NCBI GenBank assembly: GCA_035944135.1
Contig: DASZBM010000004.1
Location: forward strand, 1 to 64,000
Length of the DNA stretch: 64,000 nt
Direction of reading: 5' to 3'
DNA from: Acidobacteriaceae bacterium
GTDB lineage: Bacteria; Acidobacteriota; Terriglobia; Terriglobales; Acidobacteriaceae
The notes under the pieces were generated by a model. It had not been told where the DNA came from and did not search any database. It worked only from the letters and a program-made list of their open reading frames with translations. Both the position numbers and the translations under genes were made by a program. How positions within the stretch are numbered: the stretch's first letter is position 1; each line of letters begins with the position of its first letter. Positions 1 through 64,000 of this stretch are shown piece after piece.

Positions 1-2676
1 GCCCTTGCCGCCGCGCGACTGGAGGCGGTAGGCGTCGACGTCGGTGCGCTTGCCGTAGCCGTTCTCGGAGACGGTGAGGATGAGGCAGGGGGTGAGGCCG
101 AGCTTCTCGTCGAGCTTCTGGAGCTTGGCGGCGGCTTCCTCGGAGAGCGCGGGCGCGGCGGCGGTGTCGTCGGCGGCTGCGAGCTCGAGGGGCTGCGAGG
201 CGGCGGAGTCGATGGCTTCGTCGATGGCCTTTTGGACCTGGGCGGCGAGGCCGGCGGCTTTGGCGCGCTCGAGGCGCTGCTTGTTGCGGGCCTCGTTGGA
301 GGGGGTGACGGCGGCGCCGATGACGTAGTCACCCTTCTTGAGCGAGATGCCGCGGTTGCCGAAGGCGGGGCGGCCCATGGCGCGGAGGTCGCGCTCGTCG
401 AAGCGGATGGCCATGCCGTCGTGCGTGGCGAGGAAGATGACCTGCTCGCCGTCGGTCATGCGGGCGGTGACGAGCTCGTCGTCCTTGTCAATGCCGATGG
501 CGATGATGCCGCGGGCCATGACGTTGGAGAAGTCGCGGAGTGCGGTCTTCTTGACGGTGCCGTTGCGGGTGGCGAAGAGGACGTACTTGTTCTCTTCGGT
601 GAGGTCGCGGACGGGGAGGATGGTGACGACCTTTTCGCCGGGCTGGAGGTCGACGAGCGAGGCCATGGCCTTGCCCTTGCCGGCGGCGCCGACGTCGGGG
701 ATCTCATAAACCTTGAGCCAGTAGACGCGGCCGGTGTTGGTGAAGCAGAGCAGATAGGCGTGCGTGGAGTCGATGATGAGCTGCGAGACGAAGTCTTCCT
801 CGCGGGTCTTCATGCCCATGCGGCCGGTGCCGCCGCGGCGCTGCTGGCGGTAGGTGGAGATGGGCGTGCGCTTGAGGTAGCCGGTGTTGGAGACGGTGAC
901 GGCGACCTGCTCGTCGGCGATGAGGTCCTCGAGGGTGAGCTCGGCGGACTCGTCGATGATGGTGGTGCGGCGTGCGTCGCCGTACTTGTCGCGGATCTCT
1001 TCGAGCTCCTTGACGATGACGCGGCGGAGTTTTTTCTCGGAGGCGAGGATGGACTCGAACTCGGCGATGTTGTCGCGGACGAGCTTGAGCTCGTTGAGGA
1101 TTTCGTCGACGGAGAGCTGGGTGAGGCGGTAGAGCTGCAGTTCGAGGATGGCGTCGATCTGGCGGTAGGAGAGGATCAGCGTGCCGGTGGAGTTGCCTGC
1201 AAGCTGCGCGGAGACGCTGCCGCCGGCGAGGTCGATGCCGTACTTGGCAGGGTCGAGCGAAACGCCCTTGATCTCAGTGCCGCGGAGCGTGATGCGGCGA
1301 TTGGAGAAGAATTGGAAGAGGTTCTCGCGAGCGTCGGCGCGGCTGGCGGACTGACGGATGATCTTGATGACGGAGTCGAGATGGTCGAGCGCGATCTGCT
1401 GGCCGAGCAGGATGTGTTCACGGTCGCGGGCCTTGTTGAGCAGGAAGGCGGTGCGGCGGCGGACGACGTCGATGCGGTGATCGATGAAGGCGTGGATGGC
1501 CGCGGGGAGCGAGAGCTCCTTGGGCTGATTGTTGTGCACAGCCAGGAAGATCATCGAGAAGCTTTCCTGCATCTGTGTGTGCTTGTAGAGCTGGTTGAGG
1601 ACGATCTCATGCTGGGCGCCGCGCTTGAGTTCGATGACGATGCGCATGCCGTCGCGGTCGGACTCGTCGCGCACGTCGGAGATGTCGTCGATGATCTTCT
1701 CGTTGACGAGCTCGGCGATGCGCTTGATGAGGTTTGATTTGTTGACCTGGTAGGGAATCTCGGTGGTGATGATTGCCTGACGGCCGCCGCTGATCTGCTC
1801 GAGGCCACACTTGGCGCGCATGATGAAGCGGCCGCGGCCGGTCTTGTAGGTCTGCGCGAGATTGCCGCGGCCATAGAGATAGCCGCCGGTGGGGAAGTCG
1901 GGACCTTTGACGTGATCGAGAACGATCGCGAGGTCGGGGCGCGCGTCGGACTTTTCCTTCTGGATGAGCGCGATTGTCGCGTTGAGGACCTCGGTGAGAT
2001 TGTGCGGCGGGATGTTCGTCGCCATGCCGACGGCGATGCCGGTGCTGCCATTGACGATGAGGTTGGGAATGCGTGCGGGAAGGACGCTCGGCTCGGTGGT
2101 GGACTCGTCGTAGTTGGGGACGAAGTCGACGGTTTCTGAATCGATGTCCGCGAGCATCTCGCCGGCGAGGCGCATCATGCGGCTTTCGGTGTAACGCATG
2201 GCGGCGGGCGGGTCGCCGTCGACGGAGCCGAAGTTGCCCTGGCCGTCGATGAGCGGATAGCGCAGCGAGAAGGGCTGCGCGAGACGGACCATCGTGTCGT
2301 AGATGGCGGAATCGCCGTGCGGATGGTAATTACCCATCACGTGGCCGACGACCTTGGCCGACTTGGTGTACTTCTTGTTGAACTGCAGGCCCATCTCCTG
2401 CATGCCGTAGAGGACGCGGCGATGCACGGGCTTGAGGCCGTCGCGGGCGTCAGGCAGGGCGCGGCCGATGATGACCGACATCGAGTAGTCGAGATACGAC
2501 CGGCGCATCTCCTCCTCGATGTTGATGGGCAGAAGCTGCAGGGCTCCGGGACCTGTGGGCGCGCCGGGGCCGTCTCCTCCGCCGCCAGGAGGCGGGTTGT
2601 TGGAGTTGGCGTCCTGTGCGCTGGGTGGGTCGTTGGGGTTGGAGCCGAGGGGGAGCTGGTTCTGGTCGTCAGGCAT
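1..2676 (-). CDS. gyrA: DNA gyrase subunit A (3' end outside window)
   Basis: Catalytic and DNA-binding subunit of gyrase, which introduces negative supercoils together with GyrB. 892 codons are visible and no stop is reached, so the C-terminal tail is missing. The ATG at 2676 gives a Pro/Gly/Asn-rich lead of about 40 residues before the usual start motif [19 protein letters not shown]. The active-site Tyr in AAMRYTE is about residue 162, and the quinolone region [11 protein letters not shown] keeps the Ser. The beta-pinwheel C-terminal domain is recognisable ([16 protein letters not shown], then [18 protein letters not shown]), but an alanine-rich, charged insertion of about 70 residues, encoded by roughly 88-300, separates these two blocks. 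gyrB is not adjacent. Coding strand is C-rich. Confidence 0.98.
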
Positions 2677-2710
2677 CGTCACGCAAACTTTCTATGTATC
2701 GTCACCTCTT

Positions 2711-2740
2711 ATTATAGGCGTTTTGCAACGTTGATAGCGG
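2711..2740 (-). promoter_or_regulatory. Candidate gyrA promoter (-10 element)
   Basis: On the minus strand a perfect TATAAT lies at 2716-2711, 35 bases before the gyrA ATG. The -35 position (about 2733-2740) is only weakly matched (CCGCTA/GCTATC). A purine-rich GAGGTGA sits between the -10 and the start. Inference from consensus only. Confidence 0.5.
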
Positions 2741-2790
2741 CAGGTGCCGGTGTGGATACGCGACGCAGAATGAGCAACTTGCAGGCAGAG

Positions 2791-2814
2791 AAAAGGGGCG
2801 CCCGAAGGCGCCCC
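2791..2814 (-). terminator. Intrinsic terminator after TonB receptor 1
   Basis: On the minus strand GGGGCGCC-TTCG-GGCGCCCC is followed by TTTT: a perfect 8-bp GC stem with a UUCG tetraloop, 25 bases past the stop of the receptor gene. It closely resembles the terminator of the neighbouring paralogue at 6542-6565. Confidence 0.85.
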
Positions 2815-2838
2815 GAAGTGGGTGTGTAATGGATGAGA

Positions 2839-5800
2839 TTAGAAGTAGAATCTTGCGCCGAGCTGCGTCTGACGTGCGTTCGCGGCGGAAGTGATTTCGC
2901 CGAAGGCGGTATTGGCGCCACCGACCTCCCAAAGTGAACTCGGGTTGTTGAAGCTCGTGTGGTTGAAGACGTTATCGCTTTCCATGCGGAGCTGCAACCT
3001 CATGACACCATCGTTGGAAAGGATGAAGTTCTTCGCGAGAACGAGGTTCGTGTTGTTGGCCCCCGGCCCGTGATACGGGTTGCGATGCACGTTACCGAAG
3101 CTGCCGATCGGTTCGTCAGTGATGAAGCCGTTGTTGGCAAACCACTGGCCCTTTGCGGACAGATTGCGTGGGTTGGTGCGAACGAGCGGACCCGACTGAA
3201 CAGGAACGTCCGGGCAGGCGTAGAAGCTGTAGTTGGGCGAGCACCAGAGCGAGCGCCCGGTGGTGCCAGCATAGGAGATGTCATACGGCTCGCCGGTGTT
3301 CAGCGTCAGGATTCCGCTGATCTCCCAGCCTGAGAGCGCGAGGCTCATTGGACTGAAGGCGCTGCCATGAATCAGGGGTGAGGTATAGACGGGCGAGAAG
3401 ACAAAGTGATGACGCACGTCGTAGGTCGAATCGCCGTAGTTCAACGACTTCTGGAACTGGTTCCAAGCTCGCTGACCACTGTTGCCGAAGCCGCTGTTCT
3501 CGAAGCTCGACGCATCGTCCATCGCGTGAGCGTAGGTGTAGCTGGCCTGGAACTGCAAGCCATGGGTAACAGCCTTGGTGATGCTTGCCTGTAAAGAGTT
3601 GTAGTTAGAGCTTGCGTAGGAACCTACTTCGCCGATCTCGATGAAGTTGGGGTTGTTTCCAATGGTATGGCTTGGATAGACACCCGATTGCGAATTGCGT
3701 TGTGCAACGCAGCTCGGATCGGCGACGCAGGCCGCGTGACCTGCGGCTGTCTCGTAATCGCCCTCATAGGTGACCTGATTGTGCTTGCCAAGAGCACCTA
3801 CGTAGCTGAGGCGAGCCACCATACGCGAGGGGAGTTCACGCTCCACGGAGAGTTGGAAGTTCTCCGAGTAAGGGGCACGGAAGGATTGATCGTAGCTGCT
3901 GATGTTGAAGACGGGCTCCAGGCTGCTCCAGGCGATGCTGGATCCGCGGGACGGAGCGACATAAGGGAAGCGGTTGTTCTCACTCGTCTGGCTGAGAGGT
4001 GCGCCAGTCGGGTCGTTGCCACCGTTGATGTCCACGAACGGATTCACGACGGAAGGAGTTCCGCCGAAGTCATTTGCGCCACCGCTCTGGAAGCCGAAGG
4101 GCGGCGTGCCGAGGGTCTGGAGCGAACTCTCTTCCTCGGTGCGGTCGTAGTAGATACCAAAGCCGCCACGGACGGAGAACTTGCCGGGCTGGCCGGAGAT
4201 CCAACCGAGATCGGGTGCCCAGGCGAAGCCGAAGCGCGGGCCGAGTTCGCCCCAGTGCTTCACAGCCTGACCTGAGTTATAGCAACCGGGGTCTCCGGGG
4301 AACGCCATGTTGGTGGGCGCGCCAGGGAAGATATTCGATTTTTCGCCGACGATGAAGCAGGCAACAGCCTCGCCGCCGTACTGATGATTCATCATCGGGG
4401 TATCCATCGAATACCCGAGACCATAGTTGAGCGTAAGTGTGTTGGTGACCTTCCACGAGTCCTGCGCAAAGACGTAGTTCAGGAAGGCCGTTGCCGCGAT
4501 CAGGTTGCCGGTGCCCTGCGCATAGGTGTCAGGGATGCCAAGGAGGTAATCGAGGAAGGCGTCGCCGGTCGAGTAGGCACCGTTGGTGTCGAACGAGTAT
4601 GCGCCGCTATTGCGAGCATCGAAGAGGTTCCACACGGAGAACTTGCGACCGTCATAGCCGAACTTAAGACTGTGGTGGCCGAAGCTCTTGGTGAAGTTGT
4701 CATCGAGCTGGATAACCTGATCGATACGGGGCTGCGGTCCGTTTGTTGTACCGCCGATGGAAAAGCCCCCCGGCGAACCGCCGTTGACCGAGATGTTGGG
4801 CAGGGTCGCATTGGTTGTGTCGTTTGGCGTGATGCTGAAGCCAGCGGAGCTGGGCAGCATGACCTGCTGCGGCTTGCCCGTGTTGTAGTTGAAGCGGGTG
4901 TAGTGGGCCGACAGATCGTTGACGGCCGTCGTGCTTAGTTGACGCACGTAGTCGACGGTCCACTGCTGGATGTGCTCGATGCTGCCGTCGCCGAAGCCGG
5001 GGAGCGTCGCGCCGCTAAAGGGAACGCCTTCAAGAAGATTCTGGCTCAGATAAAGTCCGAGGACAGTGATCTGGTTCTTGGGGTTCAGGTTGTAGTCGAC
5101 GCGGCCGATGTACTGGTTAGCGGTCGTGTTCTCAGTAGCGTTGAGGGTATAGAACGCGCCGTTGTTCGCGGCTGGAACGTACTGCTTGGCGAGCTTCGTG
5201 GTCAGCGCGTTGAAGGCACTAGTGGGAACGTAACCGGCGGCGGCGGATCCGCGAGCGCTGTCCAAGCAGTCGGCCCATGTCTCCCCGGTGGTGCAACCCG
5301 GGATGCTTATGGAGCTGGGAATTGGATTCGTGCTGAAGTTTCCGACGTCCGAGCTGAAGTTGCCCGCGAGTTGATTCGAGGTGAGAACCGTGTTGTTGTA
5401 AGTCCCCTCCGGTACGCGCTGATGCGTGCCCTGATACGCGCCGAAGAAGAAGAGCTTGTCCTTGAATACCGGACCACCGATGGTGCCACCGAAGATGTTC
5501 TGGTGGTAGGGGCTGATGACGTCAATTCGCTTGCCACCAGAGAACTGCTTCTGGAAGAAGCCGTTCGTGTTCAGGAAGGTATCGCGATAGTACTCAAAAC
5601 CAGTGCCGTGGAAGCGGTTAGTACCCTGCTTGATGGTCGCAGTGACGATGCCGCCCGAGTTGCGGTCATACTCCGCATTCAGCGGACCGTCGATCAGGTT
5701 GAATTGATCGATCGCGTCGAGGTTCGGGACGAACACGATGGTGTTGAGCGCGATGTCGTTCGTGTCGGCGCCATTGATCAGATACTCAGACTGCTGTGCC

Positions 5801-6354
5801 TGAGCGCCGCTGACGGAGTAGGTGCCGGAGAAGCGCGTGTCGGTCGGCTGGACGCCAGGAAGTGTAGTTTCGAGCGCCGTGAAGTTGCGGCCGATGAGCG
5901 GCAGCTCTTCCATCTGTCCGGAGTTGACGATGTTGTTGAGCTGCATGTCGGTCGTGTTGACCTGGACGGCGTCGGCGGCGACCTCAAGGGTCTCGGTGGT
6001 GTTGCCGACCTGAAGCTTGACCGGCTCAACATACTCCTGATCGATGTTGAGGACAATGCCGGTGGCGGTGAAGCTGTTGAAGCCGGGTGCGCTGACCGTG
6101 ATGCTGTAGGTGCCGACCGGGAGCTGCGGGAAGAGATAGTCGCCGGTAGAAAGGCTCTTCGTGGGGTATTTGACCCCGGTGGCGATGTTGGTCGCCGTGA
6201 CGGTGGCGCCGGGGACGACTGCGCCCGAAGGATCCGTAACGGTTCCCTTGATGCGGGCATTTACGTCTACTGCGTGGGCCGGGAATGCAAGAAACGCCAG
6301 TACGAATGCGAAAACCAGCGTCGACGAGACGCTTCGAAACTTAGCCAAAGACAT
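2839..6354 (-). CDS. TonB-dependent receptor, Oar-like, with carboxypeptidase regulatory-like domain
   Basis: Outer-membrane beta-barrel of 1171 residues, likely for TonB-driven uptake of an unknown ligand. A signal peptide (about residues 1-28, ending AHA) is followed by a carboxypeptidase-regulatory-like beta-sandwich (about 32-115: GTVTDPSGAVVPGATV, YLFPQLPVGTYSITV), a plug domain (NGADTNDIALNT, DRNSGGIVTATIKQGTN) and a long barrel that ends in Phe (GARFYF), the usual outer-membrane insertion signal. GGAG lies 6 bases before the ATG at 6354. The gene downstream of its promoter side, 6594-10202, is a close paralogue with the same architecture, so this is a tandem duplication. Substrate cannot be read from the sequence; in acidobacteria such receptors are often linked to plant-polymer or siderophore use, which is only background. 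Confidence 0.93.
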   Translation of the reverse strand: MSLAKFRSVSSTLVFAFVLAFLAFPAHAVDVNARIKGTVTDPSGAVVPGATVTATNIATGVKYPTKSLSTGDYLFPQLPVGTYSITVSAPGFNSFTATGIVLNIDQEYVEPVKLQVGNTTETLEVAADAVQVNTTDMQLNNIVNSGQMEELPLIGRNFTALETTLPGVQPTDTRFSGTYSVSGAQAQQSEYLINGADTNDIALNTIVFVPNLDAIDQFNLIDGPLNAEYDRNSGGIVTATIKQGTNRFHGTGFEYYRDTFLNTNGFFQKQFSGGKRIDVISPYHQNIFGGTIGGPVFKDKLFFFGAYQGTHQRVPEGTYNNTVLTSNQLAGNFSSDVGNFSTNPIPSSISIPGCTTGETWADCLDSARGSAAAGYVPTSAFNALTTKLAKQYVPAANNGAFYTLNATENTTANQYIGRVDYNLNPKNQITVLGLYLSQNLLEGVPFSGATLPGFGDGSIEHIQQWTVDYVRQLSTTAVNDLSAHYTRFNYNTGKPQQVMLPSSAGFSITPNDTTNATLPNISVNGGSPGGFSIGGTTNGPQPRIDQVIQLDDNFTKSFGHHSLKFGYDGRKFSVWNLFDARNSGAYSFDTNGAYSTGDAFLDYLLGIPDTYAQGTGNLIAATAFLNYVFAQDSWKVTNTLTLNYGLGYSMDTPMMNHQYGGEAVACFIVGEKSNIFPGAPTNMAFPGDPGCYNSGQAVKHWGELGPRFGFAWAPDLGWISGQPGKFSVRGGFGIYYDRTEEESSLQTLGTPPFGFQSGGANDFGGTPSVVNPFVDINGGNDPTGAPLSQTSENNRFPYVAPSRGSSIAWSSLEPVFNISSYDQSFRAPYSENFQLSVERELPSRMVARLSYVGALGKHNQVTYEGDYETAAGHAACVADPSCVAQRNSQSGVYPSHTIGNNPNFIEIGEVGSYASSNYNSLQASITKAVTHGLQFQASYTYAHAMDDASSFENSGFGNSGQRAWNQFQKSLNYGDSTYDVRHHFVFSPVYTSPLIHGSAFSPMSLALSGWEISGILTLNTGEPYDISYAGTTGRSLWCSPNYSFYACPDVPVQSGPLVRTNPRNLSAKGQWFANNGFITDEPIGSFGNVHRNPYHGPGANNTNLVLAKNFILSNDGVMRLQLRMESDNVFNHTSFNNPSSLWEVGGANTAFGEITSAANARQTQLGARFYF

Positions 6355-6407
6355 GAATTTCTCCAGAACAGTTCTCCCTACGAGCTATTACTGTCGTTGT
6401 ACGCAAT

Positions 6408-6501
6408 TTTGGTGCCAAACCAAAAGGGTCGGGGGTCGACTCATAAGTTATTGAGGATTCGGGACACGATGGGATGGAACCTATGAATTTCTGGAGAAAT
6501 T
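6408..6501. promoter_or_regulatory. Palindromes upstream of TonB receptor 1
   Basis: The gap upstream of the receptor holds two short perfect inverted repeats: TTTGG-TG-CCAAA at 6408-6419 and AATTTCT-GG-AGAAATT at 6486-6501. The second resembles the ribosome-binding-site region of the same gene (TTCTGGAGAAATTC, about 6353-6366) and a sequence at 10334-10351 upstream of receptor 2. They could be operators; no regulator is identified. Confidence 0.3.
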
Positions 6502-6541
6502 TGGGGTCGGGTTTCCGCTCAATGGGATCATGACCAAAAAT

Positions 6542-6565
6542 AAAGGGCGCCCGAAGGCGCCCTTT
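6542..6565 (-). terminator. Intrinsic terminator after TonB receptor 2
   Basis: AAAGGGCGCC-CGAA-GGCGCCCTTT is a perfect 10-bp stem with a 4-base loop. On the minus strand it has a UUCG loop and runs into TTTATTTTT, so it should stop transcription of the receptor gene ending at 6594. T runs on both strands make it potentially bidirectional. Confidence 0.85.
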
Positions 6566-6593
6566 TTAGGTCGTTGCGGTGTGTGCGGGATGG

Positions 6594-9500
6594 TTAGAAG
6601 TAGAACTTCGCGGCGAGCTGGGTCTGACGGGCCGGATAGGCCGAGTTGGTGGAAGTAATCTGGCCAAACGTTCCAGTCGGCGTACCACTGGAGTTGAAGG
6701 TGGGCGTGGCGCTGGGATTAGCGAAGTTGGTGTGATTGAAGACGTTGTCGGATTCCATACTGAGACGCAGACGCCGGAGTCCGTCAGACGACATGTTGAA
6801 ATTTCTCGCGATAATCAGGTTGGTATTGTTGATCCCCGGACCATGGTAGGCGTTCCGTCCTTCGTTGCCGAAGGTACCGATGGCCTCCGGGGTAACGAAG
6901 CCGGTGTTGTAGGCAAACCAGCCTGTGGCAGTGGCTGTCTGGCTGGGGACGTCGTTGGCTCCGACACGCACGCGCGGGTTGAGACGAACGAGTGGGCCGA
7001 CTTGGTTCGGGACGTCGGGGCAGGCGTAGAACGAGTTGCTGCTGGAGCACCACAGGGAGTTCGACGAGCCGCCGGCGTACGAGATGTCGTACGGAAAGCC
7101 GGTCGCCAAAGTCATGATGCCGGTAATCTCCCAGCCTGACAATGCTAGGTTCTTCGGGCTGTACCAACTAGACCCGTGCAAAATGGGCGAGATATAGATT
7201 GGGGCAAACACGAGGCGCTGACGCGCGTCATACGACGAATTGCCGTAGTTGAGGGCTTTATCGTATTGGTTGTAGCCACGGCCACTGGAGCCGAACCCGG
7301 AGTTCTCAAAGCTGGAGCCGTCGTCAAGTGCGTGCGAAAACGTATAGCTCAACTGGAACTGCAGACCGTGCGTGTAAGCCTTTTGAACGCTGGCCTGCAG
7401 GGCGTTGTAGTTTGAGCTTCCTTCGGACGCGTCTTCGCCAATGCTGGTAAAGCCAGTCAGGCCGGTGTTCGGATCAACGCTTCCCCAGGCGGTGTTCCCC
7501 GGGTAGAGTTTCATCTGGTTATTGGCGTTCGTGTTTACGACGTACGGGTTGGCGCTCGGTGCTGAGCAGGCCGGATTGGCAAGGCAAGCTGCGTGTCCGG
7601 CGGCTGTCTCGTAATTGCCTTCGTAGTCGACCTGATTGCGGTGGGCGAGCGAACCAACGTAGCTGAGCCGCGCAACTACCTTTGCTGGAAATTCACGCTC
7701 GAGGCTGAGCTGGAAGTTCTCGGCATAGGGAGCACGGAAATTTGGCGCGTAGGTGCTCTTTGAGACCGGCTCCAGCTTGGCCCAGTTGATAGGCGCACCG
7801 GGCGTGGGGAAGGTGTACGGGAACTTGTTCGCGTAAACCGTACCGGAGTTGATATCCACGTAAGGGTTGCCGAATTCGGGAACGAGAGTCCCAGTGGTGG
7901 TAGTGGAGTAGTCATTAACTCCAGTCGAGGTGAGACCGAACGGTGGTGTGGTGAGAGTCTCGAGCGAGCTCTCCTCCTCGGTGCGGTCGTAGTAAATGCC
8001 GAAACCGCCACGGATGGAGAACCTGTGAGCGCCACCAGAGAGCCAACCGAGACTGGTCGGCGACCAGGCGAAACCAATGCGCGGACCAAACTCGCCGTAA
8101 TGCATGGTTGCCGTGGCGCTGGTCGAGCAGCCGGGGTCGCCCGGATAATTCAGGCCCTTCGGCGCGGTCGGGAAGACGGTGGACTGCTGGCCGCCGATAA
8201 GGCAGATGACCGCCTTGCCCTGGTACTGATGCTCGCGCAGAGGTGTATCGAGCGAGTAGCCCATGCCGTAATCGAACGTTAAGCTGTCGGAGACCTTCCA
8301 GGTGTCCTGCGCGAAGAGATAGTTGAGGAAAGCATCGGCCTGGATGGTAGCGCCGGAACTCTGGGAGTAGCTAGCCGGAATTCCGAGCAGGAAGTCGAGG
8401 ATCGGCACGCCAGTGCTGTAGGTGGATGTTGACGTGAAGCTGTAGCTTCCGTTGTTGCGTGCGCTGAACGGATTGGAAACATTGAAGCGGCGACCGTCAT
8501 AGCCGAACTTGAACGAGTGGTTTCCAATGACCTTGGAAACGCTGTCACCAAGCTGGTAAACCTGGTCGATGCGAGGCTGCGGGCCATTGGTGGAAAAACC
8601 AAGAGTAAAGAAGCCGGAGACGCTCATGAGCGGCAGGCCTTCGGCCGCCGTGTTCTGTGGGCTGATCTGGAAGCCGGCGCTCGAGGGAGAGACGGGATTC
8701 TGTGGAAAGACCGCCTGATAGTTGAAGCGTGTCCAGTGGACCTGGAACTCGTTTACGGTCGACGCGTTGAACTGATGGACATAGTCGAAGGTGTATTGCT
8801 GGGTGTATTGCGTACTCACGTCGCCGAAGCCAGGGACAGTGGCGCCGGTGAATGGCAGAGTTTCGGGTGCGACCTGGTGCTGGTACACGCCGACGAACGT
8901 GAACTGATTCGTCGGATTCAGCGCAAAATCAATGCGTCCCATCTCCTGATCAGCTTTGGTCGTTACAACGGGGTTGAAGTTGTAACCGTAGGTTCCGCTG
9001 TTGGGCGAGGGGACATAAGCCTTGATCATTGCAACGGAAATGGGATTAAAGGCCGACGTCGGCACCACGCCGTTTGTTCCGGCGGCGCCGAGGCAAACAG
9101 ACCAAACCGAACCCGGAGGGCAGCCTGGAATGCCAGTAATCGTCGCGGGCACCTTGGCGGTGCTGAAGCTGTAGTTGAATTGATTGCTGGAAGATTTCAA
9201 GAACTCAGAGAAGTTGCCGCCCAGATTGTTGGCATCAGGGACATAAATTCCTGTGCCGCCGGCCTCTGGAACGACCTGGCGAGTGCCCTGATAGGCGCCG
9301 AAGAAGAACAGTTTGTCCCTGAAGATGGGGCCGCCGAGGGTGCCACCAAAGACGTTCTGGTGGTACTTTGATACGGTCTTCAGCCCGGTTGACGGGCTGT
9401 ATTGAAAGAAGCTTGCGGTGTTCAGAAAAGTGTCGCGGTAAAACTCAAACGCGTCGCCATGGAAATGGTTTGTGCCTTGTTTTATCGTCGCGCTCACGAT

Positions 9501-10202
9501 GCCGCCCGAGTTGCGGTCGTACTCGGCATTCAGAGGACCTTCCAAGAGATTAAACTGGTTGATCGCGTCCAGATTCGGCGTATAGGTGAGGGTATTCAGC
9601 GCAAGATCATTTGTGTCGGCACCGTTGACGACGAACTCAGACTGTTGCGTCTGAGAGCCGCTGGCAGAGTAGGTGCCGAAGCGATCACTGGAAGCCTGTA
9701 CGCCGGGCTCGATGAGCTCGAGGCCAGTGAAGTTTCGGTTGATCAGCGGCAGCTCAACCATCTGACTGGAGTCAACAATGTTGCCGAGCTGCATGTCCGT
9801 GGTGTTGACCTGGACAGCATCGGCGGCGACTTCGAGGGTTTCCGTGCGGTTTCCGACCTCGAGTTTGACGGGCTGCACGTACTCCTGGTCGATGTTGATG
9901 ATGATGCCGGTAATGGTGAAGGCTTTGAAGCCCTGGGCGGAGACCGAGATGCTGTAAGTGCCGACCGGAAGCTGCGGGAAGAGATAGTTGCCGTCGGAGA
10001 GAGTCTTGGTCTCGAACTTGACCCCAGTCGCTGAGTTTGTGGCTGTGACCTGGACGCCAGGCAAGACGGCGCCGGAGGGATCGGTTACGGTGCCCTTGAT
10101 GCGGCCGTTCACGTCAATCGCGCTGGCGGGAAGGGTGGCAAAGGCAAGAAGGAAGACGAGAAGAAGAGACGACAGAATGCACCGCAGCCTAGAAAGATCC
10201 AT
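6594..10202 (-). CDS. TonB-dependent receptor, Oar-like, with carboxypeptidase regulatory-like domain (paralogue)
   Basis: Outer-membrane receptor of about 1202 residues. The ATG at 10202 is preferred because GGAG lies 8 bases upstream and the protein then starts directly with a signal peptide (MDLSRLRCILSSLLLVF to ASA). Same order as its neighbour: carboxypeptidase-regulatory-like domain (GTVTDPSGAVLPGVQV, LFPQLPVGTYSISV), plug (NGADTNDLALNT, DRNSGGIVSATIKQGTN), barrel, terminal Phe (AAKFYF). It is similar to the 2839-6354 product along its whole length but carries extra loop segments (for example near 7440-7560), as expected for duplicated receptors that diverge in extracellular loops. An upstream in-frame ATG at 10268 would add 22 non-signal residues and is less likely. 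Confidence 0.93.
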   Translation of the reverse strand: MDLSRLRCILSSLLLVFLLAFATLPASAIDVNGRIKGTVTDPSGAVLPGVQVTATNSATGVKFETKTLSDGNYLFPQLPVGTYSISVSAQGFKAFTITGIIINIDQEYVQPVKLEVGNRTETLEVAADAVQVNTTDMQLGNIVDSSQMVELPLINRNFTGLELIEPGVQASSDRFGTYSASGSQTQQSEFVVNGADTNDLALNTLTYTPNLDAINQFNLLEGPLNAEYDRNSGGIVSATIKQGTNHFHGDAFEFYRDTFLNTASFFQYSPSTGLKTVSKYHQNVFGGTLGGPIFRDKLFFFGAYQGTRQVVPEAGGTGIYVPDANNLGGNFSEFLKSSSNQFNYSFSTAKVPATITGIPGCPPGSVWSVCLGAAGTNGVVPTSAFNPISVAMIKAYVPSPNSGTYGYNFNPVVTTKADQEMGRIDFALNPTNQFTFVGVYQHQVAPETLPFTGATVPGFGDVSTQYTQQYTFDYVHQFNASTVNEFQVHWTRFNYQAVFPQNPVSPSSAGFQISPQNTAAEGLPLMSVSGFFTLGFSTNGPQPRIDQVYQLGDSVSKVIGNHSFKFGYDGRRFNVSNPFSARNNGSYSFTSTSTYSTGVPILDFLLGIPASYSQSSGATIQADAFLNYLFAQDTWKVSDSLTFDYGMGYSLDTPLREHQYQGKAVICLIGGQQSTVFPTAPKGLNYPGDPGCSTSATATMHYGEFGPRIGFAWSPTSLGWLSGGAHRFSIRGGFGIYYDRTEEESSLETLTTPPFGLTSTGVNDYSTTTTGTLVPEFGNPYVDINSGTVYANKFPYTFPTPGAPINWAKLEPVSKSTYAPNFRAPYAENFQLSLEREFPAKVVARLSYVGSLAHRNQVDYEGNYETAAGHAACLANPACSAPSANPYVVNTNANNQMKLYPGNTAWGSVDPNTGLTGFTSIGEDASEGSSNYNALQASVQKAYTHGLQFQLSYTFSHALDDGSSFENSGFGSSGRGYNQYDKALNYGNSSYDARQRLVFAPIYISPILHGSSWYSPKNLALSGWEITGIMTLATGFPYDISYAGGSSNSLWCSSSNSFYACPDVPNQVGPLVRLNPRVRVGANDVPSQTATATGWFAYNTGFVTPEAIGTFGNEGRNAYHGPGINNTNLIIARNFNMSSDGLRRLRLSMESDNVFNHTNFANPSATPTFNSSGTPTGTFGQITSTNSAYPARQTQLAAKFYF

Positions 10203-10262
10203 GGTTCTTTCTCCAAGAGGTGAGGCAGATGGTTGCTTGTCGCGGTGTATTAGCACGTTGAA

Positions 10263-10279
10263 TTCCAAACCTTGGAATA
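10263..10279. promoter_or_regulatory. Palindrome upstream of TonB receptor 2
   Basis: ATTCCAA-ACC-TTGGAAT is a perfect 7-bp inverted repeat 61 bases before the receptor start. It lies in the 328-base gap (10203-10530) between the receptor and the divergent PHP gene, in which no further gene is seen. It may be an operator; function is inferred from position only. Confidence 0.35.
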
Positions 10280-10530
10280 AAAGATTTGGCCGGAAATCGC
10301 GCAGTTGTGCCTCTGGAGCTGTCTGACTTCTATGAATTTGCGGAGAATTTCTATAGGTTTTTTGTTCGCTGGGCGACTTAAGTACGTGTCGATTCTGTCA
10401 TTTGCGGTGGCGTTGACCGATTGAGTACTCCTCTCAGATTTGAAGGCACGTTCGCAGAGCTTTTATCAGGCGTTCCTAGTGGTGCCCCAGGATTGGTGCA
10501 GATACACCGGTTTTCCTGGAGGCGGACGCG

Positions 10531-11727
10531 ATGCAGGCGAAGACCCAGATCTCAAGCCTTTGGAAGGATGGCGCGGCAGCGGAGCCGTACCGCACGGGCG
10601 TGTCGCTGCACAGCCATACGAGCTGCTCGGAAGAGAGCTTGAAATTCGTGCACATGTTTGTGAGCGCGCTTCCGGGAGCCGACTGGCTGGTGCGGCGGTA
10701 TGAACGCGGATGCCGGAAGAACCACGGGCTCGAGCTTGATTTTGAGCGCGCGTTCTGGCGGCCGCCGCTGTTGCCCAGGATGGCGTTCGACCTGGAGGCA
10801 GGGCAGATTCGCGGGCTGGGATTGGAGCCTCTGGTTTCAATTACGGACCATGACACGATTGAGGCGCCGATGCTGCTGCGTACGGTGCCGAGTGCGCGGC
10901 ATATCCCAGTGTCGGTGGAGTGGAGTGCGCCGTTCGGTGACACGGAGCTTCACCTGGGAATTCACAATTTGCCGAGCTCAGACGGAGCTGCTTGGATGCA
11001 GCGCTTTGCGGAATACACCCGAGAGGCGCTGGAAGCGCGGTGCTGCGAAGAGGAGTACGGCGCGCGAGTGGAGTGGATGGACGCGCGGCTGATCGCAATG
11101 GTGCGCGAGCTGGATGGGACAGCGGGAGTGCTGGTGGTTTTCAATCACCCGGCGTGGGATTTGCATGAAGTCGGTGAAGCGACGCACCGGCGGGAGGTAG
11201 CCCGGTTCATCGAGGCGGCCGGCGATGCGATTCATGCGGTAGAGCTTAATGGGCTGCGGCACGCGAAGGAGAACCGCGAGGTGATGCGGATGGCGCGCGA
11301 GACGGGCCATCTGATGATTTCCGGCGGCGACCGGCATGGCCTGGAGCCGAATGCGAATGTGAATCTGACGAACGCACGGAACTTCCGCGAGTTTGTGGAT
11401 GAGGTGCGGATCGAGCGCCGCAGCCATGTGTTGTTTATGCCGCAGTATGCGAAGCCGTGGGAGGGACGGATCCTGCAGTCGACGCTGAATGCGGTGACGG
11501 ATTTTCCGGAGTTCATCGAGGGCTGGCAGCGGTGGGATGAGCGCGCGTTTCATCCGGATGCGCAGGGAAATATGCGCTCGCTGAAGGAGCTTTGGGAACG
11601 GGCTCCATGGCCGCTACGTATGGCTATAGAGACGGTGAAGCTGGGACGGAGTGAGGTTTTGCGGAACGGACTGAGTGCGGCGCTTCGGGTGAGCGACTCG
11701 ATGCCGCTGGAGATGGAGCTTCAGTAA
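10531..11727 (+). CDS. PHP-domain metal-dependent phosphoesterase family protein
   Basis: 398-residue cytoplasmic protein. PHP signature residues are visible: H27-S-H29 in SLHSHTSCSE, then ITDHDTIEAP (about residue 108), NHPAWDLHEVG and GGDRHGLEPN near the C-terminal third, which together would form the multi-metal site of this family of phosphoesterases/phosphatases. GGAGG lies 8 bases before the ATG. It reads away from the TonB receptors and converges on a glycosyltransferase. The substrate is unknown; some PHP proteins in polysaccharide loci are tyrosine phosphatases (CpsB type), but this one is longer and not clearly of that type. Confidence 0.8.
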   Translation: MQAKTQISSLWKDGAAAEPYRTGVSLHSHTSCSEESLKFVHMFVSALPGADWLVRRYERGCRKNHGLELDFERAFWRPPLLPRMAFDLEAGQIRGLGLEPLVSITDHDTIEAPMLLRTVPSARHIPVSVEWSAPFGDTELHLGIHNLPSSDGAAWMQRFAEYTREALEARCCEEEYGARVEWMDARLIAMVRELDGTAGVLVVFNHPAWDLHEVGEATHRREVARFIEAAGDAIHAVELNGLRHAKENREVMRMARETGHLMISGGDRHGLEPNANVNLTNARNFREFVDEVRIERRSHVLFMPQYAKPWEGRILQSTLNAVTDFPEFIEGWQRWDERAFHPDAQGNMRSLKELWERAPWPLRMAIETVKLGRSEVLRNGLSAALRVSDSMPLEMELQ

Positions 11728-11746
11728 AGAGGACCGGGGGCGCAGA

Positions 11747-11881
11747 ATGGGATGGATTGCTGCAGCGACGGTAGCGTGGATTGGCGTGGATGTTGTGTCG
11801 GCGTGGGATGCGATGTACGCGGCTGTGATGGTGCGCGCGAAGCGGATGCTGGTACTTCAGCGAGTAGTGAATAGTGAGTAG
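11747..11881 (+). CDS. Possible 44-residue peptide downstream of PHP gene
   Basis: A short frame beginning ATG-GGA-TGG 19 bases after the PHP stop, with a GGACCGGGGG purine stretch upstream. The product is mildly hydrophobic and alanine/valine-rich. Its last codons and stop come from the TAGTGAA repeat. No family recognised; it may be a non-coding remnant. Confidence 0.2.
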   Translation: MGWIAAATVAWIGVDVVSAWDAMYAAVMVRAKRMLVLQRVVNSE

Positions 11882-11997
11882 TGAATAAGACAACTACCAA
11901 ACTACTTCCAGCCCTACACATGACGATTCCCGACGAGAGCAGTGCGCAGGTGACTGGCTCTTGCTTTATTCACTATTCACTACTCACTGTTCACTCG
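11861..11997. repeat. Facing inverted 7-base repeat arms (TAGTGAA type)
   Basis: The left arm (about 11861-11888) reads GTGAATAGTGAGTAG and so on. The right arm (about 11964-11997) is its approximate reverse complement (TTATTCACTATTCAC). The arms lie between the ends of the convergent PHP and GT2 genes and can pair in RNA. The right arm provides the last codons and TGA stop of the GT2 gene. Confidence 0.8.
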
Positions 11998-12763
11998 TAC
12001 TTAGCTCCCGGATATCGATGTGCTCGCGCGTGAAGGGCCGCTTGAAGAAGGTCGTCCAGAAGTAGTTCACCGCGTAGCGGAAGGCGATGGTAAGCATGCC
12101 TTCGTGCTTGAGGCGGCGCGCGGAGGAGAGCATCTTCAGGTCGAAGGTGAATAGGACTTTGCCGACGGCATGAAGGCGGCGCGCGATGTCGGTGTCCTCG
12201 CCGTAGAAGGTGATGGAGACGTCGTAACCGCCAATGGCCTCCAGCGCAGCGCGGCTGAGGACGAAGTTGCCGCCCTGCACCATGGAGCCCACGCGCAGGA
12301 TGTACTTGTTGATCCCATAGGTGAGCCACGCGATGAGATAGAAGACGCTCACGAGGCGGCGCTGCGAAGACGTGAGGTCGTAGTAGACGAGCGGGCCGGA
12401 GAGCGCGACGAGTTGAGGATGATTGCCCTCGTGGTCACGAAAGGTGCGAAGGACATTCTCGACCCAGCCGGGCGTGAGGCGGGAGTCCGAGTCTACGTTG
12501 GCGAGGAGCGATCCTGTGGAGGCGAGGAAGCCGGCCTGCCGTGCGAAGGGAAGCCCCTTGCGCTGCTCGTCGACGAGGCGCACGCGCGCATCCTGCATGG
12601 CATACCGGAGCGCGATCGCGCGGGTGCCATCGGTGCTGGCGTTGTTGACGACGATGATCTCGGTGAGGTGCTCAAGGCCGCGGGTCTGTTCCAGGATGGA
12701 ATCGAGACAGGCACCGAGGTAGGCCTCTTCGTTGTACGCAGGAACCACGAAGCTCAGGAGCAT
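11984..12763 (-). CDS. Family 2 glycosyltransferase
   Basis: 259 residues with the GT-A fold signature of GT2: FVVPAYNEEAYLGACLDSI at the N-terminus, VVNNASTDGT for nucleotide-sugar binding, and DSD at about residue 95 (LANVDSDSRLTPGW) as the metal-binding motif. QGGNFVLSRAALEAIGGYD and GEDTDIARRLH form the acceptor-side region. A short hydrophobic stretch near 125-145 could associate with the membrane. It is divergent from the polytopic protein at 12842 (78-base gap) and likely works in the same envelope-glycan context. The C-terminal residues SEQ and the stop are encoded inside the TAGTGAA repeat. Confidence 0.88.
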   Translation of the reverse strand: MLLSFVVPAYNEEAYLGACLDSILEQTRGLEHLTEIIVVNNASTDGTRAIALRYAMQDARVRLVDEQRKGLPFARQAGFLASTGSLLANVDSDSRLTPGWVENVLRTFRDHEGNHPQLVALSGPLVYYDLTSSQRRLVSVFYLIAWLTYGINKYILRVGSMVQGGNFVLSRAALEAIGGYDVSITFYGEDTDIARRLHAVGKVLFTFDLKMLSSARRLKHEGMLTIAFRYAVNYFWTTFFKRPFTREHIDIRELSTSEQ

Positions 12764-12841
12764 GCCGCTACGCTAGCGAAGGTGTGTGACAGTAGGTTCA
12801 ATTTCGCGCAAGGCGTACCTGGCTGGCTACACTTGTGGTGA

Positions 12842-14380
12842 ATGGCTACTTCTACCGCTCATCCCCAGGCACACGCCCGATTCAGCAGATTGTCGTGGAA
12901 GACGCTGGCGGTTGTGCTTCCCTTCCTGCTGCTGTTCTGGGTGGATATCGCGCATCACACGATGTTCTTCGATGAGGTCAATGCATGGGCGATCAGCGCG
13001 GCGAGCCCGACACTTTCGAAACTCTTCTACTACGTACACTTCGAAGGCCACCCGTGGCTCTGGTACTTCATCCTCTGGTTTCCGTCGCGGTTGACACATG
13101 ATCCCGTGGGGATGAAGTGGGTGGAGGCCGCGCTGGGCACCGCGAACATCCTCATCCTCGGGCTGTTGTCACCTTTCACCTACAAGCAGCGGGCTCTGAT
13201 CCTGGGCAGCTACTTCCTCGTGTGGGAGTACACGGTGATGTGCCGGATGTACTCGGTGATGTTGCTGCTGGTGCTGCTCTATGTCGTGCTCAGACTGCGG
13301 AAGCCGGATTGCGTGGTGGGCTGCTGTGCGCTGCTGGGCCTCGCCGGCAATACCGACATGACCGGCGTGCTGTTGTCAGGCGCGCTGTTGGTCGAGTATG
13401 CGTACAGCTCGTACTTCGACGTGGCGAGAGAGCAGCGCCGCGCTGTGATCAGGCGCTGGGTTCCGGGAGTGCTCGCTTATGTGGCGCTGGTAGGGCTATC
13501 CATTGCGACGCTGTGGCCGGCGAAGCAGATCAGCTGGCAGAGTTCCGGGCACCTTGGGTCGCACGCGCTCGACCGGCATCGCATCCAGGCGTCAATTGGC
13601 AATATGGTGGCCGCGCCGTGGTGGCCGATCTCACCGAAGTTCCCGCACCACTTCTGGGAGACAAGCGTGGTGGAGGCGCGCTGGCTCTACCTGCTGGTTC
13701 CGGTGGTGCTGTTCGCGTACTGGTGGACGTTTCGCCGCGATCGCAATCTGCTTTTGCTGATGGGATGCACGCTTGCCTTTGGCATCCTGTTCGCCGACTT
13801 CGTCTATGAAGGGCGCGTACGGCATTGGGGCATCTCGTTTGTGTCGTTTGTGGTGGGATTGTGGCTGCAGAGCGTGCAGAACGAGGGCAAGGGCGAGCGA
13901 CGTGTCAGATGGTCGCGCTGGACGTATCTTCTGCTGGGGATGAGTGCGGTCGCCGGTGCGTTCGCAGTTTACGGCTCATGGGCACATCCGTTTTCGCGCG
14001 CGCGGGAGGCGGCGTTCTGGCTGAAGCAGAATGAGCCGAACGCGGCCCTGGTGGGTGCGGGTGATGTCAGCTTCGGCAGCGTGGCGGAAGAGATGCAGCG
14101 GCCGGTTTATTTTCTGGAATGCCGGTGCGTGGACACGTTCAAGCTGTTCTCCAAGGACCGCGAGGTGTTCCCTGAATCACAGCTTCCTCTGCGATTCAAC
14201 CTGGCTATGCAGGACCTGCACACCAATCAACTGGTGTTTGTGTTCTACCGACCTCTCGCCGACGACGACACTAAACGTCTAACGAGCGCGGGACTTCAGG
14301 CTGTTCCGCTGACTTCGTTTCCGGGTGCGGACTCTGCTTTGGAAAGCTTCTACATCTACCGGATCAGCCGCAAGACGTAG
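12842..14380 (+). CDS. Polytopic membrane protein, GT-C glycosyltransferase-like
   Basis: 512 residues with about 10-12 hydrophobic segments up to residue 380 and a soluble C-terminal part. The first exterior loop has the acidic pair D44-E45 in FFDEVNAWA followed by EGHPWLWY, the arrangement typical of lipid-phosphate-sugar-dependent GT-C transferases. No family can be named with certainty. It converges on the 14396-16180 gene with only 15 bases between stops. Confidence 0.65.
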   Translation: MATSTAHPQAHARFSRLSWKTLAVVLPFLLLFWVDIAHHTMFFDEVNAWAISAASPTLSKLFYYVHFEGHPWLWYFILWFPSRLTHDPVGMKWVEAALGTANILILGLLSPFTYKQRALILGSYFLVWEYTVMCRMYSVMLLLVLLYVVLRLRKPDCVVGCCALLGLAGNTDMTGVLLSGALLVEYAYSSYFDVAREQRRAVIRRWVPGVLAYVALVGLSIATLWPAKQISWQSSGHLGSHALDRHRIQASIGNMVAAPWWPISPKFPHHFWETSVVEARWLYLLVPVVLFAYWWTFRRDRNLLLLMGCTLAFGILFADFVYEGRVRHWGISFVSFVVGLWLQSVQNEGKGERRVRWSRWTYLLLGMSAVAGAFAVYGSWAHPFSRAREAAFWLKQNEPNAALVGAGDVSFGSVAEEMQRPVYFLECRCVDTFKLFSKDREVFPESQLPLRFNLAMQDLHTNQLVFVFYRPLADDDTKRLTSAGLQAVPLTSFPGADSALESFYIYRISRKT

Positions 14381-14395
14381 CGGTTCGGTCTTGCA

Positions 14396-16180
14396 TCAAT
14401 GGGATGGCTGACCCCAACTGGCTGGCGTGGGATTGCGGATTCCGATGAAGAGCTGGCGCTTCGCGGGCGGAAGCCAGGTCTGGTAGGTGGCGGGCGGGAA
14501 CTGGCTCGGATGGAGACAGGCGATGGGGTCCGCCTCAAGAACATAGATGGCGTGCACGGCCGGGGCATACACCTGCAGCGGGTTGCGGCAGGGATCGGTG
14601 TCCACGTAAGCGTCAGGCTGCGGCTTAAAGGCGTCGGGTGGATTTTTGATGCGAGGGTCATTGAAGTAGCCCCAGGCCTGGACCTGCGTGACAGCGTCGA
14701 ATTCGAACCCGCCGCTGACGGCGGTGCGCGGCACGCCGGAGCGCTGAACCTCGTCGAGCAGACGGACGCGCGCGCGGTCCATGGCAAAGAGATCATGCGT
14801 GCCGGCAATCGCAATGACAGCACCGATTGCAAGGATGGCGACGGAGATGGCAGGGATGCGCGGGCTTATGCGCTCCTGGTGCAAGCGCAGAAGGAAGACG
14901 AGCAGGACGGCAAGGATCTCCAGAAGGTAGCGGTCTATCATGCCGAGCGACGACGCGAGAGGCACCAGCAGGCAGCAGTACACCGCCGTAAACGGCAGAA
15001 GAAGAATGGATAGCGTGCGCCACGACATTTCCGCTTGCGGATGGGAGGACGCGCGGAATTTTAAGAACGTTTGCACGCAGGCGACAGCGCAGAATGCAAC
15101 CAGAGCTGCGACGCAGGCCAGTATCCAGGGCGGTACAGACCTGGTGGATCCGAAGAGACCACCGCTCTGCATGATGCCGTTGGCCGTGACCACATTGCCC
15201 AGCCATGGCGGCAGAAGTGGATCGATGATCTGCGCCGGGATCGCAAGCCAGAGCACAATGACGATGGCAGCCGCCGTTGCCGGCGCGACGAAGCTGCGGC
15301 TGCGCATTTGGCGCAACGCTGCGACGCCCATCGCGAGAACCGGAAGCACATACAGCAGCGTGGCCAGCAGCGTGCGCCAGATACTGTTAGCCAGATGCAC
15401 GTAGACCATGTTGTGAGCCTGGCGCGGAGGGAGCAGGCTCAATGGCGCGGAGTAGGGTTGGCGGGCAAACCAGTGGAGCACGGACCGAATGCAGATCGCG
15501 CCAATGAGCCAGAGAACTGCGGTGGCGGGAAGCGCGAAGCGGCGGCGGCGAAGCAGCCATCCACAGCTCGGCACAATAACTAGAAGACCAAGCCACGCGA
15601 TCTGGCGGACGGTCCCGAGCGCAATATTGGTCAACGCAGCGGCGGCGAGCCAGGAGATGGCCGACAGATTCGTGTGCGCAGCGATGGCCCGCTGGCAGAG
15701 ATAGACGCACACGAGGATGGCAAAAAGGCTTGAGACGTCGGTCATGAACGTCGCTGTCAACGGCAGGAACAGCGGGCTCAGAGCAAACGTGAGCGTGCCG
15801 AAGACAGCGTGCGCAGGATTGAGCCCGAAGCGACGAAGCACGCCGTGATAAAGCAGCACGGTGGCCAGCGCGATGGGAATGCTGGAAAGTCGGATGACGT
15901 TAAACGATGCGCCAAAGAGCCGAACAAAGAGCGCTCCCCACATTGCTTGCCAGCCAAGAATTGGAGACGCCCATCCGTGATACAGGAAGTGTCCCGTGCG
16001 GGCGAAGTCAAACGCGATGAGACTGTAAACCCAGTCATCGTTGATGCCGATCTGCGCGAAGGGCCACGTGATGATGATGCAGACAGCGAGAAGAAGCACG
16101 CAGAAAAAGCCGGCAGCGGAGAAAAGCTTCGGCGGGCTGGTACGGCTCTGGGAGCCACGAGTCATCTCAGGGGCGTTCAT
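14396..16180 (-). CDS. Polytopic membrane protein, GT-C (ArnT/PMT-like) glycosyltransferase
   Basis: About 594 residues. The ATG at 16180 has AAGGGA 6 bases upstream and overlaps the 3' end of the upstream gene by 14 bases, indicating translational coupling; a longer frame to 16267 would lie inside that gene. About 11-12 membrane segments; the first exterior loop carries D48-D49-W in GINDDWVYSL, the catalytic-site pattern of GT39/GT83-like transferases that use polyprenyl-phosphate sugars. The C-terminal 120 residues are soluble. Last gene of a four-gene minus-strand run starting at 19921. Confidence 0.7.
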   Translation of the reverse strand: MNAPEMTRGSQSRTSPPKLFSAAGFFCVLLLAVCIIITWPFAQIGINDDWVYSLIAFDFARTGHFLYHGWASPILGWQAMWGALFVRLFGASFNVIRLSSIPIALATVLLYHGVLRRFGLNPAHAVFGTLTFALSPLFLPLTATFMTDVSSLFAILVCVYLCQRAIAAHTNLSAISWLAAAALTNIALGTVRQIAWLGLLVIVPSCGWLLRRRRFALPATAVLWLIGAICIRSVLHWFARQPYSAPLSLLPPRQAHNMVYVHLANSIWRTLLATLLYVLPVLAMGVAALRQMRSRSFVAPATAAAIVIVLWLAIPAQIIDPLLPPWLGNVVTANGIMQSGGLFGSTRSVPPWILACVAALVAFCAVACVQTFLKFRASSHPQAEMSWRTLSILLLPFTAVYCCLLVPLASSLGMIDRYLLEILAVLLVFLLRLHQERISPRIPAISVAILAIGAVIAIAGTHDLFAMDRARVRLLDEVQRSGVPRTAVSGGFEFDAVTQVQAWGYFNDPRIKNPPDAFKPQPDAYVDTDPCRNPLQVYAPAVHAIYVLEADPIACLHPSQFPPATYQTWLPPAKRQLFIGIRNPTPASWGQPSH

Positions 16181-17573
16181 TTTCGATCCCTTGCGAAGAA
16201 GGCGAGTGGGTGCGGACCGGCAGAGGGTCTGCGGCTGTGTAGGGCGGAATATAGAGACCGGCAGCAACCTCTCGCTGCATATCCTGCTGGAAGCGTATGC
16301 GGGTTCGAACGAAGCCTGGCTGCTGTTCAGCGATGCCTTCGTCGGGTACGAGCACCAGGTGATCCGGGTGCCGCTCCCAGAGAATCAGGTGCGTCGTGAG
16401 ACGCTCCTTCCGATCGCGCAGCAACTGATATCCGCGGAGGTCGGCGAGCAGACAAAACAGGAAAGCGCCAACGCCGGCGGCGCCGAGACATAAAAACCAC
16501 GGCGAACCGCGACGCAGCGTCCGGGGAGCGAACAGCCTGACGGCGGCGATGTACTCGAGTGAAGCGAGCAGAGCCGTGTACATCGCGTAGCGGCCGGGAA
16601 TAGCAGCTTCGAGCCCTAATCGAAATCGTCCTGCCGCAACAAGACAGGCGGTGAGGAGACTGAAGAGAGCAAGGCCGAAAGAGGCTGGGCACACGCGAAG
16701 CCAGCCTCGCAAGGTGAGAAAGGCGAAGCCCGCGACGAGTACCACGCCAACCACGAGAGCGCTATGGACAGCGCCGGTCCCAGCTCCGAGGAAGGCGAAG
16801 GGGAAACCGATCAGCGACTTGACGCCATGTGGGGATGGAACGTCAGAGCCGACGATGAGTGTGTAGTGCCAGGCGTAAAGCGCACCCATGGCCAATGTGA
16901 CGGCGACGGTGTAGGAGGCTTCACGGAAGCGCCGTGCATACAGAAACAGGAAGAGGAGAACCGGCACGATGAGAAAGCCGTTGACCGAGGAGGCGATCGT
17001 AAGGGCGAGCGAAAGCAGGAACCACGGCATAATCTTGCGGCGCGTGGAGGTCGCGAGGAGCGCCGTCAGCGCAGCAAAGAGGATGACCGTTGGTCCCTGC
17101 AGATTGGTCATGGCCCAGTTGACCGTGTCGGCGTAGCGCAGCCCGAGATACAGAAAACAGGGAACGCTGAACAACCAGATGCGCTGCGTGAGCGGTCTGG
17201 CGGAGCGCGCAAAGATGAACCAGAGAACGACGACTGTCGCCAGCTCGGAAAGATTGCCGCAAAGCTGCAGCCACTGGTAGTTGATGCGATGGATGCATTG
17301 ATACTGCAGAGCGACGACCGTCTGCATCACCATGTCTTTGTATTGCACATGCTGCGCGGTCAGGACCCACCAGAGCCTCGCTGCCGCGCCGTGCAGCGAG
17401 ACATAGTGCTCAATGAACTCACCGATGCCGTCATAGTCATCCTCGAAGGGAATGTTGACGCTGGTGCGCAGAGTGACCAGGACAAACAGCAGGATGGGAA
17501 CAGCGAGAGTCGCGACTCCGAGATATCGGAGCGCCTTTCGCTCGGACGGTTTTTCCAGATCGGCTGCCTGCAT
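16167..17573 (-). CDS. Polytopic membrane protein, GT-C-like
   Basis: 468 residues with about 11 hydrophobic segments. A short cytoplasmic N-terminus and first membrane helix are followed by an exterior loop with E44-D45-D46 (IPFEDDYDGIGEF), compatible with a GT-C active site. It starts 5 bases after the epimerase stop and overlaps the next gene, so all are likely co-transcribed. Family not recognised; a flippase-like or glycan-modifying role is also possible. Confidence 0.6.
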   Translation of the reverse strand: MQAADLEKPSERKALRYLGVATLAVPILLFVLVTLRTSVNIPFEDDYDGIGEFIEHYVSLHGAAARLWWVLTAQHVQYKDMVMQTVVALQYQCIHRINYQWLQLCGNLSELATVVVLWFIFARSARPLTQRIWLFSVPCFLYLGLRYADTVNWAMTNLQGPTVILFAALTALLATSTRRKIMPWFLLSLALTIASSVNGFLIVPVLLFLFLYARRFREASYTVAVTLAMGALYAWHYTLIVGSDVPSPHGVKSLIGFPFAFLGAGTGAVHSALVVGVVLVAGFAFLTLRGWLRVCPASFGLALFSLLTACLVAAGRFRLGLEAAIPGRYAMYTALLASLEYIAAVRLFAPRTLRRGSPWFLCLGAAGVGAFLFCLLADLRGYQLLRDRKERLTTHLILWERHPDHLVLVPDEGIAEQQPGFVRTRIRFQQDMQREVAAGLYIPPYTAADPLPVRTHSPSSQGIENERP

Positions 17574-17578
17574 GGGCT

Positions 17579-18514
17579 TCAGAAGTCCAGCACAACCTTC
17601 GAATATTTTGGATCGCGGAAGGTGGTGTTCAAGGCGTCCTGTAGCGGCGTGGCGCGAACGCCGAAGATGCCGGGCCAGTCGATGACCTCGAAGACATCGG
17701 GCGTGACGAGCGCCTCGAGCTGCTTGGCCGTGAAGGCCGGATCCTTGTCCCAGAGAGCGTTGGTCTTGAGCAGCAGCCAGAAGACGCGATAGGGAATTTT
17801 GATGATGCGCGTCTTCGAGCCGGTGGCCTGCTTCACGGCACGGATGAGGTCGATGTAGTCGATGCGCTCCAGCCCCGTGATGTTGTAGGCGCCGGTGATC
17901 TCGTGCTCCAGTGAGCTGTCGATGATGTCGCAGAAGTCGCCGACAAAAAGTGGCTGGCGAAGGAAGCGGCCGGTGCCAGGGATGGGAAACACGGGCGTGC
18001 GCTGCATGAAACGCGCGAGCCAGCCGACGTGCTTGCGGTCGAACCAGCCGAACATCAGCGTGGGCCGAAGCACAACCTGCTTGATGCCGGAGTCCAGCAC
18101 AAGCTTCTCCTGCGCCTTCTTGGTCTCGGTGTAGTCGTCGATGGCCATCGAGTTCACGACCGATGAAGAGATATTGACGACATAGGAGACTTTGTTGCGC
18201 AGCGCCACCTCGAGCACGCGCTCTGTGGCGGTGATGTTGTTACGAACGTATTCAGCGGGGTAGATGCCGCCGATCTGCGCGTGGCCGTTCATCAGGTGCG
18301 TGCAGCCAACAAACTCGTCCTGCCATGGGCCGGGCTCGGCGAGGTCGGCGTGGATGACGCGCAGGTTCGGGTGCAGACGGCGCAGAGTCTCGGTGTTCGT
18401 AGGGTGCTTGTCGATCGCGACAAGCTCGCCGAGATTCTTCTGCTCAAGCCGGGGGATCAGATTTTGGCCGACAAGACCGGCGGCCCCGGTGATAACAATT
18501 TTTCTCGAAGACAT
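17579..18514 (-). CDS. NAD-dependent epimerase/dehydratase (extended SDR)
   Basis: About 311 residues. Rossmann nucleotide-binding motif GAAGLVGQN at the N-terminus, a serine-rich strand (NISSSVVNS) and the catalytic YxxxK (YTETK) identify an extended short-chain dehydrogenase acting on a nucleotide sugar or similar substrate. The ATG at 18514 (preceded by GGAG) is preferred over an upstream GTG at 18529. It sits between two GT-C-like genes, which supports a sugar-modifying role; the actual substrate is unknown. Confidence 0.85.
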   Translation of the reverse strand: MSSRKIVITGAAGLVGQNLIPRLEQKNLGELVAIDKHPTNTETLRRLHPNLRVIHADLAEPGPWQDEFVGCTHLMNGHAQIGGIYPAEYVRNNITATERVLEVALRNKVSYVVNISSSVVNSMAIDDYTETKKAQEKLVLDSGIKQVVLRPTLMFGWFDRKHVGWLARFMQRTPVFPIPGTGRFLRQPLFVGDFCDIIDSSLEHEITGAYNITGLERIDYIDLIRAVKQATGSKTRIIKIPYRVFWLLLKTNALWDKDPAFTAKQLEALVTPDVFEVIDWPGIFGVRATPLQDALNTTFRDPKYSKVVLDF

Positions 18515-18547
18515 TGCTCTCCGCGCCACTGCTTTGTGATGATGGCG

Positions 18548-19921
18548 CTACCGATCGGGATTGATTCTCTTCAACAGGTATACATTGCCGGAGTGGAAGG
18601 GCACCTGCTCGTAGTCGGGCGAATTCTCCGTAACCTTCTCCCATACCCATAACGGATGGTGCACGACGATGTACGCTGGACGATCCTCGCTCAGCCAGCT
18701 TGTGACGTCTTTGTGGGCGATGTGATCGGAATTCTTGGGGTTGGTCAGTCCAAGAATGTCGATCACAGGACGATGCGTGTACCAGCCGAGGGTGCCGATC
18801 TCCGAAGCCTCGATTGTGGCGTTGCTGGGCGTGTTGCGATTAATCCACTCAGCGATATTGACGTAATCCGCGGTCGCTAGCGGGCGGCGCATCTCGCGGA
18901 AGTTGAGCGCAATACAGATGACGACGCAAAGCACAACCACCACATGGGCCACCCTGGTCTGCGGTAGTCCCCACATCGCATAGATACACAGCAGAAAGAC
19001 GAATGGAGCGTAATACCAGTGGTAGGAAGGAATGTTGAAAAGAATGTAGAAGGCCATCAACGCAAGCGCGAACGGAGTCAGCAGTTGCTCCGGCCTCGAT
19101 CCGCGCTGCTTTCCCCATCCGAGCACAGCGAGTACCAGCACAGGCGGAACCATCCACCACGTTTGCCGGAAAAGACCGCCGTGACCGAATGCCCAGCCTC
19201 CGATCTGGAGGAAGCTCCACGGCCATTGCCCCCACAGACCAGAACGCGCCTGCGCCAGTTTGGACGTCGCTGAATTGGGAAGCCAGGCGCCGTAGAAATG
19301 CCGGTTCAACAGGACGTATACAAACAGAAGCGCGATAGCGGGCAGGAACGCGATCATTCGCGGGAAGCGACGCTCGCGCCATAACTTCCATGCAACAATC
19401 GGCACAAGCAGCCCTGCTTCAAAGCGAGTGAGCACCGCGATTGCGACCAGCAGCGGGAGCCACTCGTACTTCCTCTTCTGATATACCGTTACCACCAGCA
19501 TCAGGACAAGGAGGAGGGTGGACGTCTCCATTCCGATGACGCTATAGAAATAGGCGGTGACCGCAGCCAGGATTCCGGAGAATGGCGCCAGATTCTCCGC
19601 CAGTAGACACGCGCCGGCGAACGTGAGGGTGAAGAGAACATCCCCTGCCAGCAGCACACGGCCGTGCAACAGCCACGTCATCGCGATAAGCAGGTAGGTG
19701 AATAGCGGCGACGTGAGGGCGTTGACGGGCTCGCCGGGATTGAAGACCAGCCCGTGCCCCGCAAACAAATTGGCTACAAAACGAGCGTAGATGAGGGCGT
19801 CTTCCAGCACGCCATGCCTCGACGCCACCGCGAATACGCTGATTAGAACGAGTACGGCGGTGGCACGGAATGGAAATCCTTCCGTCACGCGCACCCACTG
19901 TTGGGGTGAGGATCTATGCAT
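18548..19921 (-). CDS. Polytopic membrane protein resembling AftB/ZomB-type GT-C transferases
   Basis: 457 residues, about 10 membrane segments. The first exterior loop reads E40-D41-ALIYARFVANLFAGHGLVFNPGE followed by TSPLF, closely matching the conserved block of the AftB/ZomB family (DDA, ARN/GHGLVFN, PGE, TSPLW). AftB is an arabinofuranosyltransferase using decaprenyl-phosphate arabinose; ZomB-like proteins have been linked to flagellar function. Here no motility or arabinan gene is nearby, so only the GT-C fold is claimed. First gene of the minus-strand run 19921-14396. Confidence 0.7.
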   Translation of the reverse strand: MHRSSPQQWVRVTEGFPFRATAVLVLISVFAVASRHGVLEDALIYARFVANLFAGHGLVFNPGEPVNALTSPLFTYLLIAMTWLLHGRVLLAGDVLFTLTFAGACLLAENLAPFSGILAAVTAYFYSVIGMETSTLLLVLMLVVTVYQKRKYEWLPLLVAIAVLTRFEAGLLVPIVAWKLWRERRFPRMIAFLPAIALLFVYVLLNRHFYGAWLPNSATSKLAQARSGLWGQWPWSFLQIGGWAFGHGGLFRQTWWMVPPVLVLAVLGWGKQRGSRPEQLLTPFALALMAFYILFNIPSYHWYYAPFVFLLCIYAMWGLPQTRVAHVVVVLCVVICIALNFREMRRPLATADYVNIAEWINRNTPSNATIEASEIGTLGWYTHRPVIDILGLTNPKNSDHIAHKDVTSWLSEDRPAYIVVHHPLWVWEKVTENSPDYEQVPFHSGNVYLLKRINPDR

Positions 19922-20042
19922 CTGGTTCAGGCAGAGTCAGGCTACCACACGCTTTATCGGAACTAACGGGCCTGTGCGGCGTCGGCAGTGTTGGGTCTTC
20001 TCCTTGTATCGGGGATTGCCGCGAAGGACTTCGATGAGCGCG

Positions 20043-20951
20043 TCAGGATGTGAGGATGATCTTGCCGACGCCGCCCTTTTCGGCGGCTGCGTGGGCCTGT
20101 GCGGCGTCGCTGAGCGGCATGACGCGATCGATGATCAGCTTGAGCTTGCCGTCTCGAATGGCTTCGGCGTAGTGCACGTATGTCGCTGGGTCCGGGTGCG
20201 CCATCATTGCCTTGATGTTGATGGTCGGGTGCAAGGCGTAATCTTTCGGCTGGCCAAGCACGCTGCCGTAGTTGCCGCCGGGCTTCACCTTACCGAGCAG
20301 CTTCGATGCGACCTCACCGCCGACAGCGTCGGCGACGGCGTCGACTGTGCCGAGTTTCGCGATCGCGGCATCGCTGGAGAGGTCGATCGCGTCGATGGCG
20401 CCGAGCGATTTGGCTTCGTCGATCTGGTTCTTGCGAACGCCAGCGATCACCTTTGCACCGATCTCCTGTGCGGCAAACAGGGCACAGCGGCCTACGCTGC
20501 CGACGGCTCCGGTGAGGAGAATGGTTTGACCGGGCTGGACGCCCGTGGCTTCGCGGATGAGCTCATCGCCCGTGCAGGAGACGAGCGGAACGGCGGCGGC
20601 CGTCGTCATCTCCACCCCGTCAGGAACCTTCGCGAGGTCTGCAGCTTTGACCACGCAGAGCTCGGCGTAGGTTCCCCACGCAAGAGCGAAGACGCGGTCG
20701 CCGACAGCGAATTGGTCGACGCCCTCGCCGAGCGCGCGCACCACGCCGGCGGCATCGCGGCCGAGAATGCCAGGGAAGGTGACGGGAAAGCGCTCCTTCG
20801 CGGCGCCCGAGCGCATCTTCAAATCGACGGGATTGATGCTCGCCGCACGAACCGCAACAAGGACCTCGCCCGGGCCGGGCTTCGGGTCAGGGAAGTCTTC
20901 GTACTTGAGGTTCGATGGCGGACCGTACTCTTGCAGAACCGCAGCTTTCAT
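20043..20951 (-). CDS. NADPH:quinone oxidoreductase-like MDR family protein
   Basis: 302 residues of the zinc-free medium-chain dehydrogenase/reductase type. N-terminal GroES-like domain (AASINPVDLKMRSG, GRDAAGVVRALGEGV) and a Rossmann domain (ILLTGAVGSVGRCALFAAQEIGAKVIAG). Zinc-binding cysteines are absent. GAGG lies upstream of the ATG. Likely reduces quinones or enones with NADPH in the cytoplasm. Stand-alone gene. Confidence 0.88.
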   Translation of the reverse strand: MKAAVLQEYGPPSNLKYEDFPDPKPGPGEVLVAVRAASINPVDLKMRSGAAKERFPVTFPGILGRDAAGVVRALGEGVDQFAVGDRVFALAWGTYAELCVVKAADLAKVPDGVEMTTAAAVPLVSCTGDELIREATGVQPGQTILLTGAVGSVGRCALFAAQEIGAKVIAGVRKNQIDEAKSLGAIDAIDLSSDAAIAKLGTVDAVADAVGGEVASKLLGKVKPGGNYGSVLGQPKDYALHPTINIKAMMAHPDPATYVHYAEAIRDGKLKLIIDRVMPLSDAAQAHAAAEKGGVGKIILTS

Positions 20952-21005
20952 GAAGGCACCTCGGTGGTGAGATGCAGGCCGCGGGGCGCTGGATTAAGTG
21001 CTTTT

Positions 21006-22130
21006 CTAAATCTTGGTCAATAGATCAACCCAGCGATCGACGCAGACCTGGAGATCGAACTGCTCGGCGGCGCGCGTCCGGGAGCGCACTCCCATACGCT
21101 GGCGGAGAGCTGTATCAGTCTGCAGCCGGAGAATGTGTGCCGCGAGTTGTTCCGACGACGGCGGATCAAACAGAAAGCCGTTATCTCCGTCGACGACGAG
21201 TTCCGGCAGGCCGCCAATACGCGACGCGATCACAGGCAGGCCGGCGCTCATGGCTTCAGCAACGGTGAACCCGAAAGCCTCCTGCCACTGCGAGCATTGA
21301 ATCAGGATGTCGGCGGCCTTGAAGGCTCCTCCGCCAACGAGGTCCTCCACCTGTCCGGTCCAGGTAACGTGATCTTTGATGCCGAGCTGTCGCGCGAGCC
21401 CTTCATACTCGGCGCGATGAGCTCCCTCGCCGCAGAAGACAAAGTGGAGCGACGGCTGGTCTTGTACTGCAACCTGGGCAGCGCGCAGCGCGACGTCAAT
21501 CCCTTTCTCTGGCACCAGCCAACTGACCTGCATAACGAGCGTGCGATCGAGCGGAATTCCATAACGTCTGCGGAACTCCTCTCCGCTGCCGTGAACACGT
21601 TTTGTGTCGGTGCCGCTGTAGATCACCATTGTCTTTGCAGAAGGGATGATGCCTTCGCGCTCCGAGCACCGGCGCACAAAATCCGTGGCGCATACGGAAC
21701 GGGAGAGCGGCTTCATCATCCACCTCACCTTGGCGGATGCTCGATATCCTTCGCTGCCCCTGGGCCGCGATGTCTGGTCGTAGTAGACCGAGCCACGCGC
21801 TCCGCACAGCCGCGCGAGAAGCGGCCACCATCGCACGACGCCCGCGAGCGAGTAGCAGACCAGTGTCGGGCGTTCCTTCCGGAACATGCCGAGTGACTTT
21901 TTGACATTGGCGGCGCCCATGTTCGACTGCGCGCGAAAGACCTCGATCTTCACGTTGCCGGGGCCAAGCAGGAACTCGCGCACGAGTGGTGGCGGCTCGT
22001 CCTGGAACCAGAGTGTGAGATCCCATCCTTTGTCGTTGAGCTTGCGCGCGAGCCGCTCGGAGAAAGCTTCGACGCCTCCAATTTTGTTTGGTGACACGGC
22101 AAACGCAAACACAACGCGAGGACGTCCCAT
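21006..22130 (-). CDS. Family 4 glycosyltransferase
   Basis: About 374 residues. The N-terminal part has the glycine loop of GT-B enzymes (SPNKIGGVEAFSERLARKL). The C-terminal donor domain is typical of GT4: VSWLVPEKGIDVALRA, FVFCGEGAHR, and the E-x7-E block EAFGFTVAEAMSAGLPVIAS. The ATG at 22130 has GGAG 5 bases upstream and starts the sheet-forming MGRPRVVFAF; frames from 22232 would add unrelated residues. Probably transfers a sugar to a lipid-linked or capsule/LPS acceptor at the cytoplasmic face. Confidence 0.87.
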   Translation of the reverse strand: MGRPRVVFAFAVSPNKIGGVEAFSERLARKLNDKGWDLTLWFQDEPPPLVREFLLGPGNVKIEVFRAQSNMGAANVKKSLGMFRKERPTLVCYSLAGVVRWWPLLARLCGARGSVYYDQTSRPRGSEGYRASAKVRWMMKPLSRSVCATDFVRRCSEREGIIPSAKTMVIYSGTDTKRVHGSGEEFRRRYGIPLDRTLVMQVSWLVPEKGIDVALRAAQVAVQDQPSLHFVFCGEGAHRAEYEGLARQLGIKDHVTWTGQVEDLVGGGAFKAADILIQCSQWQEAFGFTVAEAMSAGLPVIASRIGGLPELVVDGDNGFLFDPPSSEQLAAHILRLQTDTALRQRMGVRSRTRAAEQFDLQVCVDRWVDLLTKI

Positions 22131-22204
22131 GAGCTCTCCGGAGCGACGAAGTATTGCAAGCATATCGCAGCGGCGAGAAGGCGCTCCGATCCAGCTGCTT
22201 TGAG

Positions 22205-22684
22205 CTACACGGCGACGAGAGACTGCCTCCATTCCTCCGTCTCTGCGAGCCGTTTGAGCCGATGAAAGCGGCGGCGCATGAGGCCGCGAATGCGCGGCGC
22301 TACGATGGTGCGGCCGGTGAGCGCGCCGCCCCAGCGCAGCTTCATGGAGAAGCGAACTTCATCGTCCAGACGTGTACCTTCTGCAGTTTCGGTGAACCGA
22401 TGGTCGTGCTCAAAGCTGCGAAAGCGGCCGGCGATCATGCGGTCTTGAAAGAAGTGCGGCGGGTCCCAGGTGTCGGGGACGATGAGCGAGACGTGATAGT
22501 TTGGGAAGCCGAATTGCATGCCCTGCCAGCGGATGATGTCGCCGGCGGTGACCAGGCCAGAGGTGCGGCCGCCCGCAGTGGGATGCATGCCGAGCTCGCG
22601 CTCCACGATCGCGATGCTCGTGGAGAGCGCGAAGATGCGGTCGATGGGCGCTTGGATGAGGATGCTGTCGCGGATGGTGAACAT
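22205..22684 (-). CDS. SRPBCC/START-like protein (paralogue 1 of 3)
   Basis: About 159 residues. The helix-grip (SRPBCC) character is inferred from ILIQAPIDRIFALST near the start, an alternating strand pattern and a long C-terminal helix. A block is shared with the two neighbours: W-x-G-x2-FG, then H-x-S, DPP-x-F-x-D-x-M-x-AGRFRSFEHDH. It probably binds a hydrophobic ligand in the cytoplasm; related proteins are annotated as cyclase/dehydrase or cell-division-inhibitor-like. The ATG at 22684 is used because homology with paralogue 2 starts there (MFT-R). Confidence 0.75.
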   Translation of the reverse strand: MFTIRDSILIQAPIDRIFALSTSIAIVERELGMHPTAGGRTSGLVTAGDIIRWQGMQFGFPNYHVSLIVPDTWDPPHFFQDRMIAGRFRSFEHDHRFTETAEGTRLDDEVRFSMKLRWGGALTGRTIVAPRIRGLMRRRFHRLKRLAETEEWRQSLVAV

Positions 22685-22791
22685 GCGCTCTGAGGCTTGA
22701 GATGCGGCGCGCACCGCCCGTGCTGTTTTGTTACACGGTTGATGCGGTCTCCATTGTTGCCGATAACGTGCCTGTGGAATGACCGTCGAGC

Positions 22792-23241
22792 ATGAGAGAG
22801 CAGAGGAAGCACGAGCGTTTCGCCTGCGAAGGCATGGCCGAAATCCATCTTTACGAGATCGGAAAATCCTACCCTGCGCGGATAGAAAACCTGAGCCTGA
22901 GAGGATGCAAGCTCGTGCTGCGACGTCGGCCGGAGTTCAATCTGCAGACTCTTTTTGAGCTGACCTTTACGGTCCACGAGCTGTCGTTTCGTGTGCGCGG
23001 CAGGGTGGTGGAGATGCGTCGGGCACGATGTATCGGGGTGGAGTTCGTGGACCTGCGTCCAAGGTTGAAGCGGTATCTCGAGGACCTTATCGAAGAGTTG
23101 GCTGCAGGCGGATGGAGGCCTATGCGCATTGACGATCAGGCTGAGGAACGACCCGGCGGAAGAGCGCGGCTGGTAGTCATTCGCAGTTCATCTCCGAACG
23201 CTGGTGTCCAGCATGAAGCTTTGGACCGAGGACGTCTCTGA
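22792..23241 (+). CDS. PilZ-domain protein (probable c-di-GMP receptor)
   Basis: 149 residues, a single PilZ domain. Both c-di-GMP-binding motifs are visible: R5-x3-R9 (RKHER) and NLSLRG, matching [D/N]xSxxG. About 40 residues of polar tail follow the domain. The gene lies between SRPBCC paralogues on the opposite strand, and its 3' end overlaps the 3' end of paralogue 2 by 54 bases. Output target unknown; a diguanylate cyclase is encoded at 44623-45855. Confidence 0.85.
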   Translation: MREQRKHERFACEGMAEIHLYEIGKSYPARIENLSLRGCKLVLRRRPEFNLQTLFELTFTVHELSFRVRGRVVEMRRARCIGVEFVDLRPRLKRYLEDLIEELAAGGWRPMRIDDQAEERPGGRARLVVIRSSSPNAGVQHEALDRGRL

Positions 23242-23814
23242 CCAAGACTGTAGTGTGGCGTGAATTTGCGCAGGAAGACGCCCTTCAGGCGAGGTCGATG
23301 GCCGGACGATGTTCGGCGATGAAAGGTGCGGTTCGAGCTCCAGCGCGGGAAGATAGTCGCGCCACTCGTCCGTTTCAGCGAGGCGTTTGAGGAGGCTGAA
23401 GCGGCGGCGCATGAGTCCGAGGATATGTGGGACGACGACCGCGCGTCCGACAAGATCGCCGGCGCGACCGAACGGCATCGTAAAGCGAATGCGGTCGTCG
23501 AGGAAGGTTCCCTTTGCGGTTTCAACGAAGCTATGGTCGTGCTCGAAGCTGCGGAACCGGCCCGTGATCATGCGGGCCTGAAAGAAGCGGGGAGGGTCCC
23601 ATGTGTCGGGCGGGACGAGCGACACGTGGTAGTTGGCGAAGCCGAAGCGCATACCCTCCCACCGAACGGTATCGCCGGCGGTGACGAGACCAGCGGTACG
23701 TCCTTCGACGGGATGCATCCCGAGCACTCGCTCCACGACACGAAGGTGTGTGGAGAGGGCGAAGCAGAGATCAATGGGTGCCTGGATGAGAAGGCCGTGC
23801 CGGAGAGTAAACAT
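23188..23814 (-). CDS. SRPBCC/START-like protein (paralogue 2 of 3)
   Basis: 208 residues. Residues 1-155 parallel paralogue 1 (LIQAPIDLCFALSTH, GMHPVEGRTAGLVTAGDTVRWEGMRFGFANYHVSL, DPPRFFQARMITGRFRSFEHDH). A 50-residue Ser/Thr-rich tail without counterpart in paralogue 1 runs into the PilZ gene. The tail may be non-conserved read-on. Ligand unknown. Confidence 0.72.
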   Translation of the reverse strand: MFTLRHGLLIQAPIDLCFALSTHLRVVERVLGMHPVEGRTAGLVTAGDTVRWEGMRFGFANYHVSLVPPDTWDPPRFFQARMITGRFRSFEHDHSFVETAKGTFLDDRIRFTMPFGRAGDLVGRAVVVPHILGLMRRRFSLLKRLAETDEWRDYLPALELEPHLSSPNIVRPSTSPEGRLPAQIHATLQSWSETSSVQSFMLDTSVRR

Positions 23815-23892
23815 CGTGGAGCCTTCGACGCCGGGAGTCGTTACAAGGTCGATGTGAAAGTGGCTCGGTAGCTGCCGGATTCTTCGCTTCGG

Positions 23893-24375
23893 TCAGCCCA
23901 GATAATCACGCCACTCTTGCGTCGGGCTCTCCGCAACACGACGGATGGCCGCGTTGCGCGCCTGAAGAAATTTTATGAAATATCGGCGCAGAAAAAATTG
24001 CTCTGTGAGGATGCCGGCTACACCAAAAGGGGCAGAGAACCAAAGGCGATCCCGCATCAGAGTCTGGCTCTTTTCGATGGGCTCATAGAAATGCTCGTGC
24101 TCGAAAGAACGGAAGTGGCCTGCGACCATGACATCGCGGAAATAGTTCGGCGGATCATAGCGATCGATGAGTGAGGTGTGCGTAAGCATCAGCCCGAAGT
24201 GGCGGCCGCGCCAGGTCACGGTCTGGTCCGGGCCGATGATGCCGTGTGTCACACCAGCGATGGCGCGCTCGCGCGTGGGCGCGGTGCTGGCCATGTGCAG
24301 CTCGATGCTGAGGGACAAAAGAAAGCAGCGCTCAAGCGGCGCTGCGATCTTTGTTTCGAGCTCGATGAGCTGCAC
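23893..24375 (-). CDS. SRPBCC/START-like protein (paralogue 3 of 3)
   Basis: About 160 residues and more divergent: ELETKIAAPLERCFLLSLSIELH, VTWRGRHFGLMLTHTSLI, YDPPNYFRDVMVAGHFRSFEHEHFYE. The chosen start is GTG at 24375, 7 bases after the thrS stop, with GGAG further upstream. A longer frame from 24471 would lie inside thrS and is unlikely. Probably translated from the thrS transcript. Confidence 0.7.
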   Translation of the reverse strand: MQLIELETKIAAPLERCFLLSLSIELHMASTAPTRERAIAGVTHGIIGPDQTVTWRGRHFGLMLTHTSLIDRYDPPNYFRDVMVAGHFRSFEHEHFYEPIEKSQTLMRDRLWFSAPFGVAGILTEQFFLRRYFIKFLQARNAAIRRVAESPTQEWRDYLG

Positions 24376-24382
24376 TGGTTTT

Positions 24383-26419
24383 CTATAGCTCCATCGAGTG
24401 CTCAGCGACGAGCTGCTTCGCGTGTGCGAGGAAGGCGTCGATGGTTTGTGAGCCTTGGTCGCCTTTGCCACGGACGCGCACGCTGACTGAGTCCGTCGCC
24501 GATTCCTTGTCGCCGACGACGAGGATGAACGGAACCTTTTGCAGGCCGAAATCGCGGATCTTCGCGTTCATCTTCTGGTTGGAGAGGTCGAGCTCGACGC
24601 GAAGGCCGGCGGCTTCAAGGCGGTTCTTTACGCTCTGCGCGTAGTCGGCGTGCTTTTCACTGATGGGCACGAGGCCGACCTGCACGGGAGCGAGCCAGAA
24701 CGGGAAGGCGCCTGCGTAGTGCTCGATGAGCACGCCGAAGAAGCGCTCGACAGAGCCGAAGAGAGCGCGGTGGACCATGACGGGGCGGTGGCGCTCGCCG
24801 TCTTCGCCGATGTATTCGAGTTGGAAGCGCTCGGGAAGGTTCCAATCGAACTGGACGGTGGAGAGCTGCCAAAGGCGGCCCAGGACGTCGACGAGTTTGA
24901 TATCGATCTTGGGGCCGTAGAAGGCTGCCTCTCCGGGGATGGTCTTGTAGGAGATGTTTTTGCGTTCGAGCACGCGGGTGAGCGAGCCATTCGCGCGGTT
25001 CCACTGCTCGGCGCCGCCAATGAACTTGGGATCTTTGGGGTCCCACGTGGAGAGCTCGACCTTGAATTCAGAGAAGCCGAAGGTCTTGAGGACAGACTCT
25101 GCGAAATCGACGCAGGCTTCCATCTCGTCTTCAATCTGCTCCGGTGTGCAGAAGATGTGGGCGTCGTCCTGGGTGAAGCCGCGAACGCGCAGAAGCCCAT
25201 GCATCGTGCCGCTGCGCTCATAGCGGTACACATTGCCGAGCTCGGCATAACGCTGCGGAAGGTCGCGGTAGGACTTCGGCGAATTCTTGTAGATGAGGAT
25301 GTGGCCGGGACAGTTCATGGGCTTGATGCGGTACTCAGCATCGTCGAGCTCCATCGGCGGGTACATGTTTTCGGCGTAATTCTCTTCATGGCCGGAGATC
25401 TTCCAGAGCTCGCGGCGCATGATGTGCGGCGTGAAGACCATCTGATACCCGCGGCGGATGCATTCGGCGCGCATCCAGTCTTCCATCGTCTTGCGGATGA
25501 GGCCGCCCTTCGGGTGCCAGAAGATGAGGCCCGCGCCGGCGACCTCCTGGATGGAGAAGAGATCAAGCTGTTTGCCGAGCACGCGGTGATCGCGCGCCTT
25601 GATCTCCTCGAGGTACTTGAAGTGGGCGTCGAGGTCCTTCTGCGAGAAGAATGCCGTGCCGTAGATGCGCTGCAGCTGCTGGTTGTCCTCTTTGCCGAGC
25701 CAGTACGCGCCCGCAATCGACGTGACTTTGAACGCCTTCACCCGGCCGGTGGAGGGCACGTGCGGGCCGCGGCAGAAGTCCGTGAAGTTACCGTTCTTGT
25801 AGAGCGAAATCGTGTCGCCGGGTTTGGTAAAGCGTTCGATGAAGTGGACCTTCATGAACTCGCCGGACTTTTCGTAATCAGCAAGGCCCTGCTCGCGCGG
25901 CTCTTCGACGCGCTGGAACTTCTCGTCGCGCGCGACCACGTCATGCATCCGCTGCTCGATCGCGGCGAGGTCGGCTTCGGTGAACGGCGTCTCGCGGTAG
26001 ACGTCATAGAAATAGCCGTTGTCGGTAGCGGGACCGTGGCCGAGCTTGGTCTCCGGGAAGAGCTCGAGGATCGCCGTCGCCATGACGTGCGCGGCCGAAT
26101 GGCGCACGACACGCAGCGCTGCCGGATCATTCTCTTTCAGCAGCTCGAGCGCAACATCCTCGTTGAGGGGAGCGGAGAGGTCGACGATTCGTTCGCCCTG
26201 CTCGGCCTGGCCGGAGTACATCGCTTCTTCGCTCTGTTCAGCTTTAGCTTCAGCATCGGCGCTTTCGGTAGAGGCGGTGTTCAGCGGGCGCACACGCGCG
26301 ACAACCACGGCGGCGGCGAGGCGCGGCGAGATGCTGTTTGCGATGTCGAGCGGCGTCGTTCCGCGCGGAACCTCGCGCGCGGAGCCGTCAGGAAGCTGAA
26401 TCTTGATCTGTGAGTTCAC
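24383..26419 (-). CDS. thrS: Threonyl-tRNA synthetase
   Basis: 678 residues, class II synthetase that charges tRNA-Thr. Domains in order: TGS (IKIQLPDGSAREVPRGTTPLDIA), an editing (SAD) domain with HSAAHVM, the catalytic core and a C-terminal anticodon-binding domain (APVQVGLVPI to the end). The three zinc ligands are present: Cys in MNCPGH, His in GTMHGLL, His in MVHRALFGS. The TGS domain holds an acidic insertion of about 28 residues (about 49-77). Start is GTG at 26419; a four-codon frame (ATG CTG GTG GAG TGA) overlaps this GTG. No T-box leader is seen. Confidence 0.97.
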   Translation of the reverse strand: MNSQIKIQLPDGSAREVPRGTTPLDIANSISPRLAAAVVVARVRPLNTASTESADAEAKAEQSEEAMYSGQAEQGERIVDLSAPLNEDVALELLKENDPAALRVVRHSAAHVMATAILELFPETKLGHGPATDNGYFYDVYRETPFTEADLAAIEQRMHDVVARDEKFQRVEEPREQGLADYEKSGEFMKVHFIERFTKPGDTISLYKNGNFTDFCRGPHVPSTGRVKAFKVTSIAGAYWLGKEDNQQLQRIYGTAFFSQKDLDAHFKYLEEIKARDHRVLGKQLDLFSIQEVAGAGLIFWHPKGGLIRKTMEDWMRAECIRRGYQMVFTPHIMRRELWKISGHEENYAENMYPPMELDDAEYRIKPMNCPGHILIYKNSPKSYRDLPQRYAELGNVYRYERSGTMHGLLRVRGFTQDDAHIFCTPEQIEDEMEACVDFAESVLKTFGFSEFKVELSTWDPKDPKFIGGAEQWNRANGSLTRVLERKNISYKTIPGEAAFYGPKIDIKLVDVLGRLWQLSTVQFDWNLPERFQLEYIGEDGERHRPVMVHRALFGSVERFFGVLIEHYAGAFPFWLAPVQVGLVPISEKHADYAQSVKNRLEAAGLRVELDLSNQKMNAKIRDFGLQKVPFILVVGDKESATDSVSVRVRGKGDQGSQTIDAFLAHAKQLVAEHSMEL

Positions 26420-26444
26420 TCCACCAGCATAGCAACCGGAGCCG

Positions 26445-26483
26445 CATACGGTACGAGCGTCACGGTACAGCCGTCACGGTACA
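26445..26483. promoter_or_regulatory. Direct repeats CGTCACGGTACA upstream of thrS
   Basis: Two perfect 12-base direct copies at 26458-26469 and 26472-26483, 14 bases apart, with a third partial copy (CATACGGTAC) at 26445-26454. They lie 26-65 bases upstream of the thrS GTG and could be protein-binding or leader elements. Function unknown. Confidence 0.3.
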
Positions 26484-26620
26484 AACCCGCCATTACAAAA
26501 GGCCTTATTTCAGCGGAAAGTTGTACCACTTACAGCCGAGGCGGCATTAGTCTTCGGCGCGCCCTGCCGTAGATTCCATCCAGCGGTTTTGGGTTCCTAC
26601 CCACGGGGTGTAAAACGACG

Positions 26621-26866
26621 ATGCAGATCCTGTGTAAGGCTTCCGAAGGCGATTGCGACGTAAGCTGTCCTGTCTGCGGACAGGGCTTTCAAATTTACTG
26701 GACGCGATCGTTCTCCGGCGAGCGCTCAACGCGTGTCGAGATTCAACAGGCGCTTCTCAACCAGCACGGACACAACCGCGAGCTGCCCGCACACCCGGGC
26801 GTGGAGTTCTCGGTCTCGGTAGCGACGCTGCCGGGTTACTTCGAAACGATGGGCGCCTACGCCTGA
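26621..26866 (+). CDS. Small hypothetical protein with CxxC motif
   Basis: 81 residues starting MQILCKASEGDCDVSCPVCGQGFQIYW. CPVC suggests a zinc-knuckle-like or redox site, though only one full CxxC pair plus two single Cys are present. The rest is polar without membrane segments. Weak purine stretch upstream. It may be a zinc-ribbon fragment protein; no family named. Confidence 0.5.
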   Translation: MQILCKASEGDCDVSCPVCGQGFQIYWTRSFSGERSTRVEIQQALLNQHGHNRELPAHPGVEFSVSVATLPGYFETMGAYA

Positions 26867-26995
26867 CGTGATCCTTACAAACATCGCTCAAGCCGAAACA
26901 GCCTCGGTGCGGAGAAATCACCACACCAGAGGCTGTTCCGTCAGCCGCATTCACACGTGGGGGCCCGGCCGGGCAGGGGCGAGCATGCCCGGGGT

Positions 26996-27205
26996 TCAGG
27001 CTCGTGCTGCCGGCACGAACCCGTCACAGCCGGAGATGGGAGACACCTTCAGGTGAAGAGAGGCATGGCGCGGATGACCGCACTCATCCAGCATGGTCTC
27101 ACTGGCCTGCTTGCTGCTGAGGATGGACACCAGCGCAGGTGTCTGTTGGTGGTTCTCTCCGAAGTGACCGCAGAGCCCGCATTGTCCGTTATGAAGCGAC
27201 TCCAT
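26996..27205 (-). CDS. Small conserved-looking Cys-containing protein
   Basis: 69 residues with a near-perfect ribosome-binding site, GGAGGTG, 5-6 bases before the ATG at 27205. Five Cys and several His: CGLCGHFGENHQQ near the start, DECGHPRHASLHL in the middle and ISGCDGF near the end, a spacing that could hold a metal. No membrane segment. I believe similar proteins occur in other acidobacteria, but this is from memory and not checked. Function unknown. Confidence 0.65.
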   Translation of the reverse strand: MESLHNGQCGLCGHFGENHQQTPALVSILSSKQASETMLDECGHPRHASLHLKVSPISGCDGFVPAARA

Positions 27206-27362
27206 CTGTCACCTCCATTTGCTGATGACAAATTGGAGCGGGCAAAATGCGGCAGAGTTGCTTAGCCCAGCCGCCGAACGTTGAGTTGCTTTCACCGACA
27301 ACGAACGACTCCCAGTGACAATTTCCTCTGGTATCCTCCGGTGAATCTTCCGGAGGTGTTTC

Positions 27363-27983
27363 GTGCGTTTGATTTCAACGTGTTCGGCTGCATTCGCCGC
27401 GGTTTTGGCGACTGCGTTGTGCTGCGGAGCGGCCACCGCGCAGACGGCAGCTCCCCCGCCCCCGCCCAAGCCACTGCCGAGCTCCATCGCGTCGCACCCG
27501 GACTGGCCGAAGGCAAAGAAGGACGATGTCGCCAGCGTCGACAGCCTGATGGCAGCGCTCTACGACGTAATCAGCGGGCCGGCCGGCAAGCCGCGCGACT
27601 GGGACCGCTTCCGCTCACTGTTTCTTCCGGACGGAAGGCTCGGCGTCATCCGCCACGCGCAACCGGCAGCCGATGGAAAGCCCGAGCGGCCGGACGACGT
27701 CGTGTTCCTCACCCCGCAGGATTACATCGACCGCGATGCTCCGTTCTTCCAGAGCAATGGATTCTTCGAGCGTGGCATCGCGAACAGGGTCGAGGAGTTC
27801 GGCAACCTGATCAGCGTGTGGAGCACGTATGAGAGCCGCCACTCCGCCGACGACCCCAAGCCGTTCGTGCGCGGCATCAACTCGCTGCAGATCGTGAAGG
27901 CGCGGGGACGCTTCTGGGTCGCGAGCATCATCTGGGACGATGAGCGCTCGGGCGTGACGCTGCCGGAGAAGTATTTGAAGTAA
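27363..27983 (+). CDS. Exported protein, possible NTF2/SnoaL-like fold
   Basis: 206 residues. The GTG start at 27363 has GGAGG 6 bases upstream. Signal peptide of about 26 residues ends ATAQTAA; a proline run (PPPPPKP) follows. The remainder (VDSLMAALYDVISGPAGKPRDWDRFRSLFLPDGRL ... INSLQIVKARGRFWVASIIWDDE) has the helix pair and curved-sheet pattern of SnoaL/NTF2-like proteins, so ligand binding or an enzyme role is possible. Periplasmic or secreted. The stop is followed within 5 bases by the TAGTGAA repeat. Confidence 0.75.
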   Translation: MRLISTCSAAFAAVLATALCCGAATAQTAAPPPPPKPLPSSIASHPDWPKAKKDDVASVDSLMAALYDVISGPAGKPRDWDRFRSLFLPDGRLGVIRHAQPAADGKPERPDDVVFLTPQDYIDRDAPFFQSNGFFERGIANRVEEFGNLISVWSTYESRHSADDPKPFVRGINSLQIVKARGRFWVASIIWDDERSGVTLPEKYLK

Positions 27984-27984
27984 T

Positions 27985-28096
27985 GCAGTGAATAGTGAGT
28001 AGTGAATAGTGAATAAAGCAGAGGCAAAGGCCACCGAATCTGGTGGCCTTGTCTTTGTTGTTGTCTTATTCACTATTCACTACTCACTACTCACTC
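27985..28096. repeat. Inverted 7-base repeat arms with internal terminator hairpin
   Basis: Left arm at about 27985-28017 (GTGAATAGTGAGTAG type) and right arm at about 28066-28096 (TTATTCACTATTCAC type). Between them AAGGCCACC-GAATCT-GGTGGCCTT (28027-28050) forms a 9-bp stem followed by TGTCTTTGTT. The whole can fold into one long hairpin between two convergent genes, so it probably ends both transcripts. Confidence 0.8.
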
Positions 28097-28101
28097 GTCG
28101 C

Positions 28102-29115
28102 TTACGGCTTGGTCGCCAATATCAGCGGCGAGGGCCCCGGAGAATCGAGCGTGCGTGGATTCGCGAAGCCCGCCTCTTTGAGCCAGCCGGAGATCTCATC
28201 GAAGCTCCAGGTGTCGCCGTTGTCCGTGTTCACGACCATGTTGACGGCGAAGATGAGGCTCATCGCCGGCCCGGTGCGTTCGGCGTTGACGAGAAACTCC
28301 TGGATCGCGATCGTGCCGCCAGGAGCGAGCGCGTCAAAGCATTTGCGCAGCAGCGTCTTCGAGCGCTCCTCGCCCTCGCTGTGCAGGATGTGGCCGATAG
28401 TGATGACGTTGTAATCCTTGCCAAAATCAACCTTGCCGAGGTCGCCGGGAACCAGCGTGTAGCGGTCTCCCACGCCGAAACGGTCGGCCGTCTTTTTCGT
28501 AATCGGAAGCACGCCCGGCCAGTCGACCGCCGTGACCTGCACGCGCGGCGAGCTCTGCGCGAGCGCGATGCTCCACACGCCGGAACCGGCGCCGAGATCG
28601 AGCACACGCACCGGAGGACCAGACTCGCCGAGCGCTAGATGTGCACCGAGAGCCTTGGCCGGGGCGTAGCTCATCGCGAAGATATTGCTGACGAGTTCCT
28701 GGAAAAACGCCTCGCCTCCGTCCGCCTGATTGACGGTGCTCGCGGGCTTGCCCGTCGCAACCACGTCGCTCAAATGCAGCCAGTTCGGGATGAGCTGCTG
28801 TGACGTGTGCGCCGCCATTCCGCCCATGAACGAGGGCTTGGTCGAGACCAGAAATGCCGCGCTTTCCGGAGTCAGCTCATACTTGCTGCCGCCGTTTTTC
28901 TTCAGCAGGTCGAGCCCGACGAGCGCGTTCATGATGGCGCGTACACCGCGCTCCGACGCGCCCGTCGCAGACGTGACTTCATCAACTGTCTTCGGCCCGG
29001 CGTCGAGTGTGTCGAAAACCTTGTTGCGGATCGCGGCTTCAAGAATCAGGGTCGGGGCGTAGCCCCACGCCATCTGCATAATGCGTTCAGGCGTGACTTG
29101 TTTCTGCTGTTCCAT
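28102..29115 (-). CDS. SAM-dependent O-methyltransferase (acetylserotonin OMT-like)
   Basis: 337 residues. N-terminal winged-helix dimerisation domain (ILEAAIRNKVFDTLDAGPKTVDEVTSATGASERGVRAIMNALVGLDLLKK) then a class I methyltransferase domain with motif I VLDLGAGSGVWSIALAQ and motif GGTIAIQEF. This is the plant/bacterial small-molecule O-methyltransferase type; the acceptor is unknown. GGAG lies 8 bases before the ATG. Ends 6 bases before the repeat arm. Confidence 0.88.
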   Translation of the reverse strand: MEQQKQVTPERIMQMAWGYAPTLILEAAIRNKVFDTLDAGPKTVDEVTSATGASERGVRAIMNALVGLDLLKKNGGSKYELTPESAAFLVSTKPSFMGGMAAHTSQQLIPNWLHLSDVVATGKPASTVNQADGGEAFFQELVSNIFAMSYAPAKALGAHLALGESGPPVRVLDLGAGSGVWSIALAQSSPRVQVTAVDWPGVLPITKKTADRFGVGDRYTLVPGDLGKVDFGKDYNVITIGHILHSEGEERSKTLLRKCFDALAPGGTIAIQEFLVNAERTGPAMSLIFAVNMVVNTDNGDTWSFDEISGWLKEAGFANPRTLDSPGPSPLILATKP

Positions 29116-29222
29116 GATGGAATCTCCATTGAGATTTGAGTTCGGCCAAAAGTGACTCGTGAAAGCGCTCCGATTCTACTCAGGCGCTATGCGGGCCACA
29201 ATGAGAATCACATCGCAAAAAG

Positions 29223-29246
29223 CAAGGCCGCCCGAAGGCGGTCTTG
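29223..29246 (-). terminator. Intrinsic terminator after rhodanese gene
   Basis: CAAGGCCGCC-CGAA-GGCGGTCTTG: a 10-bp stem with one G-U pair; on the minus strand it is followed by CTTTTTG. Lies 51 bases past the rhodanese gene stop. A UUCG loop again, as in the TonB receptor terminators. Confidence 0.8.
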
Positions 29247-29296
29247 GAGCTTTTGCCGAACCGTTGCAGCTAACTGCCGGAAGAGCCTTGAGGCAT

Positions 29297-29842
29297 CTAG
29301 CATCTCGCGGAGTCACCGCCACGTGAGTTCCACGGCAGCTTGCCGAGCAGAATCGCCATCCCGCAGATATCCGTGATGCCGGCAAAGGCGAGCCCCGCGC
29401 CGACGAACGCAGACAGCAGAATGAATTGCGGTGCTGCCAGCCATGCCAACACGCAGCCAAGAAGAACCAGCGAGCCCGCGGCAATGCGGACCTGCCGCTC
29501 GAGCGAGATAACGCCCGAGCTACTGCGCACCACGGGAAGGCCCGCCGACTCCCAGGCTTGCGTGCCACCTTCGACGACGGAGACATCCGGGATGCCGGCG
29601 TCGAGGAGTTGCCGGCAGGCCATGGAGGCGCGCGTTCCGGAGTGGCAGATGACATAAATGTGGCCGTCCGAACTGCGGCATTCGGCCGCAACGCTCGCCG
29701 CGTTGAGTTGGTCGAGCGGCATGGAGCGGGCCCCGGCCGCATGCATCCGCGCGAACTCGCCCGGCGTGCGCACGTCAAGCAGAACCGGGTTGAGGCCGCC
29801 GCTCATGCGTGCGCGCAGCTCGGCAAGAGAAATGACATTCAT
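29297..29842 (-). CDS. Rhodanese-DUF2892 membrane protein (YgaP-like)
   Basis: 181 residues. Rhodanese domain with the active-site loop C66-HSGTRA, followed by two membrane helices of the DUF2892 type (LVLLGCVLAWLAAPQFILLSAFVGAG; GITDICGMAILLGKLPWN). This is the architecture of Escherichia coli YgaP, a membrane sulfurtransferase. The ATG at 29842 is one base past the TGA of the upstream AhpD-like gene (TGAGATG), indicating coupling. Likely handles persulfide or thiosulfate sulfur at the inner membrane. Regulated by the divergent ArsR protein by inference. Confidence 0.85.
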   Translation of the reverse strand: MNVISLAELRARMSGGLNPVLLDVRTPGEFARMHAAGARSMPLDQLNAASVAAECRSSDGHIYVICHSGTRASMACRQLLDAGIPDVSVVEGGTQAWESAGLPVVRSSSGVISLERQVRIAAGSLVLLGCVLAWLAAPQFILLSAFVGAGLAFAGITDICGMAILLGKLPWNSRGGDSARC

Positions 29843-29843
29843 C

Positions 29844-30197
29844 TCAGGCCGCCTCTTCCTGCACGGCGAGAGCGTCGAGCGCCTCAATCACGCGCGGCAG
29901 ATAGGTGTAAGACGGTCCGCCCTGCATCAGCACGGCGACTCCTGCGGCCTCCAGAATCTGCTCGCGCGTGGCGCCGGCAGCGAGGCAGGCCTTCACATGC
30001 GAGTAGATGCAGCTTTCGCAACGGAGCGCGAGACCAATGGACATCGCGATCAGCTCCTTCTCCCGCAACGAGAGCGCACCCGGCTTCAGTGCCGCCTGGT
30101 GCAGCTCGCGGAAGCCCTTGACTATATCCGGCATCTCGGTGCGGACGGGCTTCATGGCGGCTGCTACGTTCTGGTAGTAATTCTTCGCGTTCGACAC
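29844..30197 (-). CDS. Carboxymuconolactone decarboxylase/AhpD-like protein
   Basis: 117 residues from a GTG at 30197 with GAGG 7 bases upstream. The AhpD-like core motif C60-ESC63-IYSH67 (CxxC-x3-H) supports a peroxidase-like disulfide reductase rather than a true decarboxylase. First gene of a two-gene operon with the rhodanese protein. A longer frame back to 30422 would cover the intergenic palindrome and the divergent regulator start, and is rejected. Confidence 0.85.
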   Translation of the reverse strand: MSNAKNYYQNVAAAMKPVRTEMPDIVKGFRELHQAALKPGALSLREKELIAMSIGLALRCESCIYSHVKACLAAGATREQILEAAGVAVLMQGGPSYTYLPRVIEALDALAVQEEAA

Positions 30198-30243
30198 GGG
30201 ATTTCCTCGATTCTGTGCAGTCGATCTAAGACAACTGTTGATT

Positions 30244-30269
30244 ACTATATTGCTGTATGGTGATATAGT
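30244..30269. promoter_or_regulatory. Candidate ArsR operator (ACTATAT-N12-ATATAGT)
   Basis: A perfect 7-bp inverted repeat with a 12-base spacer, 47 bases from the AhpD-like GTG and 57 from the regulator ATG. AT-rich dyads of this kind are typical operators for ArsR/BigR-type repressors. Role inferred from position between the divergent genes. Confidence 0.5.
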
Positions 30270-30325
30270 CAAATGGTGGCCGAATTCCCAGGAGCGAATC
30301 TGAGGCCCGTTAGAGATTGCGGAAT

Positions 30326-30655
30326 ATGAAGAAAAAAACTTTTGATGGTGTACAGCTACAGGCTGTGGCGGAGCTCTTTTCCGTGCTGTCGGAAGGCAGC
30401 CGCCTGCGCGTTCTCCAGGCACTTCAGCGAGGTCCGCTATCAGTGGGAGAACTTGTTGAAAGCACAGGAATGAAGCAGGCGAATGTGTCTAAGCAGCTTG
30501 GAATTCTCCAGGCCGCGGGCGTGATCTCGCGGCGGCAGGAGGGCAATCGAGCGATCTACTCGATTGCGATGCCGCTGGTGTTCGAACTTTGTGATCTCGT
30601 GTGCCGCGGAGTTGCGAAGCAGGCGGCGGCCCGCGCAGCGGCGTTGAAGGTATGA
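30326..30655 (+). CDS. ArsR-family transcriptional regulator
   Basis: 109 residues with a winged helix: LFSVLSEGSRLRVLQALQRGPLSVGELVESTGMKQANVSKQLGILQAAGVISRRQEGNRAIYSI. A Cys pair, C89-x3-C93 (CDLVC), sits in the last helix; no metal-site Cys (ELCVCDL type) is seen in the recognition helix. With a YgaP-like target, a persulfide-sensing role like YgaV/BigR/SqrR is plausible, but those use a second Cys nearer the N-terminus that is absent here. ATG at 30326 preferred over TTG at 30317. Confidence 0.85.
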   Translation: MKKKTFDGVQLQAVAELFSVLSEGSRLRVLQALQRGPLSVGELVESTGMKQANVSKQLGILQAAGVISRRQEGNRAIYSIAMPLVFELCDLVCRGVAKQAAARAAALKV

Positions 30656-30660
30656 AGTTC

Positions 30661-30712
30661 AAAGGCCGCGAGTGATCGCGGCCTTTGCTTTATTCACAAT
30701 TCACTTTCACTG
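30661..30712. terminator. Bidirectional terminator plus short repeat between arsR and dnaA
   Basis: AAAGGCCGCG-AGTGAT-CGCGGCCTTT (30661-30686), a 10-bp stem followed by GCTTT on plus and preceded by GAACTTC on plus (so weaker T run on minus). It is followed by a degenerate TTATTCAC repeat arm (about 30688-30710) whose stop-rich strand abuts the dnaA stop. Confidence 0.75.
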
Positions 30713-30714
30713 CG

Positions 30715-32130
30715 CTATCCCAGCGTCTCCAGCAACTTCGCGACGGTCCGGTTCAGGTCCTTGTCGTGGCGGCGTTGTTCGTCTATCTTCGCGATCGAGT
30801 GCATCACCGTGGTGTGGTGCTTGCCGCCGAACTGCCGACCGATCTCAGGCAGCGAGGCCTCGGTGAGCTGCTTGGCGAGATACATCGCGATCTGCCGCGG
30901 CACCACGATCTGGCGCGAGTTGTTCTTCTGCTTCAGCTCGGCAACGCGCATGCCGAACGACTCGGCAACCGCCCGCTGGATCGCTTCAATCGTGATCTTG
31001 CGGACCTGCGTGTCGATGATGTGCTTGAGGCAGTGCTGCGCGTTGGGCAGCGTGATCTCCGCGCCCTGCATGGATGACCACGCGATGAGGCGGTTGAGCG
31101 CGCCCTCGAGCTCGCGGATGTTGGTCCGCACATTGCCGGCGATGAACAGGGCCACTTCGGTCGGAAGTGCGATCCGCTCCTGCTCGGCCTTGCGCTGCAG
31201 GATGGCAACCTTGGTCTCGAGATCGGGAGGTTGAATGTCGACGACCAGGCCCCACTCGAAGCGCGAGCGCAGGCGGTCTTCGAAGTCGTTCAGCTCTTTA
31301 GGCGAGCGGTCCGAGGAGATGACGATCTGCTTGGAGGTCTCATGCAGCGCGTTGAAGGTGTGGAAGAACTCCTCCTGCGTGCGCTCCTTGCCGGCGAGGA
31401 ACTGGATGTCGTCGATCAGCAGGACGTCGACCGTGCGGAACTTGTCCCGGAAGGTCGTCATCTTGTCGTAGCGCACAGAGTTGATCATCTCGTTGGTGAA
31501 CTTCTCGCCCGAGATGTAACTGATCGCCGCGTGCGGCGTGCGCGTCTTCACAAGATGGCCTACTGCGTGCATCAGGTGAGTCTTGCCCATGCCCACGCCG
31601 CCGTACATGAACAGCGGATTGTAGGCCTTCGCGGGCCGCTCAGCGACGGCCTGCGCAGCAGCATGCGCAAACTGATTCCCGCTGCCGATTACAAAGCCGT
31701 CGAACTGATAGCGAGGATTGAGCTGCGCCGCGGTGTTCCAGTCGAAGCGAGCCTGCTCCGGTCCTGGCGCTGCCGGTCCCGGGCGGGAGTTGTTGCGTGT
31801 GATGTTGGCATTGTGCGCGGACTGTGGAGCGAAGCCTCCATCTTCACGCTGCGGCCGCGGCGCCTCCTGCGGCGGTATCTCGAAGATGACGTTGTCCAGG
31901 TCGAGGCCGAGTGTCTCAATCGCTTCGTAGATGTGATCGCCGTAGCGATCGCCGACGTGCTGAAACGCCGCTGAGGGGATGCGCACGTGCAGTGTGCGCC
32001 CATTGATGTGCGAGAACCGCGTGGGCTTTAGCCAGGTCTCAAAGCTCTGACGATTGATCTTCTTTTCCAGCGCGCCGAGAATTCGAACCCACTGGTTCAG
32101 CACGGTAGCTGGGACCGGCTCAAATGACAT
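30715..32130 (-). CDS. dnaA: Chromosomal replication initiator protein DnaA
   Basis: 471 residues. AAA+ ATPase that unwinds the origin. Domain I (ILGALEKKINRQSFETWLKPTRF), a linker, Walker A GGVGMGKTHLMHAVG, Walker B VLLIDDIQFLAGKERTQEEFFHTFN, and the DNA-binding domain IV with the signature GRQFGGKHHTTVMHSIAKID. AAGGAAG lies 7 bases before the ATG. It is divergent from rpmH, separated by 562 bases. Confidence 0.98.
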   Translation of the reverse strand: MSFEPVPATVLNQWVRILGALEKKINRQSFETWLKPTRFSHINGRTLHVRIPSAAFQHVGDRYGDHIYEAIETLGLDLDNVIFEIPPQEAPRPQREDGGFAPQSAHNANITRNNSRPGPAAPGPEQARFDWNTAAQLNPRYQFDGFVIGSGNQFAHAAAQAVAERPAKAYNPLFMYGGVGMGKTHLMHAVGHLVKTRTPHAAISYISGEKFTNEMINSVRYDKMTTFRDKFRTVDVLLIDDIQFLAGKERTQEEFFHTFNALHETSKQIVISSDRSPKELNDFEDRLRSRFEWGLVVDIQPPDLETKVAILQRKAEQERIALPTEVALFIAGNVRTNIRELEGALNRLIAWSSMQGAEITLPNAQHCLKHIIDTQVRKITIEAIQRAVAESFGMRVAELKQKNNSRQIVVPRQIAMYLAKQLTEASLPEIGRQFGGKHHTTVMHSIAKIDEQRRHDKDLNRTVAKLLETLG

Positions 32131-32692
32131 CGTGAATCTTCCTTAGTGTCCTAGACGTTCTTGAGGAGCTAAAGCAAGCAAGCGGCGAAGGGTGAAGGTG
32201 AAACAAAAACTGCATAAACACAATAGTAGGGCAGCTCCGCGACACGTTCACGCGGAGGAGAACGGAACCCTGAGATTGGTTTTGAATTCCGACGCTGCCA
32301 TAGGCACCGCCGGAGAGTGAATCAACAGACCCGGTCGGAACTCAAGGCGGAGTGCTTTTGCACTCCACGAACGGAGTTGATAGTAGCACGCATTCCGAGG
32401 GTGTTCAGCAACTCAAAAAACTCAAAAATGCGAAAGAGAGACCGTTTGCACCAGAGTCGGTGAAGATTTGGATGTGGGCCAAAAAATGCTTACACGAACG
32501 GTTCAGGAGATGATCACCTGTCCATCATAGAATTGCCGATCGGGAGCGACTTCGGTATACTCAATAGTGCTGCCATATGCCTGCGCGCATGCGACTGAAT
32601 GCCGCTCGTGCAAGGTGACTAACGAGTCTCTCTGGTAGAGGGGCGCCCGCAGCAGACAGCCTTACAAGATTTCTTCAGAACAGGATACGACG
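32131..32692. other. dnaA-rpmH divergent intergenic region
   Basis: 562 bases without a recognisable gene. It contains the rpmH promoter (32533-32561). I see no good match to the DnaA box TTATNCACA here. An A-rich stretch (ACTCAAAAAACTCAAAAATG, about 32411-32430) is present. No tRNA or known leader structure seen. Confidence 0.6.
32533..32561 (+). promoter_or_regulatory. Sigma-70-type promoter of the rpmH operon
   Basis: TTGCCG at 32533-32538, a 17-base spacer, TATACT at 32556-32561: a close match to the housekeeping consensus. The implied leader of the rpmH mRNA is about 125 bases. Confidence 0.75.
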
Positions 32693-32848
32693 ATGCCTAA
32701 GCGCACCTTTCAACCAAATCGCCGCCGCCGGAGCAAGGTTCACGGCTTTCTGAGCCGCATGGCCACCAAGGCCGGCGCTGCCGTGCTCAGCCGCCGCCGC
32801 GCCAAGGGCCGCCACAAGATTGCGGTCTCGGCCGGCTACCGCGACTAG
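32693..32848 (+). CDS. rpmH: 50S ribosomal protein L34
   Basis: 51 residues: [19 protein letters not shown] then [26 protein letters not shown], the full L34 signature. AGGA precedes the ATG. First gene of rpmH-rnpA-yidD-yidC-jag. The short YRD extension at the C-terminus is within normal variation. Confidence 0.98.
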
Positions 32849-32899
32849 TTCTCGCGAGAGCTTTCTTCAGTTCGCGAAGCTTTTTTGAGTTTCTTCTCG

Positions 32900-32937
32900 A
32901 ACGCGCGCTCCGGAGGGATTTTCCTCCAGGGCGCGTT
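32900..32937 (+). terminator. Possible attenuator hairpin between rpmH and rnpA
   Basis: AACGCGC ... GCGCGTT outer arms with an inner GGAGG/CCTCC stem, followed by TTTCTGTG. Would cut transcription partly, in keeping with the need for more L34 than RNase P protein. The T run is short, so termination is uncertain. Confidence 0.4.
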
Positions 32938-33011
32938 TCTGTGTTGGAGCAACCTGCCGCGCGCAACTCGGTCGCACTGCATCTCAGCCGCGATCCCAAC
33001 GATGAGCGACC

Positions 33012-33455
33012 ATGACCTCCTCCACGAACTTCCGCCTGCGAAAACACGCCGACTACCAGCGCGTGTACAAGGCAGGCCGCAAGCAGTTCGGCCGGCAGAT
33101 GGCGTACTTCTCGGCGCTCCGCGATGCTGACGCTGCCGCGCGCTCCGAGACCACGGGACCGCGCGTTGGACTGACCGTTCCGAAGGCACTCGGCAAGGCC
33201 GTCGCACGCAATCGCATCAAGCGCAGGCTGCGCGAGGCCGTCCGCGGCGCGCTGCCGCTGCTCTCCGCACCCGTGGACGTTGTGCTGCATCCGAAGCGCA
33301 CTGTGCTCGAAGCTGACTTCACCCTCATCCAGCGCGAGGTCGAGACGATCTTCCGCAGCGTGCAGGCCGCGGCGGAGAACCCGGTCGCCCCATCAGCAAC
33401 CCGTCGAAGCAACAAACCGGTAGCTCAGCCCCTCGGCGCCGGGATATCGCGGTGA
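33012..33455 (+). CDS. rnpA: Ribonuclease P protein component
   Basis: 147 residues. The family motif is clear: [29 protein letters not shown]-terminal [22 protein letters not shown] matches the typical substrate-binding face. A 30-residue C-terminal tail rich in Ala/Pro/Ser is longer than in most homologues. Works with the rnpB RNA at 49677-50163 to mature tRNA 5' ends. Overlaps yidD by 4 bases (GTGA). Confidence 0.96.
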
Positions 33456-33691
33456 ATCGAGAGCGCCGCCGCGAGCTCCAGGCTGCCTGGCTGCTCGGCG
33501 TCTACAAACGCGTCTTATCTCCGATGCTGCACGCGGTCTCTGTTTCGCAATGCAAATATCTCCCTACATGCAGCGAGTACGCCTACGTCGCCGTTGTGCG
33601 GCATGGATGGATTCGTGGCGGCTGGCTTGCCCTGCGCCGGCTGGCGCGGTGTCATCCCTTCAGCAAGGGCGGCCTCGATCCAGTGCCGTGA
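33452..33691 (+). CDS. yidD: Membrane protein insertion efficiency factor YidD
   Basis: 79 residues; GTG start overlapping the rnpA stop. Signature [62 protein letters not shown] with the conserved Cys residues and the GG-D-PVP end. Helps YidC-dependent insertion at the inner membrane face. Normal gene order. Confidence 0.96.
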
Positions 33692-33799
33692 TTAGATCGC
33701 CCGGCGAAACCTGACAGTCCCTTCAAACGTAGTCATTTACCATGGACAATAGCGAACTCCGCGCCCGACGCGCAGATTCAACGATAGGAAGTTCTTCCC

Positions 33800-35632
33800 T
33801 TGCCAGAGTTTCGTAACCCCAATGCAGGCGGCGCCGGAAGCCAGGACAACCGCTCTTTTCTCGTCATGTTCGTCGTCATGATGGGCGTGATCTTCGGCGT
33901 CCAGTACTGGCGCATGAAGACCAACCCGCCTGCCCCGCAGAACGCGCCCGCCACTACGCAGTCCGCTGCCCAGACGAACGCGCCCGCGCAGTCGAACGCA
34001 GCCGCGCAAACCGCCGCCAACGCAGCGACGCAGACGCCTGCGGTTCAGGCCTCTGCCGCCACCGAGACCGTCGTCGAGAACGAGCTGTACCGCATTACCT
34101 TTTCGAACCGCGGCGGCGACGTCACCTCCTGGATCCTGAGGCGTCAGAAGGATCAGGACGGTAAGCCGCTCGATCTGGTCGATCACGTCGCTTCCGCGAA
34201 GTTCGGCTATCCGATGTCGCTCTACACATACGACTCGGGGCTGAACCAGACGCTGGCCAACGCGATGTTTGTTCCCTCCGCGACGGGAACCCTCGAGGCG
34301 CCGTCGACGCTGAGCTTCCACTACGCAGCCAACGGCCTCGATGTGACGAAGACCTTTACCTTCGGCCAGGATTACCTCATCCACGCCGACACGCTCGTAC
34401 TCAAGAACGGCGCTCCGGTGCGCGCGCTGCTCTCCTGGCCTTCGGGCACGGGCGATCTGGTGGTCCCGCACCTGCAGGGCAGCCACTACCCGTCCGACAC
34501 TTCGGTCGACACCATGCAGAACGGCAAGGACGACCATATCGCCTCCAAGAAGGTGGCTGGCGGAGCCACGCTGAACGGCCCGTTCGACTTTGCCGGTGTA
34601 AGCGATCAATACTTCGCCGCCACCATCCTGCCGGACCACACCCAGACCGCCACAGCCGTCACACTGCACAATCAGCTCTCCCTGAATGACCTCGAGCGTG
34701 CCGCGGGCAAGCCCGTGGGCAAGGACGTTCAGCTTCCGATCATCGGTGCGGCCGTCGGCGACATCTCCGGGCACAACCAGGAGCGCGTCTTCGTCGGCCC
34801 GAAGTACCTGAAGCTGCTGAAAAGCATCAAGACGGTCGATGGCTATTCGCTCGAGCCGCTGCTGAACTTCGGCTTCTGGGGACCCGTCGCGAAGTATCTG
34901 TTCGTCGGGCTGCAGACAGTTCATTCCTGGATCGCCCCTTCGAACGCGACTGCGAACACTCCTCATGACTTCTCTTGGGGATGGGCGATCGTTCTCTTCA
35001 CTGTCCTGATCTACATGTTCCTGGTGCCGCTGCGCTTCCAGAGCATGAAGGGCATGCTCAAAATGCAGCGGATTCAGCCGCAGATTGACGCGATCAAGGC
35101 CAGGTACGGGAATCCGAAGCCTACCAGCCCAAAGATGGGCGAGATGAACGCCGAAATCATGGATCTGCAGAAGAAAAACGGCGTCAGCATGTTCGGCGGT
35201 TGCATCCCAACCCTTGTCCAGCTCCCGCTGCTGTTTGCCTTCTTCGAGATGATGGAGAAGGTGGTCGAGCTTCGTCAGTCTCACTGGTTCTGGATCAAGG
35301 ACCTGAGCCAGCCGGACCCCTACCACATTCTGCCGATCGTCATGGTTGTGACCAGCTTCCTCGTGCAGTTCTATACGCCCTCACCCGGCGTCGACCCCGC
35401 ACAGCAGCGCATGATGGCCTTCATGATGCCGGCCTTCTCCGGCTACTGGACCTGGTACTACGCCGCAGGGCTCGCACTCTACTGGAACGTCGGTAACTTC
35501 ATCATGGTCGGCCAGCAGCTCGTCCTGAACCGAACGGCGCTCGGCAAGGAGATGCGGGAGATCCAGCTCAAGCGGGCTGAAGCCAAGGCCAGGGCCAAAG
35601 CGGCTCCCAAGACCATTGCGGGGAGGCGATAA
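33800..35632 (+). CDS. yidC: Membrane protein insertase YidC
   Basis: 610 residues. Start is TTG at 33800; an in-frame stop 13 bases upstream excludes earlier starts, and AGGAA lies 9 bases before it. N-terminal membrane anchor (FLVMFVVMMGVIFGVQYW), an Ala/Gln/Pro-rich linker (about 38-80), the large periplasmic P1 domain (about 85-350), then the conserved insertase core with about five membrane helices (KYLFVGLQTVHSWIA, GWAIVLFTVLIYMFLVPL, FGGCIPTLVQLPLLFAFFEMM and on). Inserts and folds inner-membrane proteins, alone or with SecYEG. Confidence 0.97.
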   Translation: MPEFRNPNAGGAGSQDNRSFLVMFVVMMGVIFGVQYWRMKTNPPAPQNAPATTQSAAQTNAPAQSNAAAQTAANAATQTPAVQASAATETVVENELYRITFSNRGGDVTSWILRRQKDQDGKPLDLVDHVASAKFGYPMSLYTYDSGLNQTLANAMFVPSATGTLEAPSTLSFHYAANGLDVTKTFTFGQDYLIHADTLVLKNGAPVRALLSWPSGTGDLVVPHLQGSHYPSDTSVDTMQNGKDDHIASKKVAGGATLNGPFDFAGVSDQYFAATILPDHTQTATAVTLHNQLSLNDLERAAGKPVGKDVQLPIIGAAVGDISGHNQERVFVGPKYLKLLKSIKTVDGYSLEPLLNFGFWGPVAKYLFVGLQTVHSWIAPSNATANTPHDFSWGWAIVLFTVLIYMFLVPLRFQSMKGMLKMQRIQPQIDAIKARYGNPKPTSPKMGEMNAEIMDLQKKNGVSMFGGCIPTLVQLPLLFAFFEMMEKVVELRQSHWFWIKDLSQPDPYHILPIVMVVTSFLVQFYTPSPGVDPAQQRMMAFMMPAFSGYWTWYYAAGLALYWNVGNFIMVGQQLVLNRTALGKEMREIQLKRAEAKARAKAAPKTIAGRR

Positions 35633-35837
35633 CCATTGCCCTGGGCTGCACGGCCAATGAAGTTTGCGTCATACTGGATGCCCATACTTCCCGGCATGCG
35701 ACGGAAGTCCAAAAAGAGGTTTTGCGAAGAGTTTGCCTGTTCGTTTTGAGTTCGTTGGTGTCGGGCCTGCAAGGCAGCCTGTCGTTCCAATCTTCTGTCT
35801 AAAGCAACCTACCTATTTCCCGAGGACATAAAGACCC

Positions 35838-36437
35838 ATGGAAGACCTCGCCCAGGCGGCTGAACGAGTAGCCTCCCTGATGCGCATCCTGACCTCGACC
35901 GGAGGTCTTCGGCTCAAGTACCGGATCACCGCCGGCGCCGGCGCGGCCGATCCTGACGGCTTCGAGCGCCGCGACATCTACGTGGAGTGCAAAGGTCCGG
36001 ACGCCGGGCTTCTTCTCGATCGCGACGGCGAACTGCTGCGCGCGCTCGAGCACATCACGGCCAAGGTCCTGCGCCTCGAGCCCGAGGAGCACGACCGCAT
36101 CTCCTTCGACGCCGACGGCTACAAGGCCGCGCGCGTTCGCCATCTCCGCCGCCTCGCCGACGACGCCATCGACCGGGTGGACGACACCAATCGCCCCTAC
36201 AGCTTCCCCCCCATGAGCTCCCGCGAGCGCCGCATGCTGCACCTCTTCCTGCGCGACAGCGGCCTCCAGACGGCCAGCTCCGGCGAGGGTCCCCGCCGCT
36301 TCGTTGTCCTCTATCCTGAGGGCTACCGCATCCCCCCGGAGGGCGAACGTGAGCGCTCCGGCTACGGCGACCGTGGAGGCTATGGCCGCGGCCGCGGACC
36401 GCGCCGCGGTGGTGGTGGCGGCGGTCGCCGGTACTAA
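35838..36437 (+). CDS. jag: KH-R3H RNA-binding protein (Jag/KhpB-like)
   Basis: 199 residues. A KH-like domain (about 45-95: IYVECKGPDAGLLLDRDGELLRALEHITAKVL), R3H domain (about 120-162: FPPMSSRERRMLHLFLRDSGLQTASSGEGPRRFVVLYP), then an Arg/Gly-rich tail (GRGRGPRRGGGGGGRR). The usual Jag_N domain is missing. Position after yidC is conserved. Probably binds RNA; in other bacteria KhpB acts with KhpA in post-transcriptional control and cell elongation. Confidence 0.88.
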   Translation: MEDLAQAAERVASLMRILTSTGGLRLKYRITAGAGAADPDGFERRDIYVECKGPDAGLLLDRDGELLRALEHITAKVLRLEPEEHDRISFDADGYKAARVRHLRRLADDAIDRVDDTNRPYSFPPMSSRERRMLHLFLRDSGLQTASSGEGPRRFVVLYPEGYRIPPEGERERSGYGDRGGYGRGRGPRRGGGGGGRRY

Positions 36438-36462
36438 ATCAAAGCAAATTCTCACTTCCGAG

Positions 36463-36493
36463 AGCCGCTGGTTCACTATCCAGCGGCTTTTGC
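36463..36493 (+). terminator. Terminator after jag
   Basis: AGCCGCTGG-TTCACTAT-CCAGCGGCT (36463-36488), a perfect 9-bp stem followed by TTTGCTTTGC, 26 bases past the jag stop. Ends the rpmH-jag operon. Confidence 0.85.
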
Positions 36494-37101
36494 TTTGCTC
36501 CTCGAAAGCCTCGCCCTTGCGTCACGCGGCTCGGGACGCATTTTCCGGCACGTCCTCGGTGCAGTTGTTGAGATCACGGGACTTCATTCAACCGCGTCTG
36601 CACTGAATTAACGCGCATTGCCCACACTTCTGACCCAGCCTTCTCACCTGCCTGTGCGACCGGCTGTGGGGAACGGGGAAAACGCCGTACCGAACCCGAA
36701 GCTCCGTCCCTGACTTCCAACCTCTTCGTTCTTCCGCAGCCGATTTTGGAAAGCAGGGACGCCCGTTTTTCGCGGCCTTTTGTGCGTCCGGACGGCTTAT
36801 CCACTCTTCCACGCCAAACGACTACGACGACTGTCTTCTCTCTTTCTTTAAGACTTAATAAGTCTTCTTAACCCTCGCGCCGACACATCTGAGATTCGCC
36901 TTCCTCGCTACCCCTCTACCCCTCTACCCCTCTACCCTCTACCCGCCTGACGTAACACCCACAACACACCCTCGTTATGCACAGAAGATCGCCCTCGCGC
37001 GAAACACCTCGCTCGACCTAGAATCATCACAACCCAGAGTTGGCTATCACCTCGCGCTTTTCAAATGCGCCACCTCAGGGTGTAGTACGCAGGAGACCCA
37101 A
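36494..37101. other. Intergenic region upstream of dnaN; weak origin candidate
   Basis: About 600 bases without a gene. It holds TTATGCACA (36975-36983), a perfect TTATNCACA DnaA-box match, TTATCCACT (36797-36805), one mismatch, and weaker matches such as TTCCCCACA on the minus strand near 36665. A perfect palindrome AAGACTT-AAT-AAGTCTT is at 36850-36866. A run of CTACCCCT units lies at 36909-36944. Two boxes are too few to call an origin. Confidence 0.35.
36909..36944. repeat. CTACCCCT tandem repeat
   Basis: About four and a half units of 7-8 bases (TACCCCTC, last unit TACCCTC). On the minus strand these read GGTAGAG, the same unit found in the GGTAGAG-type arrays near 44.5, 49.6 and 59.9 kb. 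Confidence 0.7.
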
Positions 37102-38340
37102 GTGTCCTCAGCAACCATTACGCCGCCTGCCGAACGAGGGAGAACCGAAACCGTGTCTACAGCAGCCAACATGCCCGACGCAGCGCCCACCGGCAACCTG
37201 GAGATCACGGTCTCGCGAGCAGAGCTGCTGCGCGAGCTCACCGCCGCTCAGTCCGTCGTCGAGCGCAAGACGACGATTCCAATCCTTTCGAACTTCCTCT
37301 TCGAAGCCACCGAAGACGGCAGGCTGACCATCACCGCCACCGATCTCGACCAGTCGCTGCATACGAGCTGCGCGGCCAAGGTGAAGAAGCCCGGCGCCTG
37401 CACCATCCCCGCGCGCAAGCTGTACGACTACATCAAGCTGCTGCCCGAAGGTGACATCTCCATCAAGCTGATGGACAACCACTGGGTGCAGATCCGCGCC
37501 GGCCGCTCCAACACCAAGATGGTCGGCATGGCGCGCGCAAACTTCCCGCAGGTGCCGCAGTTCCCGGCGGCGGGCGGATACAAGATCAACGCCGTCACGC
37601 TGCACAACATGATCGCCAAGGTGATCTTCTCCATCTCCAACGAGGAGTCGCGCTACACGCTCAACGGCGCGCTGCTCGTGCTCAAAGCTGAGTCCATGGC
37701 GATGGTCGCCACTGACGGCCACCGCCTCGCGCACATCGAGAAGACCGGCGAGCCCATCGAAGGCATCTCCGGCGAAAAGAAGACCCTGATTCCGCGCAAG
37801 GCGCTCGCCGAGCTCAACGGCCTGCTCGCGAACATGGAGCCCAGCAAGGACAAGGCGCCGCAGTTCATCGAGTTCGCCGATGACGATCAGACGCTCTTCT
37901 TCAAGGTCGGCGGTCGTGTGCTGACCTCGCGCAAGCTCACCGGCCAGTTCCCCAACTACGAGGCCGTGCTCCCGCGCGACAACAACAAGTTCGTCATCGT
38001 CCGCAGCGAGGACCTGATGGCCTCCATCCAGCGCGTCGCTCAGTTCGCCGACGAGCGCTCCGGCGCCATCAAGATCCGTCTCGAGCAGAACGAGCTCAAG
38101 CTCTCCGCGCAGTCCACCGACGCCGGCGAGTCCGAAGACATCATCGAAACGCCCTACAACTACGACCCGCTCGTCGTTGGCTTCAACAGCTCCTACCTGG
38201 TCGATTTCCTCCGCGCCATCGGCCTCACCGGCGAGGTCCGCCTCGAGTTCAAGGACGCGCAGTCCGCCGGCCAGATGCGCCCCGAGGACGGCAACGAAGA
38301 AACCCGCTACCGCTACATCCTCATGCCCATGCGCATCTGA
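37102..38340 (+). CDS. dnaN: DNA polymerase III beta subunit (sliding clamp)
   Basis: 412 residues. Clamp core starts at LEITVSRAELLRELTAAQSVVERKTTIPILSNFLFEA and ends with the expected YILMPMRI. Three repeats of the clamp fold fit the length. GTG at 37102 is preferred because AGGAG lies 6 bases before it; this gives an unusual 32-residue polar lead (with later possible starts at 37153 and 37171). Tethers Pol III to DNA. Separated from dnaA by the rpmH operon instead of following it. Confidence 0.97.
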   Translation: MSSATITPPAERGRTETVSTAANMPDAAPTGNLEITVSRAELLRELTAAQSVVERKTTIPILSNFLFEATEDGRLTITATDLDQSLHTSCAAKVKKPGACTIPARKLYDYIKLLPEGDISIKLMDNHWVQIRAGRSNTKMVGMARANFPQVPQFPAAGGYKINAVTLHNMIAKVIFSISNEESRYTLNGALLVLKAESMAMVATDGHRLAHIEKTGEPIEGISGEKKTLIPRKALAELNGLLANMEPSKDKAPQFIEFADDDQTLFFKVGGRVLTSRKLTGQFPNYEAVLPRDNNKFVIVRSEDLMASIQRVAQFADERSGAIKIRLEQNELKLSAQSTDAGESEDIIETPYNYDPLVVGFNSSYLVDFLRAIGLTGEVRLEFKDAQSAGQMRPEDGNEETRYRYILMPMRI

Positions 38341-38366
38341 AGTAAACGCTGGACTGGCGACAACGA

Positions 38367-38395
38367 AGGCCCGCTCACCAGAGCGGGCCTTTTGT
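38367..38395 (+). terminator. Terminator after dnaN
   Basis: AGGCCCGCTC-ACCA-GAGCGGGCCT (38367-38390), a perfect 10-bp stem followed by TTTTG. Convergent with the gene ending at 38413. Confidence 0.88.
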
Positions 38396-38412
38396 ATCTC
38401 TCGAGTGCTGTC

Positions 38413-40863
38413 TCACTTCCGCGTGCTTTGCTCGACAGGCGCCTTGAATCGAACCCACCATGAATCGCCGCTGTTTTCTACGGAATTTCCGGAAGCGACT
38501 CTGCCGTTCACTCGAACACTGGATGCATTAGGCCGGTGCGCAAACGGCCCAAGACGCATCGCCACCACGCCGAGGTTCTTATCGGAAGATATGCGCAAAT
38601 TCATCCGGTCACGAGAACGCGTGAGGCGGTAGCTCAGCAGTGCAGTTTCAAGTTGTTCTGACGATTCGTAGACCAGTGGATATTGCTTCACCGAAATCTC
38701 GTTCCAGTCATACGGCATTCTCGGAAAAAACTGCAGGCGAGCTGGCTTTGTGTCGTCCACACCGATGACCAGGCGAAGCGTTTTGACAACCTCCGCCTCC
38801 TGCACACCGTTGCCAAGGTCTCCGATGCGAAACCAGTACTTGCCTGTCGGATCAATTTGCACTCCCTCAGGCACGATGAAGGATCCGAATCGCGGATCGT
38901 AAATTTCTTTTCCCATCCAGTCCAACATCTTCGTCGCATCCTGCATACGATCAAGCAGGAGCGCCGACTGCGTCACGAATCCTTGGCCATATCCCATCGA
39001 CTGTCCGTAAAACCCAAACGGTTTGTAGGTGTCGATCAGGCGCTTGTACGTGTCTTCATTGATCGCGCGCCATCCAGGATTGCTGTCCTCCGGCGCAAAG
39101 CCCCAATCATCCGCCTGGAAAACCAACGGCCCAAGAACAGTGGTCTTGTGCGTCCAGTTGGAGTAATCCAGGGTCCACACGGGGCCGTACTTCGGGTCAT
39201 CGACGACGTAGTGATTCGTAATCGCCGCGCTCATCAGGTCGGCGCGTTGCCGCCACTGCGCTGCAGATTCGGAGTCTCCTATGGAGTCCGCCATCTGCGC
39301 CAAAGCCCGCAGCGCGTCCATGCTCACAGCGTCCGGGTACACAGAATAGCCGTCTCCATTCGCGCTTTCACCCGTGGTGTGCAGCAGCCCGTCTTTCGCC
39401 CCCGATATATCGGGATGAGCAAACTGCCAAAGGATCCAGTCACCTTCCGCCTTTATGTCGGGCCAACGCTGGCGAAGCCATTGGTCCCGGTCGGGCAACT
39501 CTCGCCAGAGCTTGTAGATGGCCAGGGTTGTCAGCCCTTCGCCGTCGTTCTCAAAGCTCGGATTGCCCGGATGATTGACCAGTGAACCCCAGTGCGGCGG
39601 AAGCGACACGTTCTTGTACCTGAGTTTGGGATCGCTCGCATAACTGCGAGCCATGCGCAGCGAGTAATCAACACATCGCATCACCGCATCGGTGTAGCCA
39701 AGGTCCGCGACCTCCTGAATACTGCGGCCCATGTCGCGCGTGTAGGAGACGCCATAGTAGCTCCCGATATTCGGAACGAAGGTCCCAAATCCCTTGTAGC
39801 CTCCCCACGACACCGCGCCACGAGTAGAGGTGTGATACATCCGCTCCGCATCGATCTTGTCCAGAATGTCCTCGACGTTATAGCGGAACGCATTGGACAG
39901 GATCTCTGCAGAGATATCGCCGCGAAAGGAGACCTCCGCTCCTGAATAGTTCGGCGGCGAGGATGGTGCCACATGCCCGGTGTATTCTCCATCGTTGGAA
40001 TACAACGCCTTCTTTAGCTGATCCAGCTCTCGACCCGACAACAATTCGTCATTGCCTTGCGCGCGAAGCGCCTTCGTTCGAATAAACGCTGCTAATTCCG
40101 GGTCAGGAGCAGACGCGACAAAGCTCTTGCCTGCGGAGAGGCCATCACTGTCGGGCGACTCCACCGTGATGCCCTTGATGACAATCGTTCCTTTCTTTGC
40201 AGGCGAGCTCTCGACCGTGATGCTTCGAATCGTCTTTTGCTTCGGCACAATTACCGCCACATAGTTGCCATCTGCGAGCGGTGTAGGCGGATAGAGATGC
40301 AGTGCAGCGGCGAACGCACTCCGCAATCGCGCGTCTGTTGAGAACGGATCCTGATAGTCATAGAACGCACGCCCGAACCACACGCTCTCGCCCAGGATCA
40401 GAGGAAAGACCTGCGTCGTCCCGTCTTCATAGTTGAGCCGGATGGAACCCAGGTCATCACCAACAAAGAATCGATATGAATAATCCCGAGGATCGGCCCA
40501 TCCATAGGCTGGAATTGTCTGAGGTCCGCCGTGCGGAGAATTGGAAGCTTCGTCCGCTTGTAACGACGCTGTCTTCGCGTCGGTCATTCCCAGCAGGAAG
40601 ATGCGATCAGCACGCCCTCCGACCGCAACCTCTGCCGATCCTCCCGAGCGAAGCGGCAACACCGCTTGCACAAAAGGCACGCCATAGCGGTAAAGAACGC
40701 TGCCCTCAGCATTTCCGCCGGTATTTTCTCCGAGCGGCAGAGCAAAATACCTGGCTTGAGAACGGTTAGCCGTAGGAGTCGATGGAATTTGTGCAGACGC
40801 TGAAATGGCAGAAATCGCAGAAAATGTTGCAACGAGAATCAAGCGACGGATTTCCCAGATCAC
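38413..40863 (-). CDS. Secreted six-hairpin-type glycosidase-like protein
   Basis: 816 residues. GTG start at 40863 with AAGGA 7 bases upstream; signal peptide to about residue 24 (SAISASAQ). The first 400 residues look beta-rich. The second half has the repeated helix pattern of an (alpha/alpha)6 barrel (GEGLTTLAIYKLWRELPDRDQWLRQRWPDIKAEGDWILWQF; YPDAVSMDALRALAQMADSIGDSESAAQWRQRADLM), with acidic residues in FENDGEG and TTGESANGDGYSVYPDA as possible catalysts. A C-terminal beta domain follows. Family and substrate not identified; probably acts on a plant or microbial polysaccharide outside the cell. Confidence 0.6.
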   Translation of the reverse strand: MIWEIRRLILVATFSAISAISASAQIPSTPTANRSQARYFALPLGENTGGNAEGSVLYRYGVPFVQAVLPLRSGGSAEVAVGGRADRIFLLGMTDAKTASLQADEASNSPHGGPQTIPAYGWADPRDYSYRFFVGDDLGSIRLNYEDGTTQVFPLILGESVWFGRAFYDYQDPFSTDARLRSAFAAALHLYPPTPLADGNYVAVIVPKQKTIRSITVESSPAKKGTIVIKGITVESPDSDGLSAGKSFVASAPDPELAAFIRTKALRAQGNDELLSGRELDQLKKALYSNDGEYTGHVAPSSPPNYSGAEVSFRGDISAEILSNAFRYNVEDILDKIDAERMYHTSTRGAVSWGGYKGFGTFVPNIGSYYGVSYTRDMGRSIQEVADLGYTDAVMRCVDYSLRMARSYASDPKLRYKNVSLPPHWGSLVNHPGNPSFENDGEGLTTLAIYKLWRELPDRDQWLRQRWPDIKAEGDWILWQFAHPDISGAKDGLLHTTGESANGDGYSVYPDAVSMDALRALAQMADSIGDSESAAQWRQRADLMSAAITNHYVVDDPKYGPVWTLDYSNWTHKTTVLGPLVFQADDWGFAPEDSNPGWRAINEDTYKRLIDTYKPFGFYGQSMGYGQGFVTQSALLLDRMQDATKMLDWMGKEIYDPRFGSFIVPEGVQIDPTGKYWFRIGDLGNGVQEAEVVKTLRLVIGVDDTKPARLQFFPRMPYDWNEISVKQYPLVYESSEQLETALLSYRLTRSRDRMNLRISSDKNLGVVAMRLGPFAHRPNASSVRVNGRVASGNSVENSGDSWWVRFKAPVEQSTRK

Positions 40864-40992
40864 GCTCTAGTCCTTCGGCTCCTGTTTACGTTCAAGCCCG
40901 ACTCGCAGTTAGTGCCTTCACTCTAATAATGCCGTATATGGACTTGCTGCCTCTCCGCGCCTGTCCTGCATCGAACCTCGGTGGAGGGTCAC

Positions 40993-41511
40993 ATGGCAAG
41001 CAAGCATCTCGTGCGGGGAATTCTGGCGGGCGTAGCCGGCGGCCTGGCCGCCTCCTGGGTGATGAACGAGTTCAGCGCGACGCTCGGAGAAAAGCTCTCA
41101 AAAGCCGTCGAAACACCCGCTGAGCAACAGGAGTTGAACCTGCAATCCGACGGCGAAGACGCGACCATGAAGGCCGCCGACAAGATTGTCGAAACCGTCA
41201 CCGGCGGACGTCACCTCTCGCACGAGCAGCGCGAGATCGGCGGCCCCATCGTGCACTACAGCATGGGTGCGCTCGCCGGCGGCATCTACGGCGCACTCGC
41301 CGAGTACACGGATTTTGCCAAGGCCGGCTTCGGCACCACCTTCGGCGGCGTGCTCTTCGCTACCGCCGACGTTCTCGGCGTTCCCGCCATGCACCTCGGC
41401 CCCTGGCCCGACGAGTATCCCGTAAGCTCTCTCGCCAGCCCGCTGGCCGCCCACCTCGTCTATGGCGCCACCACTGAACTCGTCCGCAGAATCGTCCGCG
41501 AAATTCTGTAG
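40993..41511 (+). CDS. DUF1440 (YagU-like) membrane protein
   Basis: 172 residues from ATG 40993 (GGAGG 5-6 bases upstream; a GTG at 40981 would add four residues). Hydrophobic segments at the N-terminus (GILAGVAGGLAASWVMNEF), middle (MGALAGGIYGALAEY; GFGTTFGGVLFATADVLGVPAMHLG) and end. YagU of E. coli is an inner-membrane protein linked to acid resistance. Function here unknown. Confidence 0.75.
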   Translation: MASKHLVRGILAGVAGGLAASWVMNEFSATLGEKLSKAVETPAEQQELNLQSDGEDATMKAADKIVETVTGGRHLSHEQREIGGPIVHYSMGALAGGIYGALAEYTDFAKAGFGTTFGGVLFATADVLGVPAMHLGPWPDEYPVSSLASPLAAHLVYGATTELVRRIVREIL

Positions 41512-41570
41512 CGTGTACGCCCCTCAGGCCTAAGTGAGATTCTGGATGGCGCACTTCCGGAGCCTCGCCC

Positions 41571-42131
41571 ATGAATCTCACCTGCTCCATCCTCGCTCTC
41601 ACACTCTCCGCAACCTTCGCATCCGCGCAGTCTGCCCCGCAGTACATCCCCACCTCCGACGCCGTCCCGCACGGCTCCGCGCCCGGCATGTGGGTCAAGG
41701 CGCTGAACAGCGGCAAGGGCTCCGCCGAATACGCGGTCATCTTTCGCGCCGGCGACGATCCCTACCCCGGCCTCACGCAATTCGCCGCAGAGCACCACAT
41801 CCAGAGCGCGCACTTCACCGCCATCGGCGCCTTCCACGACGCGCGCCTCGGCTTCTACGACCCCGACAAGAAGATGTATCGCGTCATCCCCATCGACACG
41901 CAGGTGGAAGTAGTCTCACTCATCGGCGACATCGCGCAGCTCAACGGCAAGCCCTCGGTGCACATGCACTGCGTGGTCTCCATGCCGGACGGCCGCGCGC
42001 TTGGCGGCCACTTCCTCAGCGCGCATGTCGCTCCGCTGCTCGAAGTCTTCGTCACCGCTGATCCCGTGCCGCTCACCAAGAAGCACGACGACGCGACAGG
42101 CCTGAGCCTCATGGACCCGAATAGCAAGTGA
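41571..42131 (+). CDS. Exported PPC-domain (DUF296) protein
   Basis: 186 residues. A signal peptide (MNLTCSILALTLSATFASA) precedes a PPC/DUF296 domain (FRAGDDPYPGLTQFAAEHHIQSAHFTAIGAFHDARLGFYD ... VSLIGDIAQLNGKPSVHMHCVVSMPDGRALGGHFLSAHVAPLLEVFV). His residues in VHMHCV and GHFLSAHV match the metal-binding His cluster of prokaryotic PPC proteins. In plants PPC occurs in AT-hook DNA-binding proteins, but a signal peptide here argues against a DNA role. Function unknown. Confidence 0.82.
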   Translation: MNLTCSILALTLSATFASAQSAPQYIPTSDAVPHGSAPGMWVKALNSGKGSAEYAVIFRAGDDPYPGLTQFAAEHHIQSAHFTAIGAFHDARLGFYDPDKKMYRVIPIDTQVEVVSLIGDIAQLNGKPSVHMHCVVSMPDGRALGGHFLSAHVAPLLEVFVTADPVPLTKKHDDATGLSLMDPNSK

Positions 42132-42242
42132 GCATCACGCGCCTGGACTCGTGACAAAAATCGTCCCGCATGCCACCAGATTGTTATTGCCCTCCCTCGA
42201 ACATGCCCTTATAAAGGTGCGTTCCTCAAAAGGAGAAATTTG

Positions 42243-42719
42243 ATGAAGCGGGTCTTAGCGGCGCTGTTGTGTCTTTTCGTGCCAATGTTTGCATGGGCTT
42301 CGAGTACCGGAGATAACGGCTACAAGGTGATGTACGACGGCGGATCCGTCCAGAACCTCAAGACAGGCGCATCCGCCCAACTGATCATCGATCCCACACA
42401 GGTTCGGCTGCATATCGGCAAGGACGATGTCGTCACCATTCCCGCCGCGTCGATCACGGAAATCTCCTACGGTCAGGATGTCCACCGCCGAATCGGCGCA
42501 GCGATCGGCCTCGCGGTTATTTCCTTCGGCGTAGGCGCCCTGATGGCGCTGACGAAATCCAAAAAGCACTATGTCGGCCTCACCTGGGCCAACGGCGATC
42601 AGAAGGGCGGCTTCGCCATGCAATGCGATAAGAACGACTATCGCGGCGTACTCACGGCGCTCGAAGGAATCACCGGAAAGAAAGCGGTCGATTCCGACGC
42701 CATGACCGTCAAGAACTAG
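42243..42719 (+). CDS. Exported or membrane hypothetical protein
   Basis: 158 residues. AGGAG precedes the ATG. Signal peptide to AWAS (about residue 19); a beta-rich part (GGSVQNLKTGASAQLIIDPTQVRLHIGKDDVVTIPAASITEISYGQDVHRR) resembling a PH-like or bacterial lipid-binding strand set; one membrane segment (IGAAIGLAVISFGVGALMAL); then a second beta part. No family named. The stop is inside the GTGAGGAGTTAG repeat. Confidence 0.65.
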   Translation: MKRVLAALLCLFVPMFAWASSTGDNGYKVMYDGGSVQNLKTGASAQLIIDPTQVRLHIGKDDVVTIPAASITEISYGQDVHRRIGAAIGLAVISFGVGALMALTKSKKHYVGLTWANGDQKGGFAMQCDKNDYRGVLTALEGITGKKAVDSDAMTVKN

Positions 42720-42720
42720 T

Positions 42721-42793
42721 CAGGAGTGAGGAGTTAGAGAGTTAGGAAGTGCTTTTAGGTGCTTCACTCCCCAACTCCTCACTCCCTGACTCA
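42721..42793. repeat. Facing inverted repeat arms (GGAGTGAGGAGTTAG type)
   Basis: Left arm 42721-42754 (CAGGAGTGAGGAGTTAG and so on) and right arm 42762-42793 (CTTCACTCCCCAACTCCTCACTC) around a short TTTTAGGT loop. The arms pair into a hairpin of more than 25 bp with a few mismatches. It lies exactly between two convergent stops. Confidence 0.8.
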
Positions 42794-42796
42794 CTG

Positions 42797-43375
42797 CTAC
42801 ATCCGCAGCACCAGCCCAATCCCATACTCCTGCAGCGTGTGGTGCGCGTTGCCGATGCTGGTCAGCTGACCCGCGCCGTACTCTCCGCGAATATCCAGAT
42901 GCGGCAGCACCGTGAAGTCGATACCACCATTCACCTGGTACGCAAACGACGTGCTCTTGCTGTTGCTCGATCCGTTGTTCGTGCCCACGCCACCGAACTC
43001 GAGCTGGATATACGGCTTGACTGGAATCGGCGGCGGCGGCGCGATCTCCAGCCGCGGCCCAAAGATGAACCCGGCGAGCTTGTTTCCATACGTCGTCGAG
43101 TTCGCGCTGTTCTGGATGAAGAATCGCGCATCGCCGCCGAACCGGATCGGCCCGAACGGCAGGAAGTTGTCGTAGACGCCAAACGTTCCGCCGTCCGCCG
43201 TCATGCCGCCACTCTGCGTTGAGGGCGTCCCATAGCCCACACCCAGCCCTGAGTAGTGTCCACCGCTCAACATGCCATAGACTCCGGCCTGCGCCTTGGC
43301 CGCATCCGGCAGAATCATCAACCCAAAAATCGCGAGAAGAGAAAGACAGCAGTTGCGAGCCGCCGAAGAGATCAT
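42797..43375 (-). CDS. Outer-membrane beta-barrel protein (opacity/OmpA-like small barrel)
   Basis: 192 residues from ATG 43375, which starts the signal peptide (MISSAARNCCLSLLAIFGLMILPDAAKA). Alternating aromatic/polar strands (GVYGMLSGGHYSGLGVGYG, DARFFIQNS, KPYIQLEFGGVG, ASFAYQVNGGIDFTVLPHLDIRGEYGAGQL) suggest an 8-strand barrel. The end GLVLRM lacks a terminal aromatic residue. Role unknown. An upstream in-frame extension to 43513 lacks a signal peptide. Confidence 0.75.
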   Translation of the reverse strand: MISSAARNCCLSLLAIFGLMILPDAAKAQAGVYGMLSGGHYSGLGVGYGTPSTQSGGMTADGGTFGVYDNFLPFGPIRFGGDARFFIQNSANSTTYGNKLAGFIFGPRLEIAPPPPIPVKPYIQLEFGGVGTNNGSSNSKSTSFAYQVNGGIDFTVLPHLDIRGEYGAGQLTSIGNAHHTLQEYGIGLVLRM

Positions 43376-43491
43376 CTGAAAAGGCCCTCGTTCTTGTGGC
43401 GCACCTGCGCCCTGGATTCCGTGCTCCTGTTTAGAGACACGCCCACCCAACCAGCGTTGCGCCTGTCCGCGCAGAAAACCCCACCTCAACT

Positions 43492-43551
43492 GCCGTGGCG
43501 TTCCTTTGCGCAACTTCGCGACCTTTGCGTTAGAAGTTTTGCTTTCTGTCT
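43492..43551. repeat. CTTTGCG-type dispersed repeat, copy 1
   Basis: CCGTGGCGTTCCTTTGCG then CGACCTTTGCGTTAGAAGTTTTGCTTTCTG. Shares phase and order of blocks with copies at 47433, 51873, 56914 and 61036. Lies between a beta-barrel gene and a small zinc-ribbon-like gene. Not followed by a 7-base array, unlike other copies. Confidence 0.7.
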
Positions 43552-43579
43552 GTTATCCCCGCACCCGAGTCCCGGCCAG

Positions 43580-43876
43580 CTAAGCCAACTGGCTCCGAAG
43601 TTCAAAACAATCCGGATCGCAACGAACGTGGAGAGACTTCGGTGCCTGCATCCATTCCGCGTATTCCTTCGCTGAAATGGGAATTACATTGACCCGGATT
43701 CCGGTTTCGGCCGGCCCAACCTGTCCGCAGGCAGCGCACATCAACGGTGGCGCCATTTCCTCATGCACTGTATCGTCCGGGCTGGAACTCTCGGAACTGA
43801 TAACAGATTCAACACTGCAGCCCTTTCCACACGCCAGGCAGCGAAATCGTGTCGTGATGTGCAAGTAGCTCGGCAT
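43580..43876 (-). CDS. Small hypothetical protein with three Cys pairs
   Basis: 98 residues from ATG 43876 with GAGG upstream. Three Cys pairs: CLAC (about 13-16), CAAC (about 47-50) and CDPDC (about 87-91), which suggests zinc binding. The segment PLMCAACGQVGPAETGIRVNVIP separates them. No family recognised; loosely similar in style to the 26621-26866 product. Confidence 0.55.
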   Translation of the reverse strand: MPSYLHITTRFRCLACGKGCSVESVISSESSSPDDTVHEEMAPPLMCAACGQVGPAETGIRVNVIPISAKEYAEWMQAPKSLHVRCDPDCFELRSQLA

Positions 43877-43997
43877 CGCCGTAATCCTCGCAGAGAACGG
43901 TCTCCTGCGCAACACATCGCTGCAGAATGTGGAAATGACGGGCCTAACTGATTGCTCAGGCGATTGAAAAACGGGGCCTGGCAGGCATATTTGCCGG

Positions 43998-44435
43998 CTA
44001 ATCCTTCACCACCGCCGCCGGCTTGCCTTCCTGGACGTAATTCTTGTTCCACGCCGGAATCTCCACCACGTAATTCCCCGGCTTCTCAATCACCGCCTGG
44101 CAGCCCAGCCGCGAGTTCAGCTGCAGCCCCGGCGCCATGTCCATGCGGTCCAGCTCCTTCTCCTCCGGCTCCGACAGCCCCTTCGCGCCATCGATCACGT
44201 GCAGATGGCACGTCGTGCACGCGCACACGCCGCCGCACGCATGGTCCAGAAAGATCCCATAATTCTCAGCCACGTCGAGCAGACTCATCGGCTCGCCATG
44301 CCCGTCATACGGCAGCGTGCCGAACGGGAACTCAACCGTCCTGTTCTCAGGACGAAACGTGACGCGGACCATATTCTCCGCAGGGGGCTTAGACAGATCA
44401 ACCTCAGGAAGCGGCTTCGACTCAGACTCGGACAT
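43998..44435 (-). CDS. 2Fe-2S ferredoxin (adrenodoxin/Isc type)
   Basis: 145 residues. Cluster ligands C67-x5-C73-x2-C76 (CGGVCACTTC) and C112 (LGCQ) match the adrenodoxin-type pattern; C71 is an extra Cys. The segment GTLPYDGHGEPMSLLDVAENYGIFLDHACGG leads to the cluster. Polar 20-residue N-terminus and a 25-residue tail. Soluble electron carrier, possibly for Fe-S assembly or a P450; no partner gene adjacent. AGGA before the ATG. Confidence 0.9.
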   Translation of the reverse strand: MSESESKPLPEVDLSKPPAENMVRVTFRPENRTVEFPFGTLPYDGHGEPMSLLDVAENYGIFLDHACGGVCACTTCHLHVIDGAKGLSEPEEKELDRMDMAPGLQLNSRLGCQAVIEKPGNYVVEIPAWNKNYVQEGKPAAVVKD

Positions 44436-44488
44436 AGACAGTCCTAGTTTAGTGCCGACGAGCAGCGGGACGCGAATCCGGGAACGGA

Positions 44489-44635
44489 GAGGGCAGAGAG
44501 TAGAGGGTAGAGCGTAGAGATAGAGAGTAACCGGTAAAGGGTAAAGGGTAGACAGTAGACCGTAGAAACGAGCGCAAGGTTTCCGCTGCCCTTCTCTACT
44601 GTCTACCCTCTATCCTCTGCCTTTACCCGACGAAC
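44489..44635. repeat. GGTAGAG-type tandem repeats with facing arms
   Basis: Left array about 44489-44563 (GAGAGTAGAGGGTAGAGCG and variants such as GGTAAAG); right array about 44593-44632 in the opposite sense (CTACTGTCTACCCTCTATCC). The right array supplies the TAA stop of the diguanylate cyclase gene (44623-44625). Period mostly 7-8 bases. Confidence 0.75.
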
Positions 44636-45855
44636 TCGCGCACGCGCTGATTCGATCCCGCCACCGCCATCGGCTGCAGCTCCGGCATTGCCCGTCCCGG
44701 CGGAATCGACGGAACCGGATGCGTGTCCGAGTCGGCCAACAGGACCTGATTGCGTCCCGAGCGCTTCACCTTGTACAGCGCGCGATCCGCTCTCCGCAGC
44801 ATCGGCTCGAAGCCTTTCTCGCCCGGCAGCAGCGAGCTCAAGCCTACGCTCACCGTGAACCGCACCAGCTCTTCGCCCTCGCTTAGCCGCAGGCCTTCAA
44901 CCGTGGCCCGCAGGCGCTCCGCCAGCGACAGCGCGCTCCGCGGCGAACGGCCGGGAAGCAGAATCGCAAACTCCTCGCCACCCAGACGCGCCACAGCATC
45001 GCGAGTCCCGGTCACCGTCAGCAGAACGCCGCCGAACGTACGCAGAGCTCGATCGCCCAGCGCGTGTCCCCACGTGTCGTTGAGCTGCTTGAAGTGGTCC
45101 AGGTCCATCATCAGCAGCGTCAGCGGCGTATTGTCGCGAGCAGCAATTTGGACCTCGCGCAGAATCTTCTCTTCAAATGCCCGGCGATTGTGCAGCCCTG
45201 TCAGCGAATCAAGCCGTGTCTCTTCGTGCAGACGCCGCTTGGTCTCCGCCACGTACATCGCCACAAACCCGAACCCCAGCATCGTCAGCCCGATCATCGA
45301 CAGATCGTGAGCCGCCGGCTCCAGCCCGCGGTGACGAAGGATCCCCAAACTCAGCACCAGCCGAAGTGCGACCGTGGCCGCCACAAACGTAAACAGGAAC
45401 GCCATCACCCGGCCGATATCCGCCAGCGACTTGATGCGCGGCCTCAGCAGCATCACGATCGTTGCGGCCAGAACGATAAGAGCCGCCACTCGCGCAGCAG
45501 CCAGCTCCCACCCAGGATGCATCACTCCAACCGAAAGAATCGTGGTCATCGCCGCGCTCAGCGCCAGCGGTCCATTCATCGTTGCCAGCCGGATGCGCAG
45601 CACAAACCACCGCATCCCCATGTACACAAGGAAGAAAACCAGCACCAGCAAACACGCGCTCAGGTTGTCAGAAACCCGCAGCGGCACCGGCATAATCGCG
45701 TGCGAAATCGTTGTCAGCAACTGCAGTGCGCAGGCCGCCGCCAGCCAGCGAGTGCCCCGGGTGCGCGCGTCGCTCCACGCGAGCAGCGCCAACGTGAGGG
45801 CAAACGTCGCCTGAGAAACGAATCCCGGCAGCGCGAAACTGTGAATGTCAACCAT
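44623..45855 (-). CDS. Membrane-bound diguanylate cyclase (GGDEF)
   Basis: 410 residues. About 7 membrane helices in residues 1-210, then a GGDEF domain (DSLTGLHNRRAFEEKIL, MMDLDHFKQLNDTWGHALGDRALR, active site RLGGEEFAILLPG, SVGLSS). It should make c-di-GMP at the inner membrane. The inhibitory I-site (RxxD five residues before GGEEF) reads GTRD, so the first Arg is missing and product feedback is probably weak. No other domain. A possible effector is the PilZ protein at 22792. Confidence 0.93.
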   Translation of the reverse strand: MVDIHSFALPGFVSQATFALTLALLAWSDARTRGTRWLAAACALQLLTTISHAIMPVPLRVSDNLSACLLVLVFFLVYMGMRWFVLRIRLATMNGPLALSAAMTTILSVGVMHPGWELAAARVAALIVLAATIVMLLRPRIKSLADIGRVMAFLFTFVAATVALRLVLSLGILRHRGLEPAAHDLSMIGLTMLGFGFVAMYVAETKRRLHEETRLDSLTGLHNRRAFEEKILREVQIAARDNTPLTLLMMDLDHFKQLNDTWGHALGDRALRTFGGVLLTVTGTRDAVARLGGEEFAILLPGRSPRSALSLAERLRATVEGLRLSEGEELVRFTVSVGLSSLLPGEKGFEPMLRRADRALYKVKRSGRNQVLLADSDTHPVPSIPPGRAMPELQPMAVAGSNQRVREFVG

Positions 45856-46102
45856 GCAAGAGACCTGCCCTGCCTCGGTTCAACATGCAAGCCGAGGGCG
45901 CCGTTCTGAATTGGAGGAGGAATCAGGACGGTCAACGCGTCCCAATGGTAGAACCTCGTTGCCCCTTATGATGCAAAAAATTACATATTCGAGTGAGAAA
46001 ATAAGTCGCCACGCGAACGGAAGGCGTAGCTAAATTACCTTCTTTCGTCATTTTTGGGTTGACCTGACCTTGGTGCTTTCGGGCCTTCGGTAACCTGGCT
46101 TG
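45856..46102. other. Intergenic region upstream of the GGDEF gene
   Basis: About 250 bases between divergently placed features on the same strand; AT-rich in the middle (near 45965-46010). No gene, repeat array or known riboswitch pattern recognised. Confidence 0.4.
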
Positions 46103-46540
46103 CTAGTTGGCCGGATCTGCTGGTATCACCGCGCCTGCACGGATCCATTCCGTGATAGTCGCGATGTCTGCGTCCGTCAGCTTACTCTTCGGCGGCATAG
46201 GCTTCGGATCGTTTGCCGGTCCCTCGTGTCGGATAAGCGTCACCAGCAACGACTGCTCTGGATGCCCCGGCACAATAACGCTACCGTCTTTGCCGCCATG
46301 CATCAGCCCCTCGCGAGTATCCAGATGCAGCCCACCCCTGTGGTTCAGTCCCGCATGACAACGGTAACAATTCGCCTGGAGGATCGGCTGCACGTGCTCG
46401 GTGTAGTACTCGGGCGTTGCTTCGACCGGTGACGAGTTCCCGACTGCCTTTGAACTGCGTGCAAGAAGTGCGCTTCCTGCGGCAGCCGTTACAGCCAGAG
46501 CGACAACAATAGAGCGGTGCGAAGCGATGGGCCTAAACAT
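46103..46540 (-). CDS. Planctomycete-type cytochrome c domain protein
   Basis: 145 residues. N-terminal signal/anchor (IVVALAVTAAAGSALLARS) and a single heme site C58-YRC-H62. The context YYTEHVQPILQANCYRCHAG, GGLHLDTREGLMHGGKDGSVIVPGHPEQSLLVTLIRHEG, MPPKSKLTDADIATITEWIRAGA is the PSC1 (planctomycete cytochrome C) family. The Met in PMPPKSKL may be the sixth ligand. Periplasmic electron transfer; the partner that normally carries PSD1/PSCyt domains is not in the window. Confidence 0.9.
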   Translation of the reverse strand: MFRPIASHRSIVVALAVTAAAGSALLARSSKAVGNSSPVEATPEYYTEHVQPILQANCYRCHAGLNHRGGLHLDTREGLMHGGKDGSVIVPGHPEQSLLVTLIRHEGPANDPKPMPPKSKLTDADIATITEWIRAGAVIPADPAN

Positions 46541-46662
46541 GCAAAGTACGGTTCGTTCCTAAGACTCTAATCGCAGTTGACCACTCCGGCTAGTAAAAGT
46601 TGCAAAATCCTGCAAATTTCTTGCGATGTGGCTTCGGTAACGCTCCATCTGTCGTCTACCGG

Positions 46663-47394
46663 TCAGAACGCACGACTCAAACCAAGCGCCTCCGCTGCCC
46701 GGTCCAGCGCCGCCTGCGTATCAAAGAACCGGTGTGTCGGATTCGACCCAGGATAAAAACGGACAACGATCTCGGCCTCTTCCACCGCGTCGTCCTTACC
46801 GTTGTGAAACGGATATCCCAGCGCCCGCAGCAGGTGCAGCGACCCTTCATCGCCGCTCGGATTCCCGTTGTCCCCCACAATCCCGAACACCGACCGGTGC
46901 GTCCGCCGCGAATACACCGCCACAAAATCCCCCAGCCGCGCTCCCATCCTGCGCGCCTTCTTCCCCAGCACCACATAATTGATCGCCGTCGCGTCCACAT
47001 ACTTGCGTGGATCACGCTCGTTCTCCACCGACTCATCTGCAAACGCAGTTTGCGAGACGTAGTACCCCGGCGCTGGATCGTGCGGTCCCTGCACCACCGG
47101 CCTGTGCGGCGGTTCGTCCTCCACCATGTAGCCGACAATCGGCGCTCGCGGCCGTCCCCTGGAGTGCGCGTTCGAAAGATAATCGAGCGCATCCGAGCCC
47201 GGAGGCCCATACGCGCGCGGCGCCCCATCCACATCCACATCCATGCGCCGCGTCAGCAGCTCAAATGACCGATGCTGCACCGACGCCCCGATCTGCGCGG
47301 CTCTGTTGCTCTGCGCCGCAGCCATGACAGTCAGTCCACACAACGCCCAGGAAAGGAATTTGCAACATCTGCCCACAAAGTTAAGACGAACCAA
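46663..47394 (-). CDS. Exported GH75-like (fungal-type chitosanase) protein
   Basis: 243 residues. Hydrophobic N-terminus ending AAAQS suggests export. The body matches GH75 by pattern: GYYVSQTAFADESVENERDPRKYVDATAINYVVLGKKARRMGARLGDFVAVYSRRTHRSVFGIVGDNGNPSGDEGSLHLLRALGY, including the acidic pair expected for catalysis (D in YVDA region and E in GDEGS). Family call is from memory of the motif. The start is uncertain: TTG at 47394 or GTG at 47376; neither has a good ribosome-binding site. Confidence 0.65.
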   Translation of the reverse strand: MVRLNFVGRCCKFLSWALCGLTVMAAAQSNRAAQIGASVQHRSFELLTRRMDVDVDGAPRAYGPPGSDALDYLSNAHSRGRPRAPIVGYMVEDEPPHRPVVQGPHDPAPGYYVSQTAFADESVENERDPRKYVDATAINYVVLGKKARRMGARLGDFVAVYSRRTHRSVFGIVGDNGNPSGDEGSLHLLRALGYPFHNGKDDAVEEAEIVVRFYPGSNPTHRFFDTQAALDRAAEALGLSRAF

Positions 47395-47432
47395 AACACG
47401 ATTCAGTCACGCGGTGGGGTATCTGAAAAACA

Positions 47433-47503
47433 GCCGCAACTACCGTGGCGTTCCTTAGCGTATGTTTGCGCGCTTTGCGTCAAAGCTCTTGCTTTTGTTG
47501 TCT
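47433..47503. repeat. CTTTGCG-type dispersed repeat, copy 2
   Basis: Contains CCGTGGCGTTCCTTAGCG, GCGCTTTGCGTCAAAGC and TCTTGCTTTTGTTG. It is directly followed by a TAACCAC array. Confidence 0.75.
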
Positions 47504-47566
47504 TGACTAACCACTAACCACTAACCACTAACCACTAACCACTACCCACTACCCACTAACCACTAA
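47504..47566. repeat. TAACCAC tandem heptamer array
   Basis: About eight near-perfect 7-base units (TAACCAC, some TACCCAC). On the minus strand they read TAGTGGT and begin 6 bases past the stop of the NHL lipoprotein gene. Contains stops in all three minus-strand frames. Confidence 0.85.
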
Positions 47567-47572
47567 GAACCC

Positions 47573-49495
47573 CTACGGCGCCACCGGCGTAATCGGCATC
47601 GGCGTCTTCGTCGGTGTAGCCATGCCGAAGAACATCACCAGCGAGTTCGCTCCAGTATTCGAAAGCCAGAGATTTCCGCTCGCATCCACCACCATGCTGA
47701 ACGGCGAAAGAAGCTTCGCGTCCAGGCCATATCCCGTGCTCGGCGAGAGCGCCGTTCCCGGGCTGCTGGAGTTTGCGCCGGAGAGCTCCGAAAAGCTCTC
47801 GTAAACCAAACCGCTGGTCGCCGGCGCATGGAAGTTCGAAACCCACACGTTCTGCGCCGCGTCGATCGCGATATGGGACGGATTGGTAATGCCGCCCGTC
47901 GTGATGAATTCCTGAATCGTAGTTCCGTCCGCTGCCAGCTCCGTGACCGCTCCGCCTGCGTCGCCGGCCTCATCTGAATCGGTCGAGTCCGCCAGCCATA
48001 CGTTGCCCGCTGAGTCGACCGCAACGCTGTCCGTTGCTCCGCAGCACTCCGTCGAAAACGTGATGTTCCCACTCGCATCCACATGCGCCGCGGTCCCGAT
48101 TCCATTGCCCGACGACATCCACACGCCATGCGCGGCATCCGGCGCCAGCGCCACCGGCACACCCACATCGCTGCCCATGTTCACAGGCGTGTAGGTGTTC
48201 GTCGAAGGATTCAGAATCACCAGGTTCGTCGACGTGCCTTTGACATAGTAGTTTGCGATAAGAACATTGCCGTTGCCGCTATCGATAGCAACCGCGTACG
48301 GATAGTTGATGCTGTCATCCTGGTAATTCGTCATGGTGCCAAGCGTTCCACCCGACGAAACTCCTGAAAGCTTCTGCAACGAGCCTTTCGTGCTGTCGTG
48401 TGTGGGCACCTCGCCGAACGTGATCCACACGTTATCGCTTTGATCGATGGCTAAACCGTAGTCTTCGACAGCGTACGGGATGCTGAAGCCCGTCGAACTG
48501 AGAGGTGTTCCCTGCGGGTTGAACGCGCTCACGACTCCGGAGTGGTCCGCCACCCACACGTTCCCCTGGCTGTCCACGCCCAGACCCTCCGGCGTGTTGA
48601 TCGCGCCCCCGGTCACCGTGAGGCTCAGCGTCCAGTCGTTCGGTGCCTGCGTCAATGTCGTCGCAAACGGCGGTGTCGATCCAATGGCCTGAAACACACC
48701 CGACACATTGTTCGCCGGATTCTTCACGATGTTCATCAGCGCGTCCCACGTGTTCGTCGGCGCGCTTTTTCCGCTCGGCGTGGCAGCCGTAAACAGCGGC
48801 GAGCACCCGCTCGTCCCATCCGAGTTGATGCACGACGCGACCGCATCCGCGAGCGCGTTGATCTTGCCGGGCTCTGTCGTCAGGTTGCTCGGCAGCGTCG
48901 CCACCGTGCCGTTGCTCGTATTCGCGATCAGCTGCGCGTTCAAAAACGCATTCGCCAGCCCCACAGAATTCGTTGAGCTCGCGCCGATATGCGCGATGTC
49001 CTGCGCGAACGGTGCCAGAGACCACGCCGCCGCCACCGTCGTCACCTCATTAATCCAGATGAACTGCGACGGCGACAGATTGCCGCAGTTTCCCAGCGCC
49101 GCCATCATCGCCAGCGCCGGATTGTTCCCACCCGAACCCAGCCCCGGATTTCCCTGCGTCGCCACCAGGTAAACCTGCGAGGTCGCCGACGGGCAGCTAT
49201 AGTCTCCCGTGATCGAAAATCCACCGTCCGAGCCGCTTACCACGCTCGTATTCAGCAGAGACGACGCCGCGCTCCCATTGCCCGCATTGCCGGCCACATA
49301 GAGCTGAATCTTCGCGCCCACCACGGCCTGCTGCCCGCCATGCACCCGGCCATTCACCGTCAGCGGCACAGGATTGGGCTCTGCCGTCGGCCCCACGCCA
49401 CAACCTGTAACCAGCCCTGTCACCAACAAGGCAGAACAACCCAGCAGAACACGGCAAACGGGCCCGAAGAAAGGTACACACGAAACGCGCGGCAT
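47573..49495 (-). CDS. NHL/YncE-type beta-propeller lipoprotein
   Basis: 640 residues. Lipobox LVTGLVTGC (Cys near residue 32) marks a lipoprotein. A beta-sandwich part (VNGRVHGGQQAVVGAKIQLYVAG) precedes an alpha-rich region (about 150-270), then a beta-propeller with NHL/Vgb-like repeats (GLGVDSQGNVWVADHSG, LAIDQSDNVWITFG, VAIDSGNGNVLIANY, VAVDSAGNVWLADS, IAIDAAQNVWVSNF, MVVDASGNLWLSN). Extracytoplasmic; a binding or lyase role is possible but no catalytic residues are assigned. Confidence 0.82.
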   Translation of the reverse strand: MPRVSCVPFFGPVCRVLLGCSALLVTGLVTGCGVGPTAEPNPVPLTVNGRVHGGQQAVVGAKIQLYVAGNAGNGSAASSLLNTSVVSGSDGGFSITGDYSCPSATSQVYLVATQGNPGLGSGGNNPALAMMAALGNCGNLSPSQFIWINEVTTVAAAWSLAPFAQDIAHIGASSTNSVGLANAFLNAQLIANTSNGTVATLPSNLTTEPGKINALADAVASCINSDGTSGCSPLFTAATPSGKSAPTNTWDALMNIVKNPANNVSGVFQAIGSTPPFATTLTQAPNDWTLSLTVTGGAINTPEGLGVDSQGNVWVADHSGVVSAFNPQGTPLSSTGFSIPYAVEDYGLAIDQSDNVWITFGEVPTHDSTKGSLQKLSGVSSGGTLGTMTNYQDDSINYPYAVAIDSGNGNVLIANYYVKGTSTNLVILNPSTNTYTPVNMGSDVGVPVALAPDAAHGVWMSSGNGIGTAAHVDASGNITFSTECCGATDSVAVDSAGNVWLADSTDSDEAGDAGGAVTELAADGTTIQEFITTGGITNPSHIAIDAAQNVWVSNFHAPATSGLVYESFSELSGANSSSPGTALSPSTGYGLDAKLLSPFSMVVDASGNLWLSNTGANSLVMFFGMATPTKTPMPITPVAP

Positions 49496-49577
49496 GATAC
49501 CGCCAGTCTACGCGAACACCCTCAAATGCCCATTCCCCATTCCCGTTATGGGAATCCCCAATGGCACCAACAAAACA

Positions 49578-49675
49578 GTAGTTGGATAGACGGTAGACAG
49601 CAAAGCGTTCGGATTCCCGGCGGACCGCGGTTTCTCGCTCTACCCTCTACTGTCTACCCTCTACTCCCTGTCCTT
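49578..49675. repeat. GGTAGAG-type facing arms near rnpB 3' end
   Basis: Left arm about 49578-49603 (GTTGGATAGACGGTAGACAG) and right arm about 49640-49672 (CTCTACCCTCTACTGTCTACC). The right arm lies just after the RNase P RNA 3' end (read on minus). The two arms can pair. Confidence 0.7.
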
Positions 49676-49676
49676 T

Positions 49677-50163
49677 TGTGCAGGCGGCCCGTAAGCCGAA
49701 TTCTGTTCTAAGCGATCATTCCTCTAGGCTCGCCATTGCTGACGAACTCCAGCAACCTACCCGCAGGTTTCAGCCGCCTGGGCCTAAGCCCAATGCTCTC
49801 TTCGCCTGAACGCAACGGGCCGCTGCGCGCCGCCGCCTGAAGAGAAGCGAACGGACTCCCTGCCTATTTGGTCTTGCTCCGTGTGGGGTTTACCGTGCCG
49901 TTCGCATTACTGCGGACGCGGTGGGCTCTTACCCCACCCTTTCACCCTTACCCCGGCCTGTTAGCCCGGAATCGAGCGCCGAAGCGCCTGTCCGGCAGAA
50001 CCGGGGCGGTTTGCTTTCTGTTGCACTTGCCGTCTACGGGCCTTGACGCCCGCATCCCGGACGTTATCCGGCACACTGCCCTGCGGAGTTCGGACTTTCC
50101 TCCCCCGCGCAACACGCCTCACAGCGCCCGCGCGGCAGCGATCACCCGGCCGCCTGCACCGGT
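49677..50163 (-). ncRNA. rnpB: RNase P RNA, bacterial type A
   Basis: Catalytic RNA for tRNA 5' maturation. On the minus strand: P1 arms GGTGCAGGCGGCC (50160-50148) and GGGCCGCCTGCAC (49690-49678), the conserved GAGGAAAGTCCGAACTCC (about 50103-50086), ACAGAAAGCAAACCGCC, GGTAAGGGTGAAAGGGTGG, GGCACGGTAAACCCCAC, and the 3' block AGAGGAATGATCGCTTAGAACAGAATTCGGCTTA. Length about 487 is somewhat larger than E. coli M1 RNA (377), mostly in an extended arm near 49790-49870. Ends are estimated from P1. Its promoter must lie within the start of the divergent GH10 gene. Confidence 0.96.
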
Positions 50164-50196
50164 TTAGTTTATCAGCCACTGCGAAAAGAACCTGCG

Positions 50197-51360
50197 ATGA
50201 TGTCTGCCATGCCGCGCCCGACCCGCCGCCAGTTCCTCGCCCAGACCGCCGCCACCGCCTCGCTCGCCACCCTCCCCATCCGCTCCCTCGCCCAGCAAGC
50301 ATCCCCCGACACCCTGAAATCCGCCGCCCGCATCCCCGTCGGCTGCTGCGTCCACGCCGCCACCCTCAAGCAGGACGCCGCCTACACCGCCCTCGTCAAG
50401 CAGCAGATGTCCATCCTCGTCGCCGAAAACGAGTTCAAATTCGGCCCCATCCACCCGCAACCCACCACCTTCTTCTTCGACGACGCCGACTACATCGCGC
50501 ACTTCGCCGAATCCAACAACATGCTGCTGCGCGGCCACAACTTCGTCTGGCACCGCGCCCTCCCACCCTGGTTCGCCACCTACGTCACCCCCGCCAACGC
50601 CGAGCAGGTCCTCGTCAACCACATCGAAACCGTCGCCGGCCGCTACAAAGGCCGCATCCACAGCTGGGACGTCGTCAACGAAGCCATCCAGGTCTCCGAC
50701 AACCTGCCCAACGGCATGCGCAACTCACCCTGGCAAAAAGTCCTCCCCAACTACATCGACATCGCCTTCCGCACCGCTCGTCGCGTCGACCCCCATGCCC
50801 TCCTCACCTACAACGACTACGGCATCGAAGCCGAGGATGAAGCATCGACGAAGAAACGCGCCTCCGTCCTCGCTCTCGTTCGCGGCATGCAGCAGCGCGG
50901 TGTCCCGATCGATGCCGTGGGCATCCAGTCCCACATCTCCGCCGGCGTTGCCGTCCCTGAGATCCCGCGGCCCGCGCAGCAGCAGACGACGCCTCTCCCC
51001 ACCTATCTGTCCGACTACGGCCCCGGCCTCAAGCAGTTCATGGCCGACATCCAATCCCTCGGCCTCAAAATCATGCTCACCGAGATGGACGTCAACGACC
51101 GCGCCCTCCCCGCCGACATTCCCACGCGCGACAAGATCGTCGGCGACGTCTACGCCCATTACCTCAACCTCACCCTCGCCAATCCCGCCGTCATCGCGCT
51201 CCTCACCTGGGGCATCACCGACAAGTACACCTGGCTCAACCACGAAGGCGCCCGCAAAGACGGCCTTCCCGAACGCTGCCTCCCCTTCGACGCCGACCTC
51301 AAGCCCACTCCCGCCTTCTATGCCGAGCTCAACGCCCTGCGCGGCGGCCCGAAGCGCTGA
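50197..51360 (+). CDS. GH10 endo-1,4-beta-xylanase, Tat-exported
   Basis: 387 residues. Twin-arginine signal (RPTRRQFLAQTAATASLATLPIRSLAQ). TIM-barrel of GH10: ENEFKFGPIHPQPTTFFFDDAD, RGHNFVWHRALPPWF, acid/base E162 in SWDVVNEA, nucleophile E296 in LTEMDVND, and LTWGITDKYTWLN near the end. Cleaves xylan outside the cytoplasm. ATG at 50197 used; 50200 and 50209 are close alternatives. Only 33 bases separate it from the 5' end of rnpB on the other strand, so its promoter must overlap rnpB. Coding strand strongly C-rich. Confidence 0.93.
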   Translation: MMSAMPRPTRRQFLAQTAATASLATLPIRSLAQQASPDTLKSAARIPVGCCVHAATLKQDAAYTALVKQQMSILVAENEFKFGPIHPQPTTFFFDDADYIAHFAESNNMLLRGHNFVWHRALPPWFATYVTPANAEQVLVNHIETVAGRYKGRIHSWDVVNEAIQVSDNLPNGMRNSPWQKVLPNYIDIAFRTARRVDPHALLTYNDYGIEAEDEASTKKRASVLALVRGMQQRGVPIDAVGIQSHISAGVAVPEIPRPAQQQTTPLPTYLSDYGPGLKQFMADIQSLGLKIMLTEMDVNDRALPADIPTRDKIVGDVYAHYLNLTLANPAVIALLTWGITDKYTWLNHEGARKDGLPERCLPFDADLKPTPAFYAELNALRGGPKR

Positions 51361-51402
51361 CACGCAGACCTGATACCATCTCGCCTCGAAAGGGATTAGC
51401 GA

Positions 51403-51729
51403 ATGATCGCGAGAGTTTGGCGAGGTGTAACCAGCAGGGAAAACGCAGACGCCTACGAATCCATGTTGAAGCCGGAGCTGCTCCCTGGCCTCTCCAGCGT
51501 TCCCGGCTTCATCACCAGCTACCTGCTCCGCCGCGACATCGGAAACGACGTCGAGTTCATCACCGTCATCCTCTTCGATTCCATCGCGAGCCTGCGCCAG
51601 TTCGCCGGACCGGACTACGAGCAATCCATCGTGCCCGAGGACCGAAGACCCCTGCTGAAACACCACGACAAGCTTTCACTGCACTACGAGGTCGCCTCAG
51701 TTTCCGAATCCAAATTCCCCCGCCACTAA
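51403..51729 (+). CDS. ABM-type (antibiotic biosynthesis monooxygenase-like) protein
   Basis: 108 residues, a single dimeric alpha-beta barrel unit: MIARVWRGVTSRENADAYESML, PGFITSYLLRRDIGNDVEFITVILFDSIASLRQFAG. AAGGGA lies 7 bases before the ATG. Could be a quinol or heme-degrading-type monooxygenase or simply a stress protein; function unknown. Confidence 0.75.
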   Translation: MIARVWRGVTSRENADAYESMLKPELLPGLSSVPGFITSYLLRRDIGNDVEFITVILFDSIASLRQFAGPDYEQSIVPEDRRPLLKHHDKLSLHYEVASVSESKFPRH

Positions 51730-52395
51730 GCCTGCAGTTAGTTCGTCGCGGTTCACCTTGAATCTGGGATAACTCTAACCAGACTCGATCCGTGTGCTGG
51801 AAGCGACTCGGTATAGCTACCATCTGCACGCAGAGCTCGGTGCCGGTTCCACAGGTCCAAAACCACAACCGGCCGCCAACACCGACGTGGCGAACCTTAG
51901 CGCCCCTTGGCGCCCTTCGCGTCAAGGCCTTTGCTCTTGTCTTTCACTAACACTCCCCACTAACCACTCGCACCTACCTTGCCTCATAGGATGCCGCCCA
52001 TCCGAGTTCCATCACTCACTCAGAATCGAATCGAGTGAACGCGACTCACTTCTGCGGACCGTAGCACCACGTTGCGCTCGTCTCCCATTCGCCTGGTTGA
52101 CCAACTTGATCTGCGTTTGGCCGTTATCTGCGAGATGGCCACCGCTTCCCAATAACAAGCCCAGTCCCAGGACAGCAAGCTTCAAGGTCCCCAATCCAAT
52201 CTCCCGAATGCTGACGTCTTCCTATGCGCAACACGCAGAGCAACTTAGAATTCGGTCGGCAGCACTGTCAACGCTTTTCGCAACGCCCAACGGAACCATC
52301 ACCCTCATCCCTGCGTACCATCCATCACAGGAGAGCTGCGTCCGGTCACATCGGTACGCCCCGGCACGCCAGACGGTAGACTCTAAAGACCTCTC
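51730..52395. other. Intergenic region with repeats between ABM-like gene and permease gene
   Basis: 666 bases. It holds CTTTGCG-type copy 3 (51873-51943) followed by a degenerate TAACCAC array (51945-51969). The rest has no clear gene. A minus-strand frame of 60 codons at 52012-52194 starts with TTG after GGGAG and encodes a signal-like N-terminus (LKLAVLGLGLLLGSGG); I regard it as unproven. Confidence 0.45.
51873..51943. repeat. CTTTGCG-type dispersed repeat, copy 3
   Basis: Contains GACGTGGCGAACCTTAGCG, CTTGGCGCCCTTCGCGTCAA, GGCCTTTGCTCTTG. Followed by CACTAACACTCCCCACTAACC, a decayed heptamer array. Confidence 0.7.
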
Positions 52396-53619
<1,224 letters not shown>

Positions 53620-53622
<3 letters not shown>

Positions 53623-53655
53623 TGAATAGTGAGTAGTGAATAGTGAATAAAGCAG
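53620..53655. repeat. Left inverted-repeat arm of the IVP element
   Basis: Heptamer array TAGTGAA/TAGTGAG (about four units) ending ATAAAGCAGG, reverse-complementary to 54085-54129. Contains the stop codon of the upstream permease gene. Confidence 0.85.
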
Positions 53656-53677
53656 GTCGGGCCAGGAGTTACAGATT

Positions 53678-54067
53678 GTGGGAGTGAAGTCGTTTCGAGA
53701 TTCAATCGCATGGCAACGAGCTATGGACCTGTCAACCACCATTTACGCAGCAACGAGCACCTTCCCGAAGGAGGAGATGTTCGGCCTCACTAACCAGCTC
53801 AGAAGAGCTTCGGTCTCAGTCGCGAGCAACATCGCTGAAGGCCAGGGCCGCCTTACGTCTGGAGAATTCATGCACTTCCTCGGTATGGCTCGAGGCTCCG
53901 CTCTCGAAGTCCAAACGCAGCTCGAATTGGCTCAGCGTCTTGAGCTGGGAATACCGTCCAAATTGGAAGCCGCTCAGATCCAGGCAACAGAAGTCGTACG
54001 AATTTTGAACGCGGTACTTTCGAACCTTCGCAACCGTCCTGCACGCAACCGCACCGCCCCGAACTAG
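53678..54067 (+). CDS. Four-helix bundle protein, 23S rRNA IVP family
   Basis: 129 residues from GTG 53678 with AGGAG upstream. Family pattern is clear: FRDSIAWQRAMDLSTTIYAATSTFPKEEMFGLTNQLRRASVSVASNIAEGQGRLTSGEFMHFLGMARGSALEVQTQLELAQRL. Proteins of this family are encoded in 23S rRNA intervening sequences and as stand-alone genes, and the Avd protein of diversity-generating retroelements has the same fold; their role is RNA/DNA binding. It sits alone between facing repeat arms and separates two paralogous permease genes, as an inserted unit would. Codon use is less GC/C-rich than the flanking permeases (near 50-55% by eye). Confidence 0.92.
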   Translation: MGVKSFRDSIAWQRAMDLSTTIYAATSTFPKEEMFGLTNQLRRASVSVASNIAEGQGRLTSGEFMHFLGMARGSALEVQTQLELAQRLELGIPSKLEAAQIQATEVVRILNAVLSNLRNRPARNRTAPN

Positions 54068-54084
54068 CCACGCTGTTGCTTTTG

Positions 54085-54129
54085 TTGTTGCTTTATTCAC
54101 TATTCACTATTCACTACTCACTATTCACT
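54085..54129. repeat. Right inverted-repeat arm of the IVP element
   Basis: GTTGTTGCTTTATTCACTAT then TCACTATTCACTACTCACTATTCAC: about five heptamer units in reverse sense. The inner TTTGTTGTTG flank also occurs beside the right arm at 28052-28066. It leaves only about five bases before the ATG of the next permease and no ribosome-binding site. Confidence 0.85.
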
Positions 54130-54134
54130 CCCCT

Positions 54135-55385
54135 ATGCGAGCCTCCGATCAACGCGAATCCATCAAAATGGCGCTCGACACACTCCGCGCCAACAAACTC
54201 CGCTCCGCACTCACGATCCTCGGCATCGTGATCGGCGTAATGACCGTCATCACAATTTCGTCGGTGATCAATGGTTTGAATACAAGTGTTTCGACCATGG
54301 TCGAACAGTTTGGCACCAATGTACTTTGGATCTTCCGCTTTCCGGTCATTGGCGTGCGCCCCACCGCCGAGATGCTCGCCCGCAAGCAGATGACCTACGA
54401 CGACATGGTCGCCATCTCGCAGCTTCCGCACGTCGTCGCCGCCTGCGCCGGCCTCCAATACGAGAACTACCAGTTCAACTCCGGCTCCGAGAGCGCGCAC
54501 TACGGCATGCGCAAGTCCGAGAACGTCGGCCTTGAGGGTGAGACACCGTCCTACGCCCAGGTCTATGACAAGGCCCTCGAAGCCGGCCGCTACTTCACCC
54601 AGACCGATCAGGACCGCGCCACGGATGTCACCATCCTCGGCCACGACATCGCCCAGGATCTCTTCGGCGGCGCCGAAGACCCCATCGGCAAAGACGTCAT
54701 CATCTCCGGCCGCACCTTCACCGTCATCGGCGTCTTCGACCGCGTAAAAAACGCCTTCGGCGGCGGCAAGAATCCCAACGACTCGATGGCCTACTTCCCG
54801 CTCTCCACCTTCCACAAACTCCACCCTGAAATCCTCGACTACTGGATCAGCGCCAAGTTCGACGACCAGAAAAACAAGGACCTCGTCACCGACGAAATCC
54901 GCGAGCTCCTCCGCCGCCGCCGCAAGGTCCTCAACGCGCAGGACGACAACTTCGCCATCTTCTCCTCCGACGCCATCACCCGTCTCTGGAACCAGATCAC
55001 CGGCTCGCTCTTCCTCCTCATGTTTGGCCTCTCCGCCGTTGGCCTCATCGTCGGCGGCGTCGGCGTCATGAACATCATGCTCGTCTCCGTCACCGAGCGC
55101 ACGCGCGAGATCGGCGTCCGAAAAGCCATCGGCGCCACCAAAAAGGTCATCCTGCTTCAGTTCACCCTCGAAGCCATCGTGCTCTGCGCTGTCGGCGGCG
55201 TCATCGGAATCCTTCTCGGCTCGGCCCTCGCCTTCGGCGTCCACTTCCTCATCGCCTGCACCGTCAGTTTCCTCTGGGTCCTCGCCGCCTTCCTCTGCTC
55301 CTGCGCCATCGGCCTGGTCTTCGGCATCTACCCTGCCTACAAAGCCGCCAACCTCGACCCCATCGAAGCCCTCCGCTACGAATAA
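54135..55385 (+). CDS. MacB-like ABC transporter permease (paralogue)
   Basis: 416 residues, same topology as the 52396-53622 product: N-terminal helix (LRANKLRSALTILGIVIGVMTVITI), MacB_PCD, then LIVGGVGVMNIMLVSVTERTREIGVRKAIGATKK and two more helices, ending IYPAYKAANLDPIEALRYE. Paralogue, probably originally adjacent to the first permease; they may form a heterodimer. No Shine-Dalgarno sequence precedes the ATG at 54135 (repeat arm) or a later ATG at 54168. Confidence 0.9.
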   Translation: MRASDQRESIKMALDTLRANKLRSALTILGIVIGVMTVITISSVINGLNTSVSTMVEQFGTNVLWIFRFPVIGVRPTAEMLARKQMTYDDMVAISQLPHVVAACAGLQYENYQFNSGSESAHYGMRKSENVGLEGETPSYAQVYDKALEAGRYFTQTDQDRATDVTILGHDIAQDLFGGAEDPIGKDVIISGRTFTVIGVFDRVKNAFGGGKNPNDSMAYFPLSTFHKLHPEILDYWISAKFDDQKNKDLVTDEIRELLRRRRKVLNAQDDNFAIFSSDAITRLWNQITGSLFLLMFGLSAVGLIVGGVGVMNIMLVSVTERTREIGVRKAIGATKKVILLQFTLEAIVLCAVGGVIGILLGSALAFGVHFLIACTVSFLWVLAAFLCSCAIGLVFGIYPAYKAANLDPIEALRYE

Positions 55386-55583
55386 GGCAGTGAAGCAGTG
55401 AAAAGTGAATAAGGCCGGGTGCCCCATTCATACGCGAAGCGGATGAGTGGGTATCGCGCGTGGTAGCGCGCGAGTGCCTTCGCTTTTCTGGCTGTCATCC
55501 TGAGCGGAGCGAAGGACCCGCTTTTGCCTTCTTCACTATTCACTACTCACTATTCACTGACTTCTAGCCGATAAACTAAACAA
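55385..55583. repeat. Composite intergenic repeat block
   Basis: Contains, in order, a degenerate left arm (GTGAAGCAGTGAAAAGTGAATAAGG, 55390-55412), a GGTGCCCCATTCAT ... GGATGAGTGGGTATCGCGCG block (55418-55465) with self-complementary parts, a TGTCATCCTGAGCGGAGCG REP-like motif (55493-55516) and a right arm (CTTCACTATTCACTACTCAC, 55531-55560). Each module is of a different dispersed family. Confidence 0.75.
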
Positions 55584-56747
55584 GTGGACTCCCTCGCGCT
55601 CGCTGCTGAGCTCTTCACCGCACTCCTCACCGCCAGCGGCATCATCTACAGCGCGCTCGCCCTCTGGGCCGCCCGCCGATTCGCCCGCACCCCCGCCCCG
55701 CAACCCGATCCCGCCTTCACCCCCGGCATCTCCATCCTCAAGCCCGTCAAGGGTCTCGACCCCCACATGCACGCCGCGCTCGTCAGCCACTGCACCCAGA
55801 ACTACGCTGGCGAATTCGAGATCCTCTTCGGCGTGAGCTCACTCGACGACCCCGCCGTCCCCGAAGTCGCCCGCCTCCGCGTCGACTATCCCCACATCCC
55901 CATCCGCCTCATCGAGTGCCCCGCGCGCCTCGGCCCCAACGGCAAACTCTCCAACCTCACCCAGATGCTCCCGCACGCCACCCACGAGCACATCCTCGTC
56001 AACGACTCCGACATCCTCGTCTCCCCCAACTACCTCACCCACATCGCCGCCGCGTTTCAACAAGAGAACACCGGCCTCGTTACCGCACCCTACATCGGCA
56101 TCGCCTCCGGCACCCTCTGGTCCCGCCTCGAAGCCCTCGGCATCTCCACCGACTTCATCCCCGGTGCGCTCACCGCTCGCGCCCTCGAAGGCGGCCTCCG
56201 CTTCGGCCTCGGCTCCACGCTCGCGACCACCAAATCCGCACTCGCCAGCATCGGCGGCTTCGCCTCCCTCACCGACCAGCTCGCCGACGACTACGAGCTC
56301 GGCGCCCGCCTCCACCGTGCCGGCTATCACGTCTCCCTCCTTCGCGAGGTCGTCGCCACCTCCATCCCTGCCTACAGTCTCCGCGCCTTCTGCGACCACC
56401 AGCTCCGCTGGGCCCGCGGCACCCGCGACTCCCGCCGCGCCGGCTACATCGGCCTCGGCATCACGTATGTCCTCCCCTGGGCCGTCCTCACCGTGCTCGC
56501 ATCCGGCGGCGCCCTCTGGAGCCTCACCCTCCTCTCCATCGCCCTTCTCGCCCGCATCTCCGTCGCCCTCATCATCGGCGTCGGCCTCCTGCGCGACACC
56601 CAGATCCTCCGCGACCTCCTCCTTCTCCCCCTCCGCGACTTCTTCGGCCTCTTCTTCTGGCTCTGGTCCTACGCCTCCGACACCGTCGTCTGGCGCGGCG
56701 AACACTTCCGCCTCCACCGCGGCCATCTGCAGAAGTTAGGAAGTTAG
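55584..56747 (+). CDS. hpnI: Family 21-like glycosyltransferase (HpnI / ceramide glucosyltransferase-like)
   Basis: 387 residues. N-terminal membrane helix, GT2-fold catalytic domain (ISILKPVKGLDPHMHAALVSHCTQNYAGEFEILFGV; NDSDILVSPNYL as the DxD motif; LADDYELGARLHRAGY; HQLRWARGTRDSRR as Q/RxxRW) and two or three C-terminal helices. This is the pattern of HpnI, which adds N-acetylglucosamine to bacteriohopanetetrol, and of ceramide glucosyltransferases. No other hopanoid gene is in the window, so the symbol is tentative. GTG start without clear ribosome-binding site. The last residues KLGS and the TAG are encoded by the GTTAGGA repeat. Confidence 0.8.
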   Translation: MDSLALAAELFTALLTASGIIYSALALWAARRFARTPAPQPDPAFTPGISILKPVKGLDPHMHAALVSHCTQNYAGEFEILFGVSSLDDPAVPEVARLRVDYPHIPIRLIECPARLGPNGKLSNLTQMLPHATHEHILVNDSDILVSPNYLTHIAAAFQQENTGLVTAPYIGIASGTLWSRLEALGISTDFIPGALTARALEGGLRFGLGSTLATTKSALASIGGFASLTDQLADDYELGARLHRAGYHVSLLREVVATSIPAYSLRAFCDHQLRWARGTRDSRRAGYIGLGITYVLPWAVLTVLASGGALWSLTLLSIALLARISVALIIGVGLLRDTQILRDLLLLPLRDFFGLFFWLWSYASDTVVWRGEHFRLHRGHLQKLGS

Positions 56748-56890
56748 GAGTGAGGAGTCAGGAATAGAAGTTAGGAACTCAGGGGTGAGGAGTTAGGTAG
56801 AGAAGTCAGGAAGTTAGGGGTGAGGAGTTAGGTATAGAAGCTAGGAAGTTAGGGCTGAGGAGTCAGGAATAGAAGTTAGGAGTTGCTGAG
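56733..56890. repeat. GTTAGGA/GTGAGGA tandem array at hpnI 3' end
   Basis: About 20 units of 7-8 bases (AAGTTAGGA, GTGAGGA, GTCAGGA, ATAGAAG), starting inside the last codons of the hpnI-like gene. Largest array in the window. The three-base phase is broken repeatedly, giving stops in every plus-strand frame. Confidence 0.85.
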
Positions 56891-56913
56891 TAGGAGCTGC
56901 GAATTTATGACCC

Positions 56914-57069
56914 GCAATCTCCCGTAGCGTTCCTTAGCGCTCCTTGGCGACCGTTGCGTCAAGGTCTTTGCTTTTGCCCTTGCTTTTCTTTCCGTCATCC
57001 GCGAAGGGAATCTGCTCTTGCCTTCGCTTTATTCACTACTCACTACTCACTGACTAACCACTAACCACT
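56914..57069. repeat. CTTTGCG-type copy 4, REP fragment and reverse arm
   Basis: CTTTGCG-type copy 4 at 56914-56978 (CCGTAGCGTTCCTTAGCG, CCTTGGCGACCGTTGCGTCAAGG, TTTGCTTTTG); CGTCATCCGCGAAGGGAATC at 56992-57011; then CTTTATTCACTACTCAC and TAACCAC units at 57027-57069, which on the minus strand encode the end of the DUF1003 gene. Confidence 0.75.
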
Positions 57070-57897
57070 TGCCTTACCCCTCAACCTATCCTCCACATCA
57101 TCCAACTTATCCCCCAGCGCATGCAGCTTCCTCGACAGCGCCTGGATCTCCGACTCCGCCCTCCGGTTCACCTGAAAATCCAGCTCTGATCTCACGCGGT
57201 CCTTCGCATCCTGCCGGTTCTGGCTCATCATGATCACCGGCGCCTGGATCGCCGCCAGCATCGACAAGAACAAATTCAGCAGAATAAACGGATACGGATC
57301 CCACGCATGCTTCTTGAGCGTGACGTTGATCAGCACGTACACGATCTCAACGAAGAGGAACACGCCAATAAACGTCCACGATCCGCCGAACGACGCCACC
57401 TTATCGGCCACTCTCTCGCCCAACGTCTCCGACTCTTCGTACACCTCATTCGGATTCCGCGCCGCGCGCACCCGCACAATCTTTTGCGTGGAATGAATCT
57501 CCCGCGCCAGCGCCGTCATCATGTCCAGCCCCGCCATCGGTTTGCTTGTAATCAGTTGCTCAAGATCGTTGCGGTCGATCACCAGGCACTTCGTCGCTTC
57601 CATCGCCACCGCCGAAGTCGCATGCGGAGAGTCATCCATCATTGAAGCGAAGCCAAAGAATTCGCCATGATGCGGCTCTGAAAACACAACCTCCTGCCCG
57701 TCTTCGTCGAGCAGCGTCACCCGCACCCATCCGCTCATCACGACAAACGCGTTCGCTCCCGGGTCACCGGCCTTATAGATGCGTTGTTTCGCCGCAAACT
57801 CACGCTTCTCCACCTGTTGCGCCAGGACAGCCAGCTCATCATCGTCAAGCAAAGAAAACAGCGGCACGGCACGTAGTTCGTCAGCACTGGAAGGCAT
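57061..57897 (-). CDS. Cyclic-nucleotide-binding domain fused to DUF1003 membrane protein
   Basis: 278 residues from ATG 57897. Residues about 10-125 form a cNMP-binding fold (LFSLLDDDELAVLAQQVEKREFAAKQRIYKAGDPGANAFVVMSGWVRVTLLDEDGQEVVFSEPHHGEFFGFASMMDDSPHATSAVAMEATKCLVI). The DUF1003 part (about 150-278) has two membrane helices (WTFIGVFLFVEIVYVLINV; PFILLNLFLSMLAAIQAPVIMMSQNRQ) and a coiled-coil tail (SEIQALSRKLHALGDKLDDVEDRLRG). The Arg that binds cyclic nucleotide phosphate is not obvious (HATSAVAM in place of RSAT/RAA), so the ligand is uncertain. Final SG and stop come from the TAGTGGT repeat. Confidence 0.88.
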   Translation of the reverse strand: MPSSADELRAVPLFSLLDDDELAVLAQQVEKREFAAKQRIYKAGDPGANAFVVMSGWVRVTLLDEDGQEVVFSEPHHGEFFGFASMMDDSPHATSAVAMEATKCLVIDRNDLEQLITSKPMAGLDMMTALAREIHSTQKIVRVRAARNPNEVYEESETLGERVADKVASFGGSWTFIGVFLFVEIVYVLINVTLKKHAWDPYPFILLNLFLSMLAAIQAPVIMMSQNRQDAKDRVRSELDFQVNRRAESEIQALSRKLHALGDKLDDVEDRLRGKASG

Positions 57898-57968
57898 AGC
57901 TCGGATTCCTCGCACTCAGCTTATCGCGGCGCCGACTCCCAACCCTAGGTCAGTTCGCTGACGCCCCG

Positions 57969-59771
57969 CTAGAATCCCGTCTTTGCCAGGAAGACCATGT
58001 CAAATCCGTTGCCGGATGTGGAGAGGTAATTTGTTGCAGAGGAAAGAAACACTACGTAATGGCCGTCTTTGCTGATCTTGGGGTAGTCATTCACTCCGTT
58101 GGACTGAACAGCAAATCCGGTGGCATTGCTAACCGAAACTCGAACCGTGCTTGGTGTGCATCCGTCCGGTGCGCCGAAACAGGTGTCACGAACGAAGATA
58201 TCCTTCCAGCTATTCGGCGTGAACGTATCTCCCGGAACGAGGTTGCTGGCGAGCGATGCGAAAGCGATGAAGCGGCCACTGCCACTGATGCTCGCATTGT
58301 TCTGGCTGGCGTTGGCGATCGATCCGTCATTGCCGAGCGATGCTATCACCGTTGACGGCGTACAAGAGGCAGATGAACCATTGCACGTATCCCTGAGATA
58401 GACGTTTCCAAGCCCATTGACATTCTGCGCCACCAGGTTGGTGGCCAGCGTCGAAAACGCAAGAAACCGGCCGTCTGAGCTGATCGACGGATTTGAAGAG
58501 GTATCGAGTGCCCCACCATTTGCGGGCGCACCAGCCGTTGAAACATCCTGTTGCGAAGTCGTCGGAGTGCACGCTGTCGAAGCTCCGAGGCAGGTGTCGC
58601 GTAGAAACAGATCTGGGTTCCCGGCGTTCGCGGTCGAAGGCACAAGGTTCTTCGCGTAGGAAATAAACGAGACGTAGCGGCCGCCCATACTCACGTTTTG
58701 ATATTCACTCAAGGCGTCAGCGGGGATGCCGGACGCCGATTGAGAGATCAACAGCGTGGAAGACGCACAGCCACTTGGCGCTCCATTGCACGTATCGGTC
58801 AGGTAGACATTATTCGTTCCGCTCGCAGTGCCCGTAGAGTTATAGCCGACATATCTTCCGTCGGGACTGAGCGTTGGAAGCCCTCCGCCGGCGGGCTCTC
58901 CGTCCAGCAGGTGCGAGACCAGAATCGTACTTGGAATGCAGGCTGCCGTCGCTCCGATGCACGTATCGCGCAGGTAAACGCAATTGTCACCCGCAGCCGC
59001 GTAGCAAAACGACGGCTCCCCGGCGACGATGTTTGACGCCTGCGAGTCAAACGCAACATATCGCCCATCATCGCTTACCGACGAATCGCGGCTGTGATTA
59101 TCAACGGCGCCGCCGTTATACGTCACCGTGATCGGGATTGTGCTCGGCACGCAGTTCGCCGCTGCCCCAATGCAGGTATCGCGCTCGTAGATTTGTTGGT
59201 AGCCACTCGTAACGCCCGCGCCCAGATTCGTCGCGGAGGATTGAAAAGACACATATCGGCCCGTTGCGCTGATGGACGGCGCGACCAGGCTGCTGCCATT
59301 CGCCGGTGTGCCGTCAGGCGCCGCAGTGATCAGAGCCACCACGCCGGCCGTAGCCGCAGCCGGTGATGCGATTCCAAACGTCAAAGCCGCGGTTGTATAC
59401 CCGGAAGAAGTGTCATGAATAGTGATCGACGCTGTGCCAGGATTGGCGATCATCGCCGCTGTCACGGATGCACTCATGTCCGTACTCGAACCCAGTTGAG
59501 TCGGAAGAGCCGTTCCGTTCCACTGAATCACGCTGCTGCCGCTAAATCCCGTCCCGCTCACAAGAAGAGTGAAGCCCGGTTCGCCCGCGACAACCCACGT
59601 AGTGCCCGCCTGCATTGCATTGAAGGGTGCCACCGTAGAAAGCGTGATCGGGTTCGAGCCGTTTCCACCGCCGCCACCACCGCTACCGGCGGAGCTCGAA
59701 GTCGCGCAACCGCACAGTGCAAGCCCACTCGCAAACAGCGGACCCAGCCAATGAATTTTCCTGATCATCAA
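57969..59771 (-). CDS. PD40 (TolB-like) beta-propeller lipoprotein with IPT/TIG domain
   Basis: 600 residues. Lipobox LALCGC (Cys near residue 22), a Ser/Gly-rich linker, an IPT/TIG-like domain (about 65-135: FTLLVSGTGFSGSSVIQWNGTALPT), then a WD40-like PD40 propeller with repeated ISxxGRYVxFxSxAxNLV units each followed by a Cys-containing D-T-C-x-G-A blade (RDTCIGAAANC, RDTCIGATAAC, TDTCNGAPSGC, RDTCLGASTAC, RDTCNGSSASC, RDTCFGAPDGC). The paired Cys in each blade probably form disulfides in the periplasm. Function unknown. Confidence 0.8.
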   Translation of the reverse strand: MMIRKIHWLGPLFASGLALCGCATSSSAGSGGGGGGNGSNPITLSTVAPFNAMQAGTTWVVAGEPGFTLLVSGTGFSGSSVIQWNGTALPTQLGSSTDMSASVTAAMIANPGTASITIHDTSSGYTTAALTFGIASPAAATAGVVALITAAPDGTPANGSSLVAPSISATGRYVSFQSSATNLGAGVTSGYQQIYERDTCIGAAANCVPSTIPITVTYNGGAVDNHSRDSSVSDDGRYVAFDSQASNIVAGEPSFCYAAAGDNCVYLRDTCIGATAACIPSTILVSHLLDGEPAGGGLPTLSPDGRYVGYNSTGTASGTNNVYLTDTCNGAPSGCASSTLLISQSASGIPADALSEYQNVSMGGRYVSFISYAKNLVPSTANAGNPDLFLRDTCLGASTACTPTTSQQDVSTAGAPANGGALDTSSNPSISSDGRFLAFSTLATNLVAQNVNGLGNVYLRDTCNGSSASCTPSTVIASLGNDGSIANASQNNASISGSGRFIAFASLASNLVPGDTFTPNSWKDIFVRDTCFGAPDGCTPSTVRVSVSNATGFAVQSNGVNDYPKISKDGHYVVFLSSATNYLSTSGNGFDMVFLAKTGF

Positions 59772-59884
59772 TGAGCCCGCAGGGACACGAATCGCCTCGA
59801 ATGCCCTGTCGACCGTGAATCATAGGTTCTCATCGCCCTCCACACAAGGAACGACGAGCAATCCACCTGGAAATCCGACTGCCC

Positions 59885-59953
59885 GCCCCTTACCCCCTAC
59901 CCCTACCGCTTACACCCTCTACCCTCTATCTTCTATCTTCTATCCCCTGCCTA
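59885..59953. repeat. GGTAGAG/GATAGAAG-type array at parB 3' end
   Basis: On the minus strand TAGGCAGGGGATAGAAGATAG and then further GGTAGAG units follow the parB GAG codon; the parB TAG is the first repeat stop. Unpaired (no facing arm). Confidence 0.75.
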
Positions 59954-60889
59954 CTCCCCAAGTCCCCTCTCGCCCAACGCCCCCAGAATCGCATCGAAGT
60001 CATCCACGCCCGAATACTCGATAATCACCTTGCCCTTGCCCTTCTTGTCCTCGATCATCACCTTCAGGCCCAGCTTCCGCCGCAGCCGGTCCTCCGCCTC
60101 GCGCACATTCGGATCCACCAAACGCTGCTCCACCAGCTTCACCGGCTTCGCCACCATCTCCGGATTGATAATCCCCTGCACATACTTCTCCGTCGACCGC
60201 ACCGACAGATTCAAATGCAGCACCTTCCACGCCGCCGTCGAGATCTTCTCCGGCGGAAGCGCCAGCAGCGCCTTTGCATGCCCGAAGCTCAGCGTGCCCG
60301 ACTCCACGTGCATCTGCACATCCATCGGCAGCTTCAGAAGCCGCAGAAAGTTCCCAATCGAAGGCCGGTCCTTCCCCGTCCGCAGCGACATCTCTTCCTG
60401 CGTCATCTTGAACTCCCGGCTTAGTCGCTCAAACGCATGCGCCTGCTCCATCGGGTTCAGGTCCGCACGCTGCAGGTTCTCCACGATGGTCATCTCCATC
60501 GCCTGCACATCCGAAACCTCGCGCACGATCGCGGGAATCGTCGCCTTTCCCGCTCGCTGACTGGCCAGCCACCGCCGCTCACCCGTAATCAGCGTGTATC
60601 GCCCATTATCGCCCTTGCGTACGATTATCGGCTGCACCACCCCCGACGCCTTGATCGACGCCGCCAGTTCGTCCAGCTTCTCCTCGTCAAAACCCTTGCG
60701 TGTCTGGAAAGGGTTCCGATCGATCAGCTCCACCGGAATCTCCAGCGGCTTGCCCTCCGCCACCGGCGCCGCCGCACTCGCGGCAATCTCCACAACCTCC
60801 GACGCGGGCTTCGGCCGCGACGGCAGTAAAGACTCCAACCCCCGCCCCAACGCCTTCCGCTTCACATCTCCCGCCACCGCAGTCGCCAT
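59951..60889 (-). CDS. parB: Chromosome-partitioning protein ParB
   Basis: 312 residues from ATG 60889 (AGGA 7 bases upstream; 60895 is an alternative). N-terminal KRKALGRGLESLLPSRPK, the ParB/CTPase domain (IPVELIDRNPFQTRKGFDEEKLDELAASIKASGVVQPIIVR, TLITGERRWLASQRAGKATIPAIVREV with the GERRW CTP-binding motif, ENLQRADLNPMEQAHAFERL), HTH (MTQEEMSLRTGKDRPSIGNFLRLLKLP) and a C-terminal dimer part. Loads and spreads at the parS sites at 62100, 62546 and 62581. Confidence 0.96.
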   Translation of the reverse strand: MATAVAGDVKRKALGRGLESLLPSRPKPASEVVEIAASAAAPVAEGKPLEIPVELIDRNPFQTRKGFDEEKLDELAASIKASGVVQPIIVRKGDNGRYTLITGERRWLASQRAGKATIPAIVREVSDVQAMEMTIVENLQRADLNPMEQAHAFERLSREFKMTQEEMSLRTGKDRPSIGNFLRLLKLPMDVQMHVESGTLSFGHAKALLALPPEKISTAAWKVLHLNLSVRSTEKYVQGIINPEMVAKPVKLVEQRLVDPNVREAEDRLRRKLGLKVMIEDKKGKGKVIIEYSGVDDFDAILGALGERGLGE

Positions 60890-60926
60890 AAACATTTCCT
60901 TTCCTTACCGAGCCAACCAAAACATC

Positions 60927-60977
60927 CGTCATCCTGAGCGAAGCCTTCGCGAAGCGGAGGCGCAGTCGAGGGACCCC
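60927..60977. repeat. REP-like TCATCCTGAGCGAAG motif
   Basis: GTCATCCTGAGCGAAGCCTTCGCGAAGCGGAGG, with an internal CTTCGCGAAG palindrome, then GCAGTCGAGGGACCCC. Shares the first 13 bases and the GAAGGACCC/GAGGGACCC end with 55493-55520. Confidence 0.65.
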
Positions 60978-61035
60978 GATACTCTTCGCCCCTTCACAAC
61001 CGCCTGGCCCTTTTTGGCCAGGAACCTCTAACTCG

Positions 61036-61149
61036 CCGCACAGCCGCCGTGGCGTCCCTTTGCGTTTTCCTTTGCGCCCTTAGCGTCAAAGCTTTTGCCT
61101 TTGCTCTTACTAACCACTAACCACTAACCACTCGCCCTACTACTCCCTA
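61036..61149. repeat. CTTTGCG-type copy 5 followed by TAACCAC array
   Basis: Copy 5 at 61036-61105 (CCGTGGCGTCCCTTTGCG, CCTTTGCGCCCTTAGCGTCAAAGC, TTTTGCCTTTGCTCTTAC), then three TAACCAC units (61109-61130) and CTACTACTCC units that supply the parA stop on the minus strand (61150-61152). Confidence 0.8.
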
Positions 61150-62064
61150 CTACTCCCGCCCGAACGGCCAAACCCTCTTCGCCTTCGGCGTACTTATGAT
61201 CGGCCGCTCCGCTACCGGAGGTATCTCGTCCAGAATCAGCTTCTTACCCGGTCTCTTCGCCTCGACCCCATGCCGTTTCAGCAGCTCCACCGCCAGCTCC
61301 TGGTACGCCTCCGAGCCCTTGGACTTCGGGTCATAAACCATCACCGGCTTCCCATGACTAGGCGCCTCCGCCAGCCGGATATTCCGCGGAATCGTGGTCG
61401 TAAACAGCTTGTCGTTGAAGAAGCTCCGCAGGTTCTCCCGGACCTGCTGCGACAGGTTCGTCCGCTCATCGAACATCGTCAGCAGCACGCCTTCCAACCC
61501 CAGGCTGGGATTGAACGCCGCCGACACCTTATCCAGCGTCGAAATCAGCTCCGAAATCCCCTCCAGCGCAAAGTACTCCGCCTGCATCGGAACAAGCAGC
61601 CGATCCGAAGCCACCAGCGCATTCAGCGTCAACAGATCCAGCGCCGGCGGACAATCCAGGAAAATGAACCGGTACTTCTCCCTTACCGGCTCCAGAGCCT
61701 CACGCAGGCGAAACTCCCGCTTCTCCGCCACGACCAGTTCCACATTTGCGCCGATCATGTTCTTCGTTCCGGGAATCAGCGACAGGTTTTCAATCTCCGT
61801 CGCGATCGTCGCCTCTTCTGCCGTCGCCTCGCCAACCATCAGGTCGTAGACCGACGAGCGCTCCTCATCCCGCGCGACGCCCAATCCAGCGGTCGTATTG
61901 GCCTGCGGATCGCAGTCAATCAGCAGCGTCTTAAGTCCTTGCATTGCAACAGCAGCAGCCAAATTAATAGCCGTCGTGGTTTTGCCGACGCCACCCTTTT
62001 GGTTGACGACCGCAATCACGGAGCTGGTTTCAGTTTTCTCGGGGGTCTTCGCGTCGTCCGGCAT
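61150..62064 (-). CDS. parA: Chromosome-partitioning ATPase ParA
   Basis: 304 residues. Deviant Walker [15 protein letters not shown], Walker A' [16 protein letters not shown], Walker [23 protein letters not shown] 35-residue tail ([32 protein letters not shown]) extends past the usual end. Drives segregation of ParB-parS complexes. Upstream of parB on the same strand, 260 bases away because of the repeat block. Confidence 0.96.
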
Positions 62065-62099
62065 CTTGTGAGCCTCAGGCTAACAGATGGCTCCCAAAT

Positions 62100-62115
62100 T
62101 GTTCCACGTGGAACA
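62100..62115. promoter_or_regulatory. parS site 1
   Basis: TGTTCCACGTGGAACA, a perfect 16-bp palindrome matching the parS consensus TGTTnCACGTGnAACA, 36 bases upstream of the parA ATG. Confidence 0.92.
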
Positions 62116-62154
62116 ATTGGACCAAATTGTGCGTTTCCGGACGCAAATACCTCT

Positions 62155-62463
62155 TCAAATCTCCAAATCTTGGTGTTTTCGCGGAATAACCCCCCGATAT
62201 CGCTCCAATTTCGGCTTGTGCACCTTTCGCTGCAGCGGCTTGTAAGCCATATGCCGTGCCCCGCGCAACGTGACTAAAAGCAGCAGTGCCAACACAAGTC
62301 CCGGCCCAAGCCACGGAGTATGCATTGCGCGAAGTATCAGCGTCGGAATGTCCGGAAGCTTTGCCGCTAAAGCAAAGTGCTCCGCGCTCGCGGCTCGTGG
62401 TGTCGGCGAGGCAGAGTGGATATTCAGGAGAAGAAAAACAACAAAAGACCCAACGGAGCGCAC
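62155..62463 (-). CDS. Hypothetical small membrane protein between rsmG and parA
   Basis: 102 residues. GTG start at 62463 with GGAG 6 bases upstream. Signal-like N-terminus (MRSVGSFVVFLLLNIHSASP), a membrane helix (WLGPGLVLALLLLVTLRGA, about 51-69), then a basic tail with 11 Lys/Arg. Ends 40 bases before parS site 1. An overlapping longer frame (62075-62527) runs through parS and lacks such features. No family recognised. Confidence 0.45.
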   Translation of the reverse strand: MRSVGSFVVFLLLNIHSASPTPRAASAEHFALAAKLPDIPTLILRAMHTPWLGPGLVLALLLLVTLRGARHMAYKPLQRKVHKPKLERYRGVIPRKHQDLEI

Positions 62464-62545
62464 GTCCTGCTCCCGTATTGCGTGATCCGGCTCTATGGCC
62501 GGACCATCGGATTTTCAGTGATATCACAGACGCTGGCTGATGAAT

Positions 62546-62561
62546 TGTTCCACGTGGAACA
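62546..62561. promoter_or_regulatory. parS site 2
   Basis: TGTTCCACGTGGAACA, identical to site 1; 35 bases (start to start) from site 3. Lies just past the rsmG stop. Confidence 0.92.
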
Positions 62562-62571
62562 ATTTGCCAGA

Positions 62572-63198
62572 TCAGCCGATTGTTCCACGTGGAACAATTT
62601 GCCGGATCACCAGACGTCTGTGTTCAGAGGATGGGATTCTCAATTCCTCGGCATCTGTTGCATCGATCTCGCGCCCGACCAGCGCGGCGATCCAGCCACC
62701 ATCACGGACCCGCTCTGCGGCGTGGTCCATCGCGGTGGGCATCTTCTCGACGGCACGCATGGTTACAGCGTCGAAGCGGCGAGAATCGGGCAACTCTTCA
62801 ACCCGGCGCGGCCAGACTTCGGCCGTCAGGTTGAGGGTCCGGATGACCTCACGGAGGAAGGCGACCTTCTTGGCTTGGGATTCGGCGAGGGTTACGCGAA
62901 TCTTCGGGAGAAGCATTTGGATGGGGAGGCCTGGGAAGCCGGGGCCGCTACCGTAGTCGAGAAGCTCGGCGTCAGGGGCTAAGCGAGTTGCAAGGTGCTG
63001 GGCGGTGAAGAAGCTTTCGCCGAAGTGGCGCTGGATAATCTCTTCCGGGTCGCGGATGGCGGTGAGGCTGACGCGGGAGTTCCAGCGGATCAGGAGATCC
63101 AGGTAATCGGAGACCTGCTGGATGAGCGGGTCGGAGAGTTCGAGCGATGTGAACGGGGTGAGAAGGGCGCGGATCTGGTCGACCGAGAGAGCAGCCAT
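62572..63198 (-). CDS. rsmG: 16S rRNA (guanine-N7) methyltransferase RsmG
   Basis: 208 residues from ATG 63198, which overlaps the stop of the upstream gene by one base (TAATG). SAM-binding motif LLDYGSGPGFPGLPIQMLLP, then RVTLAESQAKKVAFLREVIRTLNL and VTMRAVEKMP fit RsmG (GidB), which methylates G527 of 16S rRNA. A longer frame to 63300 lies inside the upstream gene. The last eight residues are encoded by parS site 3. Usual gidB-parA-parB order, with a small protein between. Confidence 0.95.
   Translation of the reverse strand: MAALSVDQIRALLTPFTSLELSDPLIQQVSDYLDLLIRWNSRVSLTAIRDPEEIIQRHFGESFFTAQHLATRLAPDAELLDYGSGPGFPGLPIQMLLPKIRVTLAESQAKKVAFLREVIRTLNLTAEVWPRRVEELPDSRRFDAVTMRAVEKMPTAMDHAAERVRDGGWIAALVGREIDATDAEELRIPSSEHRRLVIRQIVPRGTIG
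62581..62596. promoter_or_regulatory. parS site 3, inside the rsmG coding end
   Basis: TGTTCCACGTGGAACA read on both strands; on the minus strand it encodes V-P-R-G-T near the rsmG C-terminus (IVPRGTIG then stop). Confidence 0.92.
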
Positions 63199-63962
63199 TA
63201 CTTGCTCTGGAAGCCGGCCTTTTGTTCGGCCTCGCGGACAAGCCGGGCGAATATCGAACGTGAGGCCTGGCTGATTTCGGTGCTGCGCTCCGGATGCCAC
63301 TGGACCGCCAGGAAGAACCAGGGATCGTTCGGATCGTAAGGGGCTTCGATGGCTTCGATGACGCCGTCTTCGGGGCAGCGGGCGACGATGCGCATTCCGG
63401 GCGCGGGCTCGGCGATGGCCTGGTGGTGGCTGGAATTGACGGGAAGACGCAGGAATCCGTCGTGTGGGGAAGTTTCGTCTTCTGAGAGCAGCGAGCCGAG
63501 GAGGCTTTCGCGGGAGATGTCAGCGGTATGGGCGACGGCGACCTTGCTGCCGGCGGAGTGGTTGACGGGCAGCGGAAGCAGGTCCTGGACGAGCGAGCCG
63601 CCGCGGAAGACGTTCAGGGATTGGAGGCCGTAGCAGATTCCGAGGACAGGGAGGCGATGGCGCTCGGCCTCTTCGAGAAGAGTCCAGTCGGTCGTCTCAC
63701 GATATTCATCTGCTTTGTTCGTGGCTGCGTCAGGCTCCGCGCCGTAGCGGGAGGGCAGAACGTCGGCGGGGCTGCCGGGGAGCAGGATGCCGGAGCAGGA
63801 GCGCGCGGTTTCGCGGAGGTCGCGTGGGGTGGTGGAGGGGTCGATGCGGACGGGCTCGCCCCCGGCGGCTTCGATGGCGGCGGCGTAGGTGGGCCAGGAG
63901 CGATTGTTGTACTCGGGATTACTGCTGGTCGGGATGGGAATCGCGATCCGGGCGCGGGGCAT
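63198..63962 (-). CDS. Class I glutamine amidotransferase (gamma-glutamyl-GABA hydrolase/PuuD-like, peptidase C26)
   Basis: 254 residues. Nucleophile C110 in VLGICYGLQSLNV, His in QWHPERS (about residue 227) with Glu next to it, and the C26-type loop VNSSHHQAI. Hydrolyses gamma-glutamyl amides; PuuD acts on gamma-glutamyl-GABA, but the substrate here is not known. First gene visible on the minus strand at the right edge; 38 further bases show nothing more. Confidence 0.88.
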   Translation of the reverse strand: MPRARIAIPIPTSSNPEYNNRSWPTYAAAIEAAGGEPVRIDPSTTPRDLRETARSCSGILLPGSPADVLPSRYGAEPDAATNKADEYRETTDWTLLEEAERHRLPVLGICYGLQSLNVFRGGSLVQDLLPLPVNHSAGSKVAVAHTADISRESLLGSLLSEDETSPHDGFLRLPVNSSHHQAIAEPAPGMRIVARCPEDGVIEAIEAPYDPNDPWFFLAVQWHPERSTEISQASRSIFARLVREAEQKAGFQSK

Positions 63963-64000
63963 GAGTTTATTTTCTCACTTGGCGGACGGCGGCTGGAGGG

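Follow-up and report, generated by a model that had tools for sequence, protein, structure and literature searches.

Bacterial leading strands are G-rich and their genes are usually co-oriented with them; a switch from C-rich to G-rich along the plus strand has the sign of a replication origin (oriC), the usual place of which is the gap between dnaA and rpmH. Origins in thousands of genomes have been called from such a GC-skew switch. In the human genome, skew N-domains combine abrupt upward jumps of skew with gradual declines. Cyanobacteria with irregular skew replicate from multiple, DnaA-independent origins, according to excerpts of PMC7198777. In excerpts of two further papers (PMC4148992 and PMC3174227), GC skew appears in figure legends, in methods and in a remark on uniform GC content, and we did not find the pattern described below in the open-licence literature on GC skew and origins in Acidobacteria or on sawtooth skew in bacteria.

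Here, we analyse bases 1–64,000 (the window, 64,000 nucleotides in all) of a 200,753-bp contig, C4, from an Acidobacteriaceae bacterium whose genome of 4,430,068 bp lies on 10 unordered contigs; genes were called with a purpose-made simple caller and not taken from an annotation. The locus resembles an ordinary oriC with parABS near dnaA and gid in that a dnaA-rpmH-rnpA-yidC-jag-dnaN cluster, an rsmG-parA-parB block and parS sites occur within about 31 kb, together with a C-rich to G-rich switch. In contrast to such an origin, however, the dnaA cluster and the switch are about 30 kb apart, a crossing of the opposite sign falls at dnaA, and the genome contains many equal switches without DnaA boxes. 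The likeness to cyanobacteria, as they are portrayed in the excerpts of PMC7198777, is an irregular skew that one origin does not explain, in genomes in which dnaA may be present; their V-shape is described there as collapsed, whereas the local skew here is extreme and forms a sawtooth. The profile has in common with human N-domains its sudden rises and slow falls of strand skew, but the present case is bacterial and has a scale of 20–100 kb. The amplitude at silent sites is also far larger here than in human N-domains. This genome-wide sawtooth is the surprise beyond the single switch at 62 kb.

A strand-asymmetry switch at the parABS locus

An earlier note on the window had described a C-rich to G-rich switch from hand counts of G and C per 60 bases on the plus strand. 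All seven counts are exact on recount (7/7), and the switch is confirmed, with a mean G minus C per 60 bases of −6.88 at 56,000–62,300 and +7.25 after 62,310. The maximum-likelihood change point places it at 62,310 (62,210–62,820). The flip had also been said to be irrespective of gene strand, and this holds at fourfold degenerate sites: parB, parA, rsmG and the next gene are all on the minus strand, yet their plus-strand skew runs −0.77, −0.60, +0.53 and +0.61; gene strand therefore does not account for the switch. Measured with 2-kb flanks, the jump (0.43) is the largest, at percentile 1.000, of the 11,790 positions tested in this genome. The cumulative-skew minimum of the window falls at 62,314, and the window also contains a full opposite crossing, with a cumulative maximum at 32,643 in the dnaA–rpmH gap. 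Along the whole of contig C4, the minimum is at 140,404 and not at 62 kb; a genome-wide skew minimum far from 62 kb is what the earlier note had named as evidence against an origin there, and contig C4, as far as it extends, shows one.

The switch is embedded in a locus with the hallmarks of a ParABS centromere, a parA–parB pair with clustered parS palindromes. parB (59951–60895, minus strand) has Pfam ParB_N, HTH_ParB and ParB_C domains, and parA (61150–62064, minus strand) matches Pfam AAA_31/CbiA. The parS sites, perfect palindromes of the sequence TGTTCCACGTGGAACA, lie at 62100–62115, 62546–62561 and 62581–62596, the third inside the 3′ end of rsmG (gidB; 62572–63198, minus strand; Pfam GidB); the three sites reported earlier are thus all perfect, with 0.22 expected when up to three mismatches are allowed. 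The ParB relatives belong to Granulicella, Terriglobus, Acidobacterium and their kin, and parS within two mismatches is present at 68 of the 80 relatives' loci. Between rsmG and parA, a small open reading frame (102 amino acids, minus strand, 62155–62463) has no Pfam match; a comparable space between the parS sites is seen in many relatives. rsmG or parS-like sites are displaced by 5–8 kb from parA in the relatives L082, L134 and L121. Intergenic stretches resembling short repeats (for example, 'gaagttaggagtgaggag' and 'ctaaccactaaccact') occur at 55385–55560, 56740–57080, 59880–59960 and 60930–61160.

The dnaA–dnaN cluster lies 24–31 kb from the switch. The sole dnaA of the genome (30715–32130, minus strand) borders the dnaA–rpmH gap (32131–32692), in which the G-rich to C-rich crossing falls and which has no DnaA boxes. 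On the other side, all on the plus strand, are an open reading frame for a 51-amino-acid L34-like protein (32693–32848), read from the sequence, conserved in three relatives and taken by us to be rpmH; rnpA (33012–33455; Pfam Ribonuclease_P); yidC (33800–35632; Pfam 60KD_IMP and YidC_periplas); a jag-like R3H gene (35838–36437; domain match); and dnaN (37171–38340; three Pfam DNA_pol3_beta domains). An RNase P RNA (class A) is encoded at 49676–50157 on the minus strand. Alignment of four sequences of the dnaA–rpmH gap revealed conserved motifs that look like promoter blocks and not like DnaA boxes, and an oriC defined by these motifs was accordingly rejected. A scan with the consensus DnaA box found no cluster at parS or at dnaA. 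At 62,065–62,880, where no clear box had been seen before, it gave a single site with two mismatches, in the gap there; this interval has the dnaA/dnaN/gid/parAB neighbourhood expected of an oriC and lacks the DnaA-box cluster.

A genome-wide sawtooth of skew

In 1.0 Mb of the 4.43-Mb genome there are about 16 switches of this kind, the one at 62 kb among them. Strand asymmetry flips every 20–60 kb, the G:C ratio at fourfold degenerate sites passing from about 4:1 to 1:4; contig C4 flips about nine times in 200 kb, and 400-kb stretches of contigs C10 and C2 do likewise. Over 200 windows of 5 kb, fourfold GC skew has a standard deviation of 0.38 and GC content rises with absolute skew (r = 0.66). 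The extreme 5-kb windows have C 0.65 and G 0.17, or G 0.67 and C 0.16, and in both kinds A and T are close to equal. Plateaus of positive and of negative skew are alike. Cytosine deamination alone was rejected, because simple C-to-T change does not fit a pattern in which A and T are nearly symmetric while G and C swing. A gene-strand or coding bias was likewise rejected as the cause, since skew in plus-strand and minus-strand genes of the same 5-kb window is strongly correlated (r = 0.80, 116 windows) and the coding effect, at −0.068, is small. Nor are genes preferentially co-oriented with the G-rich strand (38/63, 51/153, 101/194 and 106/242; 296/652 in sum).

The teeth are asymmetric in shape. 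In a sample of 1.4 Mb (C4, parts of C10 and C2, and the complete relative G007), the median transition width is 3.25 kb for C-rich to G-rich (up) switches (n = 11) and 14.9 kb for G-rich to C-rich (down) switches (n = 12; p = 0.0005). The difference is robust in 21 of 21 settings, 15 of them with all bases (p = 0.0001–0.014) and six at fourfold sites, corrected for coding strand (p < 0.0001). Change points with a log-likelihood ratio above 50 and 6-kb flanks number 15 up versus 3 down, and those above 120 with 10-kb flanks 10 up versus 1 down; this list was picked by size, so that averaged profiles are selection-biased while the up/down comparison is unaffected. Jumps above 0.2 with 6-kb flanks are 4 up and 0 down at 55 relatives' parB loci, 9 up and 2 down in 40 pieces of G007 (two of which adjoin the 400-kb stretch) and 2 up and 1 down in 13 pieces of the strain's own genome (one of which overlaps the C10 stretch). 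Up and down jumps are about equally frequent when the flanks are 3 kb and the thresholds low. A sign-flip test on 100-kb blocks is significant in the strain's own genome (p = 0.0008–0.013, 10 blocks), and not significant in G007 alone (p about 0.37, four blocks) or in the weakly skewed G002 (p = 0.18–0.31, four blocks).

Two candidate markers of the switches were rejected. Short C-rich and CGTAAACAC words are enriched but occur in only 5–6 of 16 of the strain's switch windows, which does not make a G-quadruplex or a common motif of them. tRNA genes have no evident link to switch points, with none in the window and the rest of C4 and few in 40 other loci.

parS sites and skew in relatives

Five further perfect parS sites lie far from parAB (C1:5571, C1:556339, C2:752936, C10:762373 and C10:941974). 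A smaller C-rich to G-rich switch is close by at three of these five. The 2-kb jumps at the four of them other than C1:556 kb, where the sequence covered is only 3 kb, are 0.15, 0.04, 0.16 and 0.24 (p = 0.0015 for the mean; p = 0.0007–0.003), and at C10:762 kb there is almost no switch (0.04–0.07). Most of the strain's switches have no parS within three mismatches. Among 57 relatives' loci with parS and 3-kb flanks, an up jump above 0.15 occurs in three and a down jump in one, and the mean jump is 0.004 versus a background of −0.011. On both counts, its absence from most switches and the absence of a switch beside it in most relatives, parS was rejected as a general cause.

The positions of the switches are specific to lineages. 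Among species, the parAB block as a whole ranges from C-rich (down to about −0.4) to G-rich (up to about +0.4); mean skew correlates at 0.98 above 85% parB DNA identity (three pairs) and is unrelated by 66–69% identity (225 pairs). Skew is therefore inherited over a short distance. Large switches near rsmG–parA also occur in Granulicella aggregans (L122, at 8,940–9,240) and in L100 (at 9,090–9,230), in both cases at the start of parA and no more than about 500 bp from the last parS; these two loci and that of our strain are mutually 61–66% identical in parB DNA. Around the rsmG–parA gap of G. aggregans there are 10 parS sites with at most one mismatch (L122:7036–8744).

G007, a single contig of 3,928,701 bp, has perfect parS only beside parAB. 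Its skew is negative in 20 of 27 sampled pieces of 20 kb at 0.5–2.15 Mb and positive in 14 of 15 at 2.15–2.62 Mb, with the switch at 2,149,390 (2,149,040–2,149,480), 8.7 kb from the start of dnaA. Its parS sites (2.1156–2.1165 Mb) are 33 kb from this switch, inside the C-rich arm, and the skew there therefore points to dnaA and not to parS. G007 provides the best evidence on this question, and suggests that the group has one main origin, the skew mark of which is not necessarily at parS.

Proposed fork divergence and a candidate origin

The earlier note had proposed a probable origin at the parS sites. Its neighbourhood stands, with parABS in place and the dnaA–dnaN cluster nearby; its skew argument is only partly supported, as skew is undiagnostic in a genome with many equal switches, and because of these the 62-kb switch alone is no proof of an origin. 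In favour of an origin at 62 kb are the strongest 2-kb switch sampled, the parS sites, dnaA–dnaN 24–31 kb away, the similar rsmG–parA switches in two distant relatives and the smaller ones at three of the four other testable parS. Against it are the presence of a switch in only 3 of the 57 relatives, the cumulative-skew minimum of contig C4 at 140 kb, the opposite crossing at dnaA, the lack of DnaA boxes, and the complete relative G007, which switches near dnaA and not at parS. The strongest candidate for the strain's main origin, as yet unproven, is the 62-kb point; in our estimate, the probability that this origin falls no more than about 1 kb from the locus is roughly one in three.

Our preferred reading, which we hold tentatively and rate somewhat short of probable, is that the 62-kb switch is one tooth of a sawtooth produced by lineage-specific fork divergence and, among these points, the leading candidate for the main origin. 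We infer that the asymmetry would record the prevailing direction of forks, the exposed lagging-strand template gaining G; forks would therefore move apart from an abrupt switch and converge across a gradual crossing. Besides its main origin, the chromosome would have lineage-specific points of initiation or restart. Several observations count against fork divergence, namely genes that are not co-oriented with the G-rich strand, the lack of DnaA boxes, the position of dnaA–rpmH at an opposite crossing, the relatives' parS, mostly without a switch, and the replichore-scale switch of G007, which lies at one place.

Competing explanations

The main rival, in our view somewhat unlikely, is a single ordinary origin with unusually strong replichore skew, cut by many inversions into blocks, each of which would retain its former skew for as long as substitutions had not worn it away; on this view, the switch at 62 kb would mark either the real origin or an inversion end. 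Gene order between C4 and G007 is heavily shuffled, as an inversion mosaic would have it. dnaA and parS are about 6–88 kb apart in the 14 same-genus relatives readable on one contig, with dnaA pointing toward parS in nine and away in five, which also speaks for inversions, as do the arm-scale skew kept in G007, with more mixing far from dnaA, and the similar plateaus in both signs. Inversion ends should be equally sharp, however, yet up switches are far sharper than down switches. Furthermore, the two switches at which gene order could be tested do not lie at breakpoints but in undisturbed neighbourhoods, one in rsmG–parA and the other inside a single-copy gene with uniform orthology.

At the first of these, rsmG lies immediately upstream of parA in 55 of the 64 relatives with room to test, so the 62-kb switch is not at a gene-order break. 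parB, parA, rsmG and the next gene form a collinear row common to our strain and G007; the row is uniformly C-rich in G007 (−0.73 to −0.87, coding strand) and flips between parA and rsmG in our strain. The second switch, at C2:702,680, is inside a gene whose nearest paralog in the same genome is 35% identical, and a paralog-mediated inversion was rejected there for want of a close paralog. Orthologs of this gene in 15 relatives are 86–91% identical, with protein identity even across both halves. Fourfold skew in our strain is −0.24 in the left half and +0.79 in the right half; in the orthologs of 13 of the 15 relatives, the difference between the two halves never exceeds 0.34, and whole-gene skew ranges from about −0.8 to +0.84. 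A lolE-like gene at C2:903,680 lends weak support, its codon-position values being unusable with minus-strand loci left unturned.

Strand-biased repair or conversion that spreads from fixed points, such as break hot spots or sites of ParB/SMC loading at parS, and not from initiation, is improbable. It would suit the change of G and C at the cost of every other base, with A and T nearly symmetric, the rise of GC with absolute skew (r = 0.66) and the association with parS in the strain's own genome, but most switches have no parS within three mismatches, and resection of broken ends would, assuming that exposed strands gain G, predict the opposite sign. More improbable still is homologous recombination with relatives of opposite skew that would have brought in long tracts with ends inside conserved genes: import would account for intact genes with a sharp internal switch and for lineage-specific positions, but both ends of a tract should be equally sharp, and none of the relatives read is more than 85% identical to the DNA on the right-hand side of the C2 switch, which was therefore not recently imported from these.

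Implications

The rule by which origins are called from a skew switch gives many answers in this clade, and origin calls here therefore need replication data. On a broader proposal, which we consider unlikely, replication of these acidobacterial chromosomes would, over evolutionary time, start at many lineage-specific points spaced about 20–100 kb apart, with parS marking some of them, and would leave a bacterial, N-domain-like sawtooth at silent sites; the ParABS centromere would be at, or help to define, points of fork divergence. If the sawtooth does not reflect fork direction, what is left unexplained is a strong process of mutation that is strand-asymmetric and starts sharply at particular points. 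If it does, replication in a bacterium whose dnaA is intact would begin or restart at many points, against the rule of one origin per chromosome.
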